From Marchantia polymorpha subsp. ruderalis (Eukaryota > Streptophyta > Marchantiopsida > Marchantiales > Marchantiaceae), in NCBI GenBank assembly GCA_037833965.1, contig AP031355.1, forward strand, positions 3,993,501 to 4,057,500: DNA of 64,000 nucleotides, written 5' to 3'. A program made the translations under genes and the position numbers. The notes beneath the pieces were generated by a model that was not told the DNA's origin, searched no databases, and was given only the letters and a program-made list of their open reading frames with translations. Shown here in pieces: positions 1 to 64,000 of this stretch. Every line of letters begins with the position of its first letter. Position 1 is the stretch's first letter.

Positions 1-955
1 AAGGCCGAGCAAAGTGAAGGTCACACCGACGAGAACGGGGTACATCACAGGCGTTCAGGTAGTCAGACGGATGGGTCTGGAGTAGATGATGTGGAAGAAG
101 GAGAAGTGATCGGCATTATTACCCTGGAGGATGTCATCGAAGAATTGTTGCAAGTATGTGATCCTTCTCACCTGGACCTACGGCCTGAAGACTCGTGGAC
201 TTTAAGCCGCAAACTGAGATGTCAGCTGAACTTGAATATTCTTTTGCGATGTTTTCTAGAACGGTCGTTCATGAGCTCTCGCTGTTTTGTGTTGCAGGAG
301 GAAATAGTCGATGAAACCGACGAGTACGTCGATGTGCACAAGAGGTACTTTGTCCGTCTTGCTCCTCCGTCTAAAGGATGTACATAATGTGCAGCTTTTT
401 TCTTAACTTTTTGTGTATCATCATGTTCTAGTTCGTGACTTGGAAGTGCTGATGAGTGCACTTTGTGTATGTCTTCATTTACACTAACCTCTGTGAATTT
501 TTGTTGGTTTTAGGATACGAGTGGCTGCTGTTGCAGCAACCATGTCACGTGTGGGTTCAATTATGAACCGTGATGGAGTCAAAGTCGCTGGATTATCCGT
601 AAGTGTTCATCTCTCTCATAGCCTAAACGGCGTTAGTCTTGGTTCCCAGTTACAGCTGCTTGCAGGTTACCTTTTTTGATATCGAAGAACGTGCTTTATC
701 GCCTTGAAACATGGACTTGCTGTTCTCCTTTGAAAATTTCTTTGTTATGAGTGTGGGGAGGTGTGGTGTGTTTGTTAATTACAAGTTTTGTTTTAGCTAC
801 AGGTCGGGGGCTCATTCCGTGATCGGAGAGATGGAAGCAAAGTTCGTTTCACAAATCCGGAGCCTCCCCGGGACCCTACCGCAGCCGCTTCAAGGAGTAA
901 AGATGACTTGCGGCAGCCATTGTTAGAAGCGTCGGCAAACCAAGAGCAGGCTTGA
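1..955 (+). CDS. DUF21/CBS-domain (CNNM-like) protein, C-terminal exons (partial, runs off left edge)
   Basis: Four exons are visible: 1-153, 298-344, 514-598 and 797-955 (stop TGA). All have GT-AG borders, and the phases join into one frame. The product ends a plant DUF21-CBS protein, a membrane protein of the CNNM/CorC ion-transport family. The CBS part is recognisable from EGEVIGIITLEDVIEELLQ, then EEIVDETDEYVDVHKR, then IRVAA; this order is typical of the plant family. The C-terminal tail (about 80 aa) is polar, with RQPLLEA near the end. The transmembrane DUF21 half lies upstream of the window. Two in-frame acceptors six bases apart (797 or 803) could add or drop two residues (LQ). A candidate poly(A) signal AATAAA is at 1432-1437. 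Family assignment is firm; the transported ion cannot be told from this part. Confidence 0.85.
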
Positions 956-2300
956 GTAGATAGAAGAGATTACGCAAAGTTTTGACTACCAGCAAACTTG
1001 TGACATATCCCTCCAGCCAGATGTGTTATTTACCCTGTGTATCCAACTTATAGTGCAGAACCTGAACCTCTGGGAGATTAGTTACCCTTTCAGGCCAGAA
1101 CGGGGAAGTAACGCAGCTTCCCAGAAGCTCCTGCGAATCAGCCGGGATTAAGTACATATCTCAGGCTGTATATAGAATTTGAGAGAGGTCTATCTTGGCC
1201 TTTACATTTTGAGTAAGTGCACGCACGCGGGTCTGATTTTATCAGATGTTGTCTTGCCTTCGCTGTGACATGTGGTTTATCAACCTTGGAAAAATCTTTC
1301 AAGGTTCGAAGAATATGTGACATTTTTTTTCTTGGTCGTTGAGAAGTAAGTAATGAATGGATGAGCTTGTTATGAGCTTTGTCATTAGGATCTTCTATGA
1401 CTTCGTCACAAACAACTCTTTGTGTTCTGTAAATAAAACTGAAACATAATTACTTGATTTGTGTAATATTTTGTGCATCATGGTGAAGTTCAGTTTAAAA
1501 GAGAACACGTGAAAACTGTTTTGTAGGAAAGCTTTTTTCCACATCTGGTGTAGTTTGCATTTTAACGACACATCCGAGGCGGGCCTACTATCTCCAGACT
1601 ATGACAGTCACATATAAACGAAGTTGAGGGATGTTTGTGATGCGGGCTCGGTTTTGAAAGTAATCTACTAAATTGTTTGGTCCTTCGAATCTGGACTAGA
1701 TCGGAGTTGTACGTTTGAGATTTCTCAATACGTGTCAGGTTGCATATGTTCTAAGCGGTTTGAACTGTATTGCTTCTGGTGGATCTTAACAGGAGGTTAA
1801 TACCTCAATCTGACCTCGAACTCCAATGTTCTTATGAATGCGTTTTAACTAAATGAGAGCATTCGTTGAGATAGTGTTAGTGAGAGCACATGTAATCTTC
1901 CTACCATCTCCTTTTCTGTTTGATCCAGTTATTTGCATGATAGTATTCCGATTAATATCAACATTATTCAACTGACTTGAAACTTTTATTACTGATGATT
2001 TTTACTTACAAATAAATTACAGGATAAATTACAAAGAAGACTTGCTATATCTGTAGACTTGCTGTTTTCAGTATCAATAATTCAGCTGAGGGTACTGGAG
2101 TTGGAAAGTCATCGAAATTATTATTCGGACCAACTATTACTACGAGTAATGGACTCAACCATTGGGGCTTATTTCGAATTTGCACTCATGTGGAGATCTT
2201 AAATCGGGAGTAAGTTGCAAATCTCTTTGCATTACGTTGCAACTCAGCTTGCTCCGTTACCGACAAAGTTATTAGTCTAAATATCGAATGTTACTGGCCC
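956..2300. other. 3' flank and intergenic DNA
   Basis: This holds the probable 3' UTR of the DUF21 gene, with AATAAA at 1432-1437. No other coding signal or clear repeat was seen. Confidence 0.5.
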
Positions 2301-2735
2301 TTGCGGTGTCTTCTCAACTCAGAAGTATCAAAGTCCATCAAAGGATCGATTGAGGAAGCAGAAGAGTGTAGACTTGCAGACTCTGCCACCACAATCGATC
2401 TTTTGATTCAGCTTCCAGCGTTCTGGGACGAGAATACATTGCCAGAGCCAGCAGCTTCTGATGTTCACGGCAGAGATCATGGAGTTTCTAGCAAACCTAT
2501 GAAGAAATGTGAGTTCCATGACTTTACTGATCAGGAGAAGATGGAAATGAGCAGACCCCCGGCTCAAGGAGAAAGCATAAGAAACGAAATTAGCATGGAC
2601 GAGTTGAAGATGAGACAGTTTATGCAGATTCAAACAGAAGGTAAAGGTAGTCAGTGGCAATACATGTGTCAATTGAAGAAGAATCGTTTTCGAACGACGG
2701 TTAAGACTCTTAAACGATTTTTGAGGAGTGACTAG
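2301..2735 (+). CDS. unrecognised ORF, possible exon
   Basis: A 144-aa open frame beginning MRCLLNSEVSKS. It is rich in charged residues, with an acidic middle and a basic C-terminal end (KKNRFRTTVKTLKRFLRSD, then a stop). No signal peptide, membrane segment or known motif is visible. It may be an exon of a gene that also uses the ORF at 3325-3714, since both lie on the same strand and both end in basic segments, but I could not confirm a splice path. It could also be a chance ORF. Confidence 0.3.
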   Translation: MRCLLNSEVSKSIKGSIEEAEECRLADSATTIDLLIQLPAFWDENTLPEPAASDVHGRDHGVSSKPMKKCEFHDFTDQEKMEMSRPPAQGESIRNEISMDELKMRQFMQIQTEGKGSQWQYMCQLKKNRFRTTVKTLKRFLRSD

Positions 2736-3309
2736 AAAACAGTAAGGTTTTGAGATGGTGAGAATTTTTCTTGAAACGAGAAAATCGAGTCCTTGTATAG
2801 ATTTTACTGCCACTAACTTCCAGTTGAGAAAAGACCTGAATTTAACAATGATAGAAGACCTGGTTACAATAAAAAATATTCTGGAATTTTAAAGTGAAGA
2901 TTCTCTTTAGTGACAGTGAAGGATAATACTGTCATAAATGTCCTTCGCTACCAAAATGAGAGTACTCACTTTTTGATAGTGAAGGTTTGAGGCTGTAACG
3001 GTGAATGTTCTTATCGTTGAAAGTGAACATATGTTTATGTTAGTGAAGGGGGATACTCGTAATTAAGTACAGCGAGGATTTGGACAGTTTTTAAAGTAGG
3101 GTTTTGGGATTTTTGCAAGCGAGTTCTGAACATTTTCCTCAGACAAAAATGGAATTGATTTCAATAGCGTGTTCTTTACGGAGTTGCTACGTATACAACC
3201 CACCTCGTCTCCATTATGTGCTCTTTCTACTCCATCAAGCCCCAGCTTTATTCTGCTGTCTGAATTGTAAGTTTAGAATCATGACGCATGCATATGTCAC
3301 ATATGCATA

Positions 3310-3330
3310 TGGCACATATGATATGTGCCA
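3310..3330. repeat. short perfect palindrome in a CATATG-rich stretch
   Basis: Two 10-base arms (TGGCACATAT and its complement) flank one base, inside a longer run of alternating CATATG/CACATATG motifs from about 3283. It could form a small hairpin. It lies just before the ORF starting near 3325. Confidence 0.6.
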
Positions 3331-3714
3331 CCATGGCCAGCTTATGAGGAAAACGGGCGCTCCAGATTTCTACGGGACTCAACGAATCAGGTCAAAAACT
3401 CCATGTCCGAACTTCTTAGTGAGAAAGACCCCGCCACCAGCTTTGTTAAGGATGGAAATGTTGTCCGTCCGAATACTCAGGGTGTTGAAAGCAACTCACT
3501 GTTAATATATTCAGATAAAGATCCAATCGTCATTGGAACAGATCCGAAAGACAAAACAAGTACAGGAAAGTCGACATGCAAGCCATTGGGTGATTCTGGA
3601 ACCCATGTTCCTAAGGTCAAATTTGTGAGCTGGTGGAAAGGTAGAAAAATTTTCAGTAAAAGTTGGATCGAAAAACTGCTGGCGCTCAAGACTTCTCAAG
3701 CTAGTCTATATTGA
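3325..3714 (+). CDS. unrecognised ORF with a poly(A) signal close behind
   Basis: A 129-aa open frame starting at GTG 3325; the first ATG in frame is further in, so this is more likely a 3' exon than a complete gene. The product is polar and lysine-rich, ending SWWKGRKIFSKSWIEKLLALK. An AATAAA lies at 3731-3736, 17 bases after the stop, which supports a genuine transcript end. No family is recognised. Confidence 0.35.
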   Translation: MPPWPAYEENGRSRFLRDSTNQVKNSMSELLSEKDPATSFVKDGNVVRPNTQGVESNSLLIYSDKDPIVIGTDPKDKTSTGKSTCKPLGDSGTHVPKVKFVSWWKGRKIFSKSWIEKLLALKTSQASLY

Positions 3715-3736
3715 TAATATTTTTCAAACGAATAAA

Positions 3737-5246
3737 TGTATTTCAGTGCTAAGTCAGTTATTTTGCTGCCTGTCTCTATCTTTTGACCCTTGAATTCAGC
3801 AACTTTGGACTTGCAGTACAAGGAAACTGATCATAATGCGTTGAAATGAAGTTTCTTCTTGCGCCATCCATGAGGCTTAATGCTTGTAAATCTTCCACGG
3901 CCTGTGATTGCGTGTTTGACGTCGCAGAAGCGAGGTGATTATATTCCTCATTTCCCATGGCTGCCCAGGTGAGCTTTCTTAATCCTTCTTTCTTGGAGAG
4001 CTTATGCAAAGGAATGTTTTGCATTCATTATTTGATCCGAATCCCATCATCAAGTACTTCTCGGTCCTGAGTGCAGACAAATCATCATCTACAGTTGGCA
4101 CAGTGCGAACTACGATAAGAATAAAGTTCTGAACATAGAGAAGTTGGATTAAGTCAGAAATTTTGGCTAGTAGACGGAAAGAAATGAATCTGAAGCATCC
4201 GTTCAGGGCACGTGATATGGTGCAATTATCCAGCTCGAGTTAGAAATGTGTGCTTGAGAATCTGACAATTGAGAAGGCAAATCCGGAGTTCTCTTCTATC
4301 TACTTACTGCTAAAAAATCAACATATTATAGGATCTGGAAAATCTTAAGCCAAGGATATTCTTCATAGTAGTCAAATTGGACGGTCACGCTCAATTTCAA
4401 GCGTCAAGATTTTATCCTTTTTTCCTTTCATATTTCGTATCATTCCTTCCCATTTTTTCCTCCCACTTGTGTAACTTGAATGAACAGCAATTCTTCCCAC
4501 GTCCTGCAAAGTAAGCTATATAACAATTGTGAAATCCTCACGTCCTGCAAGTAAGCTCTTCTTTGCCTTGCAGGAGTAGATAATAATTTTGAAGATCATC
4601 GCTATATAACAATGACTTCATAAATAAATAGAAAGACTGGATCTATATACAGCAACAGTTCATAGAAAGGTTAAGGTTTTGAGATTCTTCAATTCAATCA
4701 TAAACACAAAATTTCAGCATAATAATGTGCATAGCAGGGAGGAGAAGAGACACAATTTGAAAACAGTATTGGCAAACAGAAATATGAGGATGTTTATTAT
4801 TCTCATTGCCTTCTTGACGGTGTTTTTATAGTAGAGTAGAAGGCTATGAGAATAATAAACATCCTAACACAACTGTGCTGAGTAGAGACTTCATAGTTGA
4901 TTCAAAAAGTTGGGCATACTGCAGTACTATAAAAAGGAACTTTCATTCTTCAAGATGATCAATTTATCGAATATGACTTTGGCCAAATTATATGTTTTGA
5001 GTGGGATTTAATATTTCATCTCCTCCCGCAAACCTGTTGCTCTACCACCGAGCCTGATGTAGAACTATGATGAATTTGCAAGTATGTAGACACCCTTCTA
5101 AAGATGATCTCAATTGGTGTAATCGATACCTAGTCATTTGTGTCTTCATTTATAAATATCTGTGCATCTGTTCATAAAAGTTGTAGGAATCTTCAGGGAT
5201 AGGCCACGTACACACATGCAAACAAAGAGAATATATAACTCGTTCC
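3737..5246. other. intergenic DNA with a hairpin
   Basis: No coding frame is supported here. The only structure noted is the hairpin at 4787-4865. A near-repeat of a TCCTGCAA/GTAAGCT motif occurs at about 4500-4560. Confidence 0.5.
4787..4865. repeat. 79-nt hairpin with a 20-bp perfect stem, extended to 27
   Basis: Left arm 4787-4806 (AGGATGTTTATTATTCTCAT) is perfectly complementary to right arm 4846-4865. The next seven bases inward (4807-4813 with 4839-4845) pair with one mismatch. The loop is about 25 nt. Size and stem resemble a small-RNA precursor or a tiny inverted-repeat element. Transcription cannot be judged from sequence. Confidence 0.7.
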
Positions 5247-5550
5247 ACATCATACGCACTTCTCAGCTCTTGCAGAACAGCAACAAAAAGTTGGTGGGCA
5301 TCTTCTGAAACTCCAAATCCGGTGCAAGCTACTTAAGAGTCTGGACAGTTTTGACACTGGACACGACAATGCTCTTTGGATTCATAGAAGTCAACAATTT
5401 TATTTCAAGATATTGATGAAGGATCCATGCTGATTAAAAAGAATTTATGGATGTTCTGCCGGTCGGAACTCCATCATGTCTGTCCTTGCCCGGAACTCCA
5501 CCTTTCATCTAACTAAGTGCATGGGCGTATACTTGGTTGCGGGCTGAGTC

Positions 5551-5787
5551 CTACAGTTGTTGGAGACTAAATTCATACGGAGTTCTTCCAGGATTCTTCC
5601 TGATCGGCCATCTACAATCGTAGCTCGTGAATGAGTACTTAAATCGGAAAACATGGCCTCCTTCGATCCACTGTCGGCCTCTGCGCGGGTCAAACAAATG
5701 TGTTCCACTTCTCATGGGCTCGCGCTGATCGTCATGAGTTGGGTTATACAACTGAAGGATGTCCACGCCGTTCCTCAAGTCCTCCAC
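5551..5787 (-). CDS. unrecognised conserved open frame in the left arm
   Basis: Minus-strand frame VEDLRNGVDILQLYNPTHDD continuing through REPMRSGTHLFDPRRG, 78 aa. Nearly the same peptide is readable on the plus strand of the right arm from about 56949, where it is interrupted. Preservation of this frame between the arms suggests it was coding, probably an exon of a gene next to the phytocyanin. No family is recognised. The overlapping plus-strand ORF at 5700-5903 is likely its shadow. Confidence 0.35.
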   Translation of the reverse strand: MEDLRNGVDILQLYNPTHDDQREPMRSGTHLFDPRRGRQWIEGGHVFRFKYSFTSYDCRWPIRKNPGRTPYEFSLQQL

Positions 5788-6515
5788 TTTTTCAGGTGAA
5801 CAGCGACTTCAGTGTTTCATCTGACAAGGACAAGGGTGTCTTCTATCAGACTAATCTAATGAGCTCCATTCCGACTCAAGGCATTGGAAACAGAGAGTTC
5901 TGACTGTAGCAGCTGAAGTTGCTGCTGCCCATTTGGAACTGTAATCTTTCAACAGAATTATCAAGTCACTCTCATTGTCAAGAGATACTACCTAAGCATG
6001 ATTCTTCAGCCTTCATTGCCCGGAAGTACTGCCGTACGAAAACTGCACAAATCTCCTGGCTCTGATAAATTTTGTTTGCGGCCAGATGAATGCTGCAGTT
6101 CAAAATAAGCTCCTCGATTCCTGTAATTACTGTGAATTTCTTTATGATGACATCGTTGATTACAGTAATGCAGAGGGTGAACAGAGAATATGGTAAATGT
6201 ATAGATGCTCATAATGATGCCACCACTCACAAGTTATGTACATCATTCTTGGAATGCAAGAAGATGAAATAATAACACGGATTAACCAAAATTTGTGTAC
6301 ACAGCTGCATTAATATGATCAGCTTAAATCTGCACTGCTTTCAAATTCTTCATCTACGGTTCTTGTCCGGTTCTTCGTCCATTTATGTTGATGCGCGACG
6401 TAACTCTTCTTCTTCTTGTTGTTTCACTGTTTGCAACGTCGATCACATAGATACGATACAATATCTGTCGACGGACAGAAGAATTGGGCTTTGTCACAGC
6501 TCGAGATGCGCAAAC

Positions 6516-7310
6516 TTAAATCAGGATTGCCACCCAACCAGCAGCCAACGCAGCGAAGAACAGAGTGGAGCCGGATTTCAGAGTGAAAGCGCCACTCTGT
6601 GGTGGTGCAGGTGAAAGAGCAGAAGGCGTGGTGGTGGTAGGAGTAGCTGGTGGAGGTGGAGGTGGAGTAGGAGTCGAAGGTCCACTGGCCGGAGGAGTAC
6701 TTGTGGGAGAGGCACTCGGAGGAGAACCGGCTGGAGAGTCTGCAGCAACCACTTGCAAGCTCATATGCATATTTGCCGCGCAGTGGGTACCAATTGAGCA
6801 GATGTAGTAATGACTGCCAGCAGCAGTCAGTGTCACTGTGGAGTTCGTGTCCGTCCACGTTTGAATGGGGCTCGTCTTCGTGCAGCTTGCAAGATCGGCC
6901 TCGCTCACTTGGAAAACATCATGGACTCCACTAGTATATGGGAACACTGCATACATTGCAAATCACAACATAAGAAAAGAGCAATTTGTAAAATGAAACT
7001 GTCTTTGCAAACGGCATGAAACATTACAGAGGAGGAGAGTATCTGTGAAGACTAGAAGTTTTCAACAGAGAACCTCTCATCTTTAAGATGCCAAATGTCA
7101 GTTCATCAGCTCGAGATTGAGATTATTACCAAGCTGATCACCAACTTTGAAGGTATGGTTGTTGGCCCACTCGTCGTAAAATGTTGCAGTCGGAGGAAAT
7201 GTCCATCCCGTAGCATCTCCAACTGTGTACGTCGCAGCAGTCGCACATTGCAACAACCCGGCCAGAAAAAGAAATGTGATCATCCGTCCTTGGGACACTG
7301 CCATTTTCAT
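6516..7310 (-). CDS. phytocyanin (uclacyanin-type blue copper protein), GPI-anchored
   Basis: Complement of exons 7130-7310 and 6516-6946. They are joined in phase 1 at the intron position usual for phytocyanins, and the product is 203 aa. Residues 1-25 form a signal peptide (ITFLFLAGLLQCATA). The plastocyanin-like domain follows (YTVGDATGW). It has all four type-1 copper ligands: His52 (NNHTF), Cys110 (YYICS), His115 (GTH) and Met120. Cys82 and Cys116 form the family disulfide. Met as axial ligand places it with uclacyanins or plantacyanins rather than stellacyanins. A Pro/Ser/Thr-rich arabinogalactan-like linker leads to a hydrophobic tail (FFAALAAGWVAILI), expected to be replaced by a GPI anchor. 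It should act at the cell surface as an electron-transfer or redox protein. A start at 7304 is also possible. It looks intact; broken copies lie at 9190-9740 and 55215-56224. Confidence 0.92.
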
Positions 7311-7395
7311 ACGCCTCTTACAACCGGAAACTGACGATGATCGATGCGATTTCAAACCCCAGTCTTGCTGCTGTGCAATAAGTTTTGATGACTCT

Positions 7396-9189
7396 GTTAT
7401 CGGGTCCTCGATATTCTTGCACGTATACCTCAATGAAATGACTCCTGTTGCTCAATTCGCCTAAATTGTTGCACTATCCGGCCCCCGAGTCTATGGAGAA
7501 CCACTTCCTGGTGTCAAACTATGTGATGTCAGTCGCGATGGGGAAAATGCATGCAACGCTGAGTGTCTTCTGTTTCTAGATGCTCCTCGTTTGTTGCCCT
7601 TCATGTGGAATGAAGTTGAAAGAAAAGGTTGTCCACTTTTATGCTAGAACAGATTTCTGATGAGACTGTGCCACGCGCACAACCTCCGTCCAGATTGAAG
7701 AGTAATGAGAGGAAAAGGGAAAAGGTCAAATTTGTCCAAGTGAAGTTGAAACAGTCTTTCCATGTACTCGGGAGTGCTTCGTTGAACCAGACTGCAGGTG
7801 CTGTAAGTTCTTTCGTCCCCATCCGGATGAGACAACTTGTCGAGTTCAACTGGTGTTGCGACGTTAAAGATTAAAATTAAATTGGCCCTACTGCAGAACC
7901 TTCGAATCCCCATCAGGACTTTGCATCCATTCTCAGACATGGTCAAAGGTCTACAATACCACGTGGCCTGCGAAAAGGAGGCATTCCGTTTCATTAGGCC
8001 CTCGATCCAGACGAAGGACAAGAGGACAATACGCTAACGTAGCTGAGGATTATCCAGCTGGTTCTAGCTTCCCTCCAATGAAAGGACTCCGTGTTCTGTG
8101 GGGATTGAGGTCACGTCTCAGTGCTGAGCAGGAGCAGAAATCAATCGTTGCAAATTGGTTTCCGAGGGGAGGATGAATCTATTCACAAAGTCAGCCGAGA
8201 ATCTGAACAATGGCCTTGTCTTCGTGGGTGCAGACTGTGCGTGCTGATTCAAAGTCTTTGGCAGAAAAGTTCCTCACTGCCTGCGTGACGGAAGCCACAC
8301 TCCATGCATTTGGAGCAAGCCGGGTCATGCGTGCATGCCACTAAAATAAGCTAACTTCATGAACAGGCCTCACGAAGAAGACCTAGCATTAGCGAAGCCG
8401 GCAGCTCAGCCTTTAATTGCTTGCCTTCAATTGCCGCTGAGAGGCCTCATGGTTCCTTCCAGGCCTATGGAGAGGCCAGCATGAATCAAGCTTTCTATAT
8501 CGTGGTCAACAATGATAGTACCTGGTCGTAAGAAAATTCGATTGCTTTGAAGGAAAGTTTCCACACAGTTTCTTTGAAGAATGAATCTCGCCCCCACCCC
8601 ACCTCCAGCTCTGGAGCTGGTCTCGAGGTGTTGGAGAGAGGATTTTTTATCTTCGTCGTCAACAGCCGGACCTTGGAGCTCAGCCTCACTCGCTCAATGA
8701 GATGTCAGGTGCCATTCGGACCATATCCCCTCCCATGCGAACAAGTCCTGTCGGACTTGTTCGCAGCAGGCACGCAGACGGTCCAGGCCAAGCTCGGACT
8801 AGTTCGACCTTTCATAAAACGCGTAAATTGGCCGGAAGCTCTCAAGGACACAGTCTGGAGTCTCCGAGAAGAACATCATCTCATCATCGACGCCAGCTCG
8901 GAATAACTGGGCTTCCTTCACTGCACACACAACTTGCAGAGCTACGGCCTACACCACCGTCACTCTTCTTTCAGTTTGATTTGACGAACATTTCTGCCCT
9001 GAGATGAAAATCGATGGAGTCCATCGCAAGTTCGGAACTTTCGCGACAGACAAGAGTATGCGGATGGAGATTCTGAATTTTATGCTCAGCAAGTTTAGGC
9101 TCCGGACGGTCAGTTTTGATTCTACTGAGTGGATTTCTCGCTTCGAACTTGGAAAATTTCAGCATCTCGAGCAGAGATGATCACACAAA
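7396..9189. other. intergenic DNA with unrecognised ORFs
   Basis: Several ORFs of 60-125 aa overlap on both strands, the longest being 7644-8021 (-) and 8547-8906 (+). None shows a recognisable motif or a convincing splice structure. I see no supported gene. Confidence 0.4.
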
Positions 9190-9740
9190 CGGTGTGCAGC
9201 GATGCACGAGTGCTGCAACGTAAACAGTGGGAGATGCAACGGGATGGAATTTTCCTCCGACTGAAACATTATACGACCACGGGGCGGAAAATAATATCTT
9301 CTTCGTTGGCGAGCGGATTGGTAAAACTGAACTGATGATCTTACATGTTGACGAGGGGAAGAAGAAATATTCTGTACTCAAGCTTGCCAGATTCGATGGC
9401 GCTCGGTATAGTGTCATCAGATGGTAGTGATTCGGCGAACGATCCGAGCTTTATTATCCAGAATACGTCAGACCCACGAATAGATCTTTCCTTTTGCCTC
9501 TGTAATGCACCTGGTCATGATGTTCTCCTAGTGAGCAATTCCGCCATGGGAACGTGCGCGAGAACGAGCCCCATTCAAAATTCGATGGAAAGCGATACGA
9601 CTGTGCTTATGACAACCTCAAGGTTTCATGGCCACATCTGCTCACTCACTAAACGCAGCGAGGGAGACATGAAGATGAGTTTGCACGTCGTTAAAGTATA
9701 CCCTCGTCACTCCTACTCCGGCAGGAGGTTCAGCAGCTAG
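9190..9740 (+). pseudogene. decayed phytocyanin copy
   Basis: Two blocks match the phytocyanin at 6516-7310 but on the opposite strand. Exon 1 is at about 9205-9330 (GDATGWNFPPTETLYD) and exon 2 at about 9508-9698 (CARTSPIQN, later MKMSLHVV). The signal-peptide part is missing, and a stop precedes VGDATGW. The first copper His is lost (NNIFF for NNHTF) and the second His is absent, while Cys and Met remain. It is therefore unlikely to encode a working copper protein. It shares the family's phase-1 intron position. Confidence 0.8.
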
Positions 9741-12700
9741 TGGGGCTTTCTCAGGTCAATCCGCCTCTGTGGATCACATCGACTAGAATTGTTGACCAAG
9801 TCCTTCAATTGATTCACTCGGTGTCATCTTTTATAGTTATTTTTTTGGTGCGGACCAAGAGCGTCGAGAATTAATGTCTTGGTACACATCTTGTACATTA
9901 AGATTCGAAAATGTAACACTTTGTCGGCTAAACCACAGACGCCTCAATCGGCTCGAGCTCCATGCAATCGTCGGGCATGACTGTAAAGTGTATCAACCTA
10001 TGCGTACTTGACACAAATTCATTCAAGTGAATTCAAATGTACACGGCCACCACCTTCACGATCTGGATTAACACGCACTGAACAAATAAAGGGAAGACCG
10101 TGACTGTCAGCTTCGGCGGATCACAAAGTCCCATCGAAGAGGAAAACATCATGCCAGTAAGTAAGCCTGCAACATCGTACATGATGAAGGACCACAGTCA
10201 ATCGTAACCATGCTCGACCGCCCACTCACTGCCGTGCGGTGGTTGACAGTTTCAGAAGAGACTGGCTTTCAAATGTGGCTCTTCACGTTCTTCGATCCAC
10301 ACGAATTATTAGAAAAAATCCGTTAAAAAACGCCAGAACCACATCACTCATAGATCATCAAACTCATGCAAAATCTTCGATCTGTCTTCCCAACAGTCGC
10401 AGGAATCAGCGGCTTGCAACGGAAAGTCGGGGGAGTTTGAGATTTAAAGGGGAGCAAGGTGCAGAGATGGTGTGCACCGGACTGGGCAGAGGACCGTCCT
10501 TATACAACAGCTAGCTCTGCAATCTGGCGACAGTCGAGCCTTGGGAGGCGTCTGGTGTTTGTTGTAGCCGAGAATCGATCTCACAGCTGATTGATTCCTG
10601 GATCTACATACAGACGAGACTAGACGCATCCAGAGGCTGGCTTCTTGACAGCGTAGTGTAGCAGCTTATGTAGCGAGGTTTCAAGTCGGGTCACCTATGA
10701 TCCACGGAGCACGCATCTTCACGCTTTCATCGAGTCGTTTCATTTCAGGAGGTGGTTTGCCAAGACATGGTGGTCGATTTGCAAAGAATTCTCTCTCAAG
10801 ATGCGAAGATGCACCAACCGATTGGCTATGACAGACATTGGACTCCATTCAAAAAATAGCTTGTACTATATAGACGCAGGCACTCGGCCATAATCGATCA
10901 GCTGTTTGGAGCCGTCAGAGAAAGAATTTATCTTCAGCCCTGAAGTCTTGAAGGAAGGTCGATATGGCTGATATAGCTTGTATGGATATGCAAACGAAGC
11001 ATATCACACCAGACAGCTGATCCAAAGCACGAACGCTTCGAGAATCTCGTGAGGATATATAGTCATGGCGCTTGCCTGCCGAGCTCTGGCTTGAAAAGGG
11101 AAGCTGATAGCGACTGGAGTTTCAGTCACATTGCTGGACATTGTCCTCGGTGATATTTGGAGGTCGACATATGGACGTGGTGGTGAAGAAGTGGGTAACG
11201 ATAGAAGAGAGATGCCGGGCCGAGGATCCCAAATGGGATCCCAGGCCCAAGATGGTCCCCAAGGAGGAGGAGGGGTGCTTCTCTTGCAAGCACCGCCGAA
11301 AACTCGCAAGAACTTTGAAGATGTGGTGTAAGAAAATATTTTCATGTGGGATGAGATCTCATGACAGCGGGACGCATGCACAGAGACCGCCTTGACACGG
11401 AGTCCAGATTGAAGACATAAGATGTTATCGTTCCCACTCATGATCGGTGCAAAACACCTCTGACTTTCAACTTTCGGGGATCCACATGAGTTCCTCTATT
11501 CGACGGCAAAACATCTTCCACGATCAGAGTATTTGTTAGGGGGACCTACTTCTGATGAAATCGAACTAGCCCTGTACAGAAGCACACAGTTTGCCAAATG
11601 AGTTTGCAAGAGTGAGTCTATGAGGACAGGAAATCTAATCATGCCGGTCACATCATGCATGCCGTCTTCAGGACGAGGCCGAGGGGCACCAAGTCTGGAG
11701 CTTCCACAGGTCAAGTGAGGACTCACATTTTCTAAATACTGCAGTGTCGTTATGCTCAATGACTGCTGAAAGCCTGCAGTCTCGGAGTAGCGCAAGTCGG
11801 ATGAGTATCTTTCGACCAGGGACACTGTGCTTGGACCCGAACGACGGGATGGCATCGATTGTGACCCTGTTGTGGACAGCTCAAGTAAGCTTAGGACACC
11901 TATCGCATCAGTTTCACTCCTGGAATCCAAAGCTCTCGTTCCTACACCTCGAGATTCTCATGTCTGCCATCATGTACATAGATATGTCGTAATGTCTTCT
12001 GTTAAAGCGTGATGTTACCACATATCATACTCCGAAGGTCATTCAGCTCGTTCTTAGTGCCAGCTCTGTTTTTCGGTCAACACTTGCTTATTCAGATATG
12101 AAACAGAGTACATGTACAGATTACGTGCTGCAGAACTCTTGGCAGTCGATTGATTGCAAGTGGGAACGTCAGCTTGTTACTCATGAAGATATAAATATAT
12201 ATATTCAAGGTTCTTTGAGTGTGAATGTCCAAAACAAATGTCTGATGCTAATAAATTCTGGTTGACAACCAGTTTGAGCAATTGAACTGTTCATTTTTTC
12301 TAGTGTATAGAAATTGGTCCTTTGTCACTTATCTGGTCTATTTGGATCTCATAGATCCGTCTACGAGTATCAAGAAGAAATTTTGTCAAACAGTTTGTTC
12401 GGGGATGCTCACATAATTTGTTCAATGCCTATTGCTCTCCCAACCTGACAGATGTGTGAACAAGTCATACAGTTGGAATTGAACTGAATCGACAAAAAAG
12501 AGTAGGAAATAGTTTTCAACCAGCAATTGACGCGTCTCGGTTTCACCTGTATCATTGCCCCAAGCGCAAAGATACACTTGCACCGTCTTCAAAGCTGCTG
12601 TCTGTGATTGGCATGAGGATCTAAAAGGAGTTATCATATTAATTCGTCAGTATTATTGCATCCTGTATTCCACCGTCTCCTTAATTCCCAGCGAACTGCC

Positions 12701-13839
12701 AATTATCTGATTTTGTATGCATTAATACAGTGAAATTTCTCTCCTAAGTGAAGGTCAGCATCCATTGTTTACATAATGTATATAGAAGTAAAGCCTTCGG
12801 TTACTATAGATGAAAATCTTCTCATTCTCTTAGCTACAAATTTGGATCTGCGAAATTGAAGCCCAAGAAAGTTCGGTTTCTTCATGTGTACACCAAAGCC
12901 AGCTGGACGTGCATGGTGACTGCAAACAAACATCAGTGCATTTGTGCGTGACCGAAGTACACTCTGTCTGAATCCGTGATAAGTTGATAACACGTTTTAG
13001 TGCTGGTGGACCTGATCACTGCTGGTGTGAGTGACTTAGGAAAAGCACGTGATTTCCAGGATGGTCCATATCATTTGCCTCGACACCTTGGAGATGTCAG
13101 AAGTTTAGTGTGAACATGCCTGCAACGTTGCCACGATATATCTCCGTACTCTCTGTACAACTAATTCAACTTGTAACGAATTCTGCAACGTGTAGAGATT
13201 GCTCAACACTGCTAGCAGCCGAAAATTCGCGAGCTCGGTTTCAACTATGGATCCCCTTGATGAAAAAACTATGCAATAAAGTCCTAACTATTAGAATTTG
13301 ATATATTGTGACTATCACAGAAAGTGAAAGGTATATATACTATAGTATGAGGTTACAATTAATCTAGAATATAAACAGATAAATAAGTGTCAAATTTGGA
13401 TATTTAAAAAGATTCCTTACATGTTTTATAAGCCTAAATACTTATTTTCCATAGAAATTTGGTTTCTATTTATACTGCCATTAACGTAATCAAATGATTC
13501 TTATTCAATTAATCCTGAAATGTTTCAAACATTAGTTCTAAAATTAGCAATGCAAGAGATTTGTTATATGATATTGATCAATGAAAACAAATATAATTTC
13601 ACTTAAAATAACATTCAATTTTCTGAAAACGAATTTGACGAAAAAATTTGAAAAATTTGCTGGTAAAAACGAATTTGACGACACATCCTCAGATTATAAT
13701 GTGCCTCGTTGTAATTATTCCCTTCAAATCTGTAAGAATTTAGCCTGCTTAATTCTTTTTAATTCAAACTTGCACTCTTTGATTAGAGTTTACAATAGAT
13801 ACCCTTTTACTTGAAGAACTTATCTAATCTCACATCTAT
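9741..13839. other. intergenic DNA, no gene recognised
   Basis: ORFs here are short and overlap in several frames. The most gene-like is a GC-rich stretch at about 11131-11395 (+) containing KKWVTIEERCRAEDPKWD and a CFSC motif, with no family recognised. From about 13300 the DNA becomes markedly AT-rich. A TATATATAT run lies near 12192-12202. Confidence 0.4.
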
Positions 13840-14004
13840 CATTCTAAGATATTTGATCCAACATGCATCCGAGGCCTATATGAGATCAGACTGGGCTTAG
13901 CTGTAGCCATAACCTACATTCCGTTTCCACTTGTTATCTACGTTCACATAGGCGAGAGGGTTGGACACTCTCGTTGTCACGAATTCGTGCTTCACAGACC
14001 CGTG

Positions 14005-14349
14005 ATGGCAGCTTCTGACTACTCCATGGTGGCGGCGCAACTGATGCAGAAGATGGCCCTCGAAGTCGGCGATCGTCCGGTGGATGATCAAACGAACGGA
14101 ATGACTGACAGTCTCTCACAAAATGGTTTCTTCGTTCATGGAGCAGTCAGATGCAACGTCCAGCAATTTGTTGTAGAATTTCAAGCCTGCATCAACATCG
14201 CCAAGGACATGATCTTCCTGATGATTTTCATCTATCGGAACTCTTCTAACCAGACGGAGGGACTTTGGTGCTTGTTATCCACGAAGGGGGAGCAAAAATA
14301 TTATATCAAGTTTGAGCATGACATCGTACAAAAGTACTTCTCCCGCTAA
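14005..14349 (+). CDS. unrecognised ORF, possible exon
   Basis: The frame starting at ATG 14005 gives 114 aa (MAASDYSMVAAQLMQKMALE). The same frame stays open upstream to about 13840, adding a hydrophobic stretch (LAVAITYIPFPLVIYVHIG). That may mark a membrane segment or an upstream exon. No known family is recognised. Location between AT-rich DNA and a retroelement fossil, and the lack of visible neighbours, leave it uncertain. Confidence 0.3.
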   Translation: MAASDYSMVAAQLMQKMALEVGDRPVDDQTNGMTDSLSQNGFFVHGAVRCNVQQFVVEFQACINIAKDMIFLMIFIYRNSSNQTEGLWCLLSTKGEQKYYIKFEHDIVQKYFSR

Positions 14350-14999
14350 AGCGATAACAAAGACATGGTACTTTTTCGAGTCCTTAGAAGAAAAGTCTTT
14401 TGAAGCTCGTATTGTAGTACCTTCGTATCTCAGTTTCAATTGTTCATTACACATTCTGCAGATTTTCTTCTTCTAAGGATTAAAATCGTGTTTGAACCAA
14501 ATCACTGCAATGAGCATCAAATAGGTTACGCTCCTTGAGATCTGCTAAACTTTTGCTAATTCAGGAAGAAATCCTGGGTTTGCTTGAAGATAACGATTGG
14601 GAGTCCAAGCAGCTGACTAGAGTACCATTTCTTCTGTAACAGACATGGATTTTGTCATACATTCTGATATATCTCGTCTAAACATCTCCTTGAGTCACCG
14701 CTTCTCTACAGACCATGAAGAACAATGATGGGTCTTAGCATTCTCGCCTAACTTTGGTCATGATACCATCAACTGCACCTACTAAGCACAGGTGATTCTC
14801 CGATTTTCCGCTGACGGATTATCAGACCCCAAAAGGACTCCTTCCACATACGAATTTACAATTGGAATCACTGGCGCTTCGTTTCTGAGCCTATTGGATC
14901 AGTATGATCTGTCATTTATGAAATTTGACTCCTAGTCACACTGCAGGACAATTTCTAATCCACTCTATGAGAAATGTTCAAATATTTGGCATGTCTGAC
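14350..14999. other. intergenic DNA
   Basis: No coding frame or repeat is supported in this stretch. Confidence 0.4.
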
Positions 15000-17900
15000 T
15001 AGGGAGCAGGTGAAGTCACATAGCTTTAGCACACAAGCTTAGCACGAATAAACTGCAAAGAGTTGAGTTCAGATTTTGCGATTGTCATACATGTGAAAAA
15101 TGGTGTCTGTCTCGTGGCAACCGTTGACCATATGTTCCTTTTACAGTGATAACATATAAACCCTTACGAGGTGGTGCTACCGTTTATTCTCTGCGATCTA
15201 AACGAGGGCTGCTCCAAATCTCTGATCCAACAGCAACTTTATGCCTCACCTTCTCGAGAAAAACCAAAAGTCCAACTTTACTGAATTCGATGAGCAATGT
15301 TTCTCTCCAAGCACATTGAAGGTGGAAAAAATTTCACATTCTAATTCATCGAATTTCACATTCTTGCCATTTATTTCTTGAGTAAAGTTGTCCACAATTC
15401 TTTCATCTTTTTCATCTGAAAATTCAACAAGAAGAAAGACGATTACTTAAAAGGCAATGAAAAAAACTTTGAAGATGGAAAAAATCTAGAATATTAGTTT
15501 CGTCATCTTACTTGATACCTACTAGGTTATACACTCCACAAAAATCAATCTTGATGTGTATCTTTCTTTGATCGAATTGGTCAGAAAATCCTGAAATAAA
15601 CAACAATGTACAACTGTTGTTCATTGTGAACTTGTTTAGTCCATGCATATCCGAAAGTAGCCGTTTATCTTCTTGGCAAATAGAAGAGGAACTCCAATAG
15701 ATGGCTTATAATGTCAAATGACGTTCTTTGCGAGATTGTCATCAAGTTAATCTCGTGACGCTTGCTAGTTTTGGAACAAATTGTAGATTGGACTAAAGGT
15801 AGTTTGCGCAACTTCTTGGAATTTGATGCAATAATCATAACATTAATGTTGAAGAAGTATATCATCTTTATTCTTCTCTAACAAGTCTTGATATTTCTTA
15901 TATTTTCTTTGTAATTTGATTGGTTCTTGATCAAGTTGAGAGAGATGGCGGATTACATAAATTGCAACTCATTTTGTTTGTAACTTGATTGGTTCTTGAT
16001 CAAGTTGAGAGATATGGCGGATTACATAAATTGCAACTTATTCCCATTCTTGGCAACCTTCATAAAGGTTTGGGCACCGAACATCAACATAACTTTGATC
16101 TTGGACTTTTGTACTCGATGGGCATAAGGATTAGTAACATGTATAGTAATTCTAGACAAAATATGAGAAACTATGGTTTTATATGTTAACTTATTCTTTT
16201 TTCCATCTACATCCTCGTTAATCATCTTAATCCAACAAACCTAAGATGAGAAAATTAAAATCAAAACTAATGATATTAGATACAATAGTATTTCAATGCC
16301 ATTCTGGTATAATATCTAAGGGTTTTTTTTTGTGAGTGAAATCTCCTAAAATCAAAGAACTACCATCAAAAACCTTTACTCTACAAAATATTTCTTCAGA
16401 AACTCTAGGAAAATTATGACATTTTACAAGAATCTAATTAATAAACAAGCAGAGATTTTGGAATCTAACAAAGCTTTAGCTCTTATGTTACATAGATTTA
16501 CATCTATTTTAAGCAAGATAATAAAACAATGAAAAGTATCAAACTTCTCATTATCCTGAAGTATCAAAACTCAGGATAATACTTGATGATGTGGCAACAC
16601 TTGTCATCCGCACGGTCCCTATGGGTGATTGATGTCGTGTTCAAACTTGATCACCTTATGTCTTGGCTCAAAAATACGCAAGATTTACCAAAATTTGTGC
16701 GCCTTTCAACCTCGATGAAAAAGATGAACTATGATACTTACTGTGATACTGAGCTATGAATTTTAAGCTATGATCCATGCCTCCAAAATAGAAACACAAG
16801 TGCTTTATTGTTCTTTATTTTCTTTGATGAGCTTTATAACCTTTGCAGTGTTGATATGCATGAGCTTTGGAATCAAAGTGCTTGAGAATGTTTGGCAAAT
16901 GAAGTTGTGTTATGCACTATTTATGATCTAAAGAGCAATTGTCATTCTTGTTGCTAGTCAAACAGTCAATAATGGCAATACTTTGTTGAAAGAATGTCTT
17001 TCAAAAAATTAGTTAATTTGAAAAAATTCAGCAACAAAGATTTGAAATCGTCATGAAAACTCCATTAAAACATGTTGATGAAAGTCGTATTGTTCTAATC
17101 GAAGTCATATGCAAGTTGTTGAAATTTTGCAACGGATGAAACTAGTCTTAAAGCAACAACAATTTTGTTGTTGCTGTAAGGTCAAACTCTGTTTTCAAAT
17201 GATCTTCATTAACACATGTTGACGAGAGCCATACTGTTCTAATCTATGTCATATGCAATTTTGCAATGCATGAAGCTAGGCTTATAGCAAAAAAAAAAGT
17301 TATTGTTCCTATACGCGCTGAAATTTTCTCTTCAAACCATCCGTTGATTTACTCTAAGAACTCATCAAGGTATGCCAAAAGTGGCAAAAACTTCTCCAAG
17401 AATGACAAATATCAAGAGAGCGCAGTTCAAATTAGCAATGATCCAATAAATCTAACTTGTGTTTTTTCTATTGCATATGTGTGTGGCTAGAGACGGAAGA
17501 CAATACTTAATTGATAAAATTTTGAAGTTTTATACCATCTACGTCAAACATATCTTACAAGCTTAGTAGATATTCTTTTGGCGCTTGTGGAATTGGATTT
17601 GTTGTGGAAACTAGAACATAGATTGGAGCGCAAGCAACTTGAAGCTTTGCCATGACGTTTTGTAGTTTGACATTCTCTTGTTCAAGCTGTTGTAACATGA
17701 CACTCGCATTGTGCATTTGGATATTGGAAACATCATCCATCTTGATAATAGACTATTGTTAAGTTATTGAGGATAGGAACTCACACAAGATTCTGAATTG
17801 CATTTGAAGCTCGAAAACTAAAAGTGATAATATTTGAAGAAAAAATACTTCTTCTAGTGTTATCACTAGAAGAAGAAAAATTGGAATTACTATTGACACT

Positions 17901-18395
17901 AGAAGAGCAAGTACAAGTGGTATTGACAAGAGTGAAGTACAATGTTCCGAGTCTATCTATTTTTACATGCTTGGAAGGTGTTGGAATGCTCTAAAGTTGG
18001 AAAGTCAACATCGCCTCCAAATTGGAAAAAAGTAGTCACCATATCCAAGTTGAGAAAAGTACTCACCGCATTCGGGAAGAAGTTGGTTTGTGACATTTGG
18101 GAAAAGTATGTAACTCACACATTCGCTCTCGGAATGAATTACAAGCAAATCTCAACTTACCACTAAAGAATACATTATGTTTATTTACGGATTACATCCA
18201 TAAGAACAATTAAGATTCACTCTCATAACATCCTATTTGTGTGAGTGAGATTGAAACAACATCAGTCCATTTATATATTGAGAAAATAACTAGTTCAACT
18301 AATTGAGATTGAGTTAATCTAAGTTACACACGACCTAAGATACAACCTAAAAGTATCTAAAACTAAAAGACTAAATTTACAGACACGATAATACT
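15000..18395 (-). mobile_element. Ty3/gypsy LTR retrotransposon fossil
   Basis: On the minus strand a gag-like start lies at about 17555-17740 (a short coiled coil, then PIPQAPKEYLLSL, typical of plant Ty3/gypsy gag). Weak reverse-transcriptase similarity lies at about 15500-15800. The AT-rich stretch at about 18000-18395 fits a 5' LTR and leader. The element is broken in many places and no full 3' end or matching LTR was identified, so limits are approximate. It looks old. Its right edge abuts decayed copy A of the fusion gene. A 69-bp tandem duplication (about 15911-16048) and a small hairpin (about 17850-17880) lie inside. Confidence 0.6.
15911..16048. repeat. tandem duplication, 69-bp unit, two copies
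   Basis: The unit containing TTGATTGGTTCTTGATCAAG and GGCGGATTACATAAATTGCA occurs twice in direct succession with few differences, so the duplication is younger than the surrounding fossil. Confidence 0.8.
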
Positions 18396-20640
18396 CGATA
18401 ATATGCAGCCTGGCGATTTACAAAGATCAGGAACCTTTGTTTATGAACCATCGGCTAGATTCGATTCGACTGTTCCGGTTTGGAACTGGTGACCATTTTA
18501 ATGTCTGCAAACACCAGTCAACAGCAGACGCTGGATATCACTGCTTCGAGAAATGGCTTGATGTTACGTGAAGAATAATGCAAATTGTAGTCCCAACTCC
18601 ATGCCTAAATTTGATGAAAATATCTGGAAGTCATTTCTTCCTTAATTTTAATCCGACAGCAGATGAATATATTTGGAAGGCACTTCTTCCCCGGGTGCTG
18701 TTCATTGACCTATTTCCTCAAAGAATCCCTTTGTACACTCAAGAGGCCTTCATGGAGGCTGCTATGAAATTTGTCCGACAAGGATTTGGTGGTGACGATT
18801 CCGCGGATGATTAGGGAAGGGAGATCGCAGCTCTTCTTGCCCATATTGACCATGGAACTTCTGGTAAGTGATTAAAGTGATGGATTTGATTGCGCTGGTT
18901 ATCACTTTCCTTAGTAACATACTGCAGTTTCCTCATCTGAGAATATGTTATCCACGTTCGGATGTTTTTTCAACTGAAGAAATTATGAAATTAGTCACAA
19001 GTCCCAATGATGAAGTCTGAAACAACCAGAAATGTCCACGACTACTCCTGACCACTTTCAACGTGGACACATCTTAATTTGGGCGACACAGGATTGCTAT
19101 GCAAGGAGCACACCCCTCCGCCAATCACATACTGTGAACCCAGTATCAAGTTTCCTTGTCATTTAGGAAAAAGCTATCATGGTCGCAGGGCATTGCAGGT
19201 ATGCTGGTGAAGTTGTACCAAATCGACTTCTTTAAGATTTATGAACTCATTTCTGAATCTCGAACATCTGAATGTCAATGTTTATACTCATCTGGCAACA
19301 CCATGTGGAGCTAGGGTGTCAATTTTCTATGAATGATCCAGATATGGCCTGCTGCGAAGTGCACATGCGATCAGACTGTATTGATATGAAGAATTAGCTT
19401 GTCGCATGCATTAAGCCAAAAAGACAGCTGGTTGAGACACAAGTGTTGATGACCAGCAACTACAACTACAAACTGTGCGGCCAGGATATAGGTGAAACAG
19501 CCTTTTGTCCTGTCCTAAAAAGCTATCAGAGAATTCCGTTCTTTCATTCAAATCAGAGCTATGGTTCTGGTGTACGCCCCAGTGGGCGAAGCCAAACGAC
19601 TGCCAGGCTTTGGATTGACGATGAATATAATCAATGGATATGAATGGAGAAAATTCTCAGCTGCGGCTATTTCGCGTGTGCAGAAGTATAAAGGGTATTA
19701 TGAAAGACGTTTTTGACGTCCACCTAGGAGAAAACATAGATTGCTGTGATCAGAGGTCGTATTGATAACTCGGAGCACGTACAAGTGATGAGGAAATAAT
19801 AGTCTGACTAGATAAATCTGAAATATAGAAGTATAAAAATGTCTCTGTAGATGGCGCTTTTATGGAAAGGATCGGAGGCGAAGGATGTACAGCAGTGTTT
19901 CCAACCCCCCAGTCGATTTTAGAAGCTGTCAGAGAATCGTGTCAAAGATGTCCGAAGAACGACTATGAGTCTAGGAATTCATGTCAGCTGCTTTTGGCGT
20001 GTACAAGTATTTTGTGGACGAATTTGTTTTTCCCAGAGATAAAAAGATGAGAGAAGTTACCTCATACAAATGTATTTGACATTCATCATTGTAAACTGTC
20101 TTGCTCAACACATTAACCCTGACATGGAGCATTGGGCTGTAGACTTCTTGCTGTAGGCAAGAAGTCCTGTTTTAAATTTATTCCTTCATGTAAACATGCT
20201 AGAATACAGCAACACAGTGGTCATCTGAAACATATAAGATTGTCCTGACCAGCAATCATCATCAAGATAACGTCGTGAACAACTGGTGATCCACATCACA
20301 AGAGGTATCGCCATCAAGTTTACACAGTATATATCGACAGATGAGATTCATATGAGCAGTTTTGTATGCATGTTATGTATGCTTGCATGATAGATGTTTG
20401 TATCGATGTGTAAACAAAATTATGAAAACGAAGGATTGTCCATGACGATTGTTTGGATGAGTAATATGATTTCGAATGATTCGGGTCATAGAAACACAAG
20501 CCCTAGATGCAATGATAGTTTATGAATCTGGCAAGAAAATTTGTAAAGTATTTTACTAACTTGAAGCACAAGGTATCCAACATGGCTCTATGGAGTTTAT
20601 ACTTTAGGATATTGAACTCATAATCTTATGATGAAGATTC
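18396..20640 (+). pseudogene. hydrolase-chitinase fusion, decayed copy A (3' exons and flank only)
   Basis: It begins at the exon 3 border (ATGCAGCCTGG, 18403), directly beside the Ty3/gypsy fossil, and lacks exons 1-2. Exon 3 (about 18410-18864), exon 4 (about 19050-19210) and exon 5 (about 19455-19760) align with the intact copies but contain stops and small indels. An example is a stop after GDDSADD (about 18813) and a disrupted hydrolase end near 18570. The chitinase pieces read ALLPRVLFIDLFPQRIPLYT and ALLAHIDHGTSG, so the HG substitution is present here too. A 3' flank at about 19790-20640 is shared with copies B and C. Confidence 0.8.
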
Positions 20641-21514
20641 TTATAATTTTTTAATACTTAATTGCTCTGATTTGTATTCTCGTGTTCAGTAGAAACACTC
20701 TTTCACGTTACGATGTAGACTCTCCACCTGCTCTAGTCAGACGGCCACTATTCCCTCCCATAGACGATTCCATCAGGAGTCCAGAGGGACTATTGACACA
20801 GCTTGTGACATCCTCAGTTCTTCTCTGGCGTACATACAGACAGACACATGGCAAATATGCTTGAACACAAACGCGATGAGAAGTGCAGTGCGAGAAGCCG
20901 GAGAATCATCAGGCTTGCCTGGCTGGTGGTGGCCTGATGACCCATGATCCTGCAGAGGGATAGGAAAGGTCAAAAGTTGCTGCATTCGCAGAGAGAGGCT
21001 ATTTAGAGCAGCGAGACAAATTTGAGAAGATCGTGTTCCAAAGTTTATCATACATAATAAGTTCATCACATACAATAAGGCACGCTACAGCAAAATGTGG
21101 TCTGGTTTTAATTCACAACGCAAGCAATCGGACTCAGAGCGTCTTCCGGGAGGGTGATTTGACCGCATCGAGCTTGGACTTTTGAGACACTCTTGGTCGA
21201 TTGGTGGGGCCACATTTGCATTTTCGAGCGAAACACAGCCGCTGAGAACGCGTCATTACAAGACGACGGAGCAGGTCTTCCCTGATGCGCCTCTCGTTTC
21301 GTACTCTGTGGATGTACGAACGTAAATGTCGAGCTCACCGCACGTGCATTTAGTATCGACGGCATTGTAAGCCCCATGCTGAAAAGGTACTATGTTCTGC
21401 ACATGAGAGTATCGATCATTACAACTCTGGAAGATAATACCAGAAGCAGTGCAGGGAGATCAGAGAGCAGGAGCATCGCAGTGGCCATAGACTCGTTCTA
21501 AGCTAGAAGTCTTG
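20641..21514 (+). other. upstream block of fusion gene 1
   Basis: This matches 32640-33444 before gene 2 and 42900-43780 (block D). It keeps fragments of an open frame (GYLEQRDKFEKIVFQS, later LIHNASN) that end at a stop in genes 1 and 2. A second fragment (DAPLVSYSVDV) has diverged by indels between copies. It looks like the remains of ancestral upstream exons or a long 5' UTR, not current coding sequence. A promoter cannot be placed. Confidence 0.55.
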
Positions 21515-24274
21515 ATGGAAGAGAATGGCGATTCCAACAGGCTATCTCCGATTCGTCATTTTCGAGACGTGGTTACAGCCGTCTTGAACACAGACGCTTC
21601 AAATGAGGTAAATTCTTCATCCTTCTCCACGCATCTGCTGTCATATGAGCTGTAACGAACTTTCGACAACATCCTACATCTGAAGACAGATTCCAGTTGC
21701 GGCCGGTTTTCAGAATCTGTTCCACAAGCGGCGTAGTAGATTGAGGCTCTTCATGCTCGGTCAATTCTAGAGCCAGAATGAATGTTTAGCCTTGTTCGTC
21801 ATGTTTCTTAAATGTGCTAAGATCTTGAGTTGATTCTTCACATTTGTCGAAGGTGCAGGTTCTTGTCCCAACAGAAGAACAGGGTTCCAATTTACGTGCA
21901 ACTGAGATGGCATCTAGTTCCGACAATCGCCTCAATGACGCACTATTTGTGCTGTATGAACCACCGGATGGACTACCTTACGACACGGAGATAATATTCG
22001 TGCACGACGTATATACTGAACGCTGTAAGGATGCATGGAGCACGACATGGACCAGCGAAGAAGGCATATGCTGGCCAAGAGAATTCTTGGCAAAAAAGTT
22101 CCCAAGAGCTCGTATGTTATCGGTGTCTTATGATGCTTGTGTGACTACAAATAGTACCCAGGGCCGAATGGACTCCTTGTCCCTCGTTGCAGAGAATGTG
22201 TTGCTAAACCTTTTCCTTTCAACGGGCAACGTTGGGCAGACATACAACTGCCCAATTTTGTTTGTCGGACATGGCCTGGGATGCTTCGTAATAAAAAATC
22301 TGATGATCCAAGCTTGTGATACGTATAAGGGGCAACATGAGAGAAGGAATAAATTGTTGAGGAACGTCGGTGGGTTTGTGTTCTACTCTCCTTTCAACTC
22401 CGGAGTCAAATGGAATTTGTATCAATTTGAGCCTGGTGAAAGTAATCCACTGACGAACTGCATGAGACCATACCATCCAGGGCTTAGTCGACTCAATGAT
22501 GATTTCAGAAAACTTCGACAATTTATGAAGGACAGGCGAAATTCGAATGATCTGGAATTGTGGAAGGTTCTGACGATATGCGAGTCAGATCGAACGGTGA
22601 TTTTTTCTCTCATTCATACTATCTGGTGGTAGATGAGCTATTGATCCGTATGAGATGTATCGGGTTGCAAAAGTTTGCATTTTTTTTTCAAATTTTTTTT
22701 TTTTCTGAGAGTAACTGAAAAGGCAGCTTCTCTAACAGCAGGTTGATGGATGGACATGATGGACAGACTTCAAAGCTAGGGATGATTTCGATGTGCTTGA
22801 TTCGAAGATTTTAACCCCTTCTTCTCGTCTTTTGCTGATGATGTCACTACTTACTGGTTTATGATTCTAGAGTCTACTAAACCGTCTGCTCTTATGCAGT
22901 AAGCTAAAAGTCTGAAGACTCGCTCTATTGTGATGCAGCCTGGTGCTTTAGGAAGATCAGTAACATTTGTTCCAGAGGCATCGTGTAGACCAGACTGTGA
23001 TTACTTCTGGTTTGGAAATGGTGACCATTTCGATGTCTGCAAACACCAGTCAACGGGAGACGCTGTATATCAAAGCGTCGAAGAGTTTCTTGATAAAATC
23101 CTGAAGAGTGATAAATTATCTAGTCCGAACTCCATACCTGAGTTTGATCCGACAGCAGATGAAAACATTTGGAAGGCACTTCTCCCCCGGGAGGTGTTCA
23201 TTGACCTATTTCCGAACAGAAACCGTTTCTACACTTACGAAGCCTTCACGGAGGCTGCTATGACATTTATCCGAAAGGGATTTCTTGTCGACGGATCCGT
23301 GGAAGACCAGACAAGGGAGATCGCAGCTCTTCTTGCCCATTTCGACCACGGAACTAGTGGTAAGTGATGAAAGTGATGCATTGGATTGGGCTGGTTTCCA
23401 GTTTCCTTAGGAACTTATTGCAGTTTCATCATCTGGAAAAACAAGATCCATGTTCAGATGTTTTTGCAACTGAAGAGATATTGAGACTAGTCACAAGTCC
23501 CATTGATGAACAGACCTCAGAGATATCCTCGACTTCTGCTGACCAGTTTCAATGTGGACACACCTGGATTTGGGCGACACAGGACTGCTATACAAGGAGC
23601 ACAGTTGCCCGTCAAGCACGTACTGTGATCCCCAGATCGATTATCCTTGTGTTCCAGGAAAAAGTTATCATGGTCGAGGGCCATTGCAGCTGTGCTGGTA
23701 AAGTTGTACCAAATCGCATTGTTTGAGATTTGTTGGATGAATCTAGCGTGTCAAATTGTCCAGGAATTATGCAAATATGGCCTGCTGTGAAATGCACGTG
23801 CAAATCAGAGTGTAATGTTTTGAAGAACTAGCTTGCCACATGCATTGATGCCGAAATGTAGCTGGCTCTGATCGCGTTCAGACCTCTTTGTTGGTGACCA
23901 GGAACTACAACTACAAAATGTGCGGCGAAGGTATAGAGGATGACAGCCTTTTGTCCTGTCCAGAAAAGCTATCACAAGATCCCGTAATTGCATTCAAATC
24001 AGCGCTCTGGTTCTGGTGTACGCCCCAGTGGAACAAGCCATCCTGCCATTCTGTCATGACTGGAAAGTGGACTCCAGAATCTACGGACATCGAGGCCAAC
24101 AGGCTGCCAGGTTTTGGATTGACGATCAACATAATCAATGGAATTGAATGTAACAAAGAGTCAGCTGAGGCTAATTCGCGTGTGGAGAAGTACAAAAAGT
24201 TCTGTGAGCGTTTGCACGTTGACCCAGGAGAAAACATAGATTGCAGATATCAGAAGCCGTTTGGACAAGTCTGA
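21515..24274 (+). CDS. SERAC1-type hydrolase / GH19 chitinase fusion, copy 1 (intact, double pseudoenzyme)
   Basis: Exons 21515-21607, 21859-22596, 22939-23359, 23547-23697 and 23902-24274 give 591 aa; the donor of exon 2 is my least certain border. The start is the first ATG after an in-frame stop. Residues 35-310 are a SERAC1-type alpha/beta-hydrolase domain (IIFVHD, CWPREFLAKKFPRARMLSVSYDA, FVGHGLG, GDHFDVCK). The usual HG of the oxyanion loop is HD (80-81) and the nucleophile Ser is Gly170; His307 remains. Residues 365-591 are a GH19 domain (FYTYEAF, PGKSYHGRGPLQLCWNYNY, ALWFWCTPQWNKPSCH, GFGLTINIING). The catalytic HE is HG (414-415), the second Glu (435) is kept, and Cys467 replaces the usual Ser/Thr. 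Exon 3 encodes both the hydrolase end and the chitinase start, so the fusion is real. No signal peptide is seen, so a cytosolic location is expected. Activity is doubtful; carbohydrate binding or sensing is only a guess. Confidence 0.85.
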
Positions 24275-24990
24275 GCACGGACGAGGAATGAGGAAACAAT
24301 CGTCTGACTAGATAAGTCTGAAATATAGAAGTACAGAAATCTCTCTGGAGATGGCGCTTTCCTGAAAGGATTGGAGGCGAAGAACAGTGTTTTATTCCCA
24401 AGATAAAGCTCTGTATTCTTCTCTGGATTCTATTCACCGCGTCAGTGAAGCGGCAGTGCGATCAAGAGTGTAAGAGCATTTGAACAACCTCGGAGCAATT
24501 CACGTACATCCGACGTCTCATCTCCAGAACTAGTCCGGGCTCTACAACCCCTAGCGCACTTACATGTACAGCTGAAGTTGCGAGCAGAGTGAAACCGACA
24601 TGCTCAACTCCTGAGGACTCACTGCAGTGGAACAAACACTCTCGGGTCCACCGAATTAGGATTTACTGCACAGACCTTGCCGTTTCGCAATCACAGGAAA
24701 TAAAGAATCTGAGGCTTAGTCTGCTCCCGCTTTGTAGTTGCACGAACCGTGTAAGAACGGATTATGAAAAAGTCATGGCGAGATTGATAGAAGAATCTGC
24801 AAGGCTGCGCAGGGATTCGAAGTTGCTCGGGAGTCCGTTCCGGGGCACGCAACTGTTAGTTATATATATACATACATGTATAATATCACATCTATGTAGA
24901 GGCAAATTTGACTCAATAAATATGTGGTTTTCATTTCAGTCGAAAACCATGGGAGAATGTTGGGATTGAGAACTAGGTCGCACCATGGAC
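24275..24990 (+). other. 3' flank of fusion gene 1 with a conserved short frame
   Basis: This block is shared with 36223-36890 behind gene 2 but not with copies A, B, C or 3. A frame ending PELVRALQPLAHLHVQLKL is open in both, as is a second (QWNKHSRVHRIRIYC). A further stretch ending LIEESARLRRDSK also matches (LIEESARVRRDSK in gene 2). It may be a neighbouring small gene or part of the 3' UTR. No family is recognised. Confidence 0.4.
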
Positions 24991-27039
24991 CGTTCGCTTG
25001 TAAGAATACCAATAAAGTAAGAATCGAAACTTAAATCCAACTTCTCGTAAATGTATTGGATAACTTCAAAAACTTAGCTTTCAAAATAATTATCATTCAG
25101 AAAATGATACTTACATTATAAAAGAAATGATGACTAATAATTTGGAGATTTTAGTTATTAATTAATTTATACTAATTATCCTTCAGATTAAAAAAATTAT
25201 GTGAATTAATCATAAAAATGAAGTATGTGATTTTTCAAAGTTATATCTCTTAAAAATTAATATACTTGTCATGCCAGAGAATTAACACTCAACATTGGAT
25301 TTTGTGCCATTGGCAATGCAAGCAGACATAGGTGTTGAGTCAAGGCTAAACCCTCTTGATTAAACACAGTGCTGGTAACAAGAAAAATGTAATTATCAAG
25401 TACTCTATCTTGTATTTTACCACTTGAACAAAACCGTTGTCCAAGAATTTATTAGTCTCGCAATAATAGGGTAAGGTATAATTAACATAGATAGAGAAAT
25501 AATATAACTAACTGAGTTACAACTAGTTGAATAAATAGATTTACATTTTTTCATAATTCAAGAAATAATTTATTATACTCTCATTTCATTCTCACTTCTG
25601 TAGATAATTGTTATGAGAATCATAAATACTAACCACACGGGTATTTTCAAACTAATAAATTCAATTTGTAACCATTGAACGCAAGAATGATTGATGTGAC
25701 ATTTATAATTCATCTATTATAAATAAAAAATTATTTTTTCTTGAATCACTTTCATCTTAATAGTAACTAATTATATATAATTGAAAATCTTCTGAATTAT
25801 GAAAAATACTTTGTTAGATACTAAAATGATTAATCTCTGCAATGTAATTTATTTTATTAAACTAGATGATTTATTTATAACTATTTTAATTTCAATTGAT
25901 ATTTTTTTTCATGTCAATTTTATTTCAAATACGACATGATGAACTCTAAAATTTAAAGTTAAACAAGAAAGTACTAATAGATTTAAAAATTCTAAGTCCA
26001 AAAGATTCATCATCTTTATAATAATTGTATTGTTTGATATTGAAAAGATTGAAATTAATTTTCTTCAATAAAAATATAATAATATTAATTCTTTTTTAAA
26101 TTTTAATGCCATCTAATTTTTTTTGGAGTTGCATATGACATAACTATGACATTCTATAAAATTTTTTAGTAATTCATCTTGTGACTCAAAATTTAATCTG
26201 TGAATCATATTTGTTATTATGAACATCATCAATTCTAATCTTCACACAACACTTATTTTTATAGTAAATAATCTTGTTACATTTTATTAAAATTTTTATG
26301 TCAAAAATCTAGTTTTAATTATGAAAATTTCAAGTTTTAAACATTTGGCATCCTTGTCAATTTATAAATAGAATCATATTCAAATAGCATTCATTGTTTT
26401 GCAAAATAATCTAAATTAAATATGATGTAAATTTTATTGGATTATATATTAAAAACTAGTAAAAAATTCCTATATCTTTTAAAGTGAATTTTTATCTATC
26501 AAAATGAAATAATTAATTAAATGATTAATAATAAACTTTAAATGAAATTTAGATCAATATAAAATAATTCCATTATCATTAATTCGAAAATTAATAACAA
26601 TATCATCAGCGTGATTTGAAATCTTTGTAATATATATTTAATAATCATATTTATATATTAAAAAATATATACATTTTGGTTCATAATTTTTTGAAAAACT
26701 TAATCACTGAATATCCTCAAAGAACAAAATGCAATTTTGCTATTCATGAATTTGATTTGAAATAAAAATTTCAATTGTATTGTAACAATATTTTATTTTT
26801 AAAAAGCTTTTTAGTAATTTTTTATTGATCTTTAATAATAGTTTGATCAGAAAAACATTACAGAATTAGATGTAAACATAACACACTCTGAGTCCAGCTT
26901 GCACGAGATACATGTAGCAAATATGGGGAATTTCTGGTGAGTGAGCTAACACATGAATCTAGACTAAAGATCTTCATATAACTGTAAGCTCCGACGTGAA
27001 GGGAAAGTGGGGTAAATTTAGGTGATTTGAGCCGCCATG
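24991..27039. other. AT-rich island, no gene
   Basis: About two kilobases of strongly AT-rich DNA with stops in all frames. No terminal repeats, target duplications or protein homology were seen. It separates the first and second duplication units and has no counterpart between the second and third. Confidence 0.6.
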
Positions 27040-28880
27040 AAGTGATCGTTGTGTGCTGAGATTCAGCACTGGTGGTCAGTCGGATTCAGTTCTCGACCTC
27101 GCTCACCATGCTGGCTATATTCCTTCCTTCTTCTCAAACTTGTCTGTCAATTTTCATCTTCTTCCTTGCATGCTCTGGATCTCCGATCTATCGGACGAAC
27201 GTGTTGTCAATTTGACGTGAACAAAAGAGTCTGACCATAGTGCACAAGTCTTGACAGATTCCAGTATTCACAGATGGTCAGAAGACAAGCCAAGAAATTG
27301 TGCAGTATTGGCTGTATGGAGTGACCTCTCAGATTCGCATTGCCACGCTTTGCTACTGGGGTTGTCTTCTACACTCGTAGCTGTCTCTCACGCTGGTTCA
27401 CTGTGAACAGTTGGGAGGAGAGCTTCTAGGTCGACAGTGCATCTCTGGGAGCTGCTTGTTGGCGACGAAGAAGAACAACTGTTGAAGAAATTAATGAGGT
27501 CGAAGAAGCTTTTGATGATTTTTATTTCATCAATCCCTTACTTCCAACTACCTCACTGTACCTTCAAAAGTTTAGTCCCAATGGGTCAAATATTCTATAT
27601 TCTCTGTTTTTGTCAAATTATATACCGAAATGCTTGAAATTTTATTAATTTTGGAATTTACAATTCATACAGTCTTCTCTATCAAGATCTTTGATAATAA
27701 ATTCCACTCAAAGAAAATTAGAATGAAATATCTTGAAAAACATCCCACTTCATTATCCACTCGATATTGATATGAACAGTTTTTTTCTTGGTACAGAACA
27801 TTTTGATATGTTATTGAACTTTCAAAAGTCAATCCTAATACAACTATATTTTTTCGTTCAATTCACAAAATCAAATATATATTTTTTCTCTTTTTTTTAT
27901 CTTATAGGAAACTGTAGTGCACCTGTCGTGAAATCCTGTCTTGTGAGACTATTTTAGTTGAAAGATGATAATGTAGTATACAGAGTTAAACCTCCCGATA
28001 GTGTCACCTCTTGTGAGTAACATACTACCATTAGTGACATGAAAAAGAAGAACCATTAGTTCATAACGGGTAATTTTATCCAATAATAACAGTACGCCGC
28101 TATTGTTAATAGTGTCATTAGATTTTTCAAGAGTAATTATGTCGACCTTTAATAGCTACCATAATTACCAGAAGTCTTTGTTTAGAGTTAAAAATATACT
28201 TTCGGAGGTTGCTGATTGGTCTATCCCGAGTCTTCTCAGTGATTACAAAATTCTCAGACCTTGAATCCGTGTCACTGATCAAATGATGTGAGCGAAGACG
28301 TCGACGATATCATACGTCTGTCTCTGCCCACTCGTTGCAATTTGGTTCTGCGATGTTTAAACCCTTGTGGGAAGAGTGCTGGAAGGAAATTGAGACAAAT
28401 CGAGTGGAAAGAAGAACAGGTCGGTTTTTCCAGTGGGATATTTTCACGCCTTTTCAAGTTTGTCAGGATGGAGACAAATTCATGAGGAGTAAAACAAGTC
28501 GAAAGATTTCAATTTTCAAATTTTCATGGGTGGCTCCGGGCTGATTCAGAAAATCCAAAATTTCCAACTTTGTCTTCACGTCCAAACAACGCTTGCGTTT
28601 AGACATGTGTGAATTAAAACGGGTGTAGATTAAGAGAGAAAAAAACTCACTCCAAACAAGTACAGATTGCGTTGAGAGAGAAACGACTACCTAATGCATA
28701 ACAACTGAGACAGATTGTAGCGAGAGAGACTACCTAATGCATAACAACTGAGACAGGTTGTAATGAGAGAGAAAGAAATGCCCCGAAGGCACTATGACAG
28801 ATTTGTTGAGAAAGAAAGAAGTGCCCACCGAAGGCAAATAAGGCGGGAAAAGATTAGATATCATCTTGCGAGTGACAGTC
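27040..28880 (+). repeat. non-coding block duplicated before decayed copies B and C
   Basis: The block starting GATTCAGCACTGG (27060) recurs from 38131 with high similarity through about 27960, then with gaps. It precedes copy B here and copy C there, so it marks the left part of the large duplication unit. A stretch at 28190-28560 has an unrecognised ORF and no partner in the second block. Confidence 0.7.
28685..28770. repeat. tandem duplication, 43-bp unit
   Basis: The unit beginning GACTACCTAATGCATAACAA is present twice in direct succession with two or three differences. A shorter GAGAGAAAGAAATGCC / AAAGAAAGAAGTGCC pair follows. Confidence 0.8.
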
Positions 28881-31750
28881 TCTTGCAAAATTGAGTGCTA
28901 CTATAACTGTACACGAAAGTGTCGTGTAACTAACAGTAGTGGAAAGTATCAGACATCTGAGTCCCGTCTAACTCGCCTGCTGGTGGTCCTGGTGCCGCAT
29001 ACAGGCAACTAAATGAAGAAAAATTGAACAAAGTTGTGAATGTGATGTGAGTCACGGAGAGAAACCCAAGCACCGCGGAGCCATGGATCGACACAGGCAT
29101 CAGTATTAAATCCGGCTCGGACTTTTGAGACACTCTTGGTCCAATTGCGGGCCACATTTGTGCTATCGAGCGAAATACAGCCGCTCAGAATGCACAGGCC
29201 TTCTACAAGACTATGCGCAGTCCTTCTACGATGCGCCTCTCGATTAGTTCTTTACGGATGTACAAGAGGACAGTGTCGAGTTTACAGTACGTGCTTTTAA
29301 TACTGACGTCAATGTCAGCCCCATGCTCAAAAGGGACTATGTACTGCTCATGATCGGAGCGACCAATATAAATCTGGAAGATATTACCCGATGCAGTGCT
29401 GATGATGCATATGCTGGCCAAGAGAATTCTTGCCAAAAAAGTTCCCAAGAGCTCGTATATTATCGGTGTCTAATGATGCTTGTGTGACTTCGAATAGTAC
29501 CCGGGGCCGAATGGATTCCTTGTGCAGCGTTGCAGACAATCTGATGGTTAACTTTTTCCTTCCAAGAAGCAACGGAGCGCAGACATACCACTGCCCAATT
29601 TTGTTCGTCGGGCATGGCCTGGTATGCTTCGCTATTAAGAATCTGATGTTCAAAGTGAAGGGTATGAAGGGTATGAGGAGAACGAAGAGAAAAGGTTGAA
29701 ATTGTTGAGGAACGTAGGTGGCTTTGTGTTCTACTCTCCTTTCACCTCCGGAGTCAAATGCAATTTAAATGCATATGAGTCTGGTCAAAGTAATCCACTG
29801 TCGGACTGCATTAGATCACACCATCCAGAACTTAGTCAACTCAAAGATAGTTTCACAAGGCTTCGACGCCTTGTGCAGAAGAGGCGAAATTCGACAAATT
29901 CGTGGACGGTTCTGCCTATCAGCGAGTAACATCAAACAGCATTAAAAAAGGTGAATTCTGAAGTGTAAGATGAGATTTTATTTTCATCCGCATGAGATGT
30001 ATCGGGTTGCACATGTTTGCAGTTCTTTTAACTCTCTTTCACTTTACGATGATCTTCTGAGAGGAACCTAATATTCAGCCTCTATATCAGTCCTAAATTA
30101 TTGGTGAAAGCGTGAACTTCAGATTGTCATATGGACATGATGGAGAGAACATAAAGCTAGGGGTGAATTCAATTTCTTGATTGTAAAAAATTAGGCCTTT
30201 TTTATATTCTATACAGATATCACTACGTACTGTGTTCTGATTCTAGAGTCTGCTAAACCGTCTCCTCGTACGTAGTGACAAATTCTACAGATTGGCTCTA
30301 CTGTGATGCAGCCTGGCGGTTTACAAACATCAGAAACCTTTGTTTCAGAGGCAACGGCTAGACTCGACTGTGAACTGTTCCGGTTTGGAACTGGTGACCA
30401 TTTTAATGTCTGCAAATACCAGTCAACAGCAGACGCTGAATATCAATGCTTCGAGAAAGGGCTTGATGTTATCTTGAAGAGTGGTGCAAATTCTAGTCCC
30501 AATTCGATACCTGAGTTTATTCCGACAGCAGATGAGTATATTTGGAAGGCACTTCTTCTCCAGGAGCTATTCATTGACCTATTTTCTTATTTTCATTGAC
30601 CTATTTTCTCCAGGATCTGTTCTTTTCCCTTTCTACACTTACAAAGCTTTCATGGAGGCTACTATGAAATTTCTCCCAAACGGATCTGGTGTCGACGAAT
30701 CTGCGGATGATCAGAGAAAGGAGATCGCAGCTCTTCTTGCCCATATTGACCATGGAACTTCTGGTAAGTGATTAAAGTGATGGATTGGATTGCGCTGGTT
30801 TTCAGTTTCCTTACTAACATGTTGCAGTCTCCTCATCTGAAAATTTGTAATCCATGTTCTGATGTTTTCTCAACTGAAGAAATAATGACATTAGTCACAA
30901 GTCCCAATGATGGACATACATCTGAAACAACCAGAAATGTCCACGACTTCTGGTGACCAGTTTCAACGTGGACACACCTTGATTTGGGCGACACAGGATT
31001 GCTATGCAAGGAGCACACCCCTCCGTCAAGCACATAATGTGAACCCAGTATCGAGTTTCCTTGTTATCCAGGAAAAAGTGATCATGGTCGCAGCGCATTG
31101 CAGGTATGCTGGTGGAGTTGTACCAAATCGAGTTGTTTAAGACTTATAGGATCAACTCATTTCTGAAGCTCTAACATCTGAATGTAAATGTTTATATTCA
31201 TTTGGCAACACCATGTGGAGCTAGGGTGTGAATAGTCTATGAATGATCCAGGTATGGCCTGCTGCGAAGTGCACATGCTAATCAGACTGTAATGATTTGA
31301 AGAATTAGCTTGTCGCATGCATAAATGCCAAAATACAGCAGGTTGAGACACATGTGCTGATGACCAGAAACTACGACTACAAACTGTGCGGCCAGGATGT
31401 AGGTGATAACAGGCTATTGTCTTGTACTGAAAAGCTATCAGAAAATTCCGTTCTTTCATTCAATCAGCGCTATGGTTCTGGTGTACGCCCCAGTGGGCGA
31501 CGCCATCGTGCCATGCTGTCATGAGTGGACAGTGCACCCCATCAGCTGCGGACATCGAAGCCAAACGGTTGCCAGGCTTTGGATTGACGATCAATATAAT
31601 CGATGAATACGAATGTAACAGATTCTCAGCTGCGGCTAATTCGCATATGCAGAAGTAAAAACGGTATTGTGAAAGACGTTTTTGACGTCGGCCCAGGATA
31701 AAACATAGATTGCTGTGATCAGAGTTCTTATTGATCAGTCGGAGCACATA
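28880..31750 (+). pseudogene. hydrolase-chitinase fusion, decayed copy B
   Basis: An upstream block (28880-29400) joins directly to the middle of exon 2. The start exon, intron 1 and the first third of the hydrolase domain are deleted, and the sequence resumes at LAKKFPRARI-like residues (about 29425). The rest of exon 2 (to about 29928) still reads FVGHGLV but is interrupted near 29695. Exon 3 (about 30311-30766) carries a local duplication of the TTCATTGACCTATTTTC segment at about 30570-30610. It ends ALLAHIDHGTSG. Exons 4 and 5 (about 30950-31120 and 31370-31660) are present with small lesions. It is the paralogous type shared with A and C. Confidence 0.8.
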
Positions 31751-33444
31751 CAAGGGATGAGGAAATAATCGTCTGACTAGATATATCTGAAATATAGAAG
31801 TATAGAAATGTCTCTGTAGATGGCGCTTTCCGGAAAGGATCGGAGGCGAAGGATGTACAGCAGTGTTTCCAACCCCCAGTCGATTTTAGAAGCTGTTAGA
31901 GAATTGTGTCAAAGATGTCCGAAGAACGACTACGAGTCTAGTAATTGATGTCAGCTGCTTTTGGCATGTAAATGTATTTCGTGGACGAATTTGTTTTTCC
32001 CATAGAAAAAAAGATGAGAAGTTACTCCATAAAAATGTATTTGACATTCATCATTGTACACTGTCTTGCTCAACACATTAACCCTGACATGGAGCATTGG
32101 GCTGTAGACTTCTTGCTGTAGGCAAGAAGTCCTGTTTTAAAATTATTCCTTCATGTAAACATGCTAGAATACAGCAACACAGTGGTCATCTGAAACATAT
32201 AAGATTGTCCTGACCAGCAATCATCATCAAGATAACGTCGTGAACATCTGGTGATCCAGATGACAAGAGGTATCGCCATCAAGTTTACATAGTAGATATC
32301 GACAAATGAGATTCATGTGAGCAGTTTTCTATTCATGTTATGTATGCTCGCATGATAGATGTATGTTTCGATGTGTATACAAAATTATGATAGACGAAGG
32401 ATTGTCCATGACGATTGTTGGATGAGTAAAATGATTTCGAAATGATTCGGGTCATAGAAACACAAGCCCTAGATACAATGATAGTTTATAAATCTGGCGA
32501 GAAAACTTATAAAACATTTTACTAACTGGAAGCACAAGATAGTCAACATGGAGTTTATACTCTAGGATATTGAACTCATATTCTTATGATGAAGATTCTT
32601 ATGATTCTTTAATACTTAATTGCTCTGATTTGTGTCAAATAGAAACACTGTATCACGTTACGATGTAGACTCCCCACCTCTTCTACTCACACGGCCACTA
32701 TTCCTCATACAAACGATTCCATCAGTAGTCCAGCTTAGGAGGGACTTTTTACACATCTCGTGACATCCTCAGTTTTTCCCTGGCGTACACACAGGCAAAT
32801 AGGCTTGAACACAAACGCGATCAGAAGTGCAGTGCGAGAAGCTGGAGAATCATCAGGCTTGCCTGGCTGGTCGTGGGCCTGACGACCCATGATCCTGCAG
32901 AGGGACAGGAAAGGTCAAAAGTTGCTGCATTCACAGAGAGGGGCTATTTAGAGCAGCGAGACAAATTTGAGAAGATCGTGTTCCAAAGTCCATCATATAC
33001 AATTAGGCACGCTACAGAGACCTCAGCAAAGGGTGGTAAGCTTTTGATTCACAACGCAAGCAATGGGGCACAAAGCGCTCTCCGGCCAGTTGATACGACC
33101 GCATTGAGCTTGGACTTTTGAGACACTCCTGTTCGATTGGTGGGGCCACATTTGCATTTTCGAGCAAAACACAGCCGTTCCGAACGCGTCATTACAAGAC
33201 GTCGGCGCAGGCCTTCTGAGATGCGCCTCTCGTTCCGTACTCTATGGATGTACGAACGGAATATGTCGAGCTCACCGTACGTGCATTTAGTATCGACGAC
33301 AATGTCAGCCTAATGCTGTAAAGGGACTATGTACTGCTCTTGAGACGAGCGACCACTATAAAGTCTTGAAGTTAACACCAGAAGCAGTGATGATGAGAGC
33401 AGGGGCATCGCAGTGGCCAGACTCGTTATCAGCTGGAAGTCCCG
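31751..33444 (+). other. 3' flank of copy B and upstream block of gene 2
   Basis: 31750-32640 matches the 3' flank of copy A almost throughout (19790-20640). 32640-33444 matches the upstream block of gene 1. A frame of 82 aa at 32873-33121 contains GYLEQRDKFEKIVFQS and LIHNASNGAQSAL and ends at the same stop as in gene 1. The A-flank plus gene-1 upstream order is thus repeated here, showing that the pair was duplicated as one unit. Confidence 0.7.
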
Positions 33445-36222
33445 ATGGAAAGGAATAGCGGCTCCATCTGGCTATCTCCGATTCGTTGTCTTCGAGACGT
33501 GTTTACATGCATCTGGAGTTCAGATGAAAGTTTGAACACCGACGCTTCAAATGAGGTAACTTCTTCATCCTTCTCCACGCATCTGCTGTCATATGAACTG
33601 CAACGAACTCTCGACAAGATCTTACATCTGAAGACAGATTCCAGTTGGGGCCGGTTTTCACAATCTGTGCAACAAGCGGCGTAGTAGATCGAGCCTCTTC
33701 ATGCTCGGTCAATTCTAGAGCTGCAATGAATATTTAACCTTATTTCGTCATGTTTCTAAAATGTGCTATGATCTTGAGTTGATTCTTCACGTTTGTCGAA
33801 GGCGCAGGTTCCTGTCCCAACAGTTCGTGACCCAACAGAGGAAGAGGGTTCCGACGTACGTGCAACTGAGACAGCATCTAGTTCCGACAATCGCCTCAAT
33901 GACGCACTGTTTGTGTTGTATGAACCACCGGATGGACTACCTTACGACACGGAGATAATATTTGTGCACGACCTATATACTGAAGGCTCTGAAGATGCCT
34001 GGAAGACGACATGGACCAACGACGATGGCACATGCTGGCCGAGAGACAACTTGGCAAAAAGGTTCCCAAGAGCTCGTATATTATCAGTGTCTTATGATGC
34101 TTGTGTGACTACAGATAGTACCCACGGCCGTATGGACTCTTTGACCCTCATTGCAGAGTATGTGATGGTCAACATTTTCGATTCAGGATGCAACGTTGGG
34201 CAGACATACAACTGCCCAATTTTGTTCGTCGGGCATGGCCTGGGATGCTTCGTTCTTAAGAATCTGATGATCCAAGCTTGTGAATGGTATAAGGGGAACA
34301 AAGAGAAAAGGAAGATATTGTTGAGGAACGTCGGTGGCTTTGTGTTCTACTCTCCTTTCAATTCCGGAGTCAAATGGGATCCGTTTGAATATGAGTCTGG
34401 TGAAAGTAATCCACTGACGGATTGCATGAGACCATACCATCCAGAGCTTAGTCGACTCAATGATGGTTTCAGCAAACTTCGACGATTTATGCAGGAATTG
34501 CGAGAATCGCAGGATCTTTGGAAGGTTTTGACAATCTGCGAGTCAGATCAAACGGTGATTTTTTATCTCGTTCATAGTTTTTGGTGAAAGATGAGCTATT
34601 GATCCGTATGAGATGGATCGGGTTGCAAAAGTTTGCAGTTTTTTTCAACTCTATTTTATTTTCTGAGAGGAGCTGAAAAGGCAGCTTCTCTAACAGCAGG
34701 TTGATATGTGGACATTATGGAGAGACGTCAAAGCTAGGGATGATTTTGATGTGCTTGATTCGAGGATTTTAACCCCTTTTTCTATTCTTTTGCTGATGAT
34801 GTCACTACTTACTGACTGGTTTATGATTCTAGAGTATGCTTAACCGTCTGCTCTTATGCAGCAAGCTAAAAGTCTAAAGACTCGCTCTATTGTGATGCAG
34901 CCTGGTCCTTTACAAAGAACAAAGACCTTTGTTGTAGAGGCAACGGCTAGACCAGACAGTGATTTGTTTTTCTCTGGAAAGGGTGACCATTTTCATGTCT
35001 GCAAACACCAGTCAACAGAAGACACTGGATATCAATGCTTTGAGAAATGGCTTGATGATATCCTGAAGAGGGATAATAAATCTTGTCCCAACTCCATACC
35101 TGAGTTTAATCCGATAGCAGATGAAAATATTTGGAAGGCTCGTCTCCCCCGGAAGGTGTTCATTGACCTATTTCCGAGCAGAATCCGTTTCTACACTTAC
35201 GAAGCCTTCACGGAGGCTGCTATGGCATTTATCCCAAAGGGATTTCTTGTCGACGGATCTGTGGAAGACCAGACAAGGGAGATCGCAGCTCTTCTTGCCC
35301 ATTTCGACCACGGAACTAGTGGTAAGAGATAAAAGTGATGCTTTGGATTGGGCTGGTTTCCAGTTTCCTTAGGAACTTATTGCAGTTTCATCATCTGGAA
35401 AAATGTTATCCATGTTCGGATGTTTTTGCAATTGAATAGATATTGAAACTCGTCGCAAGTCCCATTGATGAACAGACATCAGAGATATCCTCGACTTCTG
35501 CTGACCAGTTTCAATGTGGACACACCTTGATTTGGGCGACACAGGACTGCTATACAAGGAGCAAAGTGACCCGCCAGACACATACTGTTTACCCAGTAAA
35601 GATTTTCCTTGTTATCCAGGAAAAAGCTATCATGGTCGAGGGCCATTGCAGCTGTGCTGGTAATGTTGTTTGAGATTTGTGGGGTGAAGCTAGCGTGTCA
35701 AATTGTCTAGGAAAAATCCAAATATGGCCTGCTGTGAAACGCACGTGCAAATCAGAGTGCAATGTTTAATGTTTTGAAGAACTAGCTTGTTGCATGCATT
35801 GATGCCGAAATGCAGCTGGCTCTGATCGGGTTGAGACAAATGTGTTGATGATCAGGAACTACAACTACAAAATGTGCGGCGAAGGTATAGGTGATGACAG
35901 CCTTTTGTCTCGTCCTGAAAAGCTATCACAAGATCCCGTAATTGCGTTCAAATCAGCGCTCTGGTTCTGGTGTACGCGCCAGTGGAACAAGCCATCCTGC
36001 CATTCTGTCATGACTGGAAACTGGACTCCACTATCTTCGGACATCGAGGCCAACAGGCTGCCAGGTTTTGGATTGACGATCAACATAATCAATGGAATTG
36101 AATGTAACATAGAGTCAGCTGAGGCTAATTCTCGTGTGGAGAAGTATAGAAAGTTTTGTGAGCTTTTGGCCGTCAACCCAGGAGAAAACATAGATTGCAG
36201 ATATCAGAAGCCGTTTGGATGA
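33445..36222 (+). CDS. SERAC1-type hydrolase / GH19 chitinase fusion, copy 2 (intact, double pseudoenzyme)
   Basis: Exons 33445-33555, 33808-34554, 34901-35321, 35509-35659 and 35856-36222 give 598 aa with the same phases as copy 1. Exon 1 encodes 37 aa, six more than copy 1 (VFTCIWSSDESLN in place of VVTAVLN). The hydrolase part has IIFVHDLYTE, FVGHGLGCFVLK and GDHFHVCK; again there is no Ser nucleophile. The GH19 part has FYTYEAFTEAA, LLAHFDHGTSG (HG for HE), LLYKEQS, PGKSYHGRGPLQLCWNYNY and ALWFWCTRQWNKPSCH, ending QKPFG. Every exon is open and every border has GT-AG. It looks expressed-competent, but both catalytic centres lack key residues. An upstream in-frame TGA about 40 bases before the ATG supports the start. 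Confidence 0.85.
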
Positions 36223-36890
36223 GTCTGATCACGGACGAGGAATGAGGAAACAATCGTCTGACCAGATAAATCTAAAATATAGAAGTACAGAAATCTCTCT
36301 GGAGATGGCGTTTTCCTGAAAGGATTGGAGGCGAAGAACAAGATTAAGCTCTGTTTTCTTTTCTGGAGTTTAGTGACCGCGTCAGTGAAGCGGGAGTGCG
36401 GCCAAGAGTGTAAGAGCATTTGAACAACCTCGCACCAATTCATGTACACCCGGCGTCCCATCTCCAGAACTAGTCCGGGCTCTAAAACCCCTTGCGCACT
36501 TACCTGTAAAGCTGAAGTTGCGAGCAGAGTGAAACCGACATGCTCAACTCCTGAGAACTCACTGCAGTGGAACAAACACTCTCGGGTCCACCGTATTAGG
36601 ATTTACTGCAACGACCTTCCCGTGTCGCAATCGCAGGAAAGCTATAAATTATCTGTAATTTATAATAAACTATGTATAATTATCACAGGGACCATTTGTG
36701 TTCTCCCGATTTCTAGTTCTCACACGAGCCGTGTAATAACAGATAATGAAAAAGCTATGGCTACACTGATCGAAGAATCTGCAAGGGTGCGGAGGGATTC
36801 GAAAATCGAACTGAAAGGGAAGGCAAGGGGACCCACATAGAAGCCTCCGGAGTTGGGCACGCAATTCGTAGTTAGAAAGTTGCTCTATTC
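36223..36890 (+). other. 3' flank of fusion gene 2 with conserved short frames
   Basis: This is the counterpart of 24275-24990. The frame at 36442-36840 reads ISRTSPGSKTPCALTCK, later QWNKHSRVHRIRIYCN, and ends KIELKGKARGPT. Parts of it are shared with gene 1's flank, but the first third is interrupted there. A separate frame (PELVRALKPLAHLPVKLKL) is open in both. Function is unknown. Confidence 0.4.
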
Positions 36891-36974
36891 ACAAGTTCAT
36901 TTAAGAGTCTAAGTAACAATTTGGTGTTCTTATACAGTCGTTTGAATTGTTTCATAGCAAGGTAATGTTTGTAA

Positions 36975-37250
36975 TTTTGAAAACGAAGTGATTGATCCTT
37001 GTCTTTTTGGAAAAATACTAATTACTTATGCATACATAAACGGGTGCATTTTTAACCTGGAAGTTAATATACTATATATATTAGAGTGTCTCATAAAGTT
37101 GTTTATAGAATTTTTTGAAAACGAAATGATTGATCCGAGTGTTTTTGGAAAAAAAATATTACTTATACATAAACGGGTGCATTCTTAACCTGGAAGTTAA
37201 TGTACCAGATATATACATTAGAGTGTCTCGTAAAGTTGTTATATAGAATT
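36975..37250. repeat. tandem duplication, 138-bp unit
   Basis: Two direct copies start at 36975 and 37113, sharing TTTTGAAAACGAA, ACATAAACGGGTGCATT and AACCTGGAAGTTAAT. They differ by a few substitutions and small indels. Confidence 0.85.
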
Positions 37251-38127
37251 TTTATTACAGGTTGACCTTTACGATATAGGTTATTTTATTAGGGATGTTA
37301 TTGTTTATCGTTCTAGTAATCTAGCACTAGCCACGGGTTTCTTTAGGGTTTTCTTTTCGGTGGTCAATAAATGATTTGTCTTGTGGTTTTTTTAGCCTTC
37401 GGATCCCACGAGGTTGAAACTGTTTACCAACCAGTGTCAGTGTCCAGAAGAGTGGGAGTCGAACATAATTCGCACCCGCCGGTATTTCTAGTTCTTACTA
37501 AAGATAAGGCGGTAAGAACTATGGCGGCAAGGGGAGGCTCGGATGCCGAAGACAGGGAGGAACGGGAGCAGGGGAAGGTAGACTCCATGCTCGCAGTTGG
37601 AGTCGAGACTAGCCACGCATGTAGAACGTCGTTGCGTCCTGGCCCTCACTGACATTCCACTCGTCCGCCCGACTCTGGCCTCGCGACGGTGCCCCCTTTT
37701 CTGTGTGCATGACAATCCTGGCACCCGAACTGTCGTCCTCTCTGTATACCTAGCCGCACCCCTGCTCTTCTCCGCCCGTGCCTTCCTGGAGCTGTAGTGT
37801 AATGCTCTCCACGATTCACTCCGTTGTTGATTGTGTGTGTGTATATATCGAGAGAGAGAGAGAGAGAGATAGATAGATTTTGTGCGACTGTTGTGCATTT
37901 AAGGGGTTGTGTTTGGAAATTGCGCATGAGAGGAATCTGGTAGGGGAGGAACTCACACGCAACATCGAAGGTACGTCGGTTGTACCAGTGCTGCGCTTCG
38001 CTGCTGACTATGAGTGTATGAGTGCCAGCTTTTTGTAAGTTTGGCTGCGAAGAGCAAAGGGGATGGATGGTACTGGACCGAGGAAATCTGGGTGAACCGG
38101 GGAGGGTGTGTTGGGTGCAGTTGGGTG
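37251..38127. other. GC-rich spacer with a GA microsatellite
   Basis: A GC-rich patch at about 37490-37800 is unlike the AT-rich neighbours, with open frames on both strands but no recognised protein. A (GA)n tract lies at about 37849-37870 and a (GT)n tract just before it. The patch could be a promoter or 5' UTR-like fragment, or inserted DNA. It has no counterpart before copy B. Confidence 0.4.
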
Positions 38128-39199
38128 TTAAGATTCAGCACTGGGGTTCAGTCGGATTCAATTCTCGACCTCGCTCACCATGCTGGTTATATTCCTTCCT
38201 TCTTCTCCAACTTGTCTGTCAATTTTCATCTTCTTCCGTGCATGCTCTGGATGCCCAATCTATCGTATAAGCGTATTGTCGATTTGACGTGAACAAAAGA
38301 GTCTGACCATAGGGCACAAGGCTTCACATATTCCAGTATTCACAGATCGTTAGAAGATAGGCCAGGAAATTGTGCAGTATTGGCTGTATGGAGTGAGCTC
38401 TCAGAGTTCGCATTGCCACGCTTTGCTACTGGGGTTGTCTTCTACACTCGTAGTTCTCTCTCACGCTGATTCACCCTGAACAGTTGGGAAGAGGCTTCTA
38501 GGTTGAGTGTGCATCTGTGAGCTCCTTGTAGTCGACGAAGAAGAACAACTGTCGAAGGAATTAATGAAGTCGAAGAAGCTTTTGATGATTTTCATTGTTT
38601 CGATTCCGTACTTCCAACAATATCACTGTATCATCAAAAGTTTAGTCCCATGCGTCAAATATTCTAACTATGTTTTTATCAAACTATATGTTGAAATGCT
38701 TGAAACTCTACTAATTTTCCGGAACTATTCATTCATGAAGTCTCATCTATCAAGATCTTTGATAATAAACTTCACTCAAAGAAAATTACAAAAAAAAAAT
38801 TTCAAAAAATTCCCATTTGTTCATTGACTCGATGTTGATATAAACAGAAACTACAACATAACATTTTGATATGTTATTGAACTTGCAAAAATCTTTCCTC
38901 GTATCACCTCGTTCAATTCACAGATTTAAAATAATTAAAAATTTCAGATTTCAACAGATTGTTGAATTTTGTTGTTTTTGTGAAATCAATTGTTGTGAGA
39001 TTAATTTAGTTGAAAGATGAGAAAACAGTACATAGTAAACAACGTAAAGCTCATTGCGATATTGTTGATGCGAGTTTTCTTTTCTAGCGTCGTAGATTCC
39101 CGACACAAGTTTAAAATTTGTTAAATTAGTGTGATACATTTGAAGTAAGTGTAAATATAAATCTCCTGCAGAATTGTGCGCTACTCTCACTTTACACGA
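38128..39199 (+). repeat. second copy of the non-coding block at 27040
   Basis: From GATTCAGCACTGG (38131) this follows 27060 onward, including the segments GTTGTCTTCTACACTCG and GACGAAGAAGAACAACTGT. It ends by running into the upstream block of copy C. Confidence 0.75.
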
Positions 39200-42085
39200 A
39201 GAGTTTCGCTACTAAGAGTATCAGATATGTGAGTCCCGATTTACTCGCCTGCTGGTGGTCCTGGTGCCGCATACAGGCAACTAAATCAAGAAAAATCGAA
39301 CAAAGATGCGAGGCTGGTAGCGGAAACTACTGCGGGAAACCCAAGCACTGCGGAGCCATGGATCGACACAGCCATAAGTCTTAAATCCGGCTCGGACTAT
39401 GGAGACACTCTTGGTCAAATTGCGGGGCCAGATTCGTTCTATCGAGCCAAACACAGCCGCTCAGAACGCGTTTTTACAAGACTATGCACAGGCTTTCTAT
39501 GATGCGCCTCTCGATCAGTACTTTACGGATGTACAAGTGGACAGTGTCGAGTGCACAGTACGTGCTTTAGTATCCACGTCAATGTCAGCCCCATGCTCAA
39601 AAGGGACTATGTACTGCTTATGAGCGGAGCGACCAATATAAAATCTGGAAGATATTACCCGATGCAGAGTTGATGAGAGCAGGATGATGTTTATCAGCGA
39701 AAGCTCGATGGAAGAGAACAGCCGTTACATCTGGCTATCTCCGACTCGTCGTCTTCGAGGCGTGATTACAGGCGTCTGGAATTCAGATGAGAATTTGAAC
39801 ACCGACGCTTCAAGTGAGGTAAATTCTTCATCCTTCTCCACGCATATGTCATATGAACTGTAACGAGATTTCGATGAGAGCTTGTATCTGAAGACGTATT
39901 TCCTGTTGCGGCCGCTTTCCACATTCTGAGCCACAAGCGGCGTAGTGGACCGAGGATCTGGATGCTGAGTCAATTCGAGAGCCACAATGAAATGCTATGA
40001 TCTTGATTTAACTATTCAAGTTCGTTGAAGGCGCAGGTTCCAAAAGAAGAGGGTTCCACCGTACGTGCAACTAAGAGGGCATTTATGTTCGCCAGTCGCA
40101 TCAATGACGAGCTGTTTGTGCTGAATGCACCGTACGACTGTACTTGCTGAATGCCGTGCGCAGACGAGGCGAAATTCGGCAATTTTGTGGACGGTTCTGA
40201 CTGTCAGCGATTAACATCAAACAGCATTAAAAAGAGGTGATTTTAATCCGCATGAGATGTATCGGGTTGCACAGGTTTGTAGTTTTTTAAAACTCTGTTT
40301 CACTTTACGATGATCTTCTGAGAGGAACCTAAAATTCAGCTTCTATATCGGTCCTTTCTTATTGGTGAAAGCGTAAACTTCAGATTGTCATATGGACGTA
40401 ATGGAGAGACCATAAAGCTAGGGACAATTTCAATTTGCTTAATTGCTTGGTATTTAACTAAATTATTTTCAGACAGATTTTAGTAGAACTAAAAAAAATA
40501 ATGTAATTGTTATTGGGTCAACTCATCTCCCTAAAAAGTAGATCCAGCTTTAATTTCTCCAAATGGAAATCGTTAACCCTTTTTTATATTCTATACCGAT
40601 GTCACTACGCACTGTGTTCTGATTCTAGAGTCTGCTAAACCGTCTCCTCGTATGTAGTGACGAAATCTACAAACTCGCTCTACTGTGATGCAGCCTGGCA
40701 GTTTACAAAGATCAGGAACCTTTATTTAAGAGGCAACGGCTAGATTCGACTGTGATTTGTTCCGGTTTGGAACTGGTGACCTTTTTAGTGTTTGCAAACA
40801 CCAGTCAACAGCAGACGCTGAATATCAATGCTTCAGTTGATGTTATCTTGAAGTGGAGTGCAAATTCTAGTCCCAATTCCATACCTGGGTTTAAACCGAC
40901 AGCAGATGAATATATTTGTAAGGCACTTCTTCCCCGGGAGGTGTTCATTGACCTATTTCCTCACCGAACCCCTCTCTACACTCAGGAAGCTTTCATGGAG
41001 GCTGCTATGAAATTTGTCCCACAGGGAATTGGTGGTGACGGATCCGCGGATGATCAGAGAAGGGAGATCGCAGCTCTTCTTGCCCATATTGACCATGGAA
41101 CTTTTGGTAAGTGATTAACGTGATGGATTTGATTGCGCTGGTTTTCAGTTTCCTTAGTAACATATTGCAGTTTCCTCATCTGAAGATATATTATCCATGT
41201 CCGGATGTTTTTTCAACTAAAGAAATAGTGAAATTAGTCACAAGTCCCAATGATGGACATACATCTGAAACAACTAGAAATGTCCACGACTTCTGGTGAC
41301 CAATTTCAACGTGGACACACCTTGATTTGGGCGACACAGGATTGCTATACAAGGAGTACAGTTGCCACATAATGTGAACCCAGTATTGATTTTCTTCGTC
41401 ATGCGGGAAAAAGCTATCATGGTCGAGGGGCATTGTAGGTATGCTGGTGAAGTTGTACCAAATCGCATTGTTTGAGATTTGTTGATGAAATCATTTCTGA
41501 AGCTTGAACATCTGCATGTCAATGTTTAAATTCATTTGGAAACACCATGTGGAGGTAGGGTGTCAATTGTCTATGAATGATCCAGATATGGCCTGCTGTG
41601 AAGTGCACAAGCGAATCAGACTGCAATGATTTGAAGAATTAGCTTGTCGCATGCATTAATTCCAAAATACAGCTGGTTGAGACACATGTGCTGATGACTA
41701 GGAACTACAACTACAAACTGTGCGGCCAGGATGTTGGCGATAACAGCCTATTGTCCTGTACTGAAAAGCTAGCAGAAAATTCCGTTCTTTCATTCAAATC
41801 AGCTCTATGTTTCTGATTCTGGTTCTGATTTACGCCCGTGGGCGAAGCCATTGTGCCATGCTGTCATGACAGGACAGTGGACTCCATCAGCTGCGGATAT
41901 CGAAGCCAAACGGCTGGCAGGCTTTGGAGTGGCGATCAAAATAATAAATGTAATTACATGTAACAACTTCTCAGCTGCGGCTGATTCAAATGTGTAGAAT
42001 TTGAAAGGTATGGTGAGAATTTTAACGTCCACTCAGGAGAAAACATAGATTGCTGTGATCAGAGGTCGTTTTGATAAGTCGGAGC
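39200..42085 (+). pseudogene. hydrolase-chitinase fusion, decayed copy C
   Basis: The upstream block (39200-39690) keeps an open frame with AEPWIDTAISLKSGSDYGD and another with QDYAQAFYDAPLDQYFTDV. Exon 1 is preserved (about 39709-39819: MEENSRYIWLSPTRRL to NTDASSE with a GTAAAT donor). Exon 2 is reduced to about 100 bases at each edge, so most of the hydrolase domain is deleted. Exon 3 (about 40688-41106) has lesions in its first part, then a long open stretch (LPREVFIDLFPHRTPLYT, ALLAHIDHGTFG). Exon 4 (about 41300-41450) and exon 5 (about 41698-42060) are frame-damaged. It cannot encode the fusion. Confidence 0.8.
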
Positions 42086-43780
42086 ACGTACAAGTAATGG
42101 GGAAACAATCGTCTGACTAGATAAATCTGAAATATAGAAGTAAAGAATTCCCTCTGCAGTAGGCGCTTTTACGTATCGGAGGCGAAGAATGTACAGCAGT
42201 GTTTCAGTCCAATTCCCCGTCGATTTTAGTATCTGTTAGAGAATTGTGTCCAAGATGTCCGAATAATGACTACGAGTCTAGGAATTGATGTCAGCTGGTT
42301 TTGGCGTGTACTTACATCCAGAGAGAAAGAGATGAGAAGTTACCTCATAATATATATTTTACATTCTTCATTGTACACTGTCTTGCTCAACACATTAACC
42401 CTGACATGGAGGAGTGGGCTGTAGACAAAAAGTCCTGTTTTGAATCTGTTCCTTCATGTAAATACGGTAGAATACAACAACACAGAGGTCATCTGAATCA
42501 TATAGTATTGTCTTGGCCAACAATCATGATCAAGAAAACGTGGTAAACATCATCTGATCCACATGACAAGAGGTATCGCCATCAAGTTTACATAGTAGAT
42601 ATCGATTGATGAAATTCATGTGAGCAGTTTTGTATGCATGTTATGTATGATCGCATGATAGATGTATGTTTTGATGTGTATACATAATTTGGACAAACAA
42701 AGGATTGTCCATGATGTGTTTGGATGAGTTAAAGGATTTGGGTCATAGAATCTAGCCCTACATACAATCATAGTTTTGAAGGCAAGCGAGAAAGTTTATC
42801 AAACATTTTACAAACTTGAAGCACAAGATATTCAAAATGGCTCGATGGAGTTTAGACTTTAGTATAATGAATTCATGCCAATCTTTTATACTTCATAATA
42901 TTCATACCATAATGACGCGGACTTGCTCTGATTTATATTTCTTTGTTGAATAAGAGGACTCTATCAAGGTACGATGTAGACTCTCCACCTGTCCTATTCA
43001 AACTGCCACTATTCCCTCCCACAAACGTTTTCATCATTACTCTTGTCCAGCTTAAGAGGGATTAATGACACAGCTCGTGACATCATCGGGTCTCCCACAG
43101 ACAGACACCTGGCAAAAAGGCTTGAACACGGACGCGATCGGAGGTGCAGAGCGAGAAGCTGGAGAATCATCAGGCTGGCCTGGCTGGTCAAGGGCCTGAT
43201 GAGTCATCAGGCCCTTGACCCCGCAGAGGGACAGGAAAGGTCAAAAGTTGCTGCATTCACAGGTGGCGCAAGGGCACGAGCTCTGTTAACTGTTGTCCCT
43301 CGGACTTCGCAAAGCTAGAGTTGGACGCGAAGACCTCGGCCCAACGACTCAGCAGGGAAGTCCGGTCAGCTACAGATGGCAGAATCCATGAATGTAGATA
43401 GGACTACCCCGAATCTAGTCAGTGGACTACTTTAAGACAGTCCCTTTGCTTTAAGAAGATTTCGCTTGTCAGCTTTCGCTTGACAAGAGAAATCGTCCGA
43501 GCAAAGGACCTACAGGATATCCTTCAGAGGGAGAAATCGCCGAGAGGGGCTATTTTAGAGCAGCAAGACAAATTGGAGAAGATCGTGTTCCAAAGTTCAT
43601 CATATACAATAAGGCACGCCAAAGAGACCTCAGCAAAATGTGGTAAGCTTTTGATTCACAACGCAAGCAATGGGGCACAGATCGCCCTCCCGACAGTTGA
43701 TACGACCGCATCGAGTGGCGAGACTAACCGAATCTTACTTAGGGGAAGCTGGAGGACATCCTAGGCCTTGGTCAGGGAGA
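42086..43780 (+). other. 3' flank of copy C and body-less upstream block D
   Basis: 42086-42860 matches the 3' flanks of A and B. 42900-43780 matches the upstream block of genes 1 and 2, but no gene body follows; unrelated DNA begins after about 43780. Compared with genes 1 and 2, block D has 280 extra bases (43263-43542). The frame MTREIVRAKDLQDILQREK runs from this extra part into ILEQQDKLEKIVFQS and LIHNASNGAQIAL (43480-43764, 94 aa). Confidence 0.65.
43187..43219. repeat. perfect palindrome, 16-bp arms, 1-nt centre
   Basis: Left arm GTCAAGGGCCTGATGA (43187-43202) pairs fully with 43204-43219 around G43203. The matching sites before genes 1 and 2 (GGTGGCCTGATGACCCATG and similar) are not palindromic, so this arose locally in block D. 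Confidence 0.9.
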
Positions 43781-45272
43781 AAGATCTGAGCACCGGGGCT
43801 CATGCAAAGCATTTTCCTGAAGCCATATCTGCCCGACCCTATCTGCTAGAAAGATTTGAACTGATCACTCTTTACGCGAAATAAAAATAACAGAGCTGTT
43901 GTTTTCTCTGATACATGAAAATATACACTTGTAGATAGTTGTGACATATAGGAAAAAATAATTTGCTAAAGTCCACTGACCTCTCTCTTCACTAATTGGA
44001 CTCTCACGTTAGGTGTTAATATGTTGTAGCCGTATGTGCAAATTCTCTTAAAGAAATTTACTCAAAGGTTTTTCTTCAATGTACTACGTGAACCTTTCCT
44101 ATACAATCATTTAACTTCATCTTGTCTCGTCATGGCCCTGGGATGGAGGCAACGGGGTGCAGTACCATTTCAATGTGCAGTGTGACTCAGATATGGATCT
44201 TGTTATTCAGACACCCGAACAACCAATCAAATTAATCAAAGGGTCATTCCTTAGCAGGTTGAATTTTCAGATACTGGTAATGTGGAGCAGTCAGAAAAGT
44301 TCTCTATGTGATTCTCTGCCAACGCGATCTCATCCGAATTGAAATGTCGATAGTATAAGTTACCATTATTTTCAGATATTGGAGTCTCACTTCCCACATA
44401 AATCTGCCCGATTCATCTCGATTCCGATGTGCCATTGAAAAAAATGAAAGTGGTCAAATTATGATTGCATCTCTGATTATTCGTGTCCATGTCTTCTCTT
44501 GCTGCTTCATTGGCACAGATTTATGATATATCCGCCACTGTTTTGTTGTTTGCATAGCTGGTCACCGATAAACTGGATGGAGCTTGAGTTGCCCTTTTGT
44601 CATAGAAGGGCACAATATAGAGCCTAGACTAATAACACAAATTTTTTTCAAATTTCATGTACGATTTGATGTTTATTAAAGCGAATCTTGCATTCAATGA
44701 CAGAAAATATCAAATGTGACACTGGGAATGCATGATTACAATAGCCTCTCGGCTTTTTAAGATAAGGAGAGAGAAGAAACCACCTTAGGGAAAAAGGCAA
44801 GAATTCTTACTGAAAATCTCCAAGCTGAGCTCTGTGGCGCATCCAATGCACGTTGGAAAGCTATATATACATCAAAACTGACCCCTGACTGTGCCCAAAG
44901 AGGCGAGGGATGTACATTTATCAAAATGCATTCTAGATTGTAACATGTGACATATTCATGGTCAAAAAGGTTGGCATGGTTGGCAATTTTATTCCTTTCG
45001 TGTCTTTTGTCCGGTGACATAAAGAAAATGAAAAGTTTTAATTTTGTGACTTCATGACATTCAGTATGAAAAGTATAAGTGAGAAAGGAACCATAGCCGA
45101 ACCCTTTTCACTGTTTCGTTAGTTTCCTTGACCAAGAGTTGAAAAATTATGTCACGTCTCAACTGAAGAATCATCTGCGGTGGAATTGTGTGAAAGTCAC
45201 TACCCGTCGTGAAAATTGGACTTTGAAATCTTACGTGTCCACCTCGTCTCGCTATTGCAATTTGTCCCGTCT
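43781..45272. other. intergenic DNA, no gene recognised
   Basis: Only short ORFs, none with a motif. The last 200 bases contain the sequence that leads into the hairpin at 45273. Confidence 0.4.
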
Positions 45273-45325
45273 TGCAATTTGCGATCTTCACGTGAGCAAA
45301 GCTCACGTGAAGATCGCAAATTGCA
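45273..45325. repeat. perfect hairpin, 25-bp arms, 3-nt loop
   Basis: The arm 45273-45297 (starting TGCAATTTGCGATCTTCACG) is the exact reverse complement of 45301-45325 around AAA. A partial echo of the arm start (ATTGCAATTTG) lies about 20 bases before it. No mismatches are present. Confidence 0.95.
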
Positions 45326-45650
45326 GGTAGAACGAATCATTAGATTTGACTTCTTCTTCTTCTCAAGAAGTCACGACGGAGGGAGAAAAAAAATCGCATA
45401 TCATGATACTCAGATCGACGGATATCATTTTCACAAATACTAACGCAGCAGGTGCGGGTTCTTCAACAAGGACGGATTGTGGAGCAATTTTGGATAGACC
45501 GCAACAAGATATGCAGAATGAAAAAATCCCAAGCCCCAGGGCCCAGGGTGGAAGCTAAGCAAGTGACAGGAATGGAATTTCCAGCTTGGAAGGCTCAATG
45601 TGACGAAGAAGCCGAACCGATTGACACTTTCTTGATATTCCTGTTGACAG

Positions 45651-45834
45651 CTGTCGGTATTTCCTGGATTATGTTAGAGGAGTGCTTCAAGACGGAGGAG
45701 GGAAGTACGAAGAATTTGTCCAAGCAGTTCTCGGTTGGAAGTTCAAGAGTATCTCTATGGATGCGCTTACCCTCAAAATGAGCTTTTTAACCAGTAAACA
45801 TGGAGAGCTTGTTCCAAAACTTCAAGTCCAAGCA
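45651..45834 (+). CDS. possible PAH-domain (SIN3-like) exon fragment
   Basis: Flanked by an acceptor (TGTTGACAG, ends 45650) and a donor (GTATGT at 45835). The frame reads YFLDYVRGVLQDGGGKYEEF, then VQAVLGWKFKSISMDAL and HGELVPKL. The spacing (Tyr/Val helix, KY..F, then K..I, then L...H.EL) resembles a paired amphipathic helix of SIN3 corepressors. Similarity is by pattern only. Upstream, 45430-45560 has an open frame that could be a preceding exon (GAGSSTRTDCGAILDRPQQD). No downstream exon was found. It may be a gene fragment. Confidence 0.4.
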
Positions 45835-45875
45835 GTATGTCACCACCATACATAGTACTCGGCAAGTTACTCGTG

Positions 45876-46644
45876 AAAGTCATGGGTCTTTACCTTTTAA
45901 CTCAGAATAATTACCCGGTTACCTCTTACCTCAAGGTTACTCAGCAAATCTACCTTTTTGAGGTAAGAGGTAGAGGTAATAGGATAAATTACCGCTTAGT
46001 AAATTGTTAGACGGACATCCTATGTGTTGTCTAGAGATAATATATAAAAATTGCAGTTGGCTTAAAACTTTTTGACCGGCTATCCCCTTCAGCCATAAAC
46101 CCTGTATGGAGAACCCTCAAAATTAGTACAACTAATCTGAAAGAAAAAAGAAAAAAATTAGTAAGTGACAACAGTGCAAAATTCAATTTGACATTAAAAA
46201 GCTCATCAAGAACTTCATTCTCTTCTTGTACTACATCCAGTTCCGTGATGGAATGAAAACTCTACAGATCATATGTGTCGGAGGCCGTCATGTGCAAGAG
46301 CTTAACATTTAGCTTTTTATCTACACTTTGTGTTTTCACGAGATTATGCAGAAGAGCAATTTTGATCGGAATTACCAATTCATCTTAAACCTGCATTGCT
46401 ATTTTCTAAATCACATCTTTATGGAGAATGTGCAGAATTACATTCTAAGTAATTCTGAGTGGGTCCACGTTTTCATTTTTCGCGGGTTAGAGAGTTACCG
46501 GATAATTACCGGGCAACCCATTTGGCTCTACCATTACCTTATCTTTACCTTATTCTATAATCGAACCTCTAACTTTTACCCTTACTTTTTACACTATTAT
46601 TGGGTAATCCCGAAAGGTTACTTTACATTGCCAAGGCCTAACCA
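45876..46644. mobile_element. possible non-autonomous DNA transposon flanked by 8-bp repeats
   Basis: TACTCGTG occurs directly before (45868-45875) and after (46645-46652). The edges hold many GGTTAC/TTACC motifs in opposite orientations (about 45890-45995 and 46490-46620), as in subterminal repeats of hAT-type elements. No clean terminal inverted repeat was found, so this is tentative. Confidence 0.3.
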
Positions 46645-48325
46645 TACTCGTGTAAGACTTGTTTATTTACGAAATGAGACACTTCTGAAACAGATGAGAG
46701 GAGTGACGTTTTTGTCATAATTTGAAGTTTTGAAACCATAAGACTACTATAAGCTAGGTAATTTATCAACTCAGACCAGAGATGCGTTCAATATAGGCCT
46801 TTCACATCAGCCCAAGCTCTAAACCATTTGATCATCAACTTTGATATTTTTTCCCCATTTTTGTAATTCGTCTAACGATTGTAGTATATACCCCTCTTGT
46901 ATGTACATATAGTGAACATGACATCTCCAGAGTGATGTTATCACCCACTTTTAGAGTCCTTCTAGCTCGGCGTATGTGATTTTCAAGGTTTCACTTTCTT
47001 GCCTATTTGCGTTTAAATTGTGATAGAATTGATTATAGAAGCTTGACCTAGAATGCATTGATTTGATAAAGTTTACTATGAGCCTTATATTTTTCGGAGG
47101 CAGAATATTCTATTTGTAATAGCCATGCTGGTCCATGAAGGGAATTCATCATCATGGTTCATAGATGATAAATACCAATACCAATACCTACAGTATAACC
47201 TCCGTCTTAAGTACATCCTCTTTGTTTCAAACAAGATTCCATTTGTAACTTATAGATAAGGTTGATGTGGAGAAACTTACACCTTAACCTTGAACCCATA
47301 TTCAAAAATTCATTTTCTTGCAATCGTATTTTTGTAGACATATTTGTTGCATCAATGAAGTATCCCGAAAAAAAACATTATGTTCGTTTCATGGATATCT
47401 CTTGTTTGACAATTCTTGTTGTGGACAAGTAGCTATTGCTTTCCGCTTCCTTCAGTATCAAGTTTTTGGTCTCCTCAGCAGCTTCAACGGTTCCTTTTGA
47501 AACGTTGAACTCATCTGATGCTCTGTTTCCCTTCGAGGTGTTTGCCGATGGCCAGCTGTATACTCAGATCAACGACTTTCCGCTTTTAATTCTCATGCTC
47601 CATCCCCAGCAAGGAGAAAAAGATTAAATATACCTTGTATATAACCGCGTGACACTCCGTGGCCTCTTGGTGTACATTCAGTACTTTATGGAGGTGTTAT
47701 GCTAGTAGAAATTTTTTGTACATATGTATAAGAGGGGTTGTGCTACTTTTAAGTTACTATACTTATTGCGCAGGTGTAATTTATATAGGTTGTCTTTCAT
47801 AACGAAGTTTATTGTTAAATATTGCTCATTTCAAGAATACCGAAGCATATACATTCATGCTTAAGTTTGAACAGAGATTGATTTTTCCAAATATTTCGGG
47901 CAACCTTAAGACACTCTTAAACAACACTGGAATCATAGACAATTCTGTTTGTACATATTAGGGTAGTTGACTGTAGATGGTAATTACTGAAGTTTGAGGA
48001 TACCAAAACATTTTGCTCGCCAAAATGTTTTTGTGTTTGACCTTGAAGAATGATACTACTGTGTACTTACAAAGGTTATATCAGAAAAGGGATCGGGACT
48101 AAAACCAAATATATTTCTTAGTATAGGCAGTTTGTTTTTGTATTATTTAGATTCGATGCTAATCATTAAGATTTTTTTCTCCCTTATTTTTCTTTAGTTA
48201 ATCCACTTCTCTATTCTACTTTCTATCATATTCATAGTCATAAAAAAGAAAATGTTACGTGCAAGCTCATTATAATGGACGTAAAGGAGGATGTACTGAG
48301 GTCCAACTCCTTGTACTAAAATGTG

Positions 48326-48393
48326 AGGAAAATTCTAACGACATTATGTCATCTGATTCAGATCAGATGATATACTGTGGTTAGAATTTTCCT
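48326..48393. repeat. hairpin with the TCATCTGA core (first of two)
   Basis: Outer arms AGGAAAATTCTAAC (48326-48339) and 48380-48393 are exactly complementary. An inner palindrome TCATCTGATTCAGATCAGAT extends to 48370. The core recurs in the next hairpin. Confidence 0.8.
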
Positions 48394-48547
48394 AACATTA
48401 TACGTCTTTACGAACATTGGTCTCGGTGTTACAGCTATTCAGCTAAGAATATATAAGCTCCATATTCTGCAAGCAGAAAGTCATGCAGTTGCATTGTCGA
48501 TCTCGATCATCGAAATATATCTTTCCTTATGCTAGTAATCAAAGAAA

Positions 48548-48579
48548 TGATATCATCTGATTCGGATCAGATGATATCA
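48548..48579. repeat. hairpin with the TCATCTGA core (second of two)
   Basis: Arms TGATATCATCTGA and its complement (13 bp, perfect) flank TTCGGA. The 22-base core differs from that at 48349-48370 by one base. Confidence 0.85.
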
Positions 48580-49152
48580 ACAACAGAGCATACAACCTCA
48601 AGTTTTTATTCAACATGTTATATTGTAATGAACATTGCTTTGATAGAAGGTTTTACTTGGTTTTGAAGTATAGTGGTCCATTTATTGCTTTAATCATTTT
48701 TAAGATATACGCCCATTTAATAGCTGTATAAAGTAGAAAATCAAACAGTTCATTATATTGTGAAATCTACTAAATCATTCATTGGGTTTCAAAACTGTAT
48801 TTTTTATTTCATTTTCTAAAATCAAAACCTTGTACAGTACACAGTGATTAAAATGTGTGCAATATGTCTTAACAATAAACAACCTCAAGCAACATTCATT
48901 ATTATAAATGAGATAAATCTGCATGTTTGCAATAGTCACTTTTTCATGTTTAATAATTTTATATCAAACGTTCTGAATATCTTAAAATAAATTGAATTCC
49001 AGAATTTCCTATTATACCAGGTTATAACCACATGTATGAGAGAAGAAGTGTGTAGATAGACTTATTTTTTGCCAATATGTGTGCAATGGTGCATTCCCAT
49101 TCTCATGTGCTTGTTCTTTTATGCTTATACTGTAGTTGCTGACTCTTTTCGT

Positions 49153-49476
49153 CATCCTGTCAACTTTACGGGCAGAATACCATCACTTCAAGATTTTCTA
49201 CTTTGATTTCATTTCCAGGAGAAAGACAATATACAGTCTTAAAGTTTTGTAGAATGAGTAGCAGGGTTTCTGTTAAAAACTCTTGAGAGATTTGTACGTA
49301 CGTGCTCATAGGAACATCCTGTCAACTTTACGGGCAGAATACCATCACTTCAAAATTTTCTACTTTGATTTCATTTCCAGGAGAAAGACAATATACAGTC
49401 TTAAAGTTTTGTAGAATGAGTAGCAGGGTTTCTGTTAAAAACTCTTGGGAGATTTGTACGTACGTGCTCATAGTAA
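49153..49476. repeat. tandem duplication, 162-bp unit
   Basis: Copies start at 49153 and 49315 (CATCCTGTCAACTTTACGGG) and differ at only about three positions, so this is a recent duplication. Confidence 0.95.
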
Positions 49477-50870
49477 CGTAGGATTTTTTTTCTTACTCAG
49501 AATCGGAATCTAGATAATATTGAAAATACTCTAGGCGCAGATAACACGTAAGGGTACCCAACAACGAGTCCCCAGCAACTCCCGATGCAAAAGTATATGT
49601 GGGACCCAAGTTGACATTTAGGTGTCGATTAGTCTCATCTTTGAAACAGTGAACGAACATCGAATTCGAGCTCGTACGGTGCTCCATGGGAACATCCAGG
49701 AAGCACCTACAAAAATACTTTCAAACTCAGAATGCCATTCCGAAGATGTACATTTGTAAGGGTCTCAAATGACTATAGTACGTTGAGGTTCTCTAGATTC
49801 GAATTATCAATAAGCTGCTGGCATCTAAATACTTCGTGAGCATATTATCAAGGTTGCGTGTTCAAAACTTTCTCCAGGTCTTACAAACTCGATCTCTTGG
49901 ACTTTAATGCTGGGAAGCCTTGATGACCTGAACACATATATGCAACATAACGTATAACAAAACTGATTGAATGGAGAACTTGCTTCCAGTTCAAGTTTAC
50001 AAAAGTACGAACAATTTAGAAAACTGAACAAAATTAAAGAAAATGATTTGGACACTATAAAGTCGGTGATAATATTCCATGTTAACTGCAATTTAAAACA
50101 ACTTAAACACAGCAATATTTTGAAGAAAATATAGTTGTTATTGTGATAGACTTTGATTGCTAATCTTACGATCACGAAAACATTTAATTATGTTTATTAT
50201 ATTTTTTTAAGATCACTTTGTTTTCTCTGACTTTTGATTGGAATAAAAAAATTTGCTTCAATCATATAATGAAAATATTCTATTTATATTCAATGATTCT
50301 TCAATACTCTGCTCCTCTAATTTTCATCACTGAGATTTAAAAAATAAAAATTCAACAAATATGTCAATAGTATTTATTGTCATATAGTGGTGGGAAATGA
50401 AATGATTTACGATGAAATAGTGATATAATGCATCACCTCGTTCAGTTTCATTAGAAATTTTTAATATTATTTAAAAATTTCCCATGCACAACTCGAAATA
50501 AATGTCATGCTATTTTTTTTCAATGATGTTGGAGAATCTTTCAGTGATTTGGATACTTTCATATTGGTATGAAAGTAATAAAGGAAATGTTTATCAAACG
50601 ATTATCTTGTTATTTACAATTTGGATATTGTATTGAATCTGAAAAAATCAATCTTAATATCACTATAAATTTCCATACAATCAAGATTTGATTAAAATCT
50701 TTACTAATTTTCTAGTGAATGTTTAAAAAAATAATCCTTCTCTCTTGAGGGATAGATTTTTCCATTTGAAAGGTGATAACTAGTATATAATGCAAGACTC
50801 ATTGCGATATTGCTGTAACGAGTTCTCTATCCTAGCGCGGTAGATTCCGGACACAGGTCGCATATATATT

Positions 50871-51458
50871 AGATTAGTTTTAGTGTAAAGTGCAAGCTCT
50901 TGCAGAATTCAGGGCTACTCCCACTGGACACGGAAGTATCGCAACTAGCAGGAGGTGAGAGCATCAGACATCTGAGTCGCGACTTACTTGCCTGCTGGTG
51001 GTCCTAGTGCCACATATGGCCAGCCTTAATGAAGAAATAATCGAACAAAGGCTTGGGCTCTGACACGGCTGCCAGAAAGTGGAGCACCGTGGAGCCACGG
51101 ATACTTGACTTCTTAGCTCCAGCTGCGACTTTTGTGACACTCTTGGTCGATTTGTGGGGCCACATTTCCACTATCGAGAGAAACACAACCGCTCAGAACG
51201 CGTCATTACAAGACGACGGTGCAGGCCTTCTCCGATGCGCCTCTAGTTTCGTTCTCTACGGATCAACAAGTGGACAATGTGGAGCTCATCGTAAGTGCAT
51301 CAAGTATCGACGACAATGTCAGCCCCATGCTGAAAAGGGACTATGTACTGCTCATGAGAGGATCGACCACTATAAAGTCTGGAAGATTAAACCAGAAGCA
51401 GTACAGATGAGAGCAGGGGCATCGCAGTGGATAGACTCGTTCTAATCTGGAAGTCTCG
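50871..51458 (+). other. upstream block of fusion gene 3
   Basis: Matches the upstream blocks of decayed copies B and C (TACTTGCCTGCTGGTGGTCC), not those of genes 1 and 2. Fragments of the ancestral frame remain (TLLVDLWGHISTIERN; later SPMLKRDYVLLMRG). Confidence 0.6.
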
Positions 51459-54200
51459 ATGGAAAGGAATAGCGGTTCCATCTGGCTATCTCCGATTCGT
51501 CGTCTTGATGAGAGTTTGAACACCGACGCTTCGAATGAGGTAAATTCTTCATCCTTCTCCACGCATCTGCTGTCATATGAACTGTAACGAACTTTCGACA
51601 AGATCTTACATCTGAAGACAGATTTCAATTGCGGCCGTTTCTCACAATCTGTGCCACAAGCGGCGTAGATCGAGGCTCTTCATGCTGGATCAATTTTAGA
51701 GCCACAATGAATATTTCACTCTGTTCATCATGCTTTTCAAATGTGCTATGATCTCACGTTTGTCGAAGGCGCAGGTTCTCGTCCCAACAGAAGAACAGGG
51801 TTCCGACGTACGTGCAACGGAGACGGCATCTAGTTCCGACAATCGCCTTAATGACGCACTGGTTGTGCTGTATGAACCACCAAAAGGACAACCTTACGAG
51901 ACGGAGATAATATTTGTGCACGACCTATATACTGAACGCTGTAAAGATGCATGCAAAACGACATGGACCAGCGGAAACGGCTTATGCTGGCCAAAAGATT
52001 TGTTGGCAAAAAAGTTCCCAAGAGCTCGTATGTTATCGGTGTCTTATGATGCTTGTGTGACTACAAATAGTACCCAGGGCCGAATGGACTCCTTGTACCT
52101 CGTTGCAGAGAAGGTGGTGGGCAGCCTATTCCTTTCAAGAGCCAACGTTGGGCAGACATACAACTGCCCAATTTTGTTCGTCGGGCATGGCCTGGGATGC
52201 TTCGTTATTAAAAATCTGATGATCCAAGCTCGTGATCAGTGGAATGAGGAAAGTAAAAATGAGAAAAGTCGAAATTTGTTGAGGAACGTCGGTGGGTTTG
52301 TGTTCTACTCTCCTTTCAACTCGGGAGTCAAATGGAATTTGTATCAATTTGAGCCTGGTCAAAGTAATCCACTGACGAACTGCATGAAAATACACGATCC
52401 GGAGCTTAGTCGACTCAATGGTGCGTTCAGCCGTCTTCGACGACGTATGCAGAAACATCGAGATTCGGAGGAGCTGTGGCAGGTTCTGACGATCTGCGAG
52501 TCAGATGAAACAATATCAAGAACGGTGATTTTTTCTCTCGTTCACACTCTTTGGTGGTAGATGAGCTATTGATTGGTATGAGATGTATCGGGTTGCAAAA
52601 GTTTGCAGTTTTTTTTCAACTCTTTTATTTTCTTAGAGGAACTGGAAAGGCAGCTTCTCTGACAGCAGATTGATATATGGACTTGATGGGGAGACTTGAA
52701 AGCTAGGGATGATTTCGATGTGCTTGATTCAAAGATTTCAACCCCTTTTTCTATTGTTTTGCTGGTGATGTCAATACTTACTCGTTTATGATCCTAGAGT
52801 CTGCTAAACCATCTGCTCTTATGCAGTAAGCTAAAAATCTAAAGACTCGCTCTATTGTGATGCAGCCTGGTCAAACACAAAGATCAGGAACCTATGTTTC
52901 AGAGGGAACGTCTAGATTCGACTGTGATTCGTTCTGGTTTGGAAATGGTGACCATTTTAATGTCTGCAAACACCAGTCAGAGGGAGACGCTGTATATCAA
53001 AGCGTCGAAGATTTCCTTGCTGCTATCCTTAAGAGTGATAAATCAGCTAGTCCGAACTCCATACCTGATTTTAATCCGACAGCAGATGAAAAAATTTGGA
53101 AGGCACTTCTCCCCCGGAAGGTGTTCATTGACCTATTTCCTAACAGAATTCCTTTCTTCACATACGAATCCTTCACGGAGGCTGTTATGACATTTATCCC
53201 AAAGGGATTTGCTGTCGACGGATCTGTGGACGAGCAGAGAAGGGAGATCGCAGCTCTTCTTGCCCATTTCGACCACGGAACTAGTGGTAAGAGAGAAAAG
53301 TGATGCATTGGATTGGGCTGGTTTTCAGTTTCCTTAGGAACTTATTGCAGTTCCATCATATGGAAAAATGTTATCCATGTTCGGATATTTTTGTAACTGA
53401 AGAGATATTGAAACTAGTCACAAGTCCCTTTGATGAACAGACATCAGAAATATCCTCGACTTCTGCTGACCAGTTTCATTTGGACACACCTTGATTTGGG
53501 CGACACAGGACTGCTATACAAGGAAAGCAGTGACCAGCAAGACACACACTGTTTACCCAGTAAAGATTTTCCTTGTCATCCAGGAAAAAGTTATCATGGT
53601 CGAGGGCCATTGCAGCTGTGCTGGTAAAGTTGTACCAAATCCCATTGTTTGAGATTTATTGGATGAATCTAGCATGTCAAATTGTCTAGGAAATATGCAA
53701 ATATGGCCTGCTGTGAAATGCACGTGCAAATCAGAGTTTAATGATTTGAAGAACTAGCTTGCCGCATGCATTGATGACGAAATGTAGCTGGCTCTGATGG
53801 GTTTCAGACCTTTTTGTTGGTGACCAGGAACTACAACTACAAAATGTGCGGGGAAGGTATAGGTGATGACAGCCTTTTGTCCTGTCCTGAAAAGCTATCA
53901 CAAGATCCCGTAATTGCGTTCAAATCAGCGCTCTGGTTCTGGTGTACGCGCCAGTGGAACAAGCCATCCTGCCATTCTGTCATGACTGGAAACTGGACTC
54001 CAGAATCTACGGACATCGAGGCCAACAGGCTGCCAGGTTTCGGATTGACGATCAACATCATCAATGGAACTGAATGTAACAAAGAGTCAGCTGACGCTAA
54101 TTCACGTGTAGAGAAGTATAAAAAGTTCTGTGAGCGTTTGCACGTTGAACCAGGAGAAAACATGCATTGCAGATATCAGAAGCCGTTTGGACAAGTCTGA
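51459..54200 (+). CDS. SERAC1-type hydrolase / GH19 chitinase fusion, copy 3 (complete exons, one apparent frameshift)
   Basis: Exons 51459-51539, 51775-52524, 52866-53286, 53474-53623 and 53828-54200 correspond one to one with copies 1 and 2. Exons 1-3 and 5 are open with the same phases. The hydrolase half has IIFVHDLYTE and FVGHGLGCFVIK; the GH19 half has FFTYESFTEAV, LLAHFDHGTSG, PGKSYHGRGPLQLCW and ALWFWCTRQWNKPSCH. Exon 4 is 150 rather than 151 bases: TTTCATTTGG replaces TTTCAATGTGG near 53477, so standard splicing shifts the frame and loses the C-terminal half of the GH19 domain. Unless a different splice site is used, this is a recent pseudogene or encodes a shortened protein. A 14-base loss near 51750 also joins an ATG-led frame to exon 2, offering an alternative start at 51730. 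Confidence 0.75.
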
Positions 54201-55129
54201 GCACGGACAATATAATGAGGAAACAATCGTCTGACTAGATAAGTCTGGAATATACAAATCTTTCCGTAGATGCCGCTTTCCGGCAAGCATTGGGGGCGAA
54301 GAATGAGCAAAAGTGCTTTATTCCCAAGATAAAGCTTTGTTTTCTTTTCTGGACTAAAGTCCAGAAAGAACGCGTCGTAGATGCAGTTGTCGTACCTGTA
54401 CGCGGCCATGCAGTCTTTATAGTCCAACCCTCCGTCGAATTTGGAAGCTGTCCGAGAGTCGTGTTCATGATGTCCGAACAACGGCTGCGAATGTAGGAAC
54501 TGATGTCAGCTGGTTCTGGCGTGTAGATGTATTCAGTGCACGATTTTGACTTTTTCGGAGATAAAGAGGTGAGAAAGTAACTCATGATATGTATTTTACG
54601 TTCATCATTGTTTACTGTCTTGCTCCTCACATCAACCTTGACATGGAAGATGGGGTTGTGGACATTGTTGGATTACGCAAAGAGTCGTTTTTAATCTATT
54701 CCTTTATGTAAACACACTAGAATACAACAACACAGTGGCCGTTTGAAACATATGAAACTGTCTTGACCATTAAGAGCACGTGATGAAAGCGTCAAATCCT
54801 TATCGATTGTCATCATGTTGAGATCAACAATCATCATCAATAAAAATTTTCTAGCCAGAGTCCGAGTACTATGAAACCGTAGTGCTTGGTACTCGGAATA
54901 AAATGAAATATTATACTTCAATAGCTCTCTGTTTTTCAAAACGAATAGTAGCATTTTTTGAATCTTCTAAGTGTTTAGAATCTTCATCAGCTGCATTAAT
55001 TAAATGCCCTGGACGTTGATTTGTTTCTGGTTCAATATGGTATCAAGACGTTTACCAATATGACGTTCGATTTGACGTACATACAGACACATAACAAATA
55101 GGCTTGAACTCGGACGCGATCGGAAGTGC
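54201..55129 (+). other. 3' flank of gene 3 and a last scrap of upstream block
   Basis: 54240-54760 matches the 3' flanks of A, B and C rather than those of genes 1 and 2. At 55065-55128 a short piece of upstream block appears (CGTACATACAGACAC to GGAAGTGCA) and stops abruptly where the inverted arm begins. The junction is therefore at about 55129. Confidence 0.65.
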
Positions 55130-55214
55130 AGATCCATCAAAACTTTTTGCACAGCACAAAGACTGAGGTTTGAAATCGCATTGATCATCGTCAGTTTCCA
55201 GTTGTAAGAGGCGG

Positions 55215-56224
55215 ATGAAAATTGCAGTGTCCCAAGGACGGTAATCACATTTCTTTTTCTGGCCGGGTGGTTGCAATGTGCGAGTGCTGTAGCGTACACA
55301 GTTGGAGATGCTACGTGATGGACAGTTCTTTCAATATTTTACAATGACTGGGCCAACACCTATACCTTCAGAGTTGCTCATCAGCTTGCTAATAGTCTCA
55401 ATCTCGAGCTAATAAACTTAAAACTTGACAACATAAAGATGAAAGGCTCTCTGTTGAAAACTTCTAGTCTCCACAGATACTCCACTCCTCTGCAGAGGCC
55501 AACATTTTACTTCAAATCTGCACCCAGACCAGACCATGACCATCAGCATCGACCTATGCCCACTCATGCTACTCAAATTACACAAATTCTTGGTTGGATC
55601 TTGACAAACACTGCCCTTAGCATTACTTGTGCCCACCCATGGAAAATTAGTGTCACACAAAACCCACCCACAACCTCTGGGCATGGGCACCCAATGTTGG
55701 GCTCTGCTCCTCTGTAATTTTTCATGCCCTTCGTAAAGACAGTTTGATGTCACAAATTGCTATATTCTCATGTTAAATGTGGTCATGTTTGCTGTGTTCC
55801 CATATATTACCGGTGATCATGATGTTTACGAAGTGAGCGAGGCCGATCTTGCAAGCTGCGCGAAGACGAGCCTCATTCAAACATGGACGGCTTTAAGCTC
55901 GATAGTGATACTGACTGCTGCTGGCAGTCATTTCTACATCTGCTCAGTTGATACCCAATATGAAGTTGAGCGTGCAAGTGATTGCTGCAGATTCTCCAGC
56001 CGGTTCTCCTTCCTCCCCTACGATCATTCGACTGCCTCTCCCACAATTACTCCTCAAGCCAGTGGTCCTCGACTCCTACTCCGCCTCAACCAGCTACTTC
56101 TACCACCACCCCGCTTTCTGCAGACTCACCTGCATCAGGAGAGAGTGGCGCTTCCTCTTTGAATTCTGGCTCCCCTCTGTTCTTCGATGCGTTGGCTGCT
56201 GGTTGGTTAGCTTTCCTGATTTAA
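55215..56224 (+). pseudogene. phytocyanin pseudogene in the right arm
   Basis: Matches the intact gene at 6516-7310. Exon 1 starts at ATG 55215 (MKIAVSQGR) and meets TAA after nine codons; the first copper His is Tyr (NTYTFRVA for NNHTFKVG). Exon 2 (about 55798-56224) reads VSEADLASCAKTSLIQTW and keeps the Cys ligand (FYICS). The next His is lost (VDTQ), and a frame change near 55970 precedes the Pro/Ser-rich tail, which still ends in a hydrophobic segment (FFDALAAGWLAFLI). It is not expected to bind copper. Confidence 0.88.
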
Positions 56225-56948
56225 GTTTACGGACGCCGAGGTGTTTCAAAGCCCAATTGTTCTGTCTGTCGGCAGATATTGGATCATATGTATGTGATCG
56301 ACGTTGCAAACAGTGAATCAACAAGAAGAAGAAATACGTCGCGCATCAACATAAATGGCCGAAGAACCGGACAAGAACGGTAGATGAAGAATTTGATATT
56401 AGTGCAGATGTAAGCTGATCATATCAATGCAGCTGTGTACACATAATACGCATTACAGTTTCATCATTCTTGCATTCCAAGAACGATAAACAGAAGTTGT
56501 GAGTGGTGGCGTCATTATGAGCATCTATACATTTACCATATTCTCTGTTCTCCCTCCGCATTCCATAAACAAATTCACATTAATTCCAGGAATTGAGGTG
56601 GTTAGGTTGAAGTGCAGCAGTCACCTGGCCGAAAAAAGAAATTAACATAGCCACGAGATACGTGCAGTATTCTTACGGCAGTACTTTTGGGCATTGAAGG
56701 CTGAAGAATCATTCTTAGAATCACTCTTGACAATGAGAGTAATTTGATAGTTCCTTTGAAACTTACACATCCAAATGCGCAGCAGCAACTACAGCTGCCA
56801 CAGTCAGAACTCCTTGTCCCTAACTATAACAGTCCCTAACTCTCTGCTTCCAATATCCTGCGTTGGGATCATTAGATTAGGCTGATAGAAGATACTCCTG
56901 TCCTTTTCAAATGTGAAACACTGAAGTCGCTGTTCACTTGAAAAAGTG

Positions 56949-57235
56949 GAGGACTTGAGGAAAGGCGTGGACATCCTGCAGTTGTATAACCCAACTCATG
57001 ACGATCAGCGCGAACCCATGAGAAGTGGAACACATTTGTTTGACCCGTGCAGAGGCCGACAGTAGATCGAAGGAGGCCATGTTTTCCGATTTCAAATATT
57101 AAATTACGAGATACGATTGTTGATAGCCGATAGAATCCTGGAAGAACTCGATATAAACTTAGTCTCCAACAAGTGTAGGACTGAGCCCGCATCCAAGAAT
57201 ATGTCCATGCTCGTAGTTAGATGAAAAGCAGAGTT
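56949..57235 (+). pseudogene. damaged partner of the conserved frame at 5551-5787
   Basis: Plus-strand frame VEDLRKGVDILQLYNPTHDD then REPMRSGTHLFDP is followed by a stop (CRGRQ, stop). A short open remainder follows. It is the right-arm copy of the unrecognised frame in the left arm. Confidence 0.4.
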
Positions 57236-57485
57236 CCGGACAAGAACAGACATGATGGAGTTCCGAGCGTAAGAACATCCATGAATTATTCTTTATCAGA
57301 ATGCATCCTTCATCAAGATCTTAAAAGGGAATTGTTGACTTCTATGATTCCAAAGAGCATTGTCCTGTCGAGTGTCAAAACTGTCCAGGCTTTTTAATTC
57401 GCTTGCACCGGATTTGGACTTTCAGAAGATGCCCACCAACTTTTGTAGCTGTTCTGCAAGTGCTGAGAAGTGCGTATCATGTGGT

Positions 57486-59753
57486 CCTTGAACTCTACTG
57501 TCATGCGAAGTATATAGGAATCAGTTGGCAAGAATATTTGAGCCTAGAGCAAATTCCAAGCTTTAAGGACGAAGTATATATATTATACGCACATCTATGT
57601 CGCTGGCGGCCAGCAGGAACAGAAAAGTCGAGATGATTTTTGACTTTTCTTATCCAGTTTGTGCGCGAATGTTGCATTTTAAGTAAGCTGTATGGTTTGA
57701 CAGAGGAGTTACTTAGGTCTGAAAAAAAGATATGAACTGAGTATCATCCAACTTAGATTCCAAATTGTTTTAGAAGGAAACTAATGAAGGAGTACGAAAT
57801 TGCAGTGAACATTACAAGGGGAATAGAAGAAGACGTGGCTATTGATTAGGCCAAGAAAACACTGCCCAACAAACAAGAAATTGTTCTCTTGAAACAATCA
57901 GGTCACCATTGATAATATAACGCGTCCGCTTTCATTATAAGACACTGTCACTCTGTTTTGATTTCCTGGGAAGCCGATAGTTAGTGCAGGATTATGAATG
58001 TGATTTTTCCAGTATCGAAAACATCAGTCGAACGATGTGAAGCGAGATCTATCAATTTATTTGCTGCACAAGACGGAATTTTCAATTCGTAGCAAGATTT
58101 GATGAATGATCAAGAAAGCCTGTTCAATCTACATTACTCTTCTGCATCAGACTCACAAGGAGAATTGACCAATTGCTACTAGCTCGATCCATGCTCTACA
58201 CTCCTAAATATTTTGCTAACTTCGTCTTCACAGTAAAGAAAGGAAAGGAGAGAGACCACAAAATAGTGCCCTGCACTCGGGATTGTTCTGGATCTCTGTC
58301 TGCTTCCATCTAGCACGTGCAAGCATAATAATTTATACCAAGAAAGGTGTAAACCCTTCGGAGATAACAATTGCTTTCACTATATCAATTTTATAACTGC
58401 AAGTTGTTGGCCTTATCCCTAGCACCGAAAAATCATTCCTCACTCACAAGTCTGTAAGACTTGTATGAAAACTCAACCTCTGTTTTTGAATGAAGGCTTC
58501 TAGAAGGTTTTGTTCTTGCATGCAAGGGTCGGTCGTTTTCACCAGTCAGGAAAAGTCCAGGACCATCTTCGACGGTGCCCTCGAAAGCTGCTGTGTAATT
58601 ATAGATCTGAAAGAATTGCCCCAATAGTTGCAGTCGATGCAGAACCCCTTGGCTCCGAAGATGGTCAGAACAGTGTTCTCGCCTGCTATCATCGGTAATG
58701 TGTAAGAGTTAGTGCAGTTGGTCTGGCAGCATGGCTACGCTCGGCTGATCAGACCATCGATAGTGGCATTGGGAGCATAGGGGCTTTTCAACCCTGAAAG
58801 GCAGAAGACCTGCGGCTCCTGCTGAGCCTGCAGGTCTAGACGTACTGAACTGTCCCGACAGGTAGCAAGTTCTTGAAGCGCATCATCTGTTGATTCAGAA
58901 GATTGCAGGGGAGAACATTATCACCGGTATTGGTACGCTCGAAGTGAGATATGTATGACACTCTCTGCAGACTGAAGGCACGTTTGATACTGTTATCCTC
59001 ATAATCACTGATATTCTGTGTAAATACACAGAATATCAGTACAATACATTTGCTTCGGCTGCACTTGCCTCATCCAAAATACTAACAGAGTGGAGCTGAC
59101 ATCAACTCCACTCATGATGTCAGCGCATGGCTTCCGAGAACTGTACCTGTTGTTACTTGTATGTATCATGCGGTATGATATCTTGATCTAGTATTGAACG
59201 AAAAAACGATTTGCTCTGATCAAAATTTGTGACAGGACATTCGTTTAGTGTCGAGGTAACGTAGAGAATTTGCTGAACTTCAATTTTCGACGTGCTCAGA
59301 GGTTATGAAGTGAGTCAGCATTCCTGAATCTCTCAACTACTCCTATGCGTCTGCTACGATTTGTGAGCAAAATTCGTTCGAATTCACAATTGACAGCAAA
59401 ATTCCACATGAAGACGATTGGTGTACATAGTCTGACGATTGAGATGTACAGGTCTCCAGCAGCCGACGACTCGGAATCTGCTGTCTTCGCTACAAGCTGA
59501 TGCAAGAACATAGAAATGTGAAAGTTCTAGATGAAGCGCTGCCCGAGTTCTGTGTACTCTTTCTTCTCTTGTATTTGCAGTCGCTTTTAAAGTCTGAGTT
59601 GACGTTGAAAAAGTTGGAAGTCAGCATACTTGACACATTGTCACATTACCAAGGCCCTTTAGGCGAGTTGCTCGTTATCTTCTCTCCATGTGCACAATAA
59701 TCTACGTACTGGGTCAAGCAATAGCTTGCAGCTGCCGAGGAGTCTCCTAAATT
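57486..59753. other. intergenic DNA with a hairpin
   Basis: No supported gene. Short ORFs occur on both strands (for example 59500-59700, +) without motifs. A perfect hairpin lies at 59007-59040. Confidence 0.4.
59007..59040. repeat. perfect hairpin, 15-bp arms, 4-nt loop
   Basis: ACTGATATTCTGTGT (59007-59021) is exactly complementary to 59026-59040 around AAAT. It is followed by a T-poor region, so it does not look like a simple terminator. Confidence 0.85.
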
Positions 59754-60655
59754 TAGGGGACTGTACCCGACCCGAAAACCCAAAAATTAATGATTGCTAC
59801 CATTTAGCAGCCTTTGTCAATACTCTGAAGCCACTGTTCTACATTATGCAGGCCTTCGACGATGGTCGTCTGCAGTCATGCTTTCCGAGAAGGTGAGAGA
59901 ACAGAAACAAAACACCAGCTCCTCGTACTTTTGACCTCCGATACTCCACAACGATTCGAAACCTGAAAAGATTCGCGACTGTAAGGGGCCGGGACCCCGC
60001 ACAGGTTTGCAAGGAGCGTGGTTGCTACATGTTCGGGTCTTTCATGTTAGAGGAGAGCGTTTTTCCATTCCGTGCAATTCTGTGCTCCGTGCAATTACTG
60101 ACATTGTGGGATATTCGTGCAACGACGATATAGAGCCCGAAGATTTCCTTTGGATTTGCAAATTCACTACATGTCTTTTTATTTTCGATTCCATGCTGGA
60201 TGGGGGTCATTGGCCAGAGAAGATTTACGTGTCCTGTCACGCATTTTTAGAAATGAATTTGATTCTAATGTGGAGCGACCCTGAAAAAGAGCGACTTCTT
60301 CAAGGCTCGAAATCTATTTTGGACGCGGTGATGCAATCGACGCTTACAGATCACGCGTGCAGGTTGAGAAATTTTTCATGCAGATATAGTGCATACCAGG
60401 AACATATCCAAATCACGTAATCGCGAATTTTCTTTCCCACTTATGATCTGTCTTCTGTTCACTTCACCTATTGATTTGTGCGCTGGAACTGGTAGCCACG
60501 GTCAATGTGATATAACTCTGTTATGTGCAATTCTGTGCTTCGAGATGACAAACAATCGCTTCCTTATGTCGTTGGTCCGGATTCTACGCGAACCCGACCC
60601 GGTATTTCGGGTCGGGTTCGGGTTGATGGTCAAACCCGACCCGATCGGAGCCCTA
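59754..60655. mobile_element. hAT-like non-autonomous DNA transposon, 902 bp
   Basis: The 8-bp target duplication CCTAAATT flanks it exactly (59746-59753 and 60656-60663). The ends are TAGGGGACTGTACCCGACCC on the left and, reverse-complemented, TAGGGCTCCGATCGGGTCGG on the right. They share TAGGG, followed by ACCCGACCCG-type subterminal repeats in opposite orientation, as in plant hAT elements. More ACCCGACC/GGGTCGGG repeats lie at 60591-60646. No transposase motif is seen; the inner ORF at 60007-60420 is unrecognised. The perfect target repeats suggest a fairly recent insertion. Confidence 0.8.
60007..60420 (+). CDS. unrecognised ORF inside the hAT-like element
   Basis: A 137-aa frame (MQGAWLLHVRVFHVRGERFS at the start, HACRLRNFSCRYSAYQEH near the end). 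Its start codon is GTG or TTG-like, and the first ATG is further in. It does not resemble the hAT transposase RNase-H-like core or dimerisation region. It may be a captured host fragment or a remnant of the parent element. Confidence 0.25.
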   Translation: MQGAWLLHVRVFHVRGERFSIPCNSVLRAITDIVGYSCNDDIEPEDFLWICKFTTCLFIFDSMLDGGHWPEKIYVSCHAFLEMNLILMWSDPEKERLLQGSKSILDAVMQSTLTDHACRLRNFSCRYSAYQEHIQIT

Positions 60656-60663
60656 CCTAAATT

Positions 60664-63600
60664 TCAGATCGTAAATGGGTACGAGTGGTATGCAATTGGC
60701 GGTCATGGCACTCTTTCGAGAGTTCTGTCTGCATACAGTGTGCTCTGTCAGGAGTGCGCGTGTGTGTGTGGTTAATTATATCGTGCTATCTAATCACAGC
60801 GAATGAGATGTTAGGACAACAGTTCCTCGCAAAAAACTCACAAATTATGGCTGAGAGCAGACTTCCATTTCCTGCGCTGGACTTCAGCGGGCATGATGCT
60901 AAATTTGCCGCCAAAGGGTTCAGTGGAAGAAAAAAATCACTCTGTCGTGTATGAAAATCTTCAGCTCCCTGTATGTGAGCACCATTTGAGAAGCCAGTTT
61001 TTTCTTCCACCCGTTCTAATTGCTGATTCTTCAATTGATGTCTTATCAGTTATTTCGCTGAAGACATTAGCTCGAGTATTGACTTGTTATCTTTTAGTGC
61101 AGAAATCTGGGCAGAAAGTTTCAATCTCAGAGAAAAGTTGAAAACTGAGTGATGAAAATTGAGTCTTAGACAGCACACAATGATAACCTGAAAACGTACT
61201 GCTTTTATGTTTTTGCTACCGAATTCCGGCCCATGAAATTCCTCATCATAGAACTCGTCAAATTTTGGAACTGAAAAATTTAATTTGACTTGGCGTAATC
61301 TCGTGTAGACACTTAGTAATTCTGAAATTCCATCGATATGCGTATATATTTAGAACATATTTATTCTTTGCTAACAGTAGTAGATAAGAATCTCAACTGG
61401 GTGTGCTTGGGGTAATTCCTCTCATGTTATATAGAAATTTGTAAATTTTTACAAACCGAGTACTTAACTAGATTTCTGCGATATTGAACTAGGAATTGGG
61501 AACAAACATCAAATGACGAAATTTTGTTCACACGACTTTGGTTCGAAAACGGGACGAAGATCACGCAGCAAATTGTGTATCCTCGTTAGCCAGTTACTTC
61601 CTGCAGGGGCTAAATTACAGTAGGCAAAAACGCAACAGTGGGAAACAAAAACATAATTTTATCTTTTGCGAGTGACCTTGGGTTTTGATCACATTATTTA
61701 AGTAGCTTAGTAGAAGTGTATTATTCTCCAAATGAGCTTATTATTGGTGGAATGTGTCCATTCAGTAAGATACGATCCAAATACATGAATACAGATGATA
61801 AACTGGAGACCGAAAATAAAGCCATACTTTAGGACTTTTTGTTGTGTGAAGATACGATTTGGCATTTGTGCACTCATTATCCCATTGAAAATCAAACAGC
61901 TAGAAATTATTCGCATCCATGTCCAGTAACTTTGCCCTGCCGTTCTTCAAAAACAGAAAAGCACCCGAAATAACAAGAGCCTGCGACTATCTAGGATATT
62001 GACGGAAATCTAGCACACGTACGTCAATTTGTACTTTAAGTCTCTTCTAAGCATCCGGGAATATATGATCAGTCTACATTGTCCCTCCGTGATTCAGTAA
62101 TTGTTACTTTGACAGTTCTCAATGATGCACAGATGAAAGTGGCGCTTCCTTCCTCGCAGTGATCAAGGGCTTTAAAGATCCAGGAGAGGCTTCAAGATTT
62201 GTCGACTGAAATTGTCATGTAAATTATATTTATCCGTGGACCATGCTTCAGATCATCAAAAGCTCAAGAATTTGCTGGTGCAGTCTGCTTGCAGAATCGA
62301 CTGAGGAGTAAATTTGAATTCTTCCTTGCAGCAGTTTGTCTCGAGGACTGCGCATCGTTCTGCAGTCTTCGATTCTCTGTCTAATGAAGCTGTAGTCTGT
62401 GGCGGGGTCGATCGGAAACAACTCAACAAATATCGGATTATCTAATTACTGGAAATCGGACATTTGGTGTTTGAGAGTGCAATTCGGGGGGTTAGCATGG
62501 CCGTCTCCTTGGCTCCCATAAGTGGAACTCAGCCAACAAATCTTCTGAGAGACATCATCTACCAGTTTTCAACTTCAGTGGGTCTCGGGAATGGCTGCCG
62601 AAGGACTAAACTCGGCAGATGTAGGTGTGTTAACGTCTCCACCTTCCGGTCGTGTCACAATTCTCTGGAAGAAAATATTGTTCCTTAATTATCATCTTTT
62701 GCTGACGAAGGATATAAATCAAATTGAAGTTTATAATTTTTGAGCTTCACGAAGATGGGTATAACTTGCGTACGGATTTCCGATACAAACTCTTCCAGAA
62801 AATCCAGCTCAAAATGGTCTAGTGCCATAGTTTCTACCAGCCCCGAGGAAAGCCTTTCGCATCGGACTTGAAGTCTCATTCTACGTTTTATTGTATACAC
62901 AAATATATCAATCAGTATATTTGCTGTCCTTCATGCGTGAAGCTGGTATATGCCTTCCGTAGGACTGCGCTTCCCGTGCTCGTGCAGGGGGCAGCACAGC
63001 GCATAAGATTCTGTGGACTCTTGCAGGGACAGGCGAACACTTCGCTGTTGAACATTCTGACTCTAACGGACAGCCGCATAAACTAATGGAAGCATACGCC
63101 AGTATCAAGCACCTTGAAAAGTTTGACATCAGACACAATGCATACTAAAGTTTCAAGTACGGAAAGAATGGAAGCAATGAGTTTGATTTCGAATACTGTG
63201 CATTTTCTCCCAGATTCCATACAGCCTGTCTGGGTCGGCTGCAATGATACGGAATGAAAGGGGGGCAAAAATTATGCAATCACTTCACGCCTCATTTAAT
63301 GTTCTTTCAGTTCTCCGAAATGCATCTCTGTATGATATTTCTAACAGTTTCTACAGGACAAGACGATGAGAGACTGTTTGTCTCCTGGGGGAATGAAGTT
63401 CGATATCCTGGAGCTCTATACATGTAGTCGTCTTATGTCCCCCGGATGTATTATAAATGCATGATTATCACATACAAGAGTGGAGTTAAGGAAGATGAAA
63501 TCAAATCTGAGAAGTCAAAGCTACAGATACAAATGTCTATATGAAGAGTAATTCACAGCTACATGAAGACGACGTAAAGGAGTGACATGCGGGAGCCAAA

Positions 63601-64000
63601 CCAAGTCAGGGACGGAAATCTCTATTGCAGTGTAGTTTGTGAGCTTCGATTAAGCTATACTCGTCATACCAGAGATTCTAAATCAAGGAAGGAGCCCGAA
63701 ACAATATTCTAATCGATAGAACTGCAATTTGCATCTACCATTCTGGAAGAAAATAAAAACATGGCATTCTGCGTGGATACAGTAAGTCTACACGACCAAG
63801 TCTTCGTCTGAATTTTTCCGGACCCAAGAGTCTCTCCATTATAATATATGAAAATGTTCATACAAGTAAAGTCCCGCCGTTAATCTTTAATCTCCTCTAC
63901 GCGTGTAACATCCAGCTCTGCTAACTTCTCTCCACGTGCTTAGATGGATTCATTTGAAGCTGTAATGCCACGCCATATTGGCCATTTCTCGTGATAACGT
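60664..64000. other. intergenic DNA to the right edge
   Basis: No gene is supported. The most protein-like frame is 62685-62900 (-), with MALDHFELDFLEEFVSEIRT, but no family, start context or splice structure is evident. A 74-aa frame at 62464-62688 (+) is likewise unrecognised. Confidence 0.4.

What the first reader, a model, noticed from the sequence alone, without database searches (positions are those of the whole stretch)
21515..24274. A SERAC1-type hydrolase fused to a GH19 chitinase domain in one gene
Exon 3 is a single open frame that encodes the hydrolase end (GDHFDVCK, the family's His region) and then the chitinase start (FYTYEAF...REIAALLAHFDHG). The five exons join in phase into one frame in two independent copies. 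SERAC1-type domains are usually linked to other regulatory domains and GH19 domains to chitin-binding or signal peptides; I know of no described fusion of the two.
Basis: partly seen in the sequence, partly recalled or inferred. Interest (0 to 1): 0.93.

Follow-up and report, generated by a model that had tools for sequence, protein, structure and literature searches.

The report
Two dead enzymes fused in plants
A plant gene, present in three intact tandem copies, joins a lipase-like domain and a chitinase domain into one predicted protein in which both enzyme active sites have been lost, which suggests that it binds or recognises something, perhaps in defence against microbes, instead of cutting it.

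Summary
A five-exon gene at 21515-24274 encodes a SERAC1/DUF676-like alpha/beta-hydrolase domain and a complete GH19 domain, joined inside exon 3 by a linker of about 25 residues. The window holds six tandem copies: three intact (21515-24274, 33445-36222, 51459-54200), three broken. GH19 is certain (Pfam 8.7e-59). Pfam finds nothing in the hydrolase half, but tblastn links it (1e-7) to hydrolase domains of bacterial ABC-three-component proteins, and an AlphaFold model matches alpha/beta-hydrolases. Both halves look protein-coding: no stops in three copies, exon indels in multiples of three, clustered replacement changes.

The hydrolase nucleophile is Gly (10 of 10 bacterial relatives have Ser); the GH19 catalytic Glu/Glu/Ser is Gly / His, Gln or Ser / Cys in the intact copies. 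The GH19 core is conserved while the loop at the former catalytic base varies fast. Best reading: a non-catalytic recognition protein, perhaps immune, since liverwort NLRs carry hydrolase domains of this general kind (literature only). Transcripts, localisation, ligand and organism are unknown; the exon 4 acceptor is uncertain (579 or 591 residues).

The parts
21515..21607 (+). copy A exon 1 (31 codons, start ATG)
   Evidence: length differs among A, C, E by multiples of 3; in-frame TAG 9 codons upstream of the ATG in A and E, not in C
21859..22596 (+). copy A exon 2: most of the SERAC1/DUF676-like alpha/beta-hydrolase domain; Gly170 (GHGLG) where relatives have the nucleophile Ser
22939..23359 (+). 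copy A exon 3: end of the hydrolase domain (GDHFDVCK), linker of about 25 residues, start of GH19 up to HGTS; no in-frame Met before the GH19 domain
23583..23697 (+). copy A exon 4 (alternative start 23547): GH19 centre, former catalytic base now His424, fast-changing loop 424-441, Cys455 in place of the catalytic Ser
23902..24274 (+). copy A exon 5: GH19 C-terminal half and stop
33445..36222 (+). intact copy C (33445-33555, 33808-34554, 34901-35321, 35545-35659, 35856-36222)
51459..54200 (+). intact copy E (51459-51539, 51775-52524, 52866-53286, 53509-53623, 53828-54200)
18403..19707 (+). broken copy F: matches from exon 3 on only, with stops and frame changes; same hydrolase-GH19 junction
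29409..31676 (+). broken copy B: no exon 1 match, frame changes and stops; keeps GHGL, HGTSG and the junction
39709..42071 (+). broken copy D: most of exon 2 not matched, frame changes and stops; keeps HGTFG and the junction

Best explanation
One plant gene makes a protein of about 580 residues in which a SERAC1/DUF676-like alpha/beta-hydrolase domain is followed by a complete GH19 domain. SHOWN by sequence: the architecture, its six tandem copies, the in-phase exons of three, and the loss of catalytic residues in both domains. INFERRED: it is translated as one protein, probably intracellular (no hydrophobic N-terminus by eye; no predictor was run), and works without catalysis. The GH19 groove would act as a binding module for a chitin-like sugar, or as bait for a microbial protein that acts on chitinases, with specificity set by the fast-changing loop at the old active site. 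The degenerate hydrolase domain would be the relay or assembly half, as related domains may be at the N-terminus of NLR and bacterial conflict proteins. Tandem birth and death with fast-changing patches fits a recognition role in immunity.
For: Architecture and copies. GH19: Pfam E 8.7e-59, 1.7e-60 and 1.4e-56 for A, C, E; no gap through the active site against ancestral chitinase Anc4, 3.8e-81. The catalytic triad of moss BcChi-A is Glu61/Glu70/Ser102 (passages of PMC7844276); here the acid is Gly in 6 of 6 copies, the base is Glu in 0 of 6 (His A, B, F; Gln C; Ser E; Tyr D), and the Ser is Cys in 6 of 6 (read from the sequences). Hydrolase: tblastn 1e-7 over residues 75-333; relatives match DUF676 and ABC-3C CTD9; Ser in 8 of 8 loci (sequences) and 2 of 2 plasmid proteins, Gly in 4 of 4 window copies that keep the stretch. 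Fold: pLDDT 61, pTM 0.64, 42 PDB matches at E<=0.001, most of the 50 listed being lipases, esterases or other alpha/beta-hydrolases. Constraint: replacement changes clustered (0 of 5000 shuffles), silent and intron changes not; GH19 442-536 pN 0.016-0.034 against intron 0.093-0.100; loop 424-441 pN 0.36 (A-C) and 0.45 (A-E). Literature, passages only: liverwort HNL class (PMC3352924); two Marchantia hydrolase domains gave HR-like responses in N. benthamiana (PMC11218826).
Against: No transcript or protein data. Overall dN/dS is high (0.76-0.81), which also fits relaxed constraint. Windows were chosen after seeing the data; the scan-wide test of the fastest window gave P 0.019, and that window lies in the hydrolase. 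The excess in loop 424-441 is not seen for C against E (P 0.21). Pfam and NCBIfam see nothing in the hydrolase half. Inactivated Anc4, the closest solved relative, did not bind fungal hyphae, with or without loop II; only Anc5 and Anc5 without loop I did (passages of PMC11018821), which speaks against simple cell-wall binding. No comparison with real HNL sequences was possible; no NB-ARC was seen in the parts of the window scanned. 'Bryophyte' is a guess.
Confidence: 0.45

Rival explanations
1. A decaying gene family: the fusion arose once, multiplied in tandem, and is losing function; the three open copies are simply young.
For: Three of six copies are broken; overall dN/dS 0.76-0.81; exons 2 and 3 diverge at least as much as introns in the three pairs on the whole.
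Against: No stop in three copies where 10.1 are expected under neutrality (0 of 5000 simulations); at least 6 of 6 exon indel events against 2 of 8 intron events are multiples of 3 (counted by me); GH19 core pN is about 3 to 6 times below the intron rate.
Confidence: 0.15
2. A non-catalytic lectin or structural protein without an immune role, like the plant chitinase-like proteins that act in growth or as lectins.
For: Known inactive plant GH19 groups exist: CHIT 3 (Glu lost or mostly Lys) and CHIT 4 (Glu to Ala) (passages of PMC8547705). The GH19 core is under strong constraint.
Against: Those groups have a loopful loop pattern and other Glu replacements; the fast patches and tandem turnover suggest a moving target.
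Confidence: 0.2
3. Two genes wrongly joined: hydrolase-only transcripts end in intron 2 (stop at 22630) and GH19 transcripts start within or before exon 3.
For: Donor of intron 2 (GTGATT) departs from the usual GTAAGT (recalled); retention of intron 2 runs open to a stop at 22630; an in-frame ATG lies just before exon 3 at 22933.
Against: The hydrolase would be cut short: its last part lies in exon 3 and bacterial relatives align across the splice. Exon 3 has no Met before the GH19 domain in 3 of 3 intact copies. The junction is kept in 6 of 6 copies.
Confidence: 0.08
4. A working two-headed enzyme, chitinase plus lipase or esterase, with moved catalytic residues.
For: Folds and much of the GH19 core are kept; Glu423 lies next to the base position.
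Against: Acid, base and water-holding Ser of GH19 and the hydrolase nucleophile are all replaced.
Confidence: 0.05

Closest known systems
Loopless GH19 chitinases (moss BcChi-A; ancestral Anc4, PDB 8hne)
   Same: Whole domain; spacing of the two former Glu positions (+9, as Glu61/Glu70, in the short-exon form); Trp right after the Ser position, a mark of loopless types
   Different: All three catalytic residues replaced; fused behind a hydrolase domain; no signal peptide by eye
Plant chitinase-like proteins (GH19ED groups CHIT 3 and CHIT 4)
   Same: GH19 fold with the catalytic Glu lost
   Different: Other replacements (Lys or Ala there, Gly here) and loopful ancestry; the passages seen name only CBM18 as a partner domain of plant groups (PMC8547705)
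Hydrolase-NLR (HNL) class of liverworts
   Same: Plant protein with an N-terminal SERAC1/sesB-related alpha/beta-hydrolase domain (passages of PMC3352924 and PMC4986451)
   Different: GH19 in place of NB-ARC and LRR; sequence relation not tested here
ABC-three-component proteins with hydrolase plus CTD9 (e.g. Sulfitobacter WP_203200082.1)
   Same: Among the nearest sequence relatives found for the hydrolase half, over most of the domain
   Different: Bacterial, Ser nucleophile present, CTD9 in place of GH19; 22-25% identity

Membership tests
GH19 (Pfam PF00182) | Profile match over the domain | tested here: met
   E 8.7e-59, 1.7e-60, 1.4e-56 in A, C, E
GH19 chitinase (active) | Catalytic acid Glu, base Glu and water-holding Ser | tested here: not met
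   Glu absent at both places in 6 of 6 copies, Ser to Cys in 6 of 6 (sequences)
GH19 chitinase (active) | Hydrolyses chitin | not testable with these tools
   needs protein
SERAC1/DUF676-like alpha/beta-hydrolase | Profile match in Pfam or NCBIfam | tested here: not met
   no hydrolase family at E up to 10
SERAC1/DUF676-like alpha/beta-hydrolase | Sequence relation to members over the domain | tested here: met
   tblastn 1e-7 and 3e-4 to two proteins that match DUF676 above its cut-off
SERAC1/DUF676-like alpha/beta-hydrolase | Alpha/beta-hydrolase fold | tested here: met
SERAC1/DUF676-like alpha/beta-hydrolase (active) | GxSxG-type nucleophile Ser | tested here: not met
   GHGLG in A, C, E; GHGLV in B; stretch not matched in D and F
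Hydrolase-NLR (HNL) | NB-ARC and LRR behind the hydrolase | tested here: not met
   GH19 follows instead
Hydrolase-NLR (HNL) | Hydrolase domain of the HNL clade | not tested
   no HNL sequence was available
Plant chitinase-like protein groups CHIT 3/4 | Loopful loop pattern and CLP-type Glu replacement | tested here: inconclusive
   Glu to Gly, not Lys or Ala; with the short exon 4 the best match is loopless-type Anc4, but loop 2 depends on the exon 4 acceptor

The most novel reading that the evidence does not exclude
A class of intracellular plant immune sensor that lacks NB-ARC and LRR: a pseudo-chitinase senses a microbial ligand or effector through a diversifying loop at its dead active site and passes the signal through a pseudo-hydrolase domain of the kind used by liverwort NLRs and bacterial conflict systems.
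Probability: 0.25. Interest if true: 0.88.

Novelty: new variant of a known kind. Interest (0 to 1): 0.62.

Why it matters
If translated as predicted, it would be a two-domain architecture made wholly of disabled enzymes, kept and multiplied by a plant. It would put a GH19 groove next to a domain type that, taken from liverwort NLRs, can trigger cell-death-like responses in leaves, and give a compact system in which to test whether plants turn secreted defence enzymes into internal sensors.

Tried and rejected
Own-genome search: none held. First AlphaFold job on exon 2 with three rows was poor (pLDDT 42), and its PDB search gave nothing at E<=0.001. First genome-contig scan with the plant alignment: 66 stretches matched a pattern, none a relative. 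Phage tblastn with copy E: no match; profile search of the PDB with exon 2: none. PADLOC gave one weak match (0.056), not used. A bacterial promoter scan of 22550-23360 says nothing about a plant gene. The viral-contig scan gave one weak relative (22% identity), not examined. The rest of the window was searched in Pfam only in part: six array ORFs, ten chosen ORFs, 56.4-64.0 kb on the + strand in three frames, 7.5-12.3 kb in six frames. That the fusion is undescribed rests only. The windows were chosen by eye. In counting exon indels I left out the 6-base length difference at the end of exon 5, which comes from an earlier stop in copy C.

Full report
The thing. At 21515-24274 on the + strand lies a five-exon gene that encodes a hydrolase-like domain followed by a GH19 domain. 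It belongs to a tandem array on the same strand: intact copies A (21515-24274), C (33445-36222) and E (51459-54200), and broken copies F (matches 18403-19707), B (29409-31676) and D (39709-42071). The modelled introns of the three intact copies begin with GT and end with AG, and the exons join without a stop to 579, 586 and 579 residues. The junction between the two domains lies inside exon 3 and is kept in all six copies, so it is not an assembly slip at one place. The 500 bases on either side of the gene differ more between copies (K 0.17-0.63) than most exons do.

The exon 4 acceptor. In copy E one base is missing just after that acceptor and the frame is lost; the acceptor before 23583 keeps the frame in 3 of 3 copies. 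The short form aligns without a gap through the active site with ancestral chitinase Anc4, 276.7 bits, and gives the +9 spacing of the two catalytic positions numbered Glu61 and Glu70 in moss BcChi-A. The long form scores 263.2 bits at best (only the GH19 part was the query) but scores better in Pfam, 210.8 against 199.6 bits. Both may be used; RNA must decide.

Is the N-terminal half a SERAC1-type hydrolase? Pfam and NCBIfam found no hydrolase family at E up to 10, and no PDB chain matched it by sequence. But tblastn against plasmid records found two relatives, E 1e-7 over residues 75-333 and 3e-4 over 63-334. These are N-terminal domains of proteins with the ABC-three-component CTD9 domain, and both match DUF676 above its cut-off. 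Eight prokaryotic relatives came from a scan with the joint alignment (65 stretches matched, 8 confirmed). Of the six of these scanned in Pfam, four carry CTD9, one has a weak STAND NTPase match below cut-off and one carries TIR and TPR. With seven of the eight loci as alignment rows, an AlphaFold model of exon 2 reached pLDDT 61 and pTM 0.64; Foldseek gave 42 PDB matches at E<=0.001, and most of the 50 listed are lipases, esterases, thioesterases or other alpha/beta-hydrolases. The model leans on those rows (without them: pLDDT 42 and no match at E<=0.001), TM-scores are modest (0.43 at best), and exon 2 lacks the last part with the His. The relatives align through the exon 2-3 splice to residue 333-334, which supports that splice.

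Both active sites are gone. In the hydrolase the nucleophile motif is GHGLG in A, C and E and GHGLV in B; the stretch is not matched in D and F. All 8 of 8 prokaryotic loci and both plasmid proteins have Ser there. The His is kept (GDHF), and the ATPHQGS/GTPHQGS stretch of the two plasmid relatives reads SPFNSGV. In GH19 the catalytic triad of BcChi-A is Glu61, Glu70 and Ser102 (passages of PMC7844276). By alignment these are Gly415, His424 and Cys455 in copy A. The acid is Gly in 6 of 6 copies and the Ser is Cys in 6 of 6; the base is His (A, B, F), Gln (C), Ser (E) and Tyr (D). Since broken copies share the Gly and the Cys, these changes most likely predate the array.

Is it a real protein? 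Three tests say yes. First, with the observed number of substitutions spread at random over copy A's coding sequence, 10.1 stops are expected and none of 5000 simulations left the frame open. The hydrolase part alone gave 0.001 and the GH19 part 0.009; exon 3 alone gave 0.106, which is not decisive. Second, I count at least six exon indel events, all multiples of three, and eight intron events, two of them multiples of three. Third, replacement changes are strongly clustered along the protein (0 of 5000 shuffles at windows of 5, 10 and 20 codons), while silent changes and intron changes are not. Long runs without any replacement occur in both halves: 155-175 and 197-216 in the hydrolase, 403-423, 442-467, 476-496 and 518-536 in GH19. 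So both halves appear held at the protein level. Against this, overall dN/dS is 0.76-0.81, far from strong purifying selection.

Fast patches. GH19 residues 442-536 differ at 0.016-0.034 of replacement sites against 0.093-0.100 of intron sites (P 0.002 to 8e-6), whereas residues 424-441, which begin at the former catalytic base, differ at 0.36 (A-C) and 0.45 (A-E) (P 3e-6 and 3e-9), but only 0.15 for C-E (P 0.21). In the hydrolase, residues 217-304 differ at 0.20-0.24. These windows were picked after looking. A scan over all 18-codon windows with shuffled codons gave P 0.019 for the fastest window, which lies in the hydrolase (245-262, tied with 280-297); 424-441 is one count behind, level with windows near 180-197. 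Gene conversion between copies could also produce uneven divergence.

Working hypothesis. A protein with two kept folds, no catalytic residues, conserved blocks and variable patches most likely binds. [quoted passage not shown] two such Marchantia domains caused HR-like responses in N. benthamiana (PMC11218826); the fungal sesB-like lipase domain is found in human SERAC1, and a sesB-related fold was noted in the bryophyte NLR (PMC4986451); inactive plant GH19 groups serve as lectins or regulators (PMC8547705). A result against a simple chitin-binding role: inactivated Anc4, with or without loop II, did not bind fungal hyphae (PMC11018821). From all this I infer a recognition role, perhaps in immunity. 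Ligand, location and expression are unknown. That the gene is a bryophyte's is a guess from these parallels.

Novelty. I saw no paper describing this fusion in the listings, but plant proteomes could not be searched here, so the architecture may be present in databases without having been discussed. I file it as a new variant of a known kind: a new domain pairing built from known families, with both members disabled.

Noticed in passing
5245-7396 and 55129-57484: Inverted duplication on either side of the array (81-88% identity) that carries plastocyanin-like ORFs at 6519-6962 (-), E 3e-14, and 55737-56159 (+), E 2e-8.
   Followed up: partly
12442-12573 (-): U4 spliceosomal RNA match at 46.1 bits, just at the family's cut-off of 46.
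   Followed up: no
27048-27827 and 38120-38890: Direct repeat of 0.78 kb, 85% identical, between gene copies; it suggests that the duplicated unit includes some spacer.
   Followed up: no
49153-49477: Tandem duplication of 162 bases, 98% identical.
   Followed up: no
59935-60420 (+): Open frame that looked like a microbial-type terpene synthase by eye; neither Pfam nor the PDB sequences supported it.
   Followed up: yes
L010:357-4046: Phycisphaerales MAG protein with hydrolase, TIR and TPR parts in one 1230-residue frame.
   Followed up: no
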